Assembly: GCA_902728285.1 (NCBI GenBank) | Contig: CACVBU010001294.1 | Span: 2,052,384 to 2,116,383 of the forward strand | Source of the DNA: Clytia hemisphaerica | Taxonomy: Eukaryota; Cnidaria; Hydrozoa; Leptothecata; Clytiidae | Reading direction: 5' to 3' | Length of the DNA: 64,000 nt | In this document: piece by piece, positions 1 through 64,000 of the stretch | How positions within the stretch are numbered: position 1 is the first letter of the stretch | How the letters are laid out: each line of letters opens with the position of its first letter | The notes under the pieces: model-generated | Told to the model about the DNA's origin: nothing | The model's database searches: none | The model's input: the letters and a program-made list of their open reading frames with translations, nothing else | Made by a program: the position numbers and the translations under genes

Positions 1-236
1 ACGTTCCATTCTCCAAACTTCGTCAATGTGAAGTCGAATGCTTGCTGAACACGTATTCGAAGTCTTGGCTCCTGAATGAATAATTTCAGATTTCATTAAA
101 GGAATGTTAAATCCTAACAGTAGAGATTTGAATTTGTTAGTAGATTGACAAACAACCCAATATAAGAAAGAAACAGAACATTTGTTCCAGCCTCATTATG
201 CCGATTTACAAAGGTCCTTTTTCCTTCGATATTTAC

Positions 237-801
237 CTTGGTAAAGAGCCATGGTTCTTGTTGTATCCAAATTGTTTTTGACGAAATGGAAAAGGTTGAC
301 TTTCTCAGTTGTTCGCATGAAGAGTGGTTCGGTTGCTTTTGATTGAATCTCCCTGTAAAAGTGATTAGACAAATACTATCTTTAGTTTCCTGTGTTCTAG
401 AAGTTTGAGCCTTCAGTAAACCCGGTAATACCGAATAGAATATAAAAGCTATGAAAAAGATAGCAGCTAAGCTAGCAATTGAAGCAGGTAAATAGTAAAC
501 GTTATCAAAATTGGTATACTTCAACTCACCTGAATGTTACTTGATCTTCTGGGAGGATCTTTACTCTCAAAACAACTTGATATTGCGATTGTTTCTTGGT
601 GAATGTGGGAACGAAATCCAAGAAGATTTTTCCATCTTTTCGAAGATTGTTGACAACAGTGAAGGTGTGATAATCCAAAGAATCTCCATATTCTTCTCCG
701 TATGAAGTATCCAGCTGGTAAAAAACAATTGATAAATACAATGCGGATATCAAATACCATGGAGGTATAAAGAAACAGGAGAAGTATGCTATTGTAGCCA
801 T
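237..801 (-). CDS. Unrecognised transmembrane protein, partial (2 exons)
   Basis: Two exons are visible on the minus strand: 801-530, then 353-237. Exon one begins with ATG at 801. It encodes a hydrophobic helix (residues about 4-28, containing FIPPWYLISALYLSIVF) followed by a polar, beta-rich extracellular-looking stretch (SYGEEYGDSLDYHTF). It ends at a consensus donor, CAG|GTGAGT (529-524). The second exon opens after a pyrimidine-rich acceptor ending TTTTACAG, stays in frame (phase 2) and ends at AAG|GTAAAT. A possible acceptor (TAATCGTAG) lies 7 nt before the ATG, so the ATG may be internal or preceded by a 5' UTR exon. The gene must continue left of the window. I do not recognise the family; a single-pass or ciliary/ER membrane protein is possible, but that is guesswork. 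Confidence 0.42.
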
Positions 802-1061
802 GCTCGCCCTACGATTAAAAATATTACGAGGTATGCATGCTCATAATCTCATATATCGTGCATTTTTAATGAGCTCTTTTGTTGATAGGTAAAATCTTAT
901 TGGCTAACTTAAGTGTTGGAAATAAGATGGGACGAGATTCATTGTTTCTGACATTGATGTAAGAAAATATTTGGCCAAATAAAGGGCCTGTAAACTTTGC
1001 AATCCTTCATCAAATGACAAGATTTTTCGATCTACATTTTCTTCAAGGTGAACTCTATTGC

Positions 1062-4000
1062 TTAATACTTTCCTCCAAAATTCTCCAGCGACTTTTTGTC
1101 TACAAATTGGGTCTGAAATTGTGAGTGCTTATAAAGAACTTTTCATTTTCTGGCTTGAGAAAATATTTTTTCAAAACAAAATTTAATGGATGACAAAATT
1201 GAACGCAAACTTATTTCGTGGAGCTAAATTTTATTTTATTCTCGTAGATTAGAAGGCTGGAAATCTTCGATGCTGATAGTAAGAATGTTCAGAGCAAACT
1301 TGAGTTCTACTAAAAAGTCGTATTTCATCGGGCGAGCCTAGAATTTCTTTTGATTTATTACATAAAAGAAATCAAAAGACTTTAACGACCAATTACCGAC
1401 AAATTCATCTCCTGTCTTTCTTTATACCTCTATGCAAATACTAATGATTTGACATAGAAGGTTATCGATCACCGAAAGATAGTTGTACTCAGAATACTTA
1501 CAGCACCGATGCAAGCGAGGACAGTCTTTCTGAACAAATCACCAAGAAGTTCCACATAAGCTTCACTTGCTTGATACGGTTCCATACAAGTGTTCCTCAT
1601 AAATCCAAGTGCAGCATGGGTGCTTTCTGTCGGCAAATTTAATCTCTCCTTCAATTGTTGGACGGCTTTTCCATAATCTGCATATTCCAATTTAGATGTT
1701 GTCAAAAACATTTTGACACGTTTAGTGTCTTCGCCAACACTCGCTAAAAAGAAACAGTGGATACAACTTAATGACATGTTGATTATTTTCCAATGTATTA
1801 CAACCCTGTCTCGTTCTCCATATGCTTCAAAAAATCTAGCATTTAAAAAAACTTTAAGTTTAAGAAAGAAACCTTATTGCATTGTAAAAGTTGTAAAATT
1901 AAAAGACGAATTCAGACGTTCTGACTTTTCAAGATGGAAAATATTTTTAGCTAAAACGAAATACTTACAAGTCGATTCATTGAAGACGAGGTTTTGCAAA
2001 TCGTTGACCAACTCGATATTTTTTTGACCTTTGCCAGTGCTTTGATCTTTACAGTTGATGGTGAACGAATTGATCAAAGCGTCAGGACCAACGATTCCTA
2101 AGAAATCGATTTCTTTGTAGACATTCTTAATAAGTTGTTCATTGGGTTTACCGATAATATGTTTCTTGATGTAATCATGGACGCCTTGTTGTGTTTTGAA
2201 TGAGAATCCTTTTTCTTGTAATTCTTTCAAATCCAGTGGAATGAAGTTGCAGCAAATGAAAGGATCGTTATCTCTGGCGACAGTTTCCCACATGCAGTAG
2301 AAAAGTTTAGCACCAAGTTGACATTGACCAAGAATACGACCGTAACCATTTTGATCCAATCCAATGACCTAGTAAAGAGAGCAAAGAGTAAAAAACTATT
2401 AATGTTCATCTTTCGAGATCTTTAAATGACATAACAGGACATGATATCGCATCTAAGTGCCAGGAAGCTTCGATATTCAGTTAGTCTCTAAGGAGTCCAA
2501 TGAGTGGAAATACAAAGTCAGGCGAATCTGAGGGGCTACCCCTTCTCATAAAGTATTGAGAACTATACGTCAGGTCCTCCATTATCGAGTTACCTTAGAA
2601 TATCTCAGAGAAGTACAATAAGCCGAACTATCTGTATGAATTACAAGTCTAGCCAAGACGATCGACCTTACCCGGTGAGACAAGAGAACGCCACAGGCTG
2701 CTGCTCCAGGTTTCGATCCTTCCAAACCATAAACTCCAACATTTAAATCATCAGGGTTGTGGAAAACTTCTGGTGCAGCAAGTGTGATGAAACCTTTCAT
2801 TGTACCGTTTCTATAGAGAAGAGCACCGGCAGGGTAAGGACAAAATCCAGACTTGTGTGGATCGATAGTAACTGAGAATGAAAGAAATAGTCACAAAAAG
2901 AGTAAGTATATCTCAACAGTGCCAAAGAAATACAGATTTCCAGTTTCTTTGAAATCGACATAATTCTAAACTACTAATAAAACGAATAAATCTATTTTGA
3001 TACCCTTACTTGGCTTCGAAAAATAGACTCTGAAAAGACCTGACGAAGTAATTTATAATTTAGTTTCTCCAGTCCTCTCCAGTCCTGGTAAAGAAAGCAC
3101 AAATTTTACATGTTCATTGATTATAGTTTAAACATTGAAAAAAATCTTCAGAAAGAATGTTGTCAAGTAATCTTTCCACACTAACCTGTATCAGCAAACT
3201 GCAAGCTGATATATTGTTTCTTGACGAAATCAGAAAGTGGAATAACAGGAACGAAATCGTGAGCTTTTGTTGGAAGACAATTGGAATAAACGTTACTTTC
3301 TTTGTCACCAGTTTCGTGGGTCATACAATTCAAATATCCACCCCATGCTGCATCTGCGTGCACCGAAAATGTTAAACCCTGGATGAAAAATCAGTTTATA
3401 GATGTCAAAATCTGGAAACAATGCATGAAAAACATTTGAGATAAACTAAAAAAGATGGTCAAAAGCTAGAAAAGATAATGATTTGTTATGAAATGGAGCT
3501 TTATTCCTTTTGAATTTTGTCACAAAGTGTAAAAATACTTGAAAGTTTGAAATGAAGGATCACTCAATTTCGCTCCATTCAGGCTCGTTGGTTGCATTAT
3601 ACCGAATATGGATAGGCAGATATTTTTCACTAAATAGATAGAGTGGAAACATTCGATTTATACCTTGGCTTCAAATTTGAGTTTGAGATCCAAGATTTTT
3701 GCGATATCATCCACAGCACTTTCTTCTGTTGAACCGATCACTGCCACAACCATGAATACTGCAATCTTGTGTTCCAATGCATAATCTAGCTCCTTATCCA
3801 GAGCTGTTTGTAAGATAAAGCTACTTTTAGAAATCTTGTCACGTGAAATAAAAAAATTCCTATCTGTGATCTTTTTTACAGTAAATGCTGTTCCCAGAAT
3901 AAGCTTTGGAATAGAGGAAATATACAGAAATCTTACAGGATTTTCAAAACCTGCAAAGCAGGAGCATCACTAAAATTCTACAGTATTGTAGATATGGACT

Positions 4001-7000
4001 GCATAAAATGATTGGTTTCCATGTTACATTCCAATATTGAAAATGTAGCACTTACTCTCAATATCTTGACGAGCTTTGCTGTCAACTTGAATTTGAATGT
4101 TATTAGAGCCACCGATGCCAAGAATGGTGGAAGCTTTCGGCCATGAATAATGGTTTGTTCCTGGTGAAAAGACTCGTGGATATGTTCTCAGTGCTCTATC
4201 TTTTGCGCTTGGTTCACCTATCTTGTGTCGTCGGTAAAATTCTGGTAAGCCAAGCTGCACTGGTGAATTTTTCTAAATGAAAAAACAAGAACTTAGAACT
4301 TAATTCGGGTCTACTTTTAAAATTAGTGGGAATCAAAATCAAGGGTTAAAATTTAAAGTACAGCTTTTACCTCCAAAGCTTTGTCAACGGTTACTTTGAC
4401 GTCAATTTTGAAATCCGGGTTTCTCTCTTCGATACATTTGATGACGTCATCAGTCAAAATACAAATGTCATCGATTCTCAAATTCAATAATTCCCATTCG
4501 GTGCATTCTTTCAAAGTCTTTTCTTTCTGTTGACCAGGGACAAATACCTTGCACTCCAAACCGTCTGGAAAATAAGTATATGTAATCACATGATAACAAG
4601 TGCAATTCAAATATAATTGCACGAGTGATTTTTTTGTTATTAATTTTCTGAGTCCGAAATGACGAGGAAAATTCGAAACAAAAGAATCACGAGTGCAATT
4701 TTCGAATTGTACGAGTTATTATGTGATTACGAGCTAATCGCGCAATGGCTGTCACTACTTTTTCCCAGTTAGGAAAGTAAATTACAGAAATTACACTGAG
4801 TTTTCTATTTTTCTCTTCTCTTTATGTCTTTCTTTTATTGTTGCTTATTGATTTTCTTTCTCACTAAATAAATTTCGAATGCAATTAAAACGTTCGATGC
4901 AAAAAAATGTAAGAAAAAACATTAAAATCAATTTTGTAAACATTGGCGCAGCATTGGTGAGTGTTATTAACGATTAATTGCGCTCTACAGGATGTAATTA
5001 ACGATTAATTGCTCTCTTTGAGGGTGTGCCAAATAAGAAAAAATAACCCATCGTGCGATTAAGATTCTAATCTCATGGTTGATTGAAATTCGATTGACGT
5101 TTTTGCTTACGTAAATTTGTAATTTCCTGCAAACTTGTAATTTCCCTCCAAGCTTATGTAATTTCCCGCAAAAGTGAAATTTCCATCGTTTAGAAATTCA
5201 TCACCTTTTTCGAATTTCTTACTAACTTCGAAGGCTTAAGTAAATGGAATACTATCCAATTAAAACTCAATTCACGTTTCTATGACTTTTTTGAGACCTC
5301 TTTTTAAAGTTTCAGATTGATTTCCAGTGTTAAATTGACGTCTTTTAGAATTGTTAGAATTTCAATCCAAACCATGAGATTAACCAGGAATCCCATGTTT
5401 GTTTTCGAGAAATTCTGGATAAATTACGGGATTACCCTCGGTCAAATTTCGAAATGTTTTAAATTTCCCTCGTTGCACTCGTCAGATTTCAAAACATTTC
5501 AAAATTGACCAAGGGAAATTTATCCCGAATTTCCCTCATAATCATGAGGAAGGAATTATTATCGACACTGGAAAAACAACTGACTGATTTTTGCCAATTT
5601 CTCATGCACAAGCCTTGTCCGTAGTAATGACATTATTGTTCACCATCCTTCCACCATAAAATGATTTTTCGTAGTATTTCTTATTGTAGTTCCTCATCAA
5701 AGTGCTAATGATATATTCTATCTTGTTTTATATTGCGAGGAAGATGCAAAAACATGTTTTGAAATTAAATATCGACACCAGAAATTTTCAAACTTCAAGC
5801 TTATAAAACCACCGTGCCACCACGTGCCACCAAAAGATTTTTACACCACAGTATAGCTATGAGACTCACGTCTAATATATGTCAATCTCAGTTCTTCTCA
5901 GAGAATTATCGGAAAGATATTCCCAATTCAAAATTTTCATAAATGTATTCGCTTAGTATTCTAGCATTTATTTTCAAACTTTTAGCCAGCAAAAGTACGA
6001 ACAGAAAAAGTTATAGAACTTTTTAGAAATAAGAGTATTAATAATTTTTCAAAACCAGAGTCCTTCGAGACGCCATGACAAATGTGCACAAAGCCTGTAC
6101 ATTGATTGTTTTCTGAAACAATTTAAAGACAATACTCCGCTCTCCACTATTTCATTTGATGTTTATCCAGAGCCTCTATAATAAAGCCATGGTTTGGGAT
6201 GCTTAAAATCTGGCATTATAAACTTGAGAATCAAGAACTATTTGTAAACACATGGCAATCCGAAACGTACCGGTGAAAGACCAAATTAAAATCTATTGCA
6301 AAGATTCGAATTATCTTATGTAAAATATCTTGTCCCAAATTTGCTATTTTAGCCTCCTGTATTAATTAAAAACACTTATTTCAAATTTCCATACCAATCA
6401 ATTCGGGAAAATGAGGGTCAGCACAAGAATCTTTCAAAGCCAATGGATGTAATTTAGTGTTTCTGGCAGCCCACATCGATTCTATATTGCCTATTGATCC
6501 GCAACCTGTCAAATGACCCCATGGTTTGACTTTAGTGTCGTCAAATCGCATCAATTTGCAGAGTTGTTGACCAACTTCCACTTCGAATTTGGTGGTGACT
6601 GGTGAAGTAGTTGAATCAACGTTGTTTTGATTCCAAAGCAGTCCGGAAACGTATCCCAAGAACGACGGCATTGTCACGTCCCATATCATGTGACCCTGAA
6701 AGTATGCAATTAAATAATCTAGACTTCCGCACTTCCCGTTTGTTCAATAAATCTTTCCCGTCACTGTTACTTTAAATTGCATTACAAAATTGCAGTATTA
6801 AATCGAAGAAAATTATGAAAATAATGGAAATCAGAGCTTGGGCAACGATGAGACTTTCAGTAAGACATACAGGGTGTCCCTAATTAAAGTATCGAGTCGA
6901 AACACAACTATGAGTAGAAAGTTTTATGTGCGTGTTCACAAAATTGTATTTTAAGCTCTCCCTCTTTTTTCTTTGTCATTACGATTAATTTATACGTTGT

Positions 7001-8211
7001 AGCTACCTTTTGTAATAAGCCTGTGTGATGGAGAACGTTCTTATATTTTAGCGATAACACACACAAACTTTTCTACTCAATCGCATGTTCAAACTCGATA
7101 CTTTAATTAGGGACACCCTGTAGAGGTAATAAAAGTTAGATCAGAGGAATGTAAAGTGATGGAAAAAACAGCTTTTCTGATTACTCAAAGTTCAACGATC
7201 ACTTCTATTGAAAATTCTATTGTAAAAACGTTGATTAGGTCATTAAATGAAAGTCCAGAAAAGACGGCTCGCCATACAAATCGGGCGGTTTCTACATGAT
7301 TTGACGATAAAAATGAATTTTTTTTTTCCTTTTTGCCGATTACTAGTTCAATCTTTAAGAATAAGGAGCAATATTTTTACCAATGTATAACAAAAGAAAT
7401 TCTTAACGCAATGATGTTAAATTGGTTCTTGTAAAACTGTCAAAAGTCGAGTAAAATCAAGATGAAGTTATAATTTTCTCGAGCTCTAGCTTTCCATATT
7501 ATGGTGCGGTCATGATGCGGTTATATCAGTAGAATTGCTAGGAAATTCTGAGCAAGAAGATATAGGTACCTTTTCGTATAGGAGAGGTGTACCCAAAATA
7601 TAAGCCCTAAAAGTTTGCGTATAATCAGGCTTGAAACAAAAGAATTTTGTCACAACACGCTAATTATGCAGATTTTTATAGCAACAGCAAAAGAAACCTA
7701 TTTACTCGACATAAACTCCCTTAAGGGCAAGAGACCTGGTACTAATTCTTGACAAGAAGTATCTTGACTGTTTTTTGCTATCAAGGATTGGTAATCAAAG
7801 GAGACCGATTTGAAAGAAATTTCTAAAGAGTTTTATGACTTCTCTGGCTATTACAGAAAAGTTGTTACTACATCTAGCTTTTATTACCTCTATGTAATAC
7901 CATGGTTATCAATAAGAGACATTTTTACCTGATATCTAGTGCTGAAGAAAGGAATGGATTTGTTCAATTGCCGATGCATTTCTTTCATTTGTTCTTCCAT
8001 ATCTTTATACTCATTTTGAGCAGCTTCAGAATTTCTCATCTCCTCCGTGAAATAAGAAGGATCGGCTGGAAAGAATTCCTCACGTCGATCTTCATGCCAA
8101 TTCAAAGCTTTCAACATCAAATGATTGAAGATGTTTCGGTTTTCAGCACGTGGCCCCAGAAACCATCCAGCTAAAGCTTCCCATTGGTGGTCGTATTTGT
8201 CTCCAGCAGGA
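1062..8211 (-). CDS. Group II PLP-dependent decarboxylase, tyrosine-decarboxylase type
   Basis: Ten exons join in frame: 8211-7929, 6695-6395, 4564-4371, 4272-4056, 3803-3664, 3378-3186, 2871-2672, 2368-1969, 1743-1502, 1112-1062 (about 740 codons). Landmarks in order: N-terminal FLGPRAEN with FFPADP; TRYQGHMIWDVTMPSFLGY; NNVDSTTSPVTT; PWGHLTGCGSIGNIESMWAAR (cofactor-phosphate region); TNHYSWPKA; VIGSTEESAVDDI; HADAAWGGY (Asp that contacts the pyridine nitrogen); DPHKSGFCPYPAGA, whose Lys should form the Schiff base; and GLEGSKPGAAA. This series is characteristic of the Pyridoxal_deC family, and is closest in my memory to bacterial tyrosine decarboxylase rather than animal DOPA/glutamate/histidine decarboxylases. 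Expected role: cytosolic removal of CO2 from an aromatic amino acid to give an amine such as tyramine; the substrate is inferred. The first coding exon (start Met) was not found. The last exon (TQFVDKKS..., stop at 1062) is less certain. Confidence 0.88.
4590..5050. repeat. Intronic inverted/tandem repeat with ATTAACGATTAAT motif
   Basis: This lies inside a decarboxylase intron. 4600-4735 is an imperfect palindrome built around a ...TGCACGAGTGATT... arm. 4965-5030 holds two copies of a roughly 31-bp unit containing ATTAACGATTAATTG and GCTCTC. The same unit occurs three times on the opposite strand at 32361-32450. The flanking sequence (AAATAAGAAAA on one side, TTGGCGC on the other) is also shared with that locus, so both are copies of one dispersed element. 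Confidence 0.6.
5409..5535. repeat. Short palindromic element
   Basis: Two arms of about 50 nt are inverted around about 5470: CCTCGGTCAAATTTCGAAATG on the left, and its imperfect complement CATTTCAAAATTGACCAAGG on the right. The outer ends (GATAAATTACGGG / ATTTATCCCGAATT) also pair. It looks like a MITE in the long intron between decarboxylase exons 2 and 3. The ORF crossing 5317-5508 is a by-product of it. Confidence 0.55.
6870..7120. mobile_element. MITE, mariner-like ends with TA duplication
   Basis: A 251-bp element with near-perfect terminal inverted repeats starts CAGGGTGTCCCTAATTAAAG and ends in its complement GGGACACCCTG. It is flanked on both sides by TA (6868-6869 and 7121-7122), the duplication made by Tc1/mariner transposases. 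It has no coding capacity. It sits in the intron between decarboxylase exons 1 and 2 as listed. Confidence 0.85.
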
Positions 8212-8395
8212 CTGGAAAAAGAAAGCTCGAAATTTATGTAAAAACACATGTAAAAACTTAATTGCCCCGCAGTTGCTTTTGTTACTTCACGTAGCGGGCT
8301 TGTTCGCCAGAAAAATATTCATGTCGTTGATGTTTATCCCGATTTTCAGTGGGCCGATTGTTTTGTCTATTTTGTTGTGACTTGTATTGATTTTT

Positions 8396-8700
8396 AGTTC
8401 TTACATAGTAAAACAGGAACAGCGGCGCACAATATCAGCATGTTCATTTTTTTTATAAGCATCTACTTTATAAGAATTATAAGAAGAATTTATAAGAATT
8501 AATAACTCTTGATAGACAGCAATATACTTTTCAGCAATTAGTTCTTACAAAGTAAACAAAGGATGGCGCACAATATGAGCATGTTTATTTTCTTATAAGC
8601 ATCTAATTTATAAGAATCAAATCAATAACTCTTGATTGACAGCCATATATCTTTCGGTAATTAGTTCTTATAAAGTAAACAAGGGATATAAAGATATTTT
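8396..8700. repeat. Tandem repeat, about 130-bp unit, 2.3 copies
   Basis: Units start near 8396, 8537 and 8660 with TTAGTTCTTA(C/T)A(T/A)AGTAAA. The first two continue with GGCGCACAATAT(C/G)AGCATGTT, TATAAGCATCTA and AATAACTCTTGAT(A/T)GACAGC; the third is cut short. This is just upstream of the decarboxylase. The ATG-GTAAG pairs that resemble first exons here are repeat-borne and in the wrong phase for the next exon. Confidence 0.7.
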
Positions 8701-10498
8701 ATTATATACGCCAAGCTGTATACCTCGTTTCTTTTTTTATCAGCCAACAGAAAGAAGAAAAAAGAGTCTGCTAAATTGCGTGGGTTGCATGAGTGCGTGA
8801 GTGCGTAGGTGCGTGGGTCAATATTTTTTCGTAGGTCATTGTTTTGCGTGGGTGCGTGGGTCAAAATATTTTTTGCATGGGTCAAAGGTTGTGCGTGGGT
8901 CAAAATTCTCTGTATACGAAAAATGTCTTCCCCCTTGAAATCCGAATTAGCGTCTACTGCAGATTAAATTAGAGGCGTAACTCGAATTTTATTTTTCAAA
9001 AAATATTTTTCAAGTTAGCTAACTCGAATTTCTTTTTCACAAAACTTTTTTTCGAGTTAGCTAACTCGGAATTTACTTTTCGTTTACAAGTTTTCGAGTA
9101 AGCTATCTTGGATTTTTTTTGTATGGTAGTAGAAAAATCCAAAAAATTTCGAAAAAGAAGTAGGCGGAAGGAAGTTGGCTTGGCCACTTTTCTTCTTATT
9201 TAATGTGGAGTTGAGATTTTGTAAAAGATGAGAAATTAGATTTATTGAGTTTAAGTGCCCTGATGTATCTTCTGTGTGCACCAACAAAATTTTACTTCAT
9301 AAAACTACATTTTGATGCTTGAATTTCGACTTGTATGAGTGTATGATCTTTTATCACACTGGGTGTTCTTTGCTTACTTTGGCTCCAGATAATTGTTTTG
9401 TCAGTTCTACAGATATGTTGCAGATTATTCGGGAGATTATTTCAAGGTATGTTAGTTATGTACATACAATACATTTGAGAGTTATATTGAATATTTCTCA
9501 CATTACTTCTTTATGATTCTACAAATTCAAAAGGGAGTGTTGAGGAGTGTTGTTGTTTTCCTTTGTAAGATGTTAAAAAAAGCAATAATTTTTCTTCAGC
9601 TTTGGCATTTAACTTTTCAATACTGCGTGGCCTTTGTGTTTATCTTTTTCAGGTACTTAGCTTCAATTCCTTTGAAGAGATTTTTCTTGTTTTTCATTTC
9701 TTTTGTTCATATTTCGAGCTTCGACCGTAGAGCTAAAAATTCGAATTTCCAAACTAACACTCGAATTTTGAATAAAAACATTCGTATTATGTATGAATAA
9801 AAACATTCGAAACCGAGTTCGAAACCATTTGAATTTTTTGGATTTACCTACTACCATACAAAAATGTATGAAAAAATTTCAAGTTAACTTTTTCTAAAAA
9901 AATCCAAGTTCCGAGTTAGCTAACTCGAAAAAAGGTTTTGTGGAAAAGAAATTGGAGTTAGCTAGAGTCGAGTGACGTCATAATATCCACTTTTATGACG
10001 TCATAATTTAGCTAACTTGAAAATTCTTAACTCGAAAATTGCTAACTCGAAGTTTTCTAGCTCGAAGATTCCGGGCCTCGTGCAGAAGAAATGTGGATTT
10101 ATTCTTTTTAACTGTAAGTATTTTTTTATAATGAACAGGTATATATAACTCTTGAGAAACAGAAACTCAATTGCCCGACTATGACGTTGCAATGAAAACT
10201 TGGTATCGTAATTATATATCGTAATCTCTTTCACACACAATCATGTAAGGCGACAGGTTTTGAACTTTGCACTTTCGCAATCTACACAAGAAAAGAGTTT
10301 TGAAAACAATGTGGAGCTGCATTATGTGACTGCATTTTGCTTTTTCTCATATTGAATTTGATAAATATCATTTCAACCTTCTACCTCTCGTATCGATTGC
10401 ACCTTGTCTTTTTTATGAGATAGATGTGTTTTTTTTGCTCATGAGGGCGCTTACTTTTGAAGAATATGTGTGTTTAGACATGAAATTTTGGTTGCTTG

Positions 10499-10596
10499 CC
10501 CAGCTGGCACATAACGTCGTTTCAACGTTTATTTAATGTTCACAACGTCCATATAACGTTAGATGAACGTTGTAACAACGTTGTGTGCCAACTGGG
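10499..10596. mobile_element. 98-bp palindromic MITE (CCCAGCTGGCACA ends)
   Basis: The sequence reads CCCAGCTGGCACATAACG at one end and the near-complement CGTTGTGTGCCAACTGGG at the other, with a centre made of ACGTT-type repeats (CAACGTCCATATAACG). The whole element folds on itself. Decayed relatives occur at about 47325-47380 and 61600-61712. Confidence 0.75.
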
Positions 10597-10879
10597 TGGC
10601 GTGTTTTTATAGAAAAACTGGCCAAATGCGCTATTTTTTTATAAGCACGTTATAAATTACTTAGGTATTAGCTTTTCGAGATTGGCTCTTTCATTCTTTA
10701 TGATTTTTTGCACAAAGATGCCCGATTTTCGAAAAATGTGTTTTTGGGCAAATTTGGGCCAAAAAAACGGCTACAAAACTGGTTTTTTGGACTTTGTGAA
10801 ATATTGGATCATTGTTTTTTGATTTTTTGCATGTAGGTTAAAGATGGCTCAAGTAGATTTTTGTGAAAAAGTGAATTTT

Positions 10880-11190
10880 TGAGCTCAAAAAACGCATGTT
10901 TATCTATAAGAATCGCTATTAATAAGCATGCATCAATGTTATTAGCCAAATTACTCAATTTTTGATGAGATATATGTTTTTTTTGCTCACGAAGTCTTGA
11001 ATATGAAAGAATATTTCAAGAACATGAAATTTTGGTTTCTAAACGTTTTTCTATAAGAAACAAACGACTTATTTTAATAGATCGTCACTATTTGTGTTCT
11101 GAATGATTGTTTAATGGTCACGCTCACGTAGATATCAATTATGTGTTAAATGCATAACCAGGTAGGTCCATAAAAGTATCACTTGTTTAT
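10880..11190 (-). repeat. Dispersed repeat, inverted copy of 41110-41415
   Basis: About 300 nt match the reverse complement of 41110-41415 at high identity by eye, from AACGCATGTTTATCTATAAG at this end through AACCAGGTAGGTCCATAAAA at the other. The part at 10380-10500 resembles it again (GAGATAGATGTGTTTTTTTT), which suggests a second, weaker copy. The GGTAGGTCC block is a terminal motif also seen inverted at 41589-41610. Confidence 0.75.
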
Positions 11191-12066
11191 ATTTATATTT
11201 ATACCAATTACTAATTAAGTTTTATTCAAGACTAAGAGCTATAAGTTTGTTTCTCATGAAGAAAACAATTACAAAAAAAGTAATATGCTTATGTTCCTGA
11301 TATACATTGTGAAAACTGTCAATACCGATCACTAAGTTTTATTCAAGAGTTATAAGCTTGTTTCTTATAAAGAAAAAGCTTACTAAAAATTAAAATGTTA
11401 ATTATCTGCACTGCCCCGATTTGACTGTCAATACCGATAGTAGTCACCAAAGATATTGACCCACGCAAAAAACATGACCCACGCAAAAAAAAATGACCAA
11501 CGCAAAAATTTTGACCCACGCAACAAATATTTTGATGCTCGCACCCACGCAAAAAAATGACCCACGCACCCAAGCGACTCACGCACACACGCAACCCACG
11601 CAATTTAGCAGACTGGAAGAAAAATAATTGATTTTGTGTTTGTTTTTTCTTGTGTAAAAATATTTCGATATTGTGCTGCTCGCAATGGTTTCAAAGTCGA
11701 ACGGGACAAGCGCTCAACGTTAGAAATCTCTAGCTGTGCGCTTTTTGGATGGTGTTCCAATAAAACAATCTGGTGGAATGCGGCTTTTCAAATTATGAAT
11801 GCGTTAGCGGGGCATTTATAGCGACAGCTACTTACTAGTCTAGAGAGAGAGTAGACTCACGTTAAAACTTCAGAACCAAAGTAAAGTCGTACATCAAAAA
11901 TTCTTAAAATCAAATATTTTGCACTTACTTTTTTGTAATTGATTGAGCCATTTCTTCAAAGAGATTTAAAGGAATTATGGAACGAGTTTTCCAAGATGTA
12001 CGAAAGAAAAATTTTGAAATCAAATATCAAATTTCAAATGTCAAATTTAATCTTACGCAAACGAAA

Positions 12067-12204
12067 CCATGGGGATTTAGCACACATTAGAATTTTACAA
12101 ATTTAGCACTTATTTATAACATTTCCATGGGGATTTAGTAAACATTAGAATTTCACAAATTTAGTACTTATCTAAACATAACCATGGAGGATTAGCATAC
12201 ATTG
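12067..12204. repeat. 58-bp tandem repeat, 2.4 copies
   Basis: Units begin with CCATGGGGATTTAG at 12067 and 12125 and CCATGGAGGATTAG at 12182, a period of 57-58 bp. Each carries ACATTAGAATTT(T/C)ACAAAT then TTAG(C/T)ACTTAT. The surrounding 11.6-13.6 kb is A-rich with no gene that I can support. Confidence 0.75.
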
Positions 12205-13699
12205 AGCTCCTCCAAAAACGTCACTACCTTTGTTGTGCACGGAAATAAACTGACACAGTTTGGAACTTCGATTGAAGTGAATACGATTGTTCAAACTGAA
12301 AATTAAAAATAATGACAAAACTAAGTGACGAAATATGACAAGAAAAATGACAAGAAAATTGAACAGAAATTGACTAGAAATCTTGAGGAAATTGATCAAA
12401 TTGACCTTAAAAGTATCATGAAAATCGCACAAGAAATCTCTTGAAATATACCAAAATTAATGAAACCTAACTTAAGCTTAAAGAAATTGATTTAAAAATA
12501 TCAAAAATAATCTAATTCCAGACACCTGAGCCAAATAGGCTAATGAACAGAAAAACACAGAGAGGCAAAGGCAAAAAGCAGAAAGCAACATACCAGGTAG
12601 CCAGTATGTAAAAACTGTAAAAAACTGTGCACAAAAGTTGAGAATTGAATTTGATTTGATTTTGAAAGTTAAGACCAAAACTGTCTAAGTCTGAAACTCC
12701 ATGTTAACGCAACCACACACAAAGCTTCTCATAGCTTGATTGATGATTCATGAAAATCGAGATAGAAAAAACGCGTACTTGAATAAAATTGAAAATACTA
12801 GATAATTGCCTAAGTGTGAATAAACTAATTATATGACAAAAGTTATACAAAAGAACTGAAATGACTGCGTAGAATTAATTGTCAAGAGACTGAACAGAGA
12901 AGTAACGTAAGACCAAGAAACAAAGGACTGAATAAAATGACACAAAAGACGCTGAATGAGTTAAATTTTTGACCATTTTTATATATACTAAAACCATCAT
13001 GCATTACAACCTTACCATTTCGAAATGACACGAAAGGACCAACCTTAACAATGGCTTTTGCTTCGACGCAGTAAAGACAGATTTTAGGGCGTTGAAATAT
13101 ATTGTACTACCGTTTAGGAGTGGGCTATACAGGGTCATTTTCGTTTTTTTCTTCAAATCATGTCAAACTAAATTTTCTTTAGCTCCGTATGGCATATCTA
13201 GGCAGGATCAAAAAGAATTTTTGAGATATTTTAAATATAAAAAATGTGGGAGCCCCTTTCCTGGCCCCCTATTAGACTCATTTAAAGTATGACAAAAACA
13301 TCCCCAATTTGACCTGGAAACCTTAAAAATCATTCAATTTTGCTGTAATTTGGTACAAGTTCTCCTTGAATAACAATAATAACATTTTGTCAGTATTATT
13401 TAAAAATTTTCATTATCGGACGTTTTAGGGCGTGGAAAACTTTGGAATAGATATTTTTGCCCTAAAGTTTTGCATACCTACCCTCAGTTATCTATCTTCC
13501 CAAAGTAAATTCCTTATTTCGTAAATAATTGTCTCGATGTCCGTAAAAAAAGGGGAAATATAGAGGGCTAGGGCTCATTCATAAATCGTGTAATTCAATT
13601 GAAATTCCCTCTAGAAATTGGTATTCTTGATCCAAAGAACAGCTTTGAAGCTTTTCAGAGTCAAAATTCATGTAAAAGTTTCAATTTTCCGCTTTCAGA

Positions 13700-15800
13700 T
13701 CCCTGTTCTGCAGTGTTTTACACTAATGAACCAGAAGGTGAAGTCCCCGATTTCCCAAGCAGGACCGAGGAAATTATTGACAATATCGTCATAATCTAAG
13801 AAAATTAAGAAGCTTGATACCAATAAATCATTCGGTCCCGATGAAATCCACCCAAAAATGCTAAAAGAGCTTGTAGACGAGATCACAGAACCTCTTTCCG
13901 TATAATGAACAAGACCTTGACTGAAGGAGAATTACCCGAGGATTGGAAACTTGCCCATGTTACTCCTATTTACAAAAATAAAGGTGCTCATAATCTAGCA
14001 GTCAACTATAGACCAGTGTGTAAATGCCAACGATCCAACTTAGGGAACAAACGTAGATATTTGTACTTCACCACTTGATTTCTTTGACGCCTGTCCAACA
14101 TAGAACACGACTATAAAATGAATACAAAAATACTAAATTATTGCAAGAATACTAGAAGAATATTAGAAAGAATAAAAAACAACTAATCATTGACAAAATC
14201 ATACACGGACAAGATACACAAAGAAATAAATAAACAAAGTTCTACAAAACATTGACAACACATCACAAGACTTCACATTTATAATTTACACAGATAACAT
14301 ATAAATCCCCATAAGGATCATAATACAATACAATATATAAACATTACACAATAAAAACTAAACCTAATACACATGAGACAAAATAAATGAGATAAAGGAA
14401 ACAATTATAAGAAATCTACCTATAAAAGACTAATACAAAGTAATAATTGTAAGAACATCAAACAGTTACACAAAAGAAAAACATAAAATCAATGCCAAAA
14501 CGGCATTAACAGTTTGTAAACTAATGGAGTCAATCTTAAGAGAGCATATCACAAGGTACCTTACAAACCTAAAGTTGCTATCCAAAAAGCAATATGGCTT
14601 CATCAGCAGACGTTCTACTGTCACTCAACTACTGATGTACATAGACAAATGCTGTGAAAGTATGTCAGAAGGTAAAGTCGTCGACTGCATATATTTCGAT
14701 TTCGCGAAAGCGTTTGATACCGTACCCCATCCCATCGCCGACTAGAAGGATATGGAATCACTGGAGCAACCAAAAATTGGATAACATCTTTTCTCAAGGG
14801 ACGAAAGCAACTAGTGAAAGTGAACCAATCTCACTCAAAGCTAGACGATGTAATAAGCGGTATACCACAAGGAAGTGTATTAGGACCTCTACTTTTTGTA
14901 TGCTGTATATATAAACGATCTTCCTGACAAAGTTGTTTCCGACCTATTACTTTTTGCAGATGACACGAAGATATTCAAAGAGGTCAATTCCATCAATGAT
15001 TCTCTTGTCATTCAGAAGGATGTAGATACATTGAATGAGTGGTCTAAAGATTGGCTCTTAAAGTTCCATCCCGATAAATGTCATGTTTTAACACTTGGCA
15101 AACTAGCTAACATAAAGCACGCACATCCATACTCTCTCGCTGGTAATCAACTGGAGCATGTTTTTGAGGAGAAAGACTTGGGAGTTTTGGTGGATGCTGA
15201 GCTGATGTTTGAAGAACATAGAGCCAAACAGGTAAACAAAGCGAATTCGACACTTGGTATTATCAGAATGGGGTTTGATAATCTTACTTCAAAGACAATA
15301 ACCACACTATACTCCGCCTTTGTGAGGCCGCACCTTGAGTACGCGCAGTCAGTCTGGTCACCCAAACTACGCAAACATGTGAACATGCTCGAGGGAGTCC
15401 AAAGACGAGCTTCAAAACTTATCCAAATATATAGACACCTCCCGTACAGTGAAAGGCTAAAAAGGCTTGGATTACCAACCCTCGAATTTCGGAGACAGTT
15501 TTGTGATATGGTGCAGGTCTATAAACATCTTTCCTTTTACGACAAAGATACTATACCTTCAAAACTAATCAGCCGTGCACGTCCTAAACGAAGACATTCC
15601 AAAGAGCTTTTACCAAACTTTGCTAATGACGGCTTCAATGGACTCCAAAATAAGTTGTTTTACTATAGATGTGTGCCCAGTGCCAACGTGGAATAAACTA
15701 CCAAGAGAAGTTGTATCCGCACAATCGATTAAGTCGTTTAAAGAGAAACTGAATGATGCATGGAAAAACCACCCACAAAAATTTGTTACAAGAGGAATGT
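13700..15800 (+). pseudogene. Broken non-LTR retrotransposon reverse transcriptase
   Basis: A LINE-type reverse transcriptase fragment lies on the plus strand. Visible blocks: NKSFGPDEIHPKMLKEL (about 13824-13875), LPEDWKLAHVTPIYKNKGA, NYRPV (to about 14018), then VCKLMESILREH after an insertion, YFDFAKAFDTVPH (motif A), GIPQGSVLGPLLFV, FADDTKIF (motif C, FADD), WLLKFHPDKC, HLEYAQSVWSP, and PTWNKLPREVVSAQS near the 3' end. It is dead: a 0.5-kb insertion at 14019-14511, frame changes near 14740, 14905 and 15680, a stop near 13905, and no endonuclease domain upstream. The motifs fit the CR1/jockey/RTE-X area of LINE diversity; the clade is not certain. When intact, this class copies its RNA into target DNA. 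Confidence 0.88.
14019..14511. mobile_element. A-rich insertion inside the LINE RT gene
   Basis: Coding sequence stops matching reverse transcriptase after NYRPV and resumes at VCKLMES. The 490 nt between are strongly A-rich and non-coding. A hairpin, AATGCCAAAACGGCATT (14491-14507), lies at its right edge. TGTAAA occurs at both junctions (14019 and 14515), which may be a short duplication or chance. The element type is not identified. Confidence 0.6.
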
Positions 15801-15857
15801 GAAAGAAGATCGGTTAGAGGCCCACCGTGAGCCTAGCTTGTAAATCTGTATAATAAT

Positions 15858-15893
15858 TGCCCCCGCAGGAGCGCAGCGACGAGGAGGCACTCA
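15858..15893 (+). repeat. Tail motif shared with 28282-28325
   Basis: The sequence CCGCAGGA, then GAGGA(G/T)GGCA and (C/T)TCATAGCTTCACGCAT occurs here just past the dead LINE and again inside the ORF at 27853-28389. It marks a dispersed repeat, either a LINE 3' end or a separate short element. Confidence 0.5.
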
Positions 15894-16043
15894 TAGCTTC
15901 ACGCATATATATTGGACTGGAATCTCGAATCTTTGCGTTTTTGTGTTTGTTTGTAATTTGATTTCCGGCCAATTAAGTGTTCCGCAAAAATATGGCGGTA
16001 AATTATACAGCGGTAAATGTTATACAAATTTTCATTATTAATA

Positions 16044-16485
16044 CAATAATGACCGGTTAGTGAGGGCTGTACTGAGAAATATTGCCCGCGGTCAAGTAAC
16101 GACCGAGCTTGCGAGGTTGTTGCGTTGACCGAGGGCAATATTTTCAGTACAGCCCGAAAAAAACCGGTCATTATTGTATTTGTTAACCGTTTCCTTCAAC
16201 TTTGATTGATTTTTAGCGCTTTATCCAGGAAAAATAGCGAAATAAAGCAGAAAAAACAAGCGAAAAGAGATAAAAAACTGCTATAATTTCTGACGTCAGA
16301 AATAAAAAATGAGAGAAATGATGTCAACGCATTGTTCATTTTCCTTTGAAAAAGTGACGTCACAATGAATTTTCCTAACGACGGGCAACTCTGGACAATG
16401 TAGGCCCGTCGTCATGCAAAAAGAACCAATTGCATTGCGCAAAAAGCCATGTAGCCCGCTTCGAAAAAGTAACCGGTTAACAATA
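16044..16485. mobile_element. MITE with AATGACCGGTTA ends (long copy)
   Basis: The left end CAATAATGACCGGTTAGTGA is followed by an internal palindrome (GGCTGTACTGAGAAATATTG ... CAATATTTTCAGTACAGCCC). The right end is GTAACCGGTTAACAATA. An inverted, internally deleted copy is at 50515-50689. The matching short ORFs in both places are frames through the palindrome, not genes. Confidence 0.75.
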
Positions 16486-18227
16486 CGTTATATGCTATTA
16501 TATGCTATTACCATTATTATATATTACATTTCATATTTTGATTTAGCATTGAAAAGCTGAAGCTAGTGTTATAAATGCAAATTATAGAAAAAATTACACC
16601 ATAACACGAATTACAATATTACTTTTGCAAATCAAAACAAACAAAATGGCAGACTGTTTATGACGATGAGCTGATTCTTTCGTCTTTGAATGGAAAAAGT
16701 GTTTTGTATGTCTAATTTTGTTTCTTGTCTTTAAAACTGAACTAGCCGTATTGTATAAGGGTTGCGAAGCGATCCAGACTCCACCTCAATTCGCAAGTTG
16801 CTAGCAAAATAAGAGACACTCTAAAAATCCCTCTAATCATGAACATATAAACCACTGGACGTCCATTTCATTGTAATTTTAACAAAGGCACGCTATTATT
16901 CTTTGAAGCGAGCTTCGTTGCCGCCAAAAATTTGAATTTTTCCGTCGTGGCTAACTTGACGGGTACCGACAAGATGGCGACATCCCCGTCAGGGAGATCG
17001 AGAAAAATGATGAAACTCACTGAAAACTTATAATTTTTAACATTTTGTTATATATTTTGGTTTATATGTTCATGCTCTAATAAAGCCGCTATAGAGACGG
17101 GTCGTAAGAGCCTTAATGCCCCAAACACACCACATAATCCACGGCGGCACAACACCCGTCGCCGCCCGCGCATCGCTCTTTTTTTCCTTCTACTTATTCT
17201 AGTGTAAATGGTGCCTTAATGAAATCGAACGATATTCGTCGAACGATCGAACATTTTTATTCGAATCACGAATCGTCTGTCGACGAAATCATCAAAACAT
17301 AAAAATAAAACAAAAACAAAAATGTACAAAGATAGCTTGTTGGTTCTTGGGCAGTTTTGATTTATTTCTTGACAAATTCCGCAAATTTTGATTACCTCCA
17401 CAATTCTTTATCATAGAATATCCACTTGGTTTTGCAAGGTAAGTTTCGTTCACTAAAAGAGCACTCCTCCCGCCCGTGCAACTTGCAGAAACCTCTCATT
17501 GATTGACCTTAATTGATACTTGATACTTGCTGTTAAGAGTCAAGGGATGATGAAGATCCTTTCTGTCACCGTTCAAACTAAATTTTTTCCATTTAACAGC
17601 AACATAAACATTTAAAACCGAAGAACCACTGCTTAGATTGCTTAGATGCGTGCCGCCCGCGCTGCAATTTGATCAACTTCAGATTCTAAGTCCGTGTTTC
17701 GGCTTCCGGTAATTTTGTTGCTGTTCACTGCTAGGGTACACCATTTTAAAACGGCATTTTTTGCAGTCCTAGCTACCAAACCGAGAAAGTTTTCCTGGCT
17801 TCAAGCCAAACCATTCAAGGTCATTTTGATAAAATCATCGGTTTGAAGATGTGATTTATATAGCAAATTTTATAGCAAATTTTCGCCTGGGATAGAAGTT
17901 AAAGGTACGTGCACACAATATAGCAAAACTGCTTCGCTCATAAATTCGCTTCGCAATAAATACTCTAATTTAGTCAGAAGTTCATTTCAGCAATGATTTC
18001 AATTCTTTTTCCGGAATCTTTAGAAAGAAAGAAGAAATTTGCTCAAGTTTTCAAATGTACATTTGTTGATATTTTTGTTCAAACTGTAATTTATCTTTGT
18101 CTGTTATTTTATTATTAATAACTACCTTTATTGTTTATAGAGCTTCTTGAGCTTTAAAGACCATTATATGGTCGTAACTCGGGAATGTCTTTCTTAACTT
18201 TTGAAGTTTGCAAAAAAACGCCACATA
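16486..18227. other. Intergenic, no gene seen
   Basis: 1.7 kb of AT-rich DNA. It contains a GC-rich patch at about 17130-17175 (CGGCGGCACAACACCCGTCG) and scattered short ORFs without family resemblance or splice-consistent neighbours. I see no supportable gene. Confidence 0.5.
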
Positions 18228-20504
18228 GGGGGAGGGCGTACGGGCCTTCGTAATACCGATATACCGATCACTTTTTCTCTCAATTACCGATATACCGATA
18301 AATTTTTCGTTCAAATATCGATCAATTTCTCCCAATTTTTCAGGTACTTATCTCCCGGAGGGGGTACTTAGGCAAATATGGGTGCTGGGTATGTGTGGAC
18401 GATAAAGGTTGGGTTTGTCACCATCCAAAATCTCTCTAACGATTACCAAACAGTAGCGTGGTGGGTAGACCAAGGATGGGCAGGCAAAAGTAGAATTTTG
18501 GCTTACGGGCTCTGACCATAGTCAGAAAATAGATTTTAGTATCTGAACATAAAAGTTATGTTTTAGATTCTTTTTATTGCCTTTAGAAATTGATGCTTTT
18601 TAATCAAACCCCTTAAGAGTAATTAAGAACTGAATTGCAAAAATGACGTTATGAACTTTAAAAAGACGTTAACAATATGTTGCATCACCTTCTTTTATAA
18701 AAAGTGCTAAGTTTTAATGGGTAATTAACCTTTTTGTTTCGAACTTTTTTCAAACTGTCCGCAAATAATTGAACTATTTTAAATTGAAAATTTTTCTAAA
18801 AAGATGTGTCAAAAGTTATGACTGTTTTTTTAAGCAAAATCCAGATGAAAAATTGATGAAAAACCACTATTTTGAAGATTTCGAGACAAAGAAGCATTTA
18901 CAAAAATTTTCCGCAAAAATTTTTATTGTTCGGTAAAAGATACACCAACTACTACGAAAAATTTTTCAAAATGTTTTTTCTTCGCCGAAATTGAGCTCTT
19001 CAAAGTTGAAATACTCTCCCTCGCAAAAGTCTTCATTTTCTTCTTCATCAAATTTTTTCTAATGCAATTTTTGAATTTTCAGATTCAGGAATAATTTGTC
19101 TAACATAAAATGTATAACATGCCATAGTTTTGTTGGTTACATCAGTCAGAAAACACATTTTAAATACGGAAATTATGAAAAATTCACTATGGTCAGAGCC
19201 CTTAAGGCACCTTGTATGCTTATTCTGGCGCCCATTTTTTGGTTGCATTCGTATACCAAAAATTGAAGTTAAAATTCAGGTCATTTTAGAAACATTTAGG
19301 AAATGCGAGCGAAGCGAGCAAGAAAAAATTGCGACATTGCTCATCGAGATGGATTGAGTAAAGCCAATTACAGTATAATGACATTGAACAAAATTTTTGA
19401 CAAAAAAGAACAAAAAACACAACCATGGTCATGCTTCTCTATTAGTCAGTGGAAAAAGTTAACTCTGTTTGACGCGAGCGAAAAATCTTTCAAAAACAGA
19501 GCTTAAATTTGCCCAAAAGTTTAGCTAGATTAGCTTAATTATTAATTTAGCTAAATTTAATACTATCTCTAGATCAAAAAATTGAAGGAAGCTAGTGCGT
19601 GCGAATGAAGCAAGAAAATAATTGTGAGTTTTTGTTTTGCATATTGTTTTCACCAAATTGGTCGTGGGGCGCAGTTAGATCTCCCTTCAAAAACGTCATA
19701 TAACTTAATTGCGAGCGCAGGGAACAAAATGAATTTCATGATTTTTCAAGTTATTTGTCTTTGGGCGCAATTTAAAGCGTATTTTAGGGTAATTTTAAGA
19801 GTTGGGCGTTCAAAACTCCACTTGGGGAGGCACCAAAATGGATCGTTTAGAGAGCGTCAACTGTATTCACGGCAGGAAAATGTGTCAAGCAGACCCCTGG
19901 CTGAGGCTCTTGCCTTATCAAAATTGCAGCCATGATTCTTAAAATTGGCGTCCCCGAGTGTTCCTTAATTTGTACTAATTTACGTGCGAGTTTTTAGAAC
20001 ATATCGTTCATACATTCACATGGAAAAGGAGGCTTTGGCCATACGGAAAATTTTTGAAAGTCATCCGCAACCATATAGCATAAACCTTAAAAAAGCGATG
20101 AGAATTTGATACTTATTAAGAAGAATTCGAAGAGGCTAGTGCGAGCGAAGCGAGCAAAAAAATTGAGATATTTTGTTTTAAATATTGTGTATTCACCAAA
20201 TTGGTGAACACAAGTTGTGTATTGCGAATGAAGCGAGCGAAAAACATTGCAAGATTTTAAAATTTATTCCACCAAAATTGGTTTTGGAGCGCAATGGCTC
20301 ATGATCTTCGATATCAAGGAGGTGGTCGATACCGATAGTTGATCAAAAATACCGAAATACCGACATAAAAAAGGGTCTTTTACCGATACGGAGATGGTCT
20401 TAAAATACCGATTACCGATCAATTTTTTCCTCTAATACCGATTTACCGATCTAAAAAAGGTCAATACCGATGTACCGATATCCCGTACGCCCCCCCCCCC
20501 CCCC
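18228..20504. mobile_element. Element with G/C-run ends and ATACCGAT subterminal repeats
   Basis: The left end reads GGGGGAGGGCGTACGGGCC and then several ATACCGATATACCGAT copies. The right end mirrors it: ATACCGATGTACCGATAT, CCCGTACG, then a run of about 15 C. The 2.28-kb interior has at least four copies of a GCGAGCGAAGCGAGCAA-like motif (about 19310, 19595, 20135, 20228), two followed by CACCAAATTGGT. A fragment with CCCGGAGGGGGTACTTAGGC at 18351 is related to 23816 and 51815, implying nesting. No transposase was recognised; ORFs at 19130-19935 carry no known motif. Confidence 0.65.
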
Positions 20505-20685
20505 AGAAGTCAGAATCGCTTCGCGTACTCTTCGCTTGAGAAAATGATTGACAAATTGAAATTTTTCACCCGCGCAAGAGTTCGCGGAGCATTCTCGGCT
20601 CAATCCTCGGACCGCGCTGAAAATGGTAGACTGAGCTGTGATAGATCATTTCGATGGAAGTTGTTGGAATGTTTACAAAGCTCTT

Positions 20686-20822
20686 GACAGAAAATCGGTT
20701 GTTTTATTGTCAATGATGACAGTGCGGTTATTAATTTTGTTAGATCTGACAAATTGATGTTTATAAGTGCACTTTATAGTTTTGATTCCCATTGAAGAAT
20801 CATATTCTGGTTTTCAGGTTAT
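20686..20822 (+). repeat. Dispersed repeat, direct copy at 57512
   Basis: About 135 nt match 57512-57642 in the same orientation with few differences, including GTCAATGATGACAGTGC and CCCATTGAAGAATCATATTC. The ORF at 20767-21066 overlaps it and is not supported as a gene. Confidence 0.75.
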
Positions 20823-21204
20823 TAGATGCTGGTTTAGAGCTTTAGGTCTACATTGTATGAATCCAAAATTGAATGTGAATCAATGTAAACAAACTTTATT
20901 TTTGGTCTTCAAAATAGATTTACCTCACTTAGAGTGGTTTCACTGTTTGTTCAGTGTGGTAAATCTATTTGGAAAACATGAAAAAAGTTTGTATGGGCAC
21001 ACATTCAACTTTTTCAGTTGTGATAGCCTACGTAATAACTTGCGCTCCAGTAGTTTGGTGAAATAGCTCCAATTCTGGCTTTCCAAGTTAGGAGGGACCT
21101 TCCCGAAGGCATTTAACGGTGGTTAGACTAGGCACACAGACAGTCGTACAAAAACACCATAAAGTGAAAGTATATAGCTATAAACTCAAAAAGTCTAGCT
21201 TCCT

Positions 21205-21480
21205 GAAGGCACGTCTCTTCATTGTCTGTGCTGCGATTATCTTAATGGATTCAATCCTTTCAGCTTGGAGAAAAGATTGCATCATGAAAAAGTACTATGC
21301 ACTTTAAAAAAAATTAGGCGCGTTTCAACTTTTCTCGACTGTACGTCTGAATGGACCACAATGGCATTCCTTTATTTTTCTTTTGACCAACAACATAAAA
21401 GATTTTGCTTGAGAAGTGCAATCATAGTATCTTATACTATGGTGCAATCACAGCGTAGGCGAGTGGAGTCCGGGCCTTAG
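21205..21480. mobile_element. MITE, divergent relative of 46121-46370
   Basis: Shared blocks with the 46-kb element are GCTTGGA(G/A)AAAAGATT, TTTTTCTTTTGACCAA and the right end GTGGAGTCCGGGCCTTAG, against GGAGACCGGCCTTAA there. The ends are more decayed here. Several short ORFs overlap it and are not genes. Confidence 0.6.
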
Positions 21481-21555
21481 CTAGGATTGGTTTCTATTTC
21501 GCCCTATTTAAGATGGCGCAGAACTGTTTATTAGGCAAAGTAGCAATAGAGAATC

Positions 21556-21606
21556 AATCAATCAATCAATCAATCAATAATTAAATCAATCAATAATCAA
21601 ATCAAT
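21556..21606 (+). repeat. (CAAT)n microsatellite
   Basis: About six perfect AATC/CAAT units, then an interrupted run. This is a possible 3' tail of a decayed retroelement ending at this point. Confidence 0.8.
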
Positions 21607-22696
21607 TATTTATTCCTGCTTATTTTTTATGTTTCAATCTCTAAAGCATTAAAAGCTTTATAAGTGCATGAAGTGACCTTTCAGTGGGGGCATTTAGTGA
21701 AAGCTATGACTAGTAATAATAATAATATTAATTTTTACGTCTTCTGAACTTCACTGAGGTAGTGCTAAATTAAGGAAAGTGTTTTTATCACATAGAGCAA
21801 ATTGTCGGCAGTTCTACGAGAATTTACATTATTTCAGATATAAAGGAAGTGCTTACAATTCACAAACATAAATTTTGATGGATTTTCTGTTGTTCAAGAT
21901 CATAGAAATAAAAGGTTGACAAGTTTTCATATATTTAGGACGAGAAGTCACTCCCTCTAGGTAGGAAAAATAAAAGACAACCTCCCCAGGCTATTTGAAA
22001 GACATCTACCCTGATACAAAATGGGTCAGGTTTCCATGAAATATACTAAGGAAGTTGATGTGACACTCGAGATGCAAAAGAGATGCATCTCCTGACTCGA
22101 TTCTAGCAACACCTTGTTTTGGGTATGTAAGATAGACTATGTAGGATAGAGCTGTGGTGTTGTTCATCTGAAGATGGATACACCTAACTTTGAAGGGGCC
22201 GTGTAAATGTTTTTATATTGCTAACAGAGCTGCTTTCAATTCTAGAATCTTTATATGCAGTCCACTCTCTTCCATTGACCATGGCCCTCCTGTTTGTTTC
22301 CACTGGCAATCTACTCCCCAGCCTTTCTTGGATGCATCTGTAGACATGAACAAGTCTGAATTTTTCATTGACAGAGACTTTCCATTTGACAACTTTAGGT
22401 TCTCCTTTCGGGAAAAAATTTTCGAAATTTACATGACGTCAGCAGGAATTGGGAAAAAAAGAAAAACCCTATTTTTTGCTGACGTAATCAGAATTTCGAA
22501 TTTTTTATCTTCAAATGATCGAACTTAGTGAGATACATCCGATACATCTTTGGTGAAAGTTTGAAGACGATTGGATAATCAAACTTGAGAAATTCAATTT
22601 TTAGTTTTTATGACGTCATCGATTATGATGATCTGACTATTTCATTAAGTAAGTAAATAACTACTGACAAATATACTGTATCCCTGCAAAATTGTT

Positions 22697-24889
22697 CTAT
22701 TGTTTTATAAAATTAGCCAAATAAGATTCGCTTCCACATTCACATTGACATGCAGTCATCATTTCATAATCCTTATCTTCTGTGCTTCCATCAGGCTTTG
22801 TCTTACGAAGAGGAATAACAACACTTTTCTGGAGACAATAGCCTTCACCACTAAGACAAGTACCATGAAGATTTTGGTCTTCTTTACATTCAAATTCAAC
22901 AGTCCTTCGTGGGAAACTGAAAAAAAATGTAAAATCGTTAAAGAATTATTCCAGAAGCCGGCTTACTACTAAAGAGACCCTTAAAGGTTTTATTTTTACA
23001 TAAGTGTTCCAGTCATATCAGACACATATTTCATATCAGGACATGTCTGCCTATTGTTATATTATGATGATGTAAGCAAAAAATAGTTTTTCTTTTTCTC
23101 TTTCTGATCAATCTTGCTCCACATCCTTGTTAATCCAATGTGAAAAAGCTTGCGTTCTTATTTAAAAACAAAACCTTTAAAAATTGCAAACAACAACGCC
23201 TGCAACACCGGTGGAGAATAGCTTGTAAATTAAAATTGATGAGTAAGCAAACAATATCACTCTTTTTTAAAAACAAAGCATTTAAAGAGACAACATTGGT
23301 TAAAGGAAACCAACTACCACATATATAATATTGAATCTAATGCTACCTTTGTTTTCCTGTTATTAATCTTTCGATATTTGGCGGTTAATATTATTTTCTG
23401 TCTTCACGCGATCTGCGCAATTTTCAATCCCACATAGGATATAATCGATCATCAAGGGCTAAAAAACTTTCTTCGAATTACAGAAAGTTTCGATATACAG
23501 AGAGTAATTTAAACCACTTAGCTGAGGGGACTAATAGTTTAGTACGCGAAAACTGAAATAGAAATATTTGAATAATATAGGTTCGAATTTAGGAGAAAGT
23601 CGGATGTATCTCATTGTAACTTACACGTTAACCCCATGGTCATAAGTTACTGCACAGTACGAACATAATGTCAGTGTGTAAGATTTGGAACCACGATGTC
23701 CTTTGGTAAGACAATGTCGGCTCATTTCATGTCGGCCGTCACTGACGTCAATGACGAAGAGGAGTAGTAAGCAAACTAAATGAACCTAGAAAGAAAAGAG
23801 ATATTAGGCTTTTACCCCGGTGGGGGTTGGTATTGAGGCAAAAAAATTTACGGGTATGTGCGAGTCATAAGCGTACCACGTTTCATACCTCAAAACTTCC
23901 TTCAAAGAGGTACAATTTCATGGATTAGTCTCTCAAAGAGTCTGAATAATCACTAAAAATCTCAAAGGGTCTCGAAAAAAACTTTTCTCTCAAAGGGTCG
24001 ATTTTCGATTTTTGGCTTGGATACAACCGTCACCTCGCAAACTTTTACCGTGGATTTATCATAGAGCTCTGGATAAACATCAAATAAAACGGTGGAGAGC
24101 GACCATTGTATTTCCATTCTTTCAGAAAACAATCAATGTTCTAGCTTTGTCCGCTAAGGACAACTGTCATGGCGGCTCGAAGGTCCCTGATTTTGAAAAA
24201 TGATTAATAATCCCATTTCTAAAAAGTCCTGTAACCTCTTGTTTTTGTATATTTACCCGATGCAACTTTGAAAATGAAAGCAAGAAAGCTTAACGAATAC
24301 ATTTATGAAATTAAATGTGAAAAAAACTTCATCAAACAAGAAAAATTGAGTAAAAAGCCTAGAATAACGCTGAAAATAAGGTTGGCAATATCTTTCCAAT
24401 TTTTTCCTGGGAAGAGCTAGGATTGACATATGTTAGACTGGAGTATCTTGGCTTCATAGTGATTTGAAAATCTTTGATGCATTTGACTCTCTTGAGAGAT
24501 CTTTAAGTCTCATTTGGGAATTGTATAGCTGTGTTTTGATGAAAAATGCAATAAAAAAAATTTACGAAAAATTATTAGTGAATGGAGGAGGGTGAACAAT
24601 AATCTCATTACTGCGGACAAGGCTAGAACATGAGAAATCGATGAAAAAACTAGCTCGTTGTGTATCCAGAGTTCTATGATAAATCCATGCTTTTACTGAG
24701 GTTTTTGAATTACCCCAGATCAAAAGCTTTATGTTCTTATATTGTTTGTTCTTATAAAAAACGTCTAGTCACTTTCAAAGAGAAACCCGTCACCTGGTAA
24801 AGAACAGCATATATTCCGTACAAATGACTTAACGAGATCAATTTTCAGTCAATTTTACGCTCTAAACTTACCAAAAAGAGACGAGCCAT
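22697..24889 (-). CDS. Small secreted cysteine-rich protein A (tentatively IL-17-like)
   Basis: Three exons: 24889-24872 (MARLFL), 23785-23625 and 22916-22697, 133 codons including the stop, with good GT-AG sites and matching phases (0, then 2). The joined N-terminus is a signal peptide (MARLFLVHLVCLLLLFVIDV), so the product should be secreted. The mature part has RHCLTKG, CSYC, FPRRTVEFEC, GTCLSGEGYC and a C-terminal ACQCEC. The order 'basic-Pro..E-x-C, cysteine pair, short hydrophobic strand (SVVIPLRK), x-x-C-x-C' is reminiscent of the IL-17 cystine-knot layout, but the usual CPW motif is missing. Another cystine-knot ligand is equally possible. A close paralogue with identical exon structure lies downstream at 29385-30611, so this is a tandem duplicate. 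Confidence 0.82.
23816..24010. repeat. G-rich element fragment with CTCAAAGGGTC repeats
   Basis: CCCCGGTGGGGGTTGGTATT followed by GAGGCAAAA and GGGTATGTGCGAGTC resembles the left ends at 18351 and 51815. It then carries several TCTCAAAG(A/G)GTC units. It begins only about 30 nt from the exon 2 acceptor of the cysteine-rich gene A. A C-run at about 25568-25588 could be the far end, but that pairing is unproven. Confidence 0.45.
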
Positions 24890-27352
24890 TTCTTTTTTGA
24901 TTTTCTCTAAAAATGTTAAGATTTTGAAACTTTACACTCCTACCTGTTAATTTGCGAAACAATAAACTTGTTCCTAAGTCAATATCAGGCGTTTAGAGGA
25001 TTGGAATTCGTAGCTGTGCCAGTAACGTTTAATTATATTAACTACCAATAAGAAATCTTAGAATCTAATCATTGATTTCATTCGAAAATTCAACATCTTA
25101 GTTGAAAGGGTATTCAGGTAGACTAGAGTCTACTTCTGGCTGAACTTTGCTTTCTAATAATTTTTGATGACGCTGAGTCCAGTGAAGTAGAATAGGAAAA
25201 TTTGACGAGGTTGCCATTTTGAAAATAAAATGTTTAAAATCCAAAAAGCTACTTGAAGTTGAAAAATATAATCATAAAAAAGAAGAGTTTTTTCAATCTT
25301 TCAAGATTAATAAGTTTGAAATATTGAAATTCTCAATTATTTTTGTCTTGCCTGAGCGAGTTTTATTTTTTTAAATTCAAAAATTTACTCTCTGTTACCT
25401 AATTGCCGTTCCCCTCATTAAAATTTTCCACCTAGGAGATTGTTATTCCAACCCCCTCCCCTTATTAATTTTTGGGAAAATGTTTTTGAAAGTCTCTTTT
25501 TTTGATAGTCTCCTTTTAAAAATTTTTCTTCAACCCAATTTTCTTCAATTTTTTTTCAACCCCTGCCCCACCCCCCCCCCCCCCCCCGACTATTAGGTAC
25601 CCGAGAGTAGGCAAGAAGTACTAAGGCTGAATTTCTCTATTAAAACATAAACAGTAAAGTCATTATTAAAATCCTGGTCTGGCAAGATAGTACAGCTAGT
25701 AGAGTCTCTTTAACTGGAATCTCTATAATTCGAAAATCTCCTTAACTCGAACAAGTTTTTGTTCCCGTGCGTGCTCAAGTTATAAAGGCTCCATTCTGTA
25801 TATTGTGTCGCCTTTACTGCCAAGTTTTATTCTCTCATAGATGAACAGCAAAGTTGAGATTTGCATACAATACCGGCCATAATATTTGAGAAAAAAGGGA
25901 AATTTCCACGAAATCTTATATAGCCACAATCGATTTGGAAGCGCTCTAACTTAGGCTGGAAGGGTAGATTTTCAACATGAGACTTTCGACTTCGGGCCTT
26001 CAGTCCAAGAATGGTCCATAATAGGGCTCAGAATATGGCCTGGAAGTCTATAAACCCCACCCAAATTGAAATATTCGATTAAATCTAACAAATAGCCCAA
26101 AAGCCACATTCTCGCCCGAACTTTAAGATACTAAAAACAAGGGATTAACCAAAATTCTCAATACGTTTTGACCGATATTGTATACTTTTTAATCGTGTTA
26201 CCCAAATTCACCTCATGACAATGGCACAAGTTTCTTATCATGCTTAGGATCAAAACATATGCTGAATAAATCTATATACGAACGTAAATTCAGGGTCAGC
26301 ATTTTATTAAAAAACAAAAATATATTACCGATGCAAAAATAGTATGTGGTTTTAGTGTGGTCGTGTTACAAAAATACAGGCTGTTTGTAGGAAAAAAATA
26401 AGATCTAGCTGAAACTTTCTCCAGACCTTCTCTATAGGATGCTTATACCTCAGGAAAAATTCCCCTAAAATCCCACTGGTGGAACATCCCTTTTTTGGGA
26501 CATTTCTATTTTCCCCAGGCAAAATCCTAAGGGCGAGATTTTTTGAACATTTCAAACTTATTTCCAGACAATATCATGTATACCATTCGAAAGCTCTCGA
26601 AAAACTATATAGAAGACTTTTAAACGGTTATAGCAGATTTCCCTACCTAACTCGAGATATTTCATGCGCAAGTTCCACTTTTCGCCACACTTTGGTCAAA
26701 ATTGACCATAAATAGCATCTTCTGCGTGAATTATCTTGAGTTAGGTAATGAAATCGGCTATCGTGTTTTACAGGATAGCTCTTTTTTAGCTTGCACGGCG
26801 GACGTTTGTTTCTTCCTATCGTGTCGGAGCTTTCAAACAATGTCAATTGAATTATCTGGTATTTCTTCTATTGACTATGTTTCAAACGATCAGCCGATGG
26901 CTCTGGCTTTAGGTATAAGGTAATGTCAGCGATAAAAAAGGAAAGTTGGTGGACCTGATGTGATGGTGGCAGACATCTTGAATTTCTCCCTGTTTCTTTA
27001 AATCTGTTTTATTCCAGTTATTAGCACAGTCCAGTAGTCCAATCGCACTACTTTTCTATAAACCCAACAATCCAGTGTGAGTTTGCTGAAAGGAAAACTA
27101 AACAATTTGAATCCTTTTTAGACATTGAGATTGATTTATATTTTCCAGCGAAACAGAACACAGACTGACAGAACAACAGTCTGACAGTTATTTATATAGT
27201 TTTTTCCATCATCGTTCTAACACTATTGATACAGAACAGCACACAGCTGACAATTAAAAGAATTTTTGAAACTGAACTAAAGTATAAAACAAGGCGCCCT
27301 ATAAAAGGGAAATTCCATAAAGGAAAGTTTGCATTTTGCAAAAATCTATATA
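24890..27352. other. Intergenic, no supportable gene
   Basis: AT-rich DNA. It includes a C-run (about 25568-25588), a short stretch rich in AACTCGAA-type words (25700-25780), and overlapping ORFs on both strands at 26352-26923 that pair with each other as an imperfect palindrome. None shows a domain or consistent splice context. Confidence 0.45.
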
Positions 27353-27801
27353 TACAGTAGTTGACACTCTCTAATTCAAATTTCAAGGGATTCTCATCGA
27401 ATACCACAGCATATTGAATATTGAGAAAGTCTCCCAAATCCCTAAAGTAAATATTGAATTATAGAGTAACACAGGAAGAAGAAGGCGAAGCGAAGGTTGA
27501 TTATTGCGATTGGTTTTTGAACGTCGAATCAGTACAATAACCGAAGATCTTGCTGAAAATTTATATAAGTTTTTTGGAAGAAATCTTTGATATTTGCAAT
27601 ATTTGAGGAGTCAAATTTTGAGTTTCTAATTTGAACGCAACAAAATCGAACATTTGAATTTCAAAATATCTGGCATTTTTTTTGTTACTAGAAATCAAAT
27701 AAGAGAGTGGTTTTTCAAAACCTTTAAAGTGACTTCAAATTTTTATCCAAAACGGGCTTATCAATAGTAGAAGAACGTCAAATTAGACAGTGTCAACTGT
27801 A
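27353..27801. mobile_element. MITE with TACAGTAGTTGACACTCTCT ends
   Basis: The left end TACAGTAGTTGACACTCTCT (27353) and right end AGACAGTGTCAACTGTA (27801) are complementary. Shorter relatives lie at 34584-34755, about 47524-47613 and about 48274-48376, all sharing TTGACACTCT(C/T)TAAT and CGAATAATAGA-type words. No coding capacity. Confidence 0.7.
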
Positions 27802-27852
27802 ATTACATTTTTTGCTTTTTGCTCCTAAAATAATTTGAAGATTTTTCACAGT

Positions 27853-28389
27853 ATGGCAGAGGAAGACTTTGCGATTAATCTAGACACTGCATTGAATGTT
27901 GCACATTTCCGAAATTCAAGCAGGACAACTGGCAGTCGTACCTATTCTTGCGCTGTTGATTGCTTTCTTGAAATATGTTACCGCTTGCTTCTTCCAGAAA
28001 TGAAAGCTAAAGTATCATATGAAAAATCAAGTGATTTTTTTAAGCTGCTTCAATTAAGTGGATCAATGGAAATTTCACTTGAAGATTACGATATGAAAAG
28101 TAATGCTTTTCGACTGCTGGATGAAATTAGGGAACCGGTATGGTCTAAGATTATTGAAAATTGTGGTACCTTTGTGAGAAGAAATAGCGACGCAGAGTTT
28201 CAAGAGATTTTTGGAAGTAATATTTTCAAAGAATTATCAGAAGAAGAGAGACATGTTTTTGAAACAAGTTTTTGCCACCGCAGGAAGCCTAAAGCTTCCG
28301 AGGATGGCATTCATAGCTTCACGCATAAGGAAGTTAGGCAATCATCTCATAATTTTGCGCGCGTTTTTCAGTATTTTAGTTCCGGTTAA
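27853..28389 (+). CDS. Unknown 178-aa protein or exon; possible mobile-element gene
   Basis: An open frame from ATG at 27853 to a stop at 28389; a good acceptor (TTTTTCACAG) sits 2 nt before the ATG, so it may be an internal exon. The N-terminal half has RTYSCAVDCFLEICYRLLLP, a Cys followed by a hydrophobic helix, which vaguely recalls the catalytic-Cys box of ubiquitin proteases. Further on are LDEIREPVWSKI and LSEEERHVFETSF. I recall similar REPVW-containing ORFs in repeat-derived proteins of marine invertebrates, but cannot name a family. The C-terminal part overlaps the repeat tail motif shared with 15858-15893, favouring a repeat origin. Codon use is even and the frame is long for this AT-rich DNA, so it is probably coding or recently so. 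Confidence 0.5.
   Translation: MAEEDFAINLDTALNVAHFRNSSRTTGSRTYSCAVDCFLEICYRLLLPEMKAKVSYEKSSDFFKLLQLSGSMEISLEDYDMKSNAFRLLDEIREPVWSKIIENCGTFVRRNSDAEFQEIFGSNIFKELSEEERHVFETSFCHRRKPKASEDGIHSFTHKEVRQSSHNFARVFQYFSSG
28282..28325 (+). repeat. Second copy of the LINE-tail motif
   Basis: It carries ACCGCAGGAAGCC, GAGGATGGCATTCATAGC and TTCACGCAT, matching 15858-15893 apart from a short substituted block. It lies inside the ORF above, in frame. Confidence 0.5.
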
Positions 28390-29384
28390 ATGGTGTACCT
28401 GTAACATTCTTAGCTTGACTGTATTCTTATTGTTTTATCATCATTAAAACACTTTTCCGGATTTGTTTTGATCTGATTACCCATTTTCAAAGCTCTCTAT
28501 ATGTCTTTTTTTATTACCTCAGGGAGTCGAATTAAGGGAAATTCCTTTTTTGTTGGGAAATTCCCTATTTAAACCACAAGTAGTTATTAACCGCTCTGAG
28601 CAACGCAAATTAGAAATTTTTATCCTTTCATAAACTTGTCGTTTGACTTCAGCTTGGTACAGTAGCGTTTAGTATGATATAAACTAATCGTTATATACCA
28701 TTATTTTGGTAATAAAAGAGATGACAAAAAAAACAGATAAATAACTTATCTTATTTCTATTTAAGAGAAGGACACAAATTGCTAATTTTTGTAGACTAAA
28801 TTTAGTTATTTCCAAATTCAACAACTTATTTGATCGTTCTTCTGCGGTGGCACTTTAATGAAAATTATGGCTAGTAAGAATACTTTTGCTCAGGTAAGAA
28901 AATGAAAATGGCTGTTACTTAGATTAAATTTTTGCCTTTTTTCGCGATTTTGGCTAAAAGCCTGTTTTTCAGGCCATTTGTGATATAAAACAAAAATTCT
29001 GAAAAATTAATATTCAGGTACTAGTCATACAAACATATCAAATCAAATTGGTTGAGAAATAAAGATGTTGCCTGGAAAATTCAAAGTAAATATTTTAAAA
29101 ATCACAAATTATGGAAAGAAAATTAATTAAAATATAGTCACATATATTCCATTATACCCGAGTATGGATCAAACAAGGGAGCAAAAAAGAGTGCCCTCTT
29201 AAAGTGCAAGGATTTCAAAAATGCTTATATTTTTATGTATAATACTCACAACGTTATGTTTTCTACGGAACCACTCCCGTTTTTACAAGAAGCTAGAGAA
29301 ATTGTTTAAGATTTGCCACTACTGACTAAAATTTGGGTGTTTAAATAGAAAACATTACGTAATAAAGATCATAAATTGAATCTA
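28390..29384. other. Intergenic, nothing recognised
   Basis: About 1 kb of AT-rich DNA between the plus-strand ORF and the 3' end of the cysteine-rich gene B. There are no ORFs with support and no clear inverted repeat. Confidence 0.5.
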
Positions 29385-30611
29385 TTAGATCAAGTTAGTT
29401 AAGAAGGATGTTTTTCGGCATTCACATTCACATCCGGTATGCATCGTATAGTAAATATTCTCCATGGTTCCATCAGCTTTCTTCTTCTGTATAAAGATGA
29501 TGGTGCTCCTTTGTATACAATATCCTTCTCCTTGGAAACAAAACTTTTGATTGTTCTGGTCTGGTTTGCATTCAATTTCAGTTGTGTATCTTGGGAAACT
29601 GGGAGTAAAAAAGGTTCAATGTTAAATTGAGGAAGTACACCGTCGTATGGCATAAGATTCCACTTCCCAAACTAAAATTCTCCTAACTTTTCCAGCATTT
29701 TTCCGCGATTTTTCCGGGATAACCGACATGAATGTAAGGTATCTTGAGTTTATTAAAGAAACTACCTAGCTTTCCGAAGCTCATTTTTCAACTACCCAAA
29801 TTCTTTTTCCGGTAGGAAAGTGACACTGGCTTCTTAGTGCAGGAAGTGACATCTTATGCAAAACAACGGTACTCAATCTTAATCGACAGGTCTATTACAC
29901 ATTTTTCTTTTATAAGAACAAACTATATAAGAACATAAGGCTTCGATAGCAAAAAAGTTAAAAACATTTTCTAAAGCATTGTGGACTCAACACCATATTT
30001 CTTAAGAAAATGGCCAAAATGACAAAAAATAAGAACATGTTGAGAACATTAAGAACATCTGAAGACTTTATTTTGGATGTTTTTACAAAAATCTTACTGG
30101 TTACTTCCGAGGTCATAATGTACAGAACAAACAGAACATAATATCATAGTATCGCCTCTTGCACCACGGTCTCCTTTGGTATAACAATGACGGCTTATTT
30201 CGTGTCGACTTTCACATAAGATAATACATGGCAGTAAGAAGATCGCTGTGACCTAAAAAAGAGGAATAATGAATTCTAGACAAAAGCTCTTGGAAGTTTA
30301 GAAGTGACTCCAAGTATACGTTTTTTTACTTTATAAGAACAATTTTATAAGAAAATGAGGCTGAAAACTGCCCAAAATATTTAAAACAAGTTAAAAAAAA
30401 TTTAAAAGGGTCCAAGCGGTAAGTCTAATCACGATTAAACGCATTTCTTTGTCTTCAATCACGATCACTCAAATTCAGTAACAATCCAATGTGAAAAAGC
30501 TTGCGAGTTTAATTTGATGAGTATGCAACCGATATCACTCTTGTTCAAAAGCAAAACCTTTAAATCAAGAAAAGGAATAATAATGGAACTAACCATATTA
30601 AAACAAGCCAT
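29385..30611 (-). CDS. Small secreted cysteine-rich protein B, paralogue of 22697-24889
   Basis: Three exons, 30611-30594 (MACFNM), 30252-30098 and 29598-29385, 129 codons including the stop. Exon 1 is exactly 18 nt, as in gene A, and intron phases are the same (0 and 2). The signal peptide comes from MACFNM joined to VTAIFLLPCIILC. The mature region keeps the paralogue's pattern: SRHCYTKGDRG, CSVC, FPRYTTEIEC, QGEGYCIQ, then HTGCECEC. This shows conserved cysteines and the Gly-Glu-Gly-Tyr-Cys core. It is a secreted ligand or defence-type protein by inference; IL-17-like fold is a hypothesis. Both genes share AATGTGAAAAAGCTTGCG-type flanking words (23120 and 30490), so the duplicated block may extend past the coding exons. 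Confidence 0.82.
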
Positions 30612-30873
30612 TTCGTTGCTGAATAAAACCAAAGGCTAAACCCGGAAGGATTCAAGTAAATTTGATTAGATGATTTCTTTCTACAAATTAAAAAGTTATA
30701 TAAATTTTTGTCAAAATCACACTTCTTGCTTTAAAGCAGTGAAGTTAACCATAGACATATGAACAGTTAGAAAGACTCACAATAGCTATTTTCTTTTATT
30801 TTAACCGTACATGTTGAACTTGTGGTACATTAAAAAATTCTTTCCCTTTTGTTGAAATCTAGTCTACACAATA

Positions 30874-31060
30874 CTCTTGTCTCCCGAATAGACGGGGGGG
30901 GGGTCCGAATAAGCAAATCTTGACAAGTTTAAGGTCTACACTGTAATGAAATATTGAATCATTCTAATTTAATTAGCGGGGGGGGGGGTCTTAATAAGAG
31001 CGGGGGATGGATTTTTTTCTTTTAACAATTAGCGGGGGACATCTATTCGGGAGACAAGAG
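30874..31060. mobile_element. MITE, CTCTTGTCTCCCGAATAG ends with TA duplication
   Basis: A perfect terminal inverted repeat (CTCTTGTCTCCCGAATAG / CTATTCGGGAGACAAGAG) is flanked by TA on both sides. The 187-bp interior has two runs of about 10 G. It is a Tc1/mariner-type non-autonomous element by its TA duplication. Confidence 0.88.
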
Positions 31061-31120
31061 TAGACAGCTCCAGGCTTTTAGGCCTTATTCTTGGTCTATA
31101 GGCACTGCTATAGGCGGCCA

Positions 31121-31495
31121 CAATGCTGGACAAAAGGTTTGTAGACTTCTGCAATATTTGCAAAATACTTCAGTATCGATCAAAAACAAGTTCCCAAGAG
31201 GCTCTGGGTGCTTTCCAAACCTATCCAAACCTATCGAAAGTCTTTCAAAGTCACCCACTGCAGTCTAACCGCAAGGGCAAACCACAAGGGCTTGATTAAC
31301 TGGCTTACACCAGTATCAAAACGCTGATTTTTTGCTTGTGGTTCCCTCAAAAGCAATTCAAAAGCAATGCAACGACTTCAAAAGTGTTTTTCTTAACTTC
31401 CATCCCCTTTCAGACACATTGAAGAGTCATTTTTTTCTATTTCTCATCATTTTTCACTGAAATTTCATTTGTCTACAACCTTTTGTCCGGCATTG
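31121..31495. mobile_element. MITE with CAATGCTGGACAAAAGG ends
   Basis: The left end CAATGCTGGACAAAAGGTTT and right end complement AACCTTTTGTCCGGCATTG form a TIR of about 26 bp extending through GTAGAC. The 375-bp interior is non-coding. It resembles ends of mariner-type elements. Confidence 0.8.
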
Positions 31496-31784
31496 CACTA
31501 GTGACCCTCACCGGGAATTTCTTATTAATAGATTTAAACATAATAGACAACTTTCACAAAAGATGTTTATCAATAGAAATTTCAAATAAAAGAATCTTTA
31601 AAACACAGCGATTTATCCAGAGGTTTTCAGTATTCAAAACAAGAGCAGTGCTCATTAGTCAAGCGTCCGAGATCCAGAATTGATATTATGCTCCTAATAG
31701 TAGAATTGAATAGAATTGAAAAGTGAATCGATTTTTAGTTAATCGATAGAACTTATCATGAGCTTATCTTAGCATTTTTCTGGG

Positions 31785-32085
31785 AGCATTTTCAGAAAAA
31801 GTCATTCTCACAGCTGGATAACCCTGAATTAGTAGTATCCGAAAATGGTATGGTTTGTTAACTTTCGATGTTCCGACCTTGAGATATTTCATTTTTAAGG
31901 TGGGTAAATATGCTGAAAAACTGCTGAATCAGCAAAAAATATCGATAATTTTATTTAAACCAAAATATCTTGAGATCTAGACATCGAAAACTGACAAACC
32001 ATACCATTTTTGGATACTTCTAATTCAGGGCTATCCAGCCGTGAGAATGATTTTTTCTGAAAATCCCTCTAGGAAAATGCTGACG
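31785..32085. repeat. Large palindrome, arms about 115 nt
   Basis: The left arm (TTCAGAAAAAGTCATTCTCA ... GGTATGGTTTGTTAACTTTCG) is mirrored in the right arm (CGAAAACTGACAAACCATACC ... GAGAATGATTTTTTCTGAAA), with a centre near 31935. This is probably a MITE; target duplications are not clear. Confidence 0.75.
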
Positions 32086-32360
32086 TCATCGGAAAACGCC
32101 AAAAACATAGATTTTTCGCCTTAAAAATGCCATTTCTCGGCACCAGGTGGTCGAAACTTAACAAATAACCCCATTTTCTTTATCTACTTTTCACGCTGAA
32201 TCCGTTGGTAGCCTCAGATATTTGATTTTCAGACTTAAAAAAAAAACCGTTAGTAAAATGTCCCTTGATAAGTATCAATTCACTCAAAAACTGCAGGAGA
32301 TTCGAAGGGCAATTTTTTTTGTCAACTCTAGAACCTATTTTCTTATTTGGCACCTTTAAA

Positions 32361-32450
32361 GAGAGCAATTAATCGTTAATTGCATCGTGTAGAGAGCAAT
32401 TAATCGTTAATTGCATCCTGTAGAGAGCAATTAATCGTTAATTACACTCT
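32361..32450. repeat. 31-bp tandem repeat, 3 copies (AATTAATCGTTAATT)
   Basis: Units start GAGAGCAATTAATCGTTAAT at 32361, 32392 and 32423 (period 31). The same unit occurs inverted at 4965-5030 with shared flanks, so this is part of a dispersed element of which these are two copies. Confidence 0.8.
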
Positions 32451-33582
32451 CGAAGGGGCGCCAATTTCTTCAAAATTGAGTTTTTAATATTTTTCAAAGA
32501 CTTACTTGATTTCCACGTAATCAAGCAACCCTAGATTGAAAAAAATTAATTAAAAAAGTATCGCACTAAATTATGCAAAAAAAGAAAATAAAGAGAAATA
32601 GCTAAACATTAAAATTTGGAGGTAAGCTAACAATATATTCTCTAGCCTTTTTGAAGCCCTTTGTAGTTAAGAAGAGAAAACGAACAACCTCGAAAACTAA
32701 AGTGTTATATTCAAGTATGAATATCTACGGTGGCCGAGAAGGGCAAAAATCTTACTTTCTTTTATTTGGGGATTCTTTCTTTTTTGAGGGGAACTTTATT
32801 TTTTTTGAGGGAATCTTTATTACACGCTTTTTTTATAAGAATACACTTTATAAGAATGTCCATGATAAAAATGGCCAAAAAACTAAGAATATGCTAAGAA
32901 TATCACCATCATGGAATTTTGCTAAGAATGCCATTTTCAATTATAAATCATCAATTATCCCCAAGTTAGGCTCACTCCTTTTACAAAAGTGCCATTTTAT
33001 GCTTGAGACGTATGTACTAAATCTAGTATAAATTAGGATCCTAACCTAAGAATTTGATGTAAGAATATTTTAGGATGATTTTCCCAAAAAAAGTTAAGAA
33101 TATCCATAATGAAATGGATTTACACCATTCTTATAAAAAAAAGCGTGTATTGTTCGAATCTTTAACTTTGAGGGAATCTTTAATTTTTTGGGGAATCTTT
33201 TTTTTTCGAATCTTTAACTTTGGAGGAATCTTTTTTTATACGAGGGAATGTTTTTTTGAGCCATGACTTTTAAATTTTCTCTCATTCGGTACCGTAATAA
33301 TTGATATTACTGTTACTTATCAAAATGGTAAAAATTTTCAATTTTCATTTTGAATCACGTGGGACATTTTCTGCAATTCAATACCATTTGCTAGTTGAAG
33401 ACGTTTGAAATGGAGCATCAACGTTGCATCAATGACATAATTTATGCGTAAAAAATGTTGTTTATGCGCAAAAGATAATGATTCTAACAGAATCGCTTTG
33501 GGACATATTGTTCTCGAAAAACAATATAAGAGGGTTGATCTCAAAGGTACGGGAAATATATTGTATTATGTTTTGACTGGCC

Positions 33583-33869
33583 ACTTTTTAGAGACTCGTT
33601 TTCCAAATCGGGCTCCGGCTCCTGACCTTGTCTTGTTCTGCAGGAAAGAGACAGTGGAATCTCAGGCGGAACAACGGTATGTGCTAAATTAGGACCGTTT
33701 CGAAAGCTCTTAGATAAAAGGCATTGACTTTTTAGAGACTCGTTTTACAATTCGGGCTCCGGCTCCTGACCTTGTCTTGTTCTGCAGGAAAGAGACAGTG
33801 GAATCTCAGGCGGAACAACGGTATGTGCTAAATAGGACCGTTTCGAAAGCTCTTAGATAAAAGGCATTG
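33583..33869 (+). repeat. Recent 144-bp tandem duplication with exon-like core
   Basis: Copy one is 33583-33726 and copy two is 33727-33869; they differ at only a few positions. Both carry TCTTGTTCTGCAG (acceptor-like), then a 33-nt open block (GAAAGAGACAGTGGAATCTC...), then ACG|GTATGT (donor-like). No plus-strand gene was found around it, so the exon reading is speculative. Confidence 0.8.
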
Positions 33870-34134
33870 ATAAAGAAAATATGAAGAACAAGACTTTGCC
33901 ATTTCTACAGGACTCTAAAAACACCAAATTTCTTCAGAAATTGCACAAAAATACTCCCAAATGATGATGATAAGAACATTTTAAGAACGTTTTTAGCCTT
34001 AAAACTAAAAAAGTTAAAAAGTATTAAAAAGTTAAATTGGATGCGTAAAAGTACAGTTAACACGAAAACAGGGCTCGTAATGATTCTGAGATACTTCTCA
34101 AGTTTATCGTTCGCTGTGTTCAAGTCCTGCTGTG

Positions 34135-36018
34135 TCATTTCCCAAGAGATTTTATCAATTTTTTTGTGTCCTCGCTGCATTTAAAATGTTCACCAGGTTT
34201 TTCACCTTTATTGTTACGTAAAGTCAAATCTGCATCAAAATCAACCAAATACTCTAAAGTTTTTAGTTTATTGAAATATGCCGCCATGTGCAGGGGCGTG
34301 TCTTGGCGTACTGAATCGACAGCATTAATGATGGATGGATCTTTGATGTTTTGGTGTTTTGATAATGTTGTTAACATCGTAAGAGCTTCATCATCTGCAC
34401 CATGTATTACAATGCGATGGATTATATTTCGATCATAGATACCAACAACTGATATATCTTGATTATATTCTGGTAAAGAAGAATATTAACAGCTGTGATT
34501 CAAAGTTAGAGCGAAAGTTAGAACATTTGGTTACGGTGCAGAAAATCATAGGTCCTGTGTGCGACTGATTGTCTAAAAATGTCGTATAGTTGATGCTCTC
34601 TAATTCGATTTTCCAGGGGAAAAGACTTTTTGTCGAATAAGGGAGCGCTTCGAATAGTAGAATGTCGTTCATGAGAGTTTCTTGTTGACGTTGACTTTTA
34701 ATATTATTGAAGCGTATCGAATAGTAGAACGTCGAATAACACAGTGTCAACCGTATTTAAAAAAAAAGGCCGTGGGAAATACTATTCATGGTAAGAGAGA
34801 GCAACAGTGTAAAGGAAGTATTTGGCTACGGTGACAATAAGAGTTCAATTCCTGTTGGGTCTTACCAAGATCTTGTAGAAAAGTACTTGGACGGCTATAA
34901 AACAACTTCCCGAAGTACAGGTCTTCAGCATAACTAACCCAGTAACCCATTTAACAACGGACAATTTCAAAAATGAAAGTAATAAAACATTGTGGTTCAA
35001 ATAAAAGGATGTGATATCAGTACATCAAAATTCCATCACACGGATAGTTGATTGACCAAAATAAAGCTCTAAAGGAGCGGGCCAATATATCCATCGGAGA
35101 GGAATGATATTTAACCTTTGATGTGTCGCATCCCCAGTTTGGTGTAACTACCCTTGCGCGTAAACTTGAAAAAATTTCGGTTGGACCCACCAATCGCGCC
35201 GAAAACGAGGGCTGGGGTTCATGCCTCTCGCTGCGGATTCCTTGACGCGGTCTGGCAAAATTCCGTAATTTAAATATTCTAGATGTTAAAAATTTTCCCG
35301 ATCTTCAGAGCTTTATGGCGTGTCGGATAAAAATTTCTGCATCTTGGTGTCAAATAACCTACCAGCCAGTTTTGGAAAAGTTTCAGCCCATGTTCTGGAC
35401 CATGCGGACTCCATTAATAAAGTAGTTTTATTTCTTTTTGTTCGCAACGAATTGATCAAATGTGGATTGTGTTCCAGAAGTTCTTCAAATTTCTTGAAAT
35501 TGTCTTCAATTATCAAGTCGTCCACTTCTAAAAAAACGTTATTCAAGAAAACACTCAAACAAACTTTCTGGTCCTCTCAGTTAAAAATTCCTTGTAATCC
35601 TTACTGCATAAATCGAAATTTCCTTGACTCGAACAAATTTGTTTTCCCGATTCCTTGAAATGATAAGTCCTTTGAATCCGTCAATTGAATTTTCCATTTT
35701 TGTCATTGTCAACAATGAGGCTCAAAATTGTCAAATAGACTAAGAACTATGCTGACCCTATAATTCTTAAATTTCATGCAATTTCGGTGCTTAAGCCGAA
35801 AAATTCTGGTTTGTTGCTTAAAATATGTCAATCCTAGCCTAAATAAGAACAGGATATAAACAATTTGAGGCTCAAAGTGCCAAAAATACTAAAGCAACTG
35901 AGCCTCAACAAAAATTTACTGGTTCTTATAAAACAAGAGAGTATTTTACTGACCATGAAAAGTGTAATTTTGTCCTGACTGATCTTCAATTTCATGATAT
36001 ATATTTCCATCCCAAATT
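34135..36018 (-). CDS. Ankyrin-repeat protein, 3' part (3 exons)
   Basis: Exons 36018-35954, 35527-35363 and 34469-34135 join in phase (2, 1, 1) and end at a TGA at 34135. The product reads IWDGNIYHEIEDQSG, then EVDDLIIEDNFKKFEELLEH, then an ankyrin-like pair: RNIIHRIVIHGADDEALTML and the clear repeat DTPLHMAAYFNKLKTLEYLV followed by ADLTLRNNKG. It finishes KKLIKSLGK. Ankyrin repeats mediate protein binding; the partner is unknown. The start exon is upstream of 36018 and was not found. The region to the TMC 3' end (37876) holds no other gene that I can see, so the missing 5' exons are probably there. Confidence 0.72.
34584..34755. mobile_element. MITE of the TTGACACTCTCT family
   Basis: Ends TATAGTTGATGCTCTCTAAT and AACACAGTGTCAACCGTA are complementary. 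The interior has GTCGAATAA and CGAATAGTAGAA(T/C)GTCG twice. It lies in the intron between the last two ankyrin-gene exons. Confidence 0.65.
34785..34865 (+). repeat. Degenerate tRNA-like SINE fragment
   Basis: GGCTACGGTG followed by AGTTCAATTCCTG resembles the tRNA-like head at 52872 (GGCTACGGTG ... GGTTCAACCCC). It is too decayed to be a tRNA gene. Confidence 0.35.
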
Positions 36019-37875
36019 CTGTAAATGAAAGTGAAATAGTGGATGCATGAAACAATAATGCCAATTTTAAAACTCTTCAAAGAACATTTCTAAATTTTTA
36101 CATCTATTTGAGGCCTGGAAACCTGAGTTAAAAAAGGGACTTCTTTTGGTTTTGGTTGGATTGGTTTTCGAAGGGATAATTCTTACAGAGCACCATATTT
36201 TGCCGTTTGTCTATCCATCCTTTATTTCTTTGCCATGGATGTTGCCATCACATATCTTTCACATTTTGTAAATTTTGTATTTTCATTATTTGTGATCTAA
36301 AGAGAGAGTGAAAAAATTTGTCATTTCTTTTAAAAAGTTTCGTACATGACTATCATTTACTATAGAACATGGATCACAATCATCCTAACTGACCAGAAGA
36401 TTTTTCAAAGTAATTTAATCATGGAAAAATGAACGTAACAAGAGTCCTTGAGTTTTAAAACCTATTTAGACCCCCTGAAACCCTTAAACTCTTGAAGATA
36501 CTCCTAATTTTTCATAAAGCTTATTATATTCTGTATTAGATTTAAGATTACACACTTTATTTCAAGATTTATTCAAAAAGCCAAAACCTAAGAACAAACT
36601 AAGAACAATACCAAACTCATATTTTCTGAAATGGTTTATAAAATGTCGATTCTTAAGTGACTTGTAAGCATATTAAGAACAATTTGAGAAAATTTAACTC
36701 TATCTAAACTCAAGAAAAAAGAGCCTCGGTTATAACTTAATGGCTCTATTATTAAAAAGCCTGTATTAACAACCTCGTGTTGTTGGGGCAAATTTCTGCC
36801 TAAAATATCTTAATCCAAATGAAAATTGAGTTCAAAAAAGGGCAAATGAAAAAAATATTTTGTAATTGTATGATAATAGCATTATAAAAATAATCTATTT
36901 TGTTATTTGTGTTATCTACATATAATATTCTTAATTCACAAAATATCTCTAAATGATGTTATAACATCATAACATCAATATAAATATGTTATACAAAATT
37001 TTCATAAAATTTCATGTCGATTGATAGTAAAATTTCACGTACAAAAACATAAAAGACTGGATTGACAGAGACTCTAGCTAGGATATAACTTTAGTCTTAG
37101 ACCAATAATGTTATTTTTAAGATATTTTGTTTCCGTCAGTGATTTCCAGGGGGTTATTATTTCAAGTCTCAAAATTATATACCCAATACCATGCTATTTT
37201 CGAAAGAAAAGCTCTCTATAAGAGAGGTAGGTAGAAAATGGCAAATACAAAAATAAATCACTACAAAAAGGGTGTGAAATGAAAAATTCAACATTTTTTA
37301 GAGACTAAAAATCCTATTCATCCAGGATATCATAATGTCAGATCATCGATTAGATAGCTCGATAATTTCCAGGGTCCCGGCATTCCAAATGTTCTAGACT
37401 AAACTGTAAGCAAACTCAGAAATAAATCTCTTCAAGCCTGTTGAGTGTTGTGAAATTAGACAACAACCTCCTTTTAGGAGACCCCGACCAGGTTTCCTGA
37501 ACGTGGATCTATCGTTATACGAACATTACGTATTACATTACATATTCTTGAATGTTCATACTTTAATGTTGGATGTGTAACAAGTATAATTTAACAAACC
37601 CTGATGAACTCGAATCCAATCCCCTTGTTGCGTTAGAGGGTTCATAGGTGTAACGGATCCTAAATCCTAGACTTCATTTGGGTTAATCAGGACGGATTGC
37701 GCTCGCTGCCGTAAAAAACTCCATTTAGTAAGAAGTAAATCCTCTAAAGAAAGTCATTATCAGAGCGCCGGTGGTCTTGATTGATTACCCATGATCCCTT
37801 TCGATTGGGAAATTGTCAATTCTAACCTATTTTATCGTTAATTAGATCAACTTCACCATTATGACACACATTAAA
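36019..37875. other. Between ankyrin gene and TMC; no exon identified
   Basis: AT-rich, with no repeat that I could pair and no ORF with family features. It should contain the unseen 5' exons and promoter of the ankyrin-repeat gene and the 3' UTR of the TMC gene. Confidence 0.45.
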
Positions 37876-40800
37876 TCAATCCACATGTTCAGCTCTCATT
37901 ATGAGTCTTAGTTTTTCGATCAGAAATTTCTTGTCTTGACCAGCCTATAAGAAAATCACCAAATATCAAAAGAGTAGGGGACCTAATATTTTGAAAAGCA
38001 AAATTTGCTAAAATTTTACCCTAAAGAAAGCCTTTTTTAAATAAACAATTGACAGATGTCACGGAACTCCAGACTTGGCCCCCTACTAACATACGGTAAC
38101 TTAACATTTAGCACTACAAAGGCCACTGTGACAAGCATGTAAGACATTCTAGCATATAGGTCTTTTGCAAATAAACTTCTCAGTTGTTTTCACGGCATTA
38201 GCTCTCTTGAATTAGCCTAATTTTCAAGAAAACTGCGATCGCGCGATCGTTTCTACCCTAAAAAATCATTTTCAGTATTTGTCTATTTAAGTTGATGTAG
38301 AGCATTTAATGCACTTACCAATGCTAATTGCTGTTTCAGTAATTGAATTTTCTTTTCGTTTGATACTTTCCTCATTCGGAAGTAATATGATAACAGTCTA
38401 AAATAAAAGAGAAAACAATCTAGTATCATGGTCAAAATATATTAACAATTTAGTGTATTTTAACGTTTTCAGCATTCAAAGTTTGGGTGAGAATCGCTAT
38501 ATTGCACTTTCACTTTCTTTCATTGAACATTTCGTTTTTGGAGGAGTTCAGTGGCTTTTAGGCTATATTCCAAGTCTTATTGGAGCAAACTTGAGCTTTT
38601 AAATCCTGAGATCCTAAGGTCCTATCGTGAAGTCGGGTAACTTGCATCAGTGGCTAAAATGGCTAAAATGCATAGCCCTCAAATTAATGACCTGGCTGGT
38701 CATTAAAATACAAAGTTAAATCAAAACAAAAATGGTAGAGTAGAGATGCGAGCGGAGCTGCGTAGTAGAAATTTTTCTGCTTTGATTGGTCAGCAGTTTG
38801 AGGGCTATGCATATTAGCCTCCACTAATGCAAGTTTCCCGACGAAGTCTCATGTTAAAACTCAGAGTTAAAAATCTACTTTCCAACTGCAGTTTAAGGCG
38901 CTTAAAAATCATTTGTGGTGTTTAAAATTTTGCAGAGAAATCCCCTTTGTCTCAAATATTTGATTGTAATAACCAGGATTTACTAAAAGACTCAGTCACC
39001 TAAGCTTTCGTCTGATAACAAGCTTATCGAAATGATCCAGAGAGACATAATACTTTTGAAGTTAATTAATAAACCCCTGTGTCACAGAACCGGACGTGTG
39101 ACCCTTTACCTACTGGAAGATTACCCATTTAAAAATCGATGGAGAAAAATTGCACTCCAAAACCATCCCCACTGATCCCTTTTGAGATTTCGGTAGAAAT
39201 TTCAGAAAGTTCCATCGGGGCTGTGAGACAGGGGTGTATTAATGTTAAACGATCTTTTCCCAGTTGCCTTTTTGAACATGTAAAAATCGACTCTTTGGAG
39301 CCAATTAAATTGCTGGGTTTTTTAAGCCACCGATATAAGGATGTGTGGTAAACTTACCCCATAAAGAACAGAATAGCAGCGATGACAGGTAAAGAAGATA
39401 AAGAGTTGACTATTTTTCGGATAGTTGTTGGTGTTTCATTGATGATGTCAGAAACGATATCGTATATTCGTTCTTGACCTCTATGTAATAGTGAAAAAAA
39501 TAGAAGAAAGATTTACATCGGGGTGTTAAGGTCCCTTTTCTTTATGCTATTAAAACTTAATTAGTCTTACTATTTGTCTTTCTAAGAAGGAGGATCCCAA
39601 GCCGGGTCAAACCAAAAACTTTGAAAAATTATATTTGAATAGAATAAGAATAACTCGAGGAAAACCTTCGGATGAATAGCTAAAGGTGAAGGAAGAGGGG
39701 CTTTCTTGTGGCTCCCGAATGAGGTGACAAACTTTAATAAAGAAGCTTTTATTATTTTCTGAGGATTGCGTTACGAAATAATTTCCGAGTTAACATAATA
39801 GATTTTGTGGGAAGGAAGCACTGAGCGAAAAGAAATTTCTTCTGACTGACATCAATTTTAGACAAATTCAAATCGAAATTTTTTACCTGAAAGGACCACA
39901 TATTGTCGATGGTTTTAATCTAGAATGAGAAAAATAAATTCACAAAAATTTGATTCCAAACATAGATTTCTTTAAAGCCCGAAGGGCTTAGATATCGTGT
40001 TTTAAGCTCTTCCAAGAAAAAAAAGTGAATATCACAAAAAATATTGCTGCTATTGTTTTCGAAAACCTACGAAGCTTCTTATTGGTCAAGCGCTGAAATT
40101 CTATTCTAATGTCATGTGACCTAGGTAGGATTTCCTATCTAGCACGACATCTGTCCCTTCGGGCTTTATAGAATTATGATTCAAAATTGGCTGACTGTAT
40201 GAACGTCAGTTGAACGTTGTGTCCGTTGCAATCACGCATCTCGATTATTTGACAGGAAGAAGATTTCTAGTAACGACGGTTGTCGTCTGAAAAATGCACA
40301 AAGATGGCGGAAAAAATTCAGGAAAATAATCAAAAATCACCATCAATAAACGACTTTTGCAGCCCGTCAAAGTGCATCATAAATGAAGAAAACGCACCAA
40401 AAGATACCCTACAATGCAGGAAGTGCCACCGTTTAGTCCATTATCTTTGTACAGAACTGCCACTTTACCAAATCCAGATATGCTTGTCATACAAATCAAG
40501 AAGTTTCCAGTGTCAAAACTGTACCAAAATCGCACCACATGTAATGGAAAGGTATAATTCAAATGAAACATCAAAAATTGAAGGATTCAAAAACGAAATC
40601 AAAGCCTGTGAGAATATAATGAAAAGGCAGGACGAAGAAATAAACCATTTGAAAGCACAGGACGTCGATGTTATGGTCAACGAAATGAAAGAAACTATTG
40701 ACACCAGAATAACCACGCTTGAAAAGAAGATTGAAAACATCATCGAAAAGAAAGAAGAGGAAAGACCACCAATGAGCTACGCTAAAATCACATCCAAACA

Positions 40801-43800
40801 GATCGAGAAAAACATTGGAGATGCAATTCGAAAAGAGAAGCAGGAGGAGCAGCTGATTCGATCGACAGCACGCAACCTAATTTTTCATGGGATAGATGAA
40901 TCGACAGATGAATCTGAAGAAGAAACGAAAATCAAGGACGAAGAATTTATCCATGAGAAAATTATTGGTAAGCGGCTCCATCTGAGGAATATAAAGATTA
41001 CCGAGACGCAGCGGATCGGGAAATTTACGAAAGAAAGAGAAGATAAAGCGAGATACCGACCAATCAAAGTCATATTTACGAACGAAGAGGACAAGAACAC
41101 AGTGTTGCAAGCAATAACAAGTGATACTTTTATGGACCTACCTGGTTATGCATTTAACACATTTATAATTGATATCTACGTGACGTGACCGTTAAACAAT
41201 CATTCAGAACACAAATAGTGACGATAAAATTAGTCGTTTGTTTCTTATAAAAAAAACGTGCATGCTCTTGAAATATTCTTTTAGATTAAAGACTTTGTGA
41301 GCAAAAAAAACATCTATCTCATAAAAAAATTGAGTAATTTGACTAAGAACATTGATGTATGCTTATTAATAGTGGTTCTTATAGATAAACATGCGTTTTT
41401 TCAGCCAACAAAATTTTTTTGCAAAAATATGCTTGCTTATTTTTTTTCTTCGAAAATCGGGTTCCGTCACATTTCGGCCATTACCATTTTGCACCTTTGT
41501 ACCAAAAATCAAAAAATTCCTATGATTCGATCCCGAGAAAAGTTGGTAACAGACGGACGGACGGACGGACGAACACAGGTTAATTTATAGGACCTCCAGG
41601 TAGGTCCAACAAAAGCAAAAGGCTTTCCTTACCGAGTGACAGAGGACTAGACCAAAAATAAAAGACAAAAATAATCAAAGAATGGTGTAAGGAAGCCGAA
41701 AAAATGAATGCTAAAATCAAAGGAGATAACACAAAATGGAAAGTCCGGGGGAGCCCGCGAAAAAAACTCTATTTCAAAAAGTTCATTGTAAAAAGTACGA
41801 GCAGTTTATAGAGGTCCATGTGTCTTCACGGTGGCCTGCATAACTGTAAAGCTTTATTATTATTATAGTAAGTAGTAAGTCTGCTTTTCGATTCACTTTG
41901 GGAGAAACTCAATGAGCAAATAATCTTTCGGTTATTCGAGCTCCCATATATTCGAAATTTTAGATGTTCAAACTTTTATTGTTCGAATTCTTTATATTAA
42001 AGTTTATTAAGGGACAGTTTAGTTGCTTTCAGTTATTCGAAGTAAATATTTCTATCGTCAAACATCGAAAAGCTAGGAGTCTCCGACCTATTCCCCGTGT
42101 ATCCCAGGCTTTATTTACGTTACTGATTGACGCCAGCGTCAAAAAGCTGATAATAGCGAGGCTAAGCAAGTGTTTATTTAGACCGTTCAATGCAATATCA
42201 TAGGCCTGTACATAAGATTTCACTTGCATGGTTTGCTTTGGCAAGTTATGTACAGGCCTACGGTATCGCACTTTACGGTCAAAATAAATCCGCGCTTAAC
42301 CTCGCTAATATGCAGGGAACGAGGTTGGGAAGTCTTTTAAAGAATATGATATCTGTGGTTGAATTTCACTTACGTTTCGTCATCCATCATGATGTAACCA
42401 ATGACAACCAGAGCTAGCATCAACATTAATGACAGTAAACAAAGAAACCATAGCAACATCTTGGACGCTTTGAAAGGACGAGTAGATGGTCTACAATTCC
42501 TTACTACGCTTACCTAAACGAAACAATCACAATTAATAATTATCTTTTCGCCTCTGTTGTTTGGAAGCTTGCACTGAAAACCATGAAGAGACTATTTTTG
42601 TTTTAAAGATAAGCTCGTTCATCCACTTTTTCAGTGGTCAAAGAAAAGTCTTTCATCTTGTTGGTCACCATGACTGGTCGACGAACGACTCTTCGGACAA
42701 CCACACCTTGGTCGTCCTTGACGACAAAAAACAGACTCAACACGATAAATTAGCCCAGATTCTCAATATTTGACTGCTCTTTTTTTCTAAATTCTAAAGG
42801 GCGTAAAAGCCTCTTTTTATACTTTACTGAGACGAATCCGTTTGAGACAGATGAACTGTGAACATTGCTTCATTAAAACGAAGATCTGATGTTTCCATTG
42901 TGGTGCTATGCGCACTGGAAGCAAAAATGAGCAATTTCAATTACAGAGGGATTTAAAAATATATCAAAATATGGATTAAAGAAAACATAACAAAGAAACG
43001 AGGCTTACTGGAATAATGTTTTATACACCCAGTTAATCCGTTCTTACCTTTTTGACATAGAAAGTGATGAACAATTTTAAGACATTGATGAAAGGTAGTA
43101 AAGGACAATAGAATGTTCCAAGCCTGAATTGGTGATGAAGAATAGACAATTATAATTAGCATTAGAATTAGACCAGAATATAGTCTGACAGTCAAATATA
43201 AACGTTATGATCAAGAATAGCATATCCCCCAAGGATTTTGAACAAAAATAGCTAACAAATATATGTGAAATATCTTTAGAGAGAGAAAGCGAAATAATAA
43301 ACTTTTGGCTCAGACTACTCTAACAGAAAACTTCCTTTCGTGAAGACCAAATTTCATAACAGTGTTTGAAAATAATCTACAATATATATGTAAGCCCCCC
43401 TTTAAACTATCCCCTTTATAAATTATCCCCCCTTCCTTCCTATCCCCCTTTTTCATTTTTTCGGAAGGTGCCATCCCCCCTTAAGAAAGGAGGGAAACAA
43501 TTATTGTAGTAAGTAGCTCAGCCGATACCACAAAATTTCCCTTGAATGTACGTTTTGGATGTTATGAACGCTAGATAGATGTTGTTTCAATTTTCTGCGC
43601 ACCGTCTATTGGTTGAACAAGTCACGACTCTTGACATTAATCCACCTGGCACAAATAATCTTAAAACAACGTATATCCATTGGTCTATTTGGTGACAGGA
43701 AAATTATCCCCCGGAATCCCCCTAGGAAATTGCTCCCCCATAGATTTCCAACTGGTAAAATTGGATGGGCACAATTCCCGGGGGCAAACTTTCTAGAGTC

Positions 43801-46800
43801 GATTTGTCCATCGCATCCAAGTAACATTAGCCTGATTGACCCCTAAGGGTTGAAATTTAACCCTTGCGAAAATGGTAATTATTGCACCATTCTACAATAA
43901 GTTTCTTTGCTGTCTTGAAATAATTTTGAAAAACAATTAATTGGAAAATATAAGTACATTTAAATATCTTTCCAATGATGCCAACCTTTTTACTATATGA
44001 CAAACACTTGGGAAGTTACGGTAAAAAATAGATAGATATGAGCCCTCCGAATGCATTCGGGATGGGTCCGAACCACAAATGAGTAGGAATCACGGCGCTG
44101 ACAGACACTGCGACTTGACAGACGCGAGCTGCCAAGCCATGGTGTATACCATGACACTCGAAGGACACTGGGAGAGCGATGCTCACGCGAGGCCAAACCT
44201 TAGGAGTGCCACGGCACGTCACAATGTGTGTCTAATCTACCCACACTCTTATATCAGAGTAATGGTACCCAATTCCCCTAAGTCTGTTCTTACCAGCATA
44301 TTCCTTGACAATATATGAGGTTGAGTACATTCTTGGAGATATCGAAACCAGGGAGATGTTTGCTGCAACATTTCTTGGCAACAATACTGTAAGACGAAGA
44401 AGAGCGAGGTTAACTTTTGATAGATACAGTAAGTTGGTCTAATGTCGACATCCCATATCTATTTCCGACGTCCTCCTTTAAAGATGGGAAAAATAATAGG
44501 TCGGAATCACTGATCGAAAAAATATTTTTTGCTCTGCCTCTATTTAGTTTTTCCAAGTTTTTCTTCGATGTTGGAAGGGGGCGAATCGCTTTCTGCAATA
44601 TCCCAAACCTACTTTCTAATGAATTCTTCGAAGAAAGTGGCCAGTAAAACAGCAATGAAATCGATGACTGCTAATTTGTAAAATGCTTGTCCGATGAAAT
44701 TCTCCCAGCATTTCTCTTGTCGGACTTCTCTCTAGAGACAAAATTGAAACAAAGTTATTTGAAATGTAGGGTAAATCTAGATTCTCTTAAACAGAAACTT
44801 AACATTGTTTGGCCGGCTCTTGACCCAAAAGACCGATTTTTTCGCCTTGCCACGGTCCAAATTATTGACCAGAAGTAGATGTCGACAGTTAACGCATGCC
44901 TTGTTTTGACGCCATAGTAACAAATATTTTCCAAACAGAAAAAATAAATAAATGCAGCTCGTAAAACACAAACATGGCTTTATTTTTAACTATTCGTCAA
45001 TTACTTTTTAGAATGTTCGTCCCATGAACCGAAGGGAGATTGACATCTCTTTGAGTATGGTTCGACTCGTAAAACGTAATAAAATCGCGGGATGGTCTAA
45101 TAGTCTAGAATAACTGCTTACTCGCCGCCTTTCTTCTACAATATCAAGCGGAGACAGGATAAGGAGAAATAAAAAACAGGGGAAAAAACATACGTTTATT
45201 GTTGATAGTCTGACAATAACAGTGACAACATAAACAACCAGACTTGCTAATTTCAATGTGATCGTCCTGGAAATTTAGAAAGAGTACAAATAAAATTAAT
45301 CCGGCCAGAACGTCCAAACAACGTCCATTTAACATCCTTAACCCCATAATCAACGAAGCGCCAGCTCGCGGGAAGAACCACCTCACGTGGAACTATAATT
45401 GCCAAAAAATAAGAGTTTTGATCTTACGTACTGTTAAGGATATTTGTTACCCAGGTAACAAACTTTTCCGTCTGATGTACATGTTTTTTTATAAGCATTG
45501 CGCGTATAAACATATCTAGGCTCATATATGGCAAAAATTTAAGCTTAGGATATAAGCATCCCTCAAAGCATTTTTCAGCTTTGTAAATCTCTCGAACTAA
45601 GTATTTCCGAGCCAGCTTTTGGATTTTTGTATGCTTATAAAAAAAACATGTAGTTAACCGACAAATCTATGAGTGCCTCGTTATGCAAACGTCATGATTA
45701 TTACTTCTCTCGTTTGACTGAAATTCAATCCCACAATCCTTTTCGTCTTAATTCAAAAGTCGTGAAAGTTATTACTTCTTCTTTGTGACTGAGTGTAATT
45801 TGCGTGTAAGCGTAATAAACGCAAAGGGTGTATTGAATTTCGATCAAACAGAAAAATCAATGTCTATTTTTAGATTCGCCACGGTATGCTATTGAACAGA
45901 AAAAGTCTTTGCATGTTACTTACCGTAATAAATTAATTGTTAATTCGTATTTAGGGTTGGAATAATTTTCTATAGAAGCGATTAAACGAAATCCGGAAGG
46001 GACGATCAGGTTGATTACGGACATGGTTATAGCCGGAAGGAGTCCTTTGATACCATGTTCTACGTGGTTTGATTCGAATGATTCCTGGAAAAATCCAATT
46101 TATATAATTAAGTTAAGACTTAAAGGCCGGTCTCCACTTGCGCGCGCTGCGATCGCAATTTTTGGCTTCAATCCATTCTGCTTGGAAAAAAGATTACGTC
46201 ATAGAAATGTAGCGCGCGCTCGAAAGAAAAGTTGAACACATTTTAACTTTTTTCAACAGTTACGTCAAATCGCACCAATGGAGTTGCTTCATTTTTCTTT
46301 TGACCAATAGCATGGAAGCTTTACTCGAAAAAGTGCGATCGAAACGCGCGCAAATGGAGACCGGCCTTAAGTTTGTTCCAAATAATCTGGGTGGTAGATT
46401 ACACATTTCGATCCACTGTTCTTCGCTGATTTTTTATATATATTTTGGAGTGCGAAGGAGTGAGATTATGTGTCCACTGATACCAATATCGTATTGGATT
46501 GTTTTAAGAATGTCTCCATTGTGACGTCAGAAAGATAAAGATGGCAGATTACCACATAAATAGCATTATTCAATCGGGTTTAAAAATCTTTTCTAAACAA
46601 TCAGATTTTGCACAACCCTGTAATATTTGAGACCTTTATTGAACCTTTGAGCGATTTCAAAACTCAAATCAGGGAAAAAATCAATCCCGCCTTTTACAGA
46701 TATGGAGTTTTAATAAACTGGGTAAACTCTTACCTCGACGGACATATCGGAAACATAATAGATGAGAAATGCAGAACCAAACAACAAAGCCATTGTAATC

Positions 46801-49800
46801 ATGTTCATCAACACACGTAGAAAAATCACCAGACAAAAACTAAAACAATCCGTCTTGAACTTCCCACGCTTTGATCCTAAAGTTTCCTATAAAAGAAAAA
46901 ATATATTTGAAAATATAGCAAAGAGCAGAAGAAGAGTTTGAAGATTCAGGCTAAACTATCAGTTTTATAGCATTTTGGAAAATATAAAAACCCAGTCTGA
47001 ATTTCTTTCTTTGTTATTTTTTCTTATTTCAAAAATTTAATTTGATACTAGGGTGGGGGTTAGTTTCTTCATAAAATCGTACGCCATGTGATTTCAGTCT
47101 CTTGGGGTCTGGTACAGAACAGATATCTTACCAACATATCTTGAGCAAAACTTTTCATTTTGATGCGTGCCGTTTCCTTGTTACATATCCCATAATCCCA
47201 TGCACAAAAAACTTTAGATGAGAAGGGCGCCACGTTGTCACCTCCACTTATGATGAAATTCTGATTATACGAGCTCGCCATACTAAATGGAAAAATGTGT
47301 TAATCATTGACAGCTAGGAGAAGACAACGTCAAAAAACGTTCATAACGTCCATATATCGTTAGATGAACATTCATATAAATCTGTCTGTTCGGCATGGCC
47401 ATGAGCAATGTTTAGGGGTTCTGTGGTTCTAGTCTAAGACGAGTTTCATCAGAAGCAAAAGTGGCGTTTTTTCTGAGAGGGGTAGCTGTTTTCTTGTATA
47501 GCTCGTCACTCCCGCCGAGTTTTTCTACACTGTTGACTCTCTCTAATTCGACCTTTAAGGGACCAAAATGTTCTTTGAATTAGAGAAAAATTCAAATTAT
47601 GGAGAGTATTGTATACGATATTCCAGATAAAGGGATCAATATGTTGATTAAAAGAGGGTACACTACAGCCATAAACGGCTTCAACCTCCAGCTCCAAATT
47701 TCCCAGCGCGATTACATTTGTTGTTAGAGTAATATTCGACGGGAAAGAAATGGTTTACCTTTTAACTAACACAATGATACAGATGAGAAAATATCCACCA
47801 CCCACGAGTAGATACGCATACCGCATGTTGTAACGACCGTTGATTGCCTTGTCCGTATATGTACCGTAATACAGTTCCGTATGATTAAAGTAACCCTTTG
47901 AGAAAAAAGAAAAGATGAATTGTACTTTCACTAAATAGTTTCTGTTTGAAAAGTCGATGCTTATAAAGTGGGTTACTGGCTAAGGCAGTTACACCAGTAG
48001 TCACTTGATCTATCAACAAATTTCAAAAAAAGGAGTTACAATGAGTATCGGCCAGACAAAACAGGGCTAAACTCTAAATTGTTCGCTAAAATACACGATT
48101 CTGTTTTAGGGTTTATTTATGGAGGCCGGCTCGTCCAGCTAGGTTGGATGGCTCAAGTAGATAGCCTTATAATGTTACATTGAAACTATTATTGACGAAT
48201 CAAATCGCTCAAAAAAAGATCAAGTGACATCAGAAAGAGATACCATATAGCAAGTAAGCCTGTATATGAAAGGGCCATAATTGACACTCTTTAGTCCGAT
48301 TTCAAGAGGAATTGTATTTTCATCGAATAAGAGAGCATATCGAATGATAGAGCGTCGAATTAGAGATAGTCTGTACAAAAGCCCGATATCTACGGTTAAT
48401 TTCAAAATTCTTTGAAATTCTTTGAAATTTTATTTTTGATTTTCTTGATTTATTTGACTAATCTGTTATTTGTTCTACTTTTTAGACTAGATAATGCTCA
48501 AAGAAATGAGCGAAAGATCTCGTAAATGTATGGTGATTCTCCCTGTCTGAAAAACATTCTTTGCCTTAGAATTTTACTACAAAACGATAAACGTGAGATA
48601 CACTCTGGTACAGAGTAGACAGAGTAGATAAGAGAGTTTCGACTTTAAAAAGAAAGGTAAGAAATATTTAACCAACCTCTCCAGTCAGAAGGTCAATACC
48701 AGTGAAATCACTACTGGGAAGAATTCTGGCACTCTGTTCGTAAATCATTTGAGGTACAAACAAGAAGCATAGCGTCAACAAGGAAACAATCAAATTGATA
48801 TACAGCAACCATCGCAAGAAAGTGAAATATGATAACACTCCTGTACCAAACAAACCTGAAGAAAGAAAATTATAAATTCAAAATAAATTGGCAAGCCTAA
48901 ATCAGGCATTTTTTAAACCTGATATCAGATCGTTATCATTTTCTTCCGCGCACGGTAAACCTCTAAAGGCGCTTGAAAATTAACCATCTGAGTAAGAAAA
49001 TGGGCAATCTATAACAAGAATCTTGTTACGTGCCGTGATGCCAAAAATTTATCTTTTTTTTTGATACAGCACCCTATTTTCTAACACAATAACACAACTT
49101 TGTTATCATTCCCAGTCCTTTGAAACGAGCGTGGTCCTCAATAATTCGAGATGGCTTATTCGTCAGACCTTTGCTTTTACATATCCCTTCAGAGGATTCG
49201 CGTGGTGTCCATAAAACAATCACGATCTAATCTCAGGTTAGCATTTTGTTAATAGGCTATGGTTCGAGCAATCTGATTTATCAAATAAAAGTGACACGTG
49301 GCCGAAAGAATTTGTACAATCGGTGTTCGGTAATTTACATCCTCCCCGCCCGGCATCATCATAGCGCCAGTACTCTAAAGCCTTTTGTCACAGAAATTGA
49401 AGTCGTTAAGTCTAGTCTAGTTTAGTTTATAACCTTGTTCCCTGAGTATTATCGGTTTTTGATGTTTATTTAATAGCGCCAGATAATATTCTCTGGAGTC
49501 CATCAGTAACCTAACTAAAGCCTTGGATACACGGGGACGGGGATATCTTAACAATTATTGAATTTTTGGGCTTCGATTCAAATAATTTAATAACCTTCGA
49601 TTTCCTTCATGTGTCCTTTCCATATGGTAAACTGTGTAAATGATTCTTTGACATTGTTCTTGAATTTCGTGTAACGCTGAAAATAATGAAGGGAAAATAT
49701 CCAGTTACAGAAAATTTCGCGTTTTTCGCGATTTTGATCCTTTTTCGCTAAAGTTTCTGCCAGGTAAGAAATTAAACCTAAAAAACGCGAAAAATAAACT

Positions 49801-52800
49801 TTCCTACTCAGTTTTGCACTGTTTGCTAAATTTTATGCGTGTTTTATAAGTTTTTGTTACCAAAAAAGGTAAATTTTATATGAATTCGCGAAAGTTCTAT
49901 CTGTGAAATTTCGGCTAAAACCATAATTTGCGACTTTTTGACTTCGCAAAACTTTCTGCCCGCAAAACTTTCTGCCCTTAAAGTAACAGCAATGTGAAAA
50001 TGGCGAAAGATTTCAGGCAAGAATTCTGTAGTTTACGTAGACTAAGCCATATAGTTTAAGACAAGGTTCAAGTAAGAGGGACAAACCCAAGAATGGAAGC
50101 TCTTCCAGGCTCTTTTGCTCTTGCAAATCTTTAAGGACGATTAAATTAAAGCTGTCTATTGATTTGTCTAGCATGCCAGAAGTCTAATTCAGATATAGCA
50201 GAAAATAAGCAGAATAAGACCATGTTCACACGTTACTGTCCCGTCTAGCTGCGGTATGATTTTTGTTACGGATTGAGTGTGTTCATATTGGTTTTGGAAC
50301 GTTTCGGAGCAAGAAAACAGAGCAGTCCATTCCGATGAAAAAAGTGGAGCGAAACCGTTTTGATCTTTTTTGCTTTGTAACGTCTTATGACGCTTCGAAT
50401 TTTGATGTTTCGGAACAGTTTCGTTTCGGAACGGAACCGTAACGCCTGAGCATGGTCCAATGCTAATAATGAAGGGAGAAATTGTATTTTATACAGCACA
50501 GCTGATACTGTCCATTGTTAACCGGTTACTTTTTCGAAGCGGGCTACACGACTTTACAATAATGACCGGTTTTTTTCGGGCTGTACTGAAAATATTGCCC
50601 TCGGTCAACGCAACAACCTCGCAAGCTCGGTCGTTACTTGACCTCGGGCAATATTTCTCAGTACAGCCCTCACTAACCGGTCATTATTGTATTAGTAAAA
50701 ATCATTGCATTATCATAAAACATTCATATGTCTCTGTATTACACGGATTATAAACAATAACCAGTCCATCTCTATGGATTTGTTCGCATACAGCTCTTTA
50801 GTTGCTACTAATCATGAGTTAACTTTTTCGATAATTTACTGTACAAATGAGAAATCAAACACAAGTACAGTACATACCATAGCTCGTTCAAGCTTGAAAT
50901 TTTCCCATCCACTCAGCGGTCGTTCTTCGTTTTTACCTTTCACTCTCTGTCTGTTTAATTAAACGAAGTATTTCATATCATTTATAGGAAGATTATCACG
51001 TGAAGAAACGCCGAAAAAGAAAGAATTAAGTGTTTTTTGACAGCAAGGGGAGAGAAATAGTCGTAAACTTACTTGCTCGGAAATATAAGAAAGACTTGCC
51101 TGACGGATCGTTTATGTTGTAGTGTTGTTGTCATGTATCGAATATTTTCAGGGTCCACTGGTTCAACCATGAGATCGTCAGAAAGAAAAACATCCTCTAC
51201 TTCCAAAGTGTTTTGACCTGGAAAGAACAAAAAATAGTACTTTAATCCGATTAACTTTCGCGAGATTAAATTTCGCGATGTCGCGAAATTTCCAAAATCG
51301 CATTTCCGGCGGAGAAACCAGTCCAAAGTTTCCATTTGTGGCAAAAATGGCTATTTTCAGCTGTTTTCAGGCTTATTCACGAAATTAAATCCAGAAAATT
51401 TCGCGATTTTTTTCGCTCGCATCTCGCGAAATTTAATCCGATTGAAGTAAATGATTAAAAGTGGCTGTGGGTCACGGTCGGGGTTCGAGATCCTCTCCAC
51501 GAGACAAATCTGGTGAAAAAGTGACCCTTAGTGGGGTGACTTTTGAATATTTTCCACACTTATAATTAATCGACTCAGTTCAAGGTGCCTACCTGAAGCT
51601 ATCTAGTGTTTGTTGTTGCAACAAAACAAGAGAAATGAGTGCTTTAAGAGCAAATCTTCAAGAATCACTTGAACAAATGATAAACAGTTGAAAGTTACTT
51701 ATTCAAATATTTCTATATTTCTACCCAATTCTCAGTTCCTGTCATAAGGCAACCCTTGTAAAACACTCTCCTTTTGAGTTTGAAAAATCAAGGGACCGTA
51801 GAACAGTGGTACGACCCCGGGGGGTGCGGGTACTAGGGCAAAATGGGTTACAGGGATGAGCCACTGGTCAGGGTACCTTTTTTAACCTCCACGAGTCCCA
51901 GGTAGGGTCACAAAAAACACCAAAATAGAAAAATCAGTCCCTCGTAGGGTGACTTTTTTAGAAAATTTGGGGAAAAAGTAGAAAATTTGAGAACATTTTG
52001 GAATTTTAGTCCCATTCAGGGTCACTTTAATCGTAGGGTCCATTTTTCGAACCTCAGCGGAGCACCCCCGTCGGTCGGCAAGGGTTGTACCCCCCCCCCC
52101 CCGGGGACCAATCCGTACTACCACTATTGAGATTCAACTGTAAACATAAAATTATACAAACCTGAGGAAGGTCCGGGTACATTTCCATCAGTTGCGTCAT
52201 AATTTACATCTTCTAAAGGTGTTCTGACTTTGATTCTATGCAATGTTCCTAGAAAAATGGTTGAAAATTGTACAAATGTATATTGAAAAGTATGAATGAG
52301 AGAATGAATTGGTCATCAGCTAGAATTAATACGATCAACCCTCTGCCTTACCCGGTCGTCGGCTAAAAGTTAAAGCAAAATTATTAGGACGAATCTAAGA
52401 TGAAGTATTCAAAGAAATGACCTCCCTTTGAATATTGAATTGATCTAGCACTGATCTTGAAAATCACCCATTTCTATCGGTCTATTGCCTTATGGGGAAT
52501 TAAGATTTGGCGGGTTTGGCGGGTTTGGAGATTAAGTTCAAACTAAATTTAATTTTTTCCACCCCCCGTCAAATCAGAGTCCACCAAATTTGATCTTTTC
52601 CCTACCATCCGCCAAATTAAACTTTTAATTATTGTATTCATTCCCTTAAACCAGATTTTTCTTATTTAATAGTGTTTTTTTGCCCAGTTCATCCGCCAAA
52701 TTAAATTCACATCAAAATTTCTATCAGTAAGGAACTCTACAGAGCTGAAGTTACCTCATAAGGCATTCGGCTATGGCGTCGTTGGTTCAAACCCGGCCGG

Positions 52801-55800
52801 ATGATACTAAAAACTTCGAACTTAGTTCAAAAATAGTACTTGATGCCTCTCTGCTTGATAATCATCAATTGATCGATAGCGATCGTAGTGCAGTGGTAGA
52901 GCATTCGGCTACGGTGCGCAAGGTTGTGGGTTCAACCCCCAGCCAGGTCATACCGAAAATTCCCTACTTGATGTTCAGCAATTAAGAGAAGAATCAAGGG
53001 TAAGTGGAGAAATCCAGGGAGAAAGAGTGGCACCCTCTCCTACCTTCTGGAGGATAGCTATCGAAAGAGGAGCCTTCGGGTCGCATCCGACTGCGGTCGC
53101 AGACTTAGATACTAGCAATTGAGAGATGGATCAAGGGTTATGGAGAAACTAAGTCGGAAGAGTGGAAGTCTTACTAACCTGCTCTAGCAAGGGTATGTAT
53201 TTTTCTCAGCTCAGTGGAAGGTAGTGATTTCTTGAGGCCAGCCTCGAAAAGTTCTTCCTCTGTTTGTCCATCATCTTCATCTTCAATTTGTCTGTTGAGG
53301 TAATCTTCCTCTAAGTCTTCAGGTTGATATTGAGCGAAACTGTCGTATTCAATGCCTTCAAATGATGGGTTATCTATGAAAGAAATGATTACATATTGCT
53401 AAAAGATTTGGTACTTGAAAGAGCAGAACGATCCATTTAAGTTTGTATTCCATGGACTTTGAAGGCTATTCTTCAAAATATGACATAACCTTTGGATTTC
53501 ATAAAAGCTTCAAAAACACCCCTCTGTATCTTTTTCATACACCAGTGTGGAAATGATGTAAAGTCCACGCCAAATTGTTATTTGTTAAAACTGAGGTCTA
53601 CACCGAAAAAAGTTCTGTTTGCGGAACAGCGAAATTTGCAGGAGGGGGTTTTGGGGGAGCTGCAAGCCCCCCCTTCAAACGGGTCCAGGGCTTAGCTCTG
53701 GTGGGGGGGGGGGGGGTTCAGGGGGCAAAGCTCCCCGAAAGCCCTGGGATATTTGATTTTCTCACCCCTAAAAGTTGCTCAAATAAGCTTTATATTCTAT
53801 TTACACTCTAGGTCGTTATATGACGGTTAAGGTCGAGCAACCCTCCTTACGCCAATACCCCAAAGTTTTCCTTTACCAGTATGAATGACATTATGAAAAT
53901 ACATTGGAAAGAAATTTGATCATATTCTAGAACTCTTATTAAAACGATAATTTTAATTTTAAAGGTAGTTATCAAAAAAATTATCTGTTCTTATCAAGGC
54001 ATGTTTAAGTCGCGTTGAATAATAAAAAAAATAATAAACATATACAGAGGTAAGACAATTACAAATTAGAATCATTTTAAGTTGTGAGCAGGTTGGAAAA
54101 TGTTAATTTTCCTTTAACAACACTGATTTTATCTAAGACTACATATAGCAGGGTATCATAAAAGGTATCATATTCCTGATAAAAGCATTGGCTGTAGTAA
54201 TAATTCAGAGAGATAGATGCAGGGTCTACAGCTTGGTTGAAATGGAAAAATAGGCGAATAAATAAAACATGGGATGGAAAATCTTCTAAAAATGATGGGA
54301 AAGGGGAGGAGGAGGGTTTAAGGGTTTTATGGAAGGAAGGAGAACAAACCTGGTACAGATTGCTTTTTCAGAGGTGCTCTTTCTGATTCAGAAGAATCTG
54401 AAATACTTGTATATCGTCTACTTGACATTTTCTGTCAAAACATTGTCAAACAATCAGCTTGAACATTCTTTACTGTTTGAATTCAACTAAACGTTATGAT
54501 ATTCAGTACATGTCAAACATGAATTTCGTGTGAAGTAAAACCATCCTTTTTAAATGAAAGCTTTTTCGATTAAGATATCATAACAACATGGTGTCTTAGC
54601 TTTTTTTATGTACACATGACTCCTTTTTTGTAAATTTCAGATTATATGTTCACATAAACTAATCTTGCTGAGCACCATGGGCTATTATGAAAATAAGTGA
54701 ATTTATATCAAAGTTTGGAAAAGTATCACAAGGCAGCTGAAAAATATCTTTTTATATCGATATTGAAAAAATGAAGACTTGAAAAATGAATTTTCAACTT
54801 CGAACATTTAATTCTATCATATCTTGATAAAAGAAACTAAAAAGAGAAAAACTGTAACAAAAATAAAACTCCCTCTATTTCAACATCTCAAAATGATCAA
54901 GTCTAAAACAAGAATCCATTTAAAACAACTTTGAAATGTCAATTTACTAAATAGTGATCAGACATATTTTTGCATTGTAAATCACTCACCACTGACAATC
55001 AAAAAACCTCATCTAAACACTTTTATCGTGGCAATATATCAATTTCCTAAATGACATATGTAATTACTCAGGAAGTATTCTGAAACAGATTTATTTACTC
55101 ATTAACTTTGATAATTAAGTAAACTTGTGTGTAAAGAAATATCATATAAACAGCACTATTGCGACTTGTTATTTAATGCCGGATAAGTTAAGAAAATTTT
55201 GTAGTCTATCAGCATGAAATATTAAGAAAAAGGAAAATGAAAAGTTAAAAATCTATGACTTATAATAAAATGATAATTTGCCAATCTTACTGGTTGAAAT
55301 GACATACATAATTTGCTGATAGTTAGAATTGCTAGCACAACTTGAACAATCAAGAGCCTTTTAATTTTAATCATAAACTTTACCTCGGCTTAAATCCATA
55401 TCATAACTTGCATGGTCTGTTTTGCCAGGCCTTGACATTTCAACCTGTTACAAAAACCTCTGATAAACTTAATACATAAAAGATTTTTCAGACAAGTTGA
55501 TGCTTTCTGAATTTTCAGATCAAATATAAACTTTCCTTAAAGATTTTTAAATTTGTTGATCACACAATGTGAAAATCTGAATGAATGGTAAGGCCATGTT
55601 GTAAATCAAATTTCTATTGAGAAAATCAGTTTCTTAGATTTTAGCATTCCATTATTTTTCTTTTTAAAACTTGAATGTTCATTTAGAACTGAATACTTGT
55701 TACTGCACAACATGAGAAGCTCATTCAATATTCAGAAAAAATCTTCACAAAGGATAAACTGGATATAAATTATGTCTCAATTAGAATCTGCAGTGGAGAA

Positions 55801-58800
55801 AAAAAAGCTATAAATTTTGATAGAATTCAAATTAGATACTGTATGCTTTTTTCGTTTAAGTTTAAAAGATAATGATTAGTGGACCCAAATATTATCAAAT
55901 TGAAAAAAGTCAAAAACATTTGGAAAGTAAGGATAAGGAATTATTTCTTTCCACAGTGATGATGTCCTAAGATCAAAGAAACACAATAAGCATGGTTGTT
56001 GGCGTGGTTTTTAGTTCTTCATTTTTATCTTTGTCAATTTTTTTTCTATTTTACAACAAAATGGAAAGGCCGCAATGAGGGTTTAATCACCAGCTTGTTA
56101 TTTTTTAAAAAATGTCAGAAACCTAAAAAGCCAAGTCCCTCATAAAAAAACTTGATGTGAATCCATACTGAACTGATCTTAAAAACTAAGGTATATAGTT
56201 TAAATATCTTGTAAATATATTAAAATGCAGGTTTGACTTTTTCACTCTGTTGGCCATTGAAATCTTTTTGCAAAATTTCCACCCACAATCCAAATATTTT
56301 AAGTTGACAAAGATCAATATCAAAATTGATGCTGTCTGACCAGTGGACCAGAAACGAAAATATTTTTTAGGTATGCTAGAAGAGAATTTTTTTTTCAACC
56401 TTCAATTCTTATGTTAAAAAAGGTACCAAGATTTACCTTTGGATGCAGCCAGCCATAGTTAAAACTTTAAAAGTGATACAACTTGCTACCATAAATTAGA
56501 CTAATGTTGACACCCCTTCTAATCCAGTAGCCCTTCCTTAGGGATGAGAAAGATTGAAAACAAAAAGGTGGGTGGAATCTCTGGCTGTTGCAACTAAGGA
56601 ATCTTCCTATCTTCTTTTATTCATAATATTGTATGAATGAATTGCGCTAAATCTGTATTGTGGTTGTTTACAAAACCACGGTATGTCCCGCAAATATTTA
56701 AACATGTGCACCATACTAAAGACTTTCTTTTTTTTTTAATTATGTTAATTATCACCATTGGCATTGCCTACAAGTCTTTCTTCACTTTGCCCACATCAAG
56801 TTTTTAAGAGGTCAACACATTCCAATGAATTTAGTTTTGCAAATAGTCCTTTAGAAGATGTCATTACGATTTTTATTTGATGTTTACTCCACCTACTTCA
56901 TTTCCATTTTCACCCATGTCCTCAAACCGTGCACAAAATGGTATCGTAAGTTGGTCTAATGTCAACATCTGTCTTCTATTTTCGACACCCTTCTTTGGAG
57001 AATAGAAAAGTCAGAGTTGCTAATTGAAACTAATCAGCTAATTGTCTTTGCTTAACGTTCAAAGAAGGAACCAGGGTGTCAAAATTAGAAAGCGGATGTT
57101 GACATTAAACCAACTTACAGTATAGCTGCGGAAAATCATTTTCAATGGAAGTTGTTTATGTTTTTACAATGTGTAGTAACATGTGTAGAAACATGTGACT
57201 GGTTGATATCTGGTCTGTATTTTCACTTACTGTTAAATCTCTTTGACAACAAATTTGTTTTCATAACTCCACCAAGTCTATCAATAATACCTTTTCGTTC
57301 CTTTCAGAGTGCACAGACACTCGCGTGTGTTCCACTACGGATTTTTTTCATATCTTTGATTTAAAAGCCTACTCAGTGCGAAAGAGAAATCATGTATTTT
57401 TAAATATGCCGTTCTTTAACTCAAATCAAAATGACTTTGGAGGTTCGGTGAAATGGTGGCCGAGTTACTGTCCCATGTTTTATCAGATAGTCCCTAGAGC
57501 AGTCAACGGTTATTGACAGAAAATCCTTTGTTTGATTGTCAATGATGACAGTGCCATTATTAATTTTGTTAGATATGACAAATTGATGTTTGTGAGTGCA
57601 CTATAGTTTTAATTCCCATTGAAGAATCATATTCTGGTTTTCGTAGATGGTGTTTCAGCTTTAGTAGAGCTCGCCTGCCTGTAGATGACTGATGTTGTTT
57701 TTTCTGAAAGCTTGATTTCCTTGCGTGACTAACTGTCAACTAAGCTTTAGTACACTGAACAGAATAAAAGAAAATATAAAACATATAAAAAGAAACTGAC
57801 CTTCAGCAGAGCCTCTCTTCCTACCAAAAAAGCTCATCCTCAATCTTCTTACACATCTACAAATTTCAAATCTATTTGAAAATGTGTTACTCAGCCATAG
57901 TAAAAGTTAAGTTAACTTTATCTGCTGATTTTAATAATAAAAAGCTGATAAACTCCTACGATAGTACATGAACCTCATAATAAAATCAACTTTTTTACCA
58001 CACTCCTTTCTTTTCATAGAATTACAGAGATATTAAAATAAACATAAATCTAAAGAAAAGGTCAGATAAAAATTATAAAGGAATTGGTAATCCACAAAAG
58101 ATAAAAAGAATTAAAACTCATAATAAAATGGTTAGTCAATATTGATAAAAACAAAAAATCAATCTCAGCTAAACAGTGTACCCTATCTTCCCAAGATGTT
58201 TGACAAATTTGGAGTGTTTTTGTTTTAGCGCGTAATATTGATATGACCTCGTTTTGAAACGAATTTTCTTAGAATTTTAACTGTGTTGTGTAGCAATCTC
58301 TTCTGTATGGCGCGAAAGATTTCAAGTCTAAACCGATCAGATTGATTTGATTGTGGTTAAGTTAAAGGAACTTTTAGATTGTTTTCGGTACATGTTTTTT
58401 ATAAGCATAACTCTTATAAGTATATGAAGGCTCAGTTTTGCAGAATTCCTACGCATAACATAAGCATATAAATGTCAGCCTGGAATCCCGGGGGGGGGGC
58501 ACTCGATCTGAAAACGACCATACGTTCGGCCCAAAATTTGGCTTCTAAAATCGGACCCTTACAGTGCAGTGAATTTCCATGAAAAATCATACCCTAACAG
58601 TGCACTTTTTCAAAATTTCTCGCCCGTAAGGGCGAAAATTTTTGCAATTTTCCAAGAAAATGTGGAAATTTTCCTCCAAAATTGACCAATTTAGTGCCAA
58701 TTTTACAAAAAAATTGGCCTTTTATCACAATTTCCTACCCTTACAGTGCAGTTCAGTGCAGTTTTGTAATTTCCTACCCTTACAGTGCACTAGCTGAACT

Positions 58801-59717
58801 ATGAAAAACCTACCCTTAAGGGCCGAACGTCTGGCAGGTCATTTACCTTGACGAGTGCCCCCCCCCCCGGGCCTGGAATATTTTTCAAGTTGTCAAAAAA
58901 AGACATTCCACGGCTAGCTACATTCCAATGCTCCCAAAATCTGAACAAATTTTTACAAAATTTCTGAAATTTAACTAAAAACTTGCCTCGGGTGAATCAT
59001 AAGCATAAGCTATGCCTGGATGCTTTAAGAACTTAAGCCTACACGAGCCTGACCAAGAGGGGCATACACTTGCTTATAAAAAAACATGTAGCGTAGGTAA
59101 GTGACTGACTTTTCCAGAAAATTTCAGTCATTTTTTCCGGTATAATCCGCCGCATGAGAGAAGAAAAATGTTTTTTGTCTAAATGAAAACCCTGTGTTTA
59201 CTTGATTGGAAAGTGCTTTACTTTCATTGCCGTAGGTAGAGTAGGGTCTGTTGTCATTGTCTTTTCTGGTTTGAGATTTTCCAAACCAACCGCTGCGATG
59301 GAGTGCTGTTGGAGTTTGGCGAGAAATCGGAGGCGATACAAGAGAAAATGGCCGTCAGAATTGTCAGTGAATTAAAATTGATGAGTAAGCAAACGATATC
59401 ACTCTTATTTAAAAACAAAACCTTTTAGAATAACACTTTTCATTTTGACCATCGTGATATGAAATTAGAAAAGTGATCACTTTTTTACAGAGAGGTTGGG
59501 AATTAAACTTAGTGTTAGTGTCCATTTATCTTCCTTTTTCCTCGTTCCATATACCCGGGAAATAAGAGATTGTCTCTGATATTGTATAAAAAGTTTACAA
59601 TAGATATTTAGATGATAAAGACCTACCTAATTCACCAGATGTTTCCAGGTCTTCTCTTTCACCAAATCGGTTGGTTTGACAATCAGAAGATGACGGCGGT
59701 GAATATTTACTGCTCAT
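37876..59717 (-). CDS. TMC: Transmembrane channel-like (TMC) protein, complete
   Basis: Exons: 59717-59627, 59305-59222, 53373-53179, 52248-52162, 51217-51073, 50950-50878, 49676-49595, 48855-48677, 47895-47759, 47282-47132, 46886-46734, 46084-45924, 45266-45194, 44731-44613, 44386-44294, 43123-43048, 42513-42374, 39919-39887, 39480-39358, 38397-38319, 37944-37876. They total 2,343 nt, 780 codons plus stop, with every phase matching. The acidic cytoplasmic N-terminus is followed by FGTGVLSYFTFLRWLLYIN (first membrane helix), YAYLLVGGGYF, SFAQDMLETLGSKRG, the family signature CWENFIGQAFYKLAVIDF, DISKNVLNLIYCQG, LGTFYCPLLPFINVLKLF and RNCRPSTRPFKAS. About nine or ten hydrophobic helices are spread over exons 48855-39358. 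TMC proteins are ion-channel-type membrane proteins, including mechanotransduction channels; the subfamily is not resolved. The C-terminus is short and basic (FLIEKLRLIMRAEHVD). Confidence 0.95.
38629..38848. mobile_element. MITE in TMC intron (AAGTCGGGTAACTTGCAT ends)
   Basis: The left arm (GAAGTCGGGTAACTTGCATC, AATGCATAGCCCTCAAA) is mirrored by the right arm (TTTGAGGGCTATGCAT, ATGCAAGTTTCCCGACGAAG). About 220 bp, non-coding. Confidence 0.8.
39971..40170. mobile_element. MITE with AAAGCCCGAAGGG ends
   Basis: TTTAAAGCCCGAAGGGCTTA at the left and CCCTTCGGGCTTTATA at the right form the TIR. It is related by its GCCCGAAGGGCT core to the element at 60384-61069. It lies in the TMC intron between exons 42374 and 39919. 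Confidence 0.7.
40304..41188 (+). CDS. LINE ORF1 protein, 3' end displaced by an insertion
   Basis: The longest open frame in the window. The ATG at 40304 (MAEKIQENNQKSP) is preferred over the upstream TTG. The N-terminal zinc finger is PHD/C2H2-like: CRKCHRLVHYLC, then FQCQNC. A coiled coil follows (about residues 105-175, with repeated KKIENIIEKKEEE-type heptads), then an RRM-like core (ARNLIFHGIDESTDE, RPIKVIFTNEED). This order is that of LINE ORF1 nucleic-acid chaperones, which coat the element RNA. The last 25 or so residues (DLPGYAFNTFIIDIYVT) come from an inserted repeat that also exists at 10.9-11.2 kb, so the protein is chimeric and the native C-terminus is separated. Confidence 0.75.
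   Translation: MAEKIQENNQKSPSINDFCSPSKCIINEENAPKDTLQCRKCHRLVHYLCTELPLYQIQICLSYKSRSFQCQNCTKIAPHVMERYNSNETSKIEGFKNEIKACENIMKRQDEEINHLKAQDVDVMVNEMKETIDTRITTLEKKIENIIEKKEEERPPMSYAKITSKQIEKNIGDAIRKEKQEEQLIRSTARNLIFHGIDESTDESEEETKIKDEEFIHEKIIGKRLHLRNIKITETQRIGKFTKEREDKARYRPIKVIFTNEEDKNTVLQAITSDTFMDLPGYAFNTFIIDIYVT
41110..41610 (+). repeat. Repeat inserted in ORF1; copy at 10880-11190
   Basis: It begins near GTGATACTTTTATGGACC and ends GACCTCCAGGTAGGTCCA; the TGGACCTACCTGG block is repeated inverted at the far end, as in a DNA transposon TIR. It carries a (GACG)n run at about 41552-41572. The half from 41110 to 41415 is shared with 10.9-11.2 kb in opposite orientation. Confidence 0.7.
42158..42306. 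mobile_element. Palindromic MITE in TMC intron
   Basis: The left arm GCGAGGCTAAGC ... ATAGGCCTGTACATAA pairs with the right arm TTATGTACAGGCCTACGG ... GCTTAACCTCGC. It ends about 70 nt from the donor of the exon that stops at 42374. Confidence 0.75.
43400..43800. other. C-rich intronic stretch
   Basis: Repeated TATCCCCC/ATCCCCC words at 43395-43495 and again at 43700-43790 (GGAATCCCCCTAGGAAATTG, CCCGGGGGC). It may be a decayed member of the G-run element class, but ends could not be paired. It lies within a TMC intron; no exon was seen. Confidence 0.35.
44033..44280 (-). mobile_element. Truncated SINE copy (family of 60531-60922)
   Basis: The reverse complement matches the body of the SINE at about 60660-60920: GGGGAATTGGGTACCAT, then GTGTATACCATGACACTCG-type blocks and the TATCTATC end. 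The tRNA-like head is missing. It ends 13 nt inside the intron from the TMC donor at 44293. Confidence 0.78.
44427..44510. mobile_element. Fragment of TAAGTTGGTCTAATGT MITE
   Basis: GTAAGTTGGTCTAATGTCGA then CATCCCATATCTATTTCCGA matches the left half of the complete element at 56947-57117. It lies in the short intron between TMC exons ending 44613 and starting 44386. Confidence 0.6.
45479..45652. mobile_element. MITE, TACATGTTTTTTTATAAGCA ends
   Basis: The left TACATGTTTTTTTATAAGCA and right TGCTTATAAAAAAAACATGTA are complementary over about 20 nt. The same family, interrupted, lies at 58388-59091, and TTTTTATAAGCATCTA words also occur at 8450 and 8590. Confidence 0.78.
46121..46370. mobile_element. 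MITE with AAGGCCGGTCTCCA ends
   Basis: The left TAAAGGCCGGTCTCCACTTG, with GCGCGCG nearby, is mirrored by the right CGCGCGCAAATGG, AGACCGGCCTTAA. A divergent relative is at 21205-21480. Intronic in TMC. Confidence 0.82.
47524..47613. mobile_element. Fragment of TTGACACTCTCT-family MITE
   Basis: ACTGTTGACTCTCTCTAATT and GAATTAGAGAAAAATTC belong to the family seen complete at 27353-27801. A second fragment is at 48274-48376 (AATTGACACTCTTTAG ... GAATTAGAGATAGTC). Confidence 0.5.
49701..49993. repeat. TTCGCG-rich repeat in TMC intron
   Basis: Many TTTCGCG/CGCGAAA words and loosely complementary ends (AGTTACAGAAAATTTCGCG / ACTTTCTGCCCTTAAAGTAAC). It is probably related to 51239-51448. The boundaries are approximate. 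Confidence 0.45.
50218..50457. mobile_element. MITE with GACCATGTTCACACGTTAC ends
   Basis: The left GACCATGTTCACACGTTAC pairs with the right GTAACGCCTGAGCATGGTC. The interior carries repeated TTCGGAAC words. The ORF crossing 50266-50499 is not a gene. Confidence 0.75.
50515..50689. mobile_element. MITE with AATGACCGGTTA ends (short, inverted copy)
   Basis: This is the reverse complement of the 16044-16485 element with the middle deleted. It runs from TTGTTAACCGGTTACTTTTT to CTAACCGGTCATTATTG and retains the GGCTGTACTGAAAATATTGC palindrome. Confidence 0.78.
51239..51448. mobile_element. MITE with CTTTAATCCGATTAA ends and TCGCGA motifs
   Basis: The left ACTTTAATCCGATTAACTTT and right AAATTTAATCCGATTGAAGT are complementary. 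Inside are repeated ATTTCGCGA blocks. It starts 22 nt from the TMC exon acceptor at 51217. Confidence 0.78.
51815..52106. mobile_element. G/C-run-ended element with AGGGTCAC repeats
   Basis: The left CCCCGGGGGGTGCGGGTACT and right run of about 14 C followed by GGGG are partly complementary. The interior has repeated TAGGGTCAC/TAGGGTGAC units on one strand. The left end is like 18351 and 23816. About 290 bp in a TMC intron. No clear target duplication. Confidence 0.6.
52755..53160 (+). mobile_element. tRNA-derived SINE pair
   Basis: Two heads are present: a partial one at 52757 (GCATTCGGCTATGG, GGTTCAAACCC) and a fuller one at 52872 (TAGTGCAGTGGTAGAGCATT = A box; GGTTCAACCCC = B box). Each is followed by a related body with CTTGATG and ATCAATTGA/GCAATTAAGAG. 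This is SINE rather than a tRNA gene because the acceptor and anticodon arms do not fold cleanly and the body continues for more than 200 bp. Confidence 0.68.
53635..53765. repeat. G-rich imperfect palindrome
   Basis: GGGGGAGCTGCAAGCCCCCC is roughly mirrored by GGGGGCAAAGCTCCCC, with a run of about 14 G between them (53702-53716). The type is uncertain; it could form unusual structure. Confidence 0.45.
54350..54428 (-). other. TMC alternative first exon 1d
   Basis: ATG at 54428 encodes MSSRRYTSISDSSESERAPL and KKQSVP, with donor CCAG|GTTTGT in phase 1. It is Ser-rich like exon 1a, and is the nearest start to the common exon at 53373. Confidence 0.62.
55384..55438 (-). other. TMC alternative first exon 1c
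   Basis: ATG at 55438 encodes MSRPGKTDHASYDMDLSR, with donor CGAG|GTAAAG in phase 1. An upstream stop in phase 1 excludes use as an internal exon. Confidence 0.58.
56947..57117. mobile_element. MITE with TAAGTTGGTCTAATGTCAAC ends
   Basis: The left TAAGTTGGTCTAATGTCAAC and right GTTGACATTAAACCAACTTA are complementary over about 22 nt. 171 bp. A half copy lies at 44427-44510 and a remnant near 56500. Confidence 0.82.
57512..57642 (+). repeat. Dispersed repeat, direct copy of 20686-20822
   Basis: It shares GACAGAAAATC, GATTGTCAATGATGACAGTG and CCCATTGAAGAATCATATTC in the same order. It lies in the intron between TMC first exons 1b and 1c. Confidence 0.75.
57801..57837 (-). other. TMC alternative first exon 1b
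   Basis: ATG at 57837 encodes MSFFGRKRGSAE, with donor G|GTCAGT in phase 1. Read as an internal exon in phase 1 it would meet a stop, so it works only as a first exon. Confidence 0.55.
58388..59091. mobile_element. MITE of the TACATGTTTTTTATAAGCA family, interrupted
   Basis: The left GTACATGTTTTTTATAAGCA and right TGCTTATAAAAAAACATGTA match the intact 174-bp element at 45479-45652. Removing 58487-58871 plus one target duplication leaves about 310 bp. Confidence 0.75.
58487..58871. mobile_element. G-run-ended element with 8-bp target duplication
   Basis: It starts CCCGGGGGGGGGGCACTCG and ends with its complement CGAGTG, a C run and GGG. CCTGGAAT directly flanks it on both sides (58479-58486 and 58872-58879). 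The interior has repeated CCCTTACAGTGCA units. An 8-bp duplication is typical of hAT elements. 385 bp, non-autonomous. Confidence 0.88.
59222..59305 (-). other. TMC 84-nt cassette exon
   Basis: The acceptor CTCCAACAG precedes it and the donor GAAA|GTAAAG follows. Its length is a multiple of three and both ends are phase 1, so it can be skipped without a frameshift. It encodes LHRSGWFGKSQTRKDNDN and PYSTYGNE. The WFGKS start resembles the FFGRK of first exon 1b. Confidence 0.6.
59627..59717 (-). other. TMC alternative first exon 1a
   Basis: ATG at 59717 encodes MSSKYSPPSSSDCQTNRF and on to SGEL, then donor G|GTAGGT in phase 1. It is Ser/Pro-rich and polar, as expected for a cytoplasmic N-terminus. 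It can join the cassette exon 59305-59222 or exon 53373 directly, in frame. Confidence 0.65.
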
Positions 59718-59781
59718 TTGTCTTTGCTGGTCAAGCAAGAAACGCAAAAGGGGTTAAAAACGAAAGTAAGTCGAATGAACG

Positions 59782-60383
59782 TTGATATTAGTATGTGTGT
59801 GTATTACTCGAATCAAAGGTTTTGAATCCGAATTCAAACCGATTCAAACCTCATTGCAATCAAATGTAAAATGGCTCGGTAAAAGATATCTTTCGTTCAT
59901 AGTTCACTCTACAAAATATTGCCCAAACTCATCGTTCATGAAAAAGTATCAAAATCAAAATATTGCAAGCAAAGTGTTTTATTATAAAAACGAATTTATA
60001 CATGAAATTAGACACCCGTCGAGAGCAATTCGAAACATAAGCTTTACCAATCACTCAATGATAAAAAATAAGCTTAGTCTTGCGTATTTGACAATCTTTT
60101 CTCAGCAACGCAAAAAGCACTGTTTGCTTTGAATATTGATATTAATTAAATTTAACATCAAAATTAGGAGAATAATATGAATAACTCAAGTTTAGTTTGT
60201 TCCTTCCTTTAACTTTAATTTCCGATATTAAAAACAAATAAACGAATAACAATAAGGCAAAGAATGGATACAGTTAGGACTTTGGAGCCTTTAAGCTGTC
60301 TGTAATTTGAGTCATGCTTGAATTCGGTTTCCTGATTCGGTCTCTTTTAAAATTTGTCCGTTAAGCGTCAAGTGGGTTTTACC
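59782..60383. other. Upstream flank of TMC; no gene supported
   Basis: This is upstream of TMC exon 1a and should include its promoter. A 116-codon plus-strand frame (59782-60132) is present but has a skewed composition and no domain, so I do not call it. Confidence 0.4.
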
Positions 60384-61069
60384 AATGAAATATAAGCCCG
60401 AAGGGCTAGAATCGAATATTTAACCTTTCTCAGACAAAAATAACTGAAGCCTTAAAATTGCCCCGTATTTTTGACGACGGATTGAATCTAGCGATTCCTT
60501 TGTTTTCGAATGCTATTTTTTTTCTTTTTTTAAGGCGTAGTTGTATAGTGGTTATCGTGCTTTAATTTCTGTCCAGGAGGCCCGAGTTCGATACCCACCG
60601 TGGCACTACGATTCACTTGGCAAGTGAATGCTCCTTCGCCCGGGTCAACCCATGCCATGTTAGGGGAATTGGGTACCATAACTCTGATACAAGAGTAAGG
60701 GTAGATATGCCAGACATTGTGGTGTGCTAAGACACTTAGGAGGTTCTACACCTGCGAGGACACCCATTCTTCCGTGTAGTTCAAGTGTCGTGGTATACAC
60801 ACCGGCTCGGCAGCTCGCATCTGCAGGGTTGCAATGTCTGCTTGCGCTGTGATTCCTACTTCATCGTGGGTAGGACCCATTCCGATGCATCGGAGGGCAT
60901 ATCTATTTATCTATCTTTTTCGAAATTTAGGTGTAAATTTTAATTTCAATCTGTCATTTGTGTAAAAACCAGGCGGACTGCGCAAGGCCGCGCAACTTGG
61001 GTAGGACTTGGTAGGCTTCAAATCCTACCAAGAAGATTTGATTCTAGTCCTTCGGGCTTATATTTCATT
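60384..61069. mobile_element. Palindromic MITE with 10-bp target duplication, split by a SINE
   Basis: The left AATGAAATATAAGCCCGAAG and right CTTCGGGCTTATATTTCATT are complementary for about 29 bp. GGGTTTTACC flanks both sides (60374-60383 and 61070-61079). Such a 9-10 bp duplication is in the Mutator-like range. The SINE at 60531-60922 sits inside. Confidence 0.82.
60531..60922 (+). mobile_element. tRNA-derived SINE, near full length
   Basis: The tRNA-like head at 60532-60607 has TAGTTGTATAGTGG (A box) and GAGTTCGATACCC (B box). A 300-bp body follows, with AGGGGAATTGGGTACCATAA and GTGTATACACC-type blocks, and the end is a TATCTATTTATCTATC repeat. A body-only copy is at 44033-44280 on the other strand. 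Confidence 0.78.
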
Positions 61070-61599
61070 GGGTTTTACCTGTACCAGTAGACGAACATAT
61101 CGTCTACACAAGATCACTGAAAAAGAGAATAGTTCAGGAGGCAGGATGAATTCGAAAACGGAAGGATAAACTCGAAGGAAAAACTACAACGAGTTTTGAT
61201 TTCTGCTAACCTAGCATAAAAACCTCATTTTAATCTCTATTTATCCGTGTATTAAAACCTGATGTTGATTAGGCACCTTTGAATTAGAGAGCCAGGGCAA
61301 AATCTTAATGAGGGACGACAGATAAAAGATAAACAACGACAGCAACGAAAATTTGAAAGAAAAAAAATTGTTACAAATTTTATCAAAATAAAAGACATTA
61401 AAATAAACCTTCTAAAATCTATCAAATAAAAAAAATTTCTCTACTACTGTACTCTGGTTTGTTTGAGTTCTCCTCATCTAAAGTTTCCTATCATAATATT
61501 AAAACGACAAAAATTACAAAGAAATCGTGTCAAATATAGTATAGAGTGGATCAAACCTTTGGCATTTTCAATTTGGGACCAAAAAAAACCCCTTCTTAC

Positions 61600-61712
61600 C
61601 CCAGCTGGCGAACAAAGTTTCATCAATATCCATCTAGCGTTCACAACGTCCAATGTCATATGGACATTGAAACACTTCCAGTGGTCACACTTACTGACTG
61701 AATTTTCAAGTA
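61600..61712. repeat. Decayed palindromic MITE (CCAGCTGGC end)
   Basis: CCAGCTGGCGAACAAAGTTT, GCGTTCACAACGTCC, and a right side with CCAATGTCATATGGACATTG and CCAGTGGTCACAC recall the 98-bp element at 10499-10596. The ORFs here are overlapping shadows on both strands. Confidence 0.45.
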
Positions 61713-61799
61713 TCTCATTCAAAAAGTCTCGAAAAATAAAAATTCAACACTCAAGCTAGGGCTTATAAAAAGAAACATAAAAGGAACGTCCATTTCACG

Positions 61800-62432
61800 T
61801 CAATATATATATTGTGTACCGGCCGGTGTATTTCTTGAAAAAAGATTTATGCTTTGATCAATGTCCACTAAGTATATTGACTTCAAAGATAAAACTTCCT
61901 TTGAGCTTTGTCTTCCAAATAGCGTTACCGAGAAGAACTTTTAAAGGCAAAAATAGTAGAACAGTTAACTAACAATTTTCGATAAGTGAAAATTTGAGAT
62001 CCAATTTTGGCGGAATTTCGACTTAAGTATATTAGAGTCATTCTGTAAAAAAATTACCCAATTAATCGTTGACAATGTTTACATAACGAAGCCAAGTTTT
62101 ATGAACTAAAAATACCCGAAATTCTATTCTTGATATTATAAGCCTAAGGTAGAATTCCCGACCTCTCCTGCTTAAAATTGCCAAAAGGTCAAAAAGTGTT
62201 AACGTAATCTGAAGACAACACCCAAATAACCTAAATAAATCTCTCTCTAATTAAAAAAAAACAAAATTCATAAAATCTTTTAGCTTTTTTCGTGGTAGAA
62301 GGGAGATGAAAAACGCAAAAAAAAAGTTCTAAATATTTGCGCTTCTCATTAAAAGTTTAGAAAATATTAAATATTACTTTATTAAAAAAAAGATCAAGAA
62401 GAAAATGATAGCAACATAAAAACAAGTAGAAA
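61800..62432. other. Intergenic, nothing recognised
   Basis: AT-rich sequence without supportable ORFs, pairs of repeats or splice-linked frames. Confidence 0.45.
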
Positions 62433-63778
62433 CAGGGGGGGGGGTACAGCCGCAGGGTACTAACCCATAGGGTACTAACCTGATTTTTAAGAAAAATTGT
62501 CTTAGGTACCACCACCCCCTTTTTAGTACCGGGTACTTACTTTTTTTTAAGGAAAAGGGACCCCCACCCCCTTTTTAGTACCGGGTACTTACTTATTTTT
62601 AAGGAAAAAGGGACCCCCACCCCCTTTTTAGTAACGGGTACCGGCTTTAAAATTACCAAGGAAAATAGAAGACACCACCCTTAAAACTTGCCAAGTATGG
62701 TCCCAATCTTTCAAAAGCCAGCAAAAGCAGCTCTTTGGCATTATTATGACTTGTATATACCATATTTTTAACTCAGATCCTCTAAAAAGTTCTTTAAATC
62801 AAACACAACTTTTAATTACAAAGGTAAAACAACGAAATTCCTTGGCAAAAGTAAAACATTATATAGCTGTAATAACGACAATAAAAGAAGTTGAAATAGA
62901 AAAAAGTTGCATTGTTGGCTCTGGTTGGCTTTGCTTAGTTGACCTGCCCCGTCTTAATTGTCATAAACAGACAAACAAACAAACAAACAAACAAACAAAC
63001 AAACAAATATAAACAGAAATAAGCTATAGGGTATAATATAAACTGCAATAAACTAAAATAAACTAACCCCTTTAGCAAAAACAATCATCAGTTTGGATAA
63101 GAATTTTATTGTTTAAAAGACAGATTGTATCACTTTGGATGCAACAGCTTGTAATTCTTTTCATCAGAAGGCAATGACATACATATACCTCGTTCTAACT
63201 TGAGATATCAAAGACGAACTATCCTTCTCACTAATTAAAACAATACTGATTTTGAACAATAGGTTTCTTTACATTAGCTATCTCAATATTTGTATAACTT
63301 AGTGGTTATAAAATTCTCCTCTTAGAAAGTAGGAAAAGTACCCATGAATTTGAATAAAATAATTCTTTATTGATAGAAACATAACAGTTCTTTTTTCTGA
63401 AAACTATTGAAACTAACAACCTCCAAACTTCCCTACATACTTGATAAGCAGGGAAAGTACCTTCAATTGGAAGGGGGAACTTTTCAATACTGTCAGATAC
63501 TGTAAGCCATGACAAGGAAATCTTTTCTCATCAAAATCCTGAAAGTTGAAGACAAAAAATTAAACAAATGTACCATATTCAGGGCCTGAGTACTTGAAGA
63601 AAAATTGAAATGATACCCACCCCACCCTAAAATTGGTACCGGGTACTAACTTAAAATTGGAGATATACCCACCCCCACCCCAAAATTAGTACCGGGTACT
63701 AACTTTTTTGAATTTCCAAATTAGACACCACCACCCGACTATGGGTTAGTACCCTGCGGCTGTACCCCCCCCCCCCTG
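62433..63778. mobile_element. hAT-like non-autonomous element with CAGGGG...CCCCTG ends
   Basis: The ends are CAGGGGGGGGGGTACAGCCG and a complementary CGGCTGTACC, C run and CTG, continuing as inverted repeats through AGGGTACTAACCCATAG. GTAGAAA flanks both sides (62426-62432 and 63779-63785). Each arm carries several ACCGGGTACTTACTT / GTACCGGGTACTAAC units. CAGGG termini with a 7-8 bp duplication fit hAT. No transposase is inside; the minus-strand ORF at 63306-63515 has no known domain. Confidence 0.82.
62968..63007 (+). repeat. (ACAA)n microsatellite
   Basis: About nine uninterrupted ACAA units, located inside the 62433-63778 element. Confidence 0.9.
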
Positions 63779-64000
63779 GTAGAAAAGGTTCTAAAACTAA
63801 TCAAGTTTTTGTAGTGAAGGAAACAATGAACCAGAAGCTCTTCATTCCAAGAGCCATTCATTTCATTGATATTTTTCGACTTGATTACTTTACAATCACC
63901 ACCGTAATATTTGGCACATATAAAGGGAAATTTTAAAACTGCAAGTGGTTTAAAGTGCTTTAAAGTACGGTTGGAAAGTAGATATCATTGTAAAGGAAAA

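Follow-up and report, generated by a model that had tools for sequence, protein, structure and literature searches.

The closest described counterpart of the locus analyzed here is the mouse Tmc1 gene, in which the exon carrying the start codon varies between transcripts so that the products, Tmc1ex1 and Tmc1ex2, differ only at the extreme N-terminus; these two variants arise through inclusion or skipping of exon 2 and, as far as the available text of PMC7554986 goes, only the ex1 form is translated in cells. In cultured cells, mouse TMC1 is mostly intracellular; a lipid tag at the N-terminus partly aids its delivery to the surface, as described in the available part of PMC12250529. For C. elegans TMC-1, residues 1-73 are without density and CALM-1 contacts helices H1-H3, H1 comprising residues 75-87; the word 'isoform' is absent from the available text of that report (PMC9605866). 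A different route to transcript diversity is known from the C. elegans sma-9 gene where, in an animal that adds spliced leaders, alternative trans-splicing yields a short transcript with a tissue-specific function (PMC2904332, available text). The TMC gene described below resembles mouse Tmc1 in its predicted outcome but differs in having up to four candidate ATG exons, spread over 5.4 kb, with no good acceptor near the ATGs. The original prediction held that such an arrangement had not been described for an invertebrate TMC; indeed, none with alternative first exons was found among the matches listed from the open-licence PMC literature, although the mouse gene is a closer precedent than was then supposed.

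The window, a 64,000-nucleotide stretch (C884:2052384-2116383) of a 417.4 Mb genome in 951 contigs, encodes on its minus strand a protein that had been called a TMC channel, and this assignment is borne out by the Pfam TMC domain (PF07810, E=8.2e-39), which scores 133 bits where the cut-off is 25 and spans residues 479-584. In phmmer comparisons with solved channels, the channel body matches C. elegans TMC-1 (7usw; E=1.3e-44, 156 bits, in two blocks) and C. elegans TMC-2 (8tkp; E=5.3e-38, 134 bits); these two and a mouse-TMC1-type peptide are the only structure-protein matches. The Pfam and structure-protein comparisons were made with a 703-aa version of the protein that lacks the 33-nt micro-exon. 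CWE..GQ and CGPF are motifs of the TMC family, and both are present, CWENFIGQ in exon 12 and CGPF in the micro-exon; C. elegans TMC-1 has its CGPF just where the version lacking the micro-exon shows a gap in the alignment. A crude hydropathy scan of the protein indicates several separate hydrophobic blocks. Splice sites were scored with matrices based on the present gene and its paralogs on contig C340 (33 donors, 40 acceptors); these matrices are rough because some paralog exon ends were taken from a loose spliced alignment. The body of the gene consists of the following exons:

53179..53373, minus strand, common exon 2; opens in phase 1 (codon G|AT), has no ATG of its own, acidic
51096..51217, minus strand, exon 3; junction with exon 4 ambiguous
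50878..50946, minus strand, exon 4
49595..49676, minus strand, exon 5; paralog match
48677..48855, minus strand, exon 6
47759..47895, minus strand, exon 7
47132..47282, minus strand, exon 8
46734..46886, minus strand, exon 9
45924..46084, minus strand, exon 10
45194..45266, minus strand, exon 11
44613..44731, minus strand, exon 12; the Pfam TMC domain begins here (CWENFIGQ)
44294..44386, minus strand, exon 13
43048..43123, minus strand, exon 14; TMC domain
42374..42513, minus strand, exon 15
39887..39919, minus strand, 33-nt micro-exon; LKPSTICGPFR with the CGPF motif, acceptor 13.4, donor 7.0
39358..39480, minus strand, exon 16
38319..38397, minus strand, exon 17
37876..37944, minus strand, exon 18; C-terminus and TGA stop

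The junction of exons 3 and 4 can be placed either at 51096/50946 (GT-AG) or at 51100/50950 (GC-AG), with identical protein. Exons 2-18 join without any stop codon, and the complete protein would have 714, 696, 702 or 710 residues with candidate first exon A, B, C or D, respectively.

Ten TMC-domain matches are listed genome-wide, two at the present locus, six on C340 and two on C310. Other TMC genes, along with partial copies, occupy the minus strand at C340:426314-484612 and on C310 around 52 kb, and those on C340 apparently form a tandem array. The copies on the two contigs are roughly 30-65% alike to the present gene per matched exon, and one C340 paralog scores 151 bits against TMC-1, about equal to the present gene. 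Upstream of the TMC gene, on the same strand, lies an exportin-like gene (PF08389, E=2.2e-8) whose last exon, read by eye, has its end at about 65.5 kb in window coordinates. If this reading is right, the TMC gene must start somewhere in the interval from about 65.5 to 53.4 kb. Just 3' of the TMC gene, also on the same strand, an ankyrin-repeat exon of another gene occupies 34138-34485 (minus). A 304-aa ORF at 40274-41185 (plus), antisense to the TMC gene and located in one of its introns, has a sub-threshold PHD-finger match and is perhaps derived from a mobile element. Further away in the window are fragmented reverse-transcriptase-like ORFs at 14434-15693 (plus), with a sub-threshold RVT_1 match of the piece 14884-15693, and exon-like ORF pieces at 1472-8318 (minus), of which 6384-6743 weakly matches a pyridoxal-dependent decarboxylase.

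The phase-1 opening of exon 2 (53373-53179) had been noted before and is confirmed. In its frame there is no ATG between the acceptor and the upstream stop and, given this lack of a start codon and the phase-1 opening, at least one upstream ATG exon is obligatory. The candidates for this role are:

59627..59717, minus strand, candidate first exon A, MSSKYSPPSSSDCQTNRFGEREDLETSGEL; 91 nt, phase-1 donor 8.3 (58th percentile), hydrophobic fraction 0.17
57801..57837, minus strand, candidate first exon B, MSFFGRKRGSAE; 37 nt, phase-1 donor 9.5 (79th percentile), hydrophobic fraction 0.18
55384..55438, minus strand, candidate first exon C, MSRPGKTDHASYDMDLSR; 55 nt, phase-1 donor 5.3 (12th percentile), hydrophobic fraction 0.18
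54350..54428, minus strand, candidate first exon D, MSSRRYTSISDSSESERAPLKKQSVP; 79 nt, phase-1 donor 7.4 (42nd percentile), hydrophobic fraction 0.16

As originally described, the ATGs at 59717, 57837, 55438 and 54428 (minus strand) are open to GT donors after 59627, 57801, 55384 and 54350, all in phase 1. Each reading ends in G, so that the junction codon with exon 2 is GAT (Asp) in 4 of 4. The N-terminal exon of a C340 TMC paralog appears to open likewise in phase 1 at G|AT, the proteins having no significant alignment there; none of the six readings listed in the 15.4 kb before that exon starts with Met-Ser, which speaks against alternative first exons. The nearest in-frame stop lies 39 (A), 72 (B), 12 (C) and 9 (D) nt 5' of the ATG. 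Overall, the sequence slightly favours a single TMC gene with several alternative coding first exons, each spliced in phase 1 to the common exon 2.

The splice sites point in the same direction for some of the exons more clearly than for others. The donors had been called good without distinction, but that of C is weak, ranking only at the 12th percentile of the 33 donors. The claim that these exons meet a stop if read as internal ones applies to all four rather than to three of the four; it holds for phase-1 readings from every listed AG that resembles an acceptor (score -6 or better) and lies no more than 60 nt 5' of the ATG. AGs within the exons can remain open: those at 54397 and 54382 in D exit in phase 1, whereas those at 57820 in B and 55388 in C give the wrong phase. 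Within 80 nt 5' of the four ATGs, there is no acceptor above 2.5 and none that is good. Over 300 nt before the ATG, the best score is -0.4 for A and does not exceed 2.4 for D; B and C have moderate acceptors, scoring 6.0 at 212 nt and 5.2 at 138 nt, respectively, so that an intron in the 5'UTR is possible in these two cases. The lack of good acceptors nearby favours first-exon status for all four and, with it, separate starts, the case being clearest for A and D. Matches to TATA and CCAAT are uninformative.

The same sites bear on a quite unlikely alternative, in which spliced-leader trans-splicing would produce the alternative 5' ends. One or a few pre-mRNAs would be cut at acceptor-like sites just before internal ATGs, the leader would supply the cap, and the choice of the trans-splice site rather than of a promoter would set the N-terminus. 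The 14.5 kb contig C900 is mitochondrial (TGA read as Trp, one tRNA found), with the order cox2-atp8-atp6-cox3-nad2-nad5-nad6-nad3-nad4L-nad1-nad4-cob-cox1, where cox1 is truncated by the contig end and all names except cox1 were assigned by reading the translations. We take this to be the linear mitochondrial order of hydrozoans, a group in which leader addition occurs. In the available text of the respective reports, spliced leaders are added in Hydractinia (PMC11067881) and, in Hydra, to at least a third of the genes (PMC7986045), and the sma-9 case provides a precedent in C. elegans (PMC2904332). AGs are located 9 and 4 nt before the ATG of A, 6 nt before that of C and 3 nt before that of D. 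The upstream ATGs counted within 150 nt of A, B, C and D number 1, 4, 1 and 5, respectively, a point against separate first exons; cutting at the site before D would drop all five of that exon. However, the best acceptors within 12 nt of the ATGs are poor (A -0.4, B -9.9, C -4.4, and D 2.3, the weak site at 3 nt), whereas 38 of the 40 training acceptors score 2.0 or more in a leave-one-out test, and the scores of A-D are matched before 15, 43, 27 and 8%, respectively, of 3,820 control ATGs, so that acceptors directly before the ATGs, convincing by eye, failed this comparison. Compared with sma-9, the present locus is a different gene with poor acceptors, and leader use is only a candidate here. 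The bolder version, in which a spliced-leader site on a single pre-mRNA picks the N-terminal tail among four start exons and thereby diversifies a mechanosensory channel, is to be regarded as improbable.

For separate first exons, the main question is whether B, C and D could be chance ORFs with donor-like ends in a long first intron, exon A alone being real. Readings from an ATG to a donor are common: listed at a length of at least 31 nt and a donor of 5.2 or better, those on the minus strand of 53374-59900 number 7, 4 and 2 in phases 1, 0 and 2, respectively, and those on the plus strand 5, 2 and 1. Controls yield 189 phase-1 readings in 534,946 bases, or 2.31 per 6.5 kb, so that the 7 observed exceed an expectation of about 2.3-2.6; at least 7 phase-1 readings occur in 21 of 786 control windows, and at least three donors of 7.3 in 44 of the 786. 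The count of ORFs with donors, taken alone, is a weak signal, a modest excess barely beyond chance. A reading in the wrong phase, MSFFDNLKN.., starts at 58906 and ends at a donor of 9.5, which also speaks for fortuitous exon-like ORFs.

Codon usage is similarly unhelpful to some of the candidates. The codon score, for which 2,468 codons mainly of membrane protein served as the training set, is 0.3 for A, -2.8 for B, -2.1 for C and -2.9 for D, with B and C looking non-coding. Added to the donor score, it does not single out the exons: of 231 control candidates, 22 do at least as well as A, 47 as B, 123 as C and 95 as D. By synonymous codon use, which is independent of composition, A, B, C and D fall at the 83rd, 6th, 43rd and 67th percentile of 465 control readings. 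Codon scores weakly support A, support D in part, and do not support B and C. In a first pass based on ORF plus donor and on donor plus codon score, B-D came close to noise; the composition test given below moved the balance away from chance.

The DNA surrounding the exons adds to the case for A alone. CpG depletion marks the body of a transcription unit, and that extending from about 53.5 to 58 kb fits a body that starts near A and has B-D inside it. The ratio of observed to expected CpG is near 1 at A and 0.46-0.66 around B, and drops to 0.32-0.33 at 54-57 kb, a value found in only the lowest 2% of 249 windows. C and D lie in this CpG-depleted DNA and B at its edge, and the sequence around C and D is unlike that of promoters. 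The stretch 53500-58000 as a whole is among the most CpG-depleted DNA nearby (0.32-0.49, TpG/CpA up to 1.27), and a second CpG-low stretch (0.34) is found at 68-70 kb.

What argues against A alone is the joint enrichment for hydrophilic, Met-Ser, phase-1 readings, the first two of these properties having been chosen after the sequences had been seen and before testing. A hydrophilic tail is an expected property of the cytoplasmic TMC N-terminus. The hydrophobic fraction of A-D is 0.16-0.18, whereas the median of 896 control pairs is 0.42, with 2.5% of them at or below 0.18. At the main setting, there are 4 hydrophilic readings in phase 1, none in phases 0 and 2 and none on the other strand; by donor, controls yield 25 in 522,146 bases times three phases, an expectation of 0.10 against the 4 observed (P(>=4) of 4.5e-6, or P(>=3) of 1.7e-4 with one set aside as the obligate first exon). 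When the limits on donor, length and hydropathy were varied in 30 settings, the Poisson probability of reaching at least the observed number ranged from 3e-7 to 1.4e-3, and from 3e-5 to 1.1e-2 with the obligate exon set aside. At a limit of 0.20, 3 or more hydrophilic readings occur in none of the 786 control windows and 2 or more in 6; among 1500 order-2 simulations of the region, none gave 3 or more and one gave two. Loosening the donor limit to 3.0 brings phase 1 to 5 or 6 hydrophilic readings and the other phases to 0 to 2, the rise in phase 1 being due in part to a second weak donor of exon A at 59636. Met-Ser starts are found in 4 of the 7 regional phase-1 readings, which are exactly A-D, compared with 15 of 189 in controls; no control window has four Met-Ser readings, and 3 of 786 have three. 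Because the controls contain real exons, such as those of the exportin-like gene, they are conservative. These observations support the conclusion that chance would rarely produce such a set of four in-phase ATG exons, and A as the only real first exon appears unlikely. Individually, exon A is in all probability real, D is probably so, and for C, as for B, the odds are even.

The original prediction also included an 84-nt cassette downstream of A, and two segments can be considered in this respect:

59222..59305, minus strand, candidate in-phase 84-nt cassette, ALHRSGWFGKSQTRKDNDNRPYSTYGNE; acceptor -3.1, donor 3.8, codon score -5.9, hydrophobic fraction 0.18
54350-54397, minus strand, candidate 48-nt cassette, the 3' part of D, DSSESERAPLKKQSVP; phase 1 to 1, acceptor 0.3, donor 7.4

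The segment 59305-59222 is open and in phase 1 at both ends, as had been stated; its splice sites are poor, with the acceptor at the 5th and the donor at the 6th percentile, and open phase-1-to-1 segments of this splice quality are as frequent as expected (7 found, 7.4 expected). Conceivably, the 84-nt segment and the portion of D that follows 54397 are internal cassettes used after A and not first exons: both keep the frame, the 54397 site likewise yields the GAT junction codon, and hydrophilic cassettes of any length are in excess, with three found (two of them parts of D) against 0.29 expected per 6.5 kb; with at least 27 residues, one is found and 0.05 expected per 6.5 kb. However, the acceptors (-3.1 and 0.3) are weak and the codon score of the 84-nt segment is -5.9, and this reading of the two segments is highly improbable.

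Origin of the putative first exons by duplication was considered and rejected, the local DNA similarity being non-significant (best pair C-D, P=0.05), and tblastn of A-D against the window and the C340 and C310 stretches gave no non-self match better than E=0.08. In DNA searches of the same genome, with the best 40 candidates scored each, no listed row other than the self match overlaps A-D or the cassette (46 rows for A-D and the cassette, 56 rows for B-D), and one scan of viral contigs found no relative. Repeats are present nearby: a 390-bp high-copy repeat at 58483-58875, with G/C runs at its ends, has dozens of copies of 95-98% identity across contigs, another dispersed repeat occupies 57185-57510, and none is listed between 53850 and about 56940.

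Under the preferred reading, that of several coding first exons on one gene, each transcript would begin 5' of its own ATG, from a separate transcription start, and the donor of each short first exon would join the acceptor at 53373. The products would be identical throughout the channel body, with variation confined to the initial 12 to 30 residues, and the first exons might be used in different cells. The predicted tails are hydrophilic, all start with Met-Ser, and carry charges of -3 (A), +2 (B), 0 (C) and +2 (D); they would precede the acidic exon 2. By analogy, they map to the density-free N-terminal region of C. elegans TMC-1, before the CALM-1-binding helices (PMC9605866, available text). 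Since the tails would, by this analogy, lie outside the CALM-1 contact, we infer that a role in trafficking or anchoring is more likely than one in gating.

The delivery of TMC proteins to the membrane and the role of their disordered N-termini are an open question in the field. According to the available part of PMC10463417, a meeting has featured work on TMC-1/2 in the stinging cells of Clytia, so the proposal could be tested in a laboratory hydrozoan. If it is true, a single channel body fitted with up to four tails would constitute a ready-made natural experiment.
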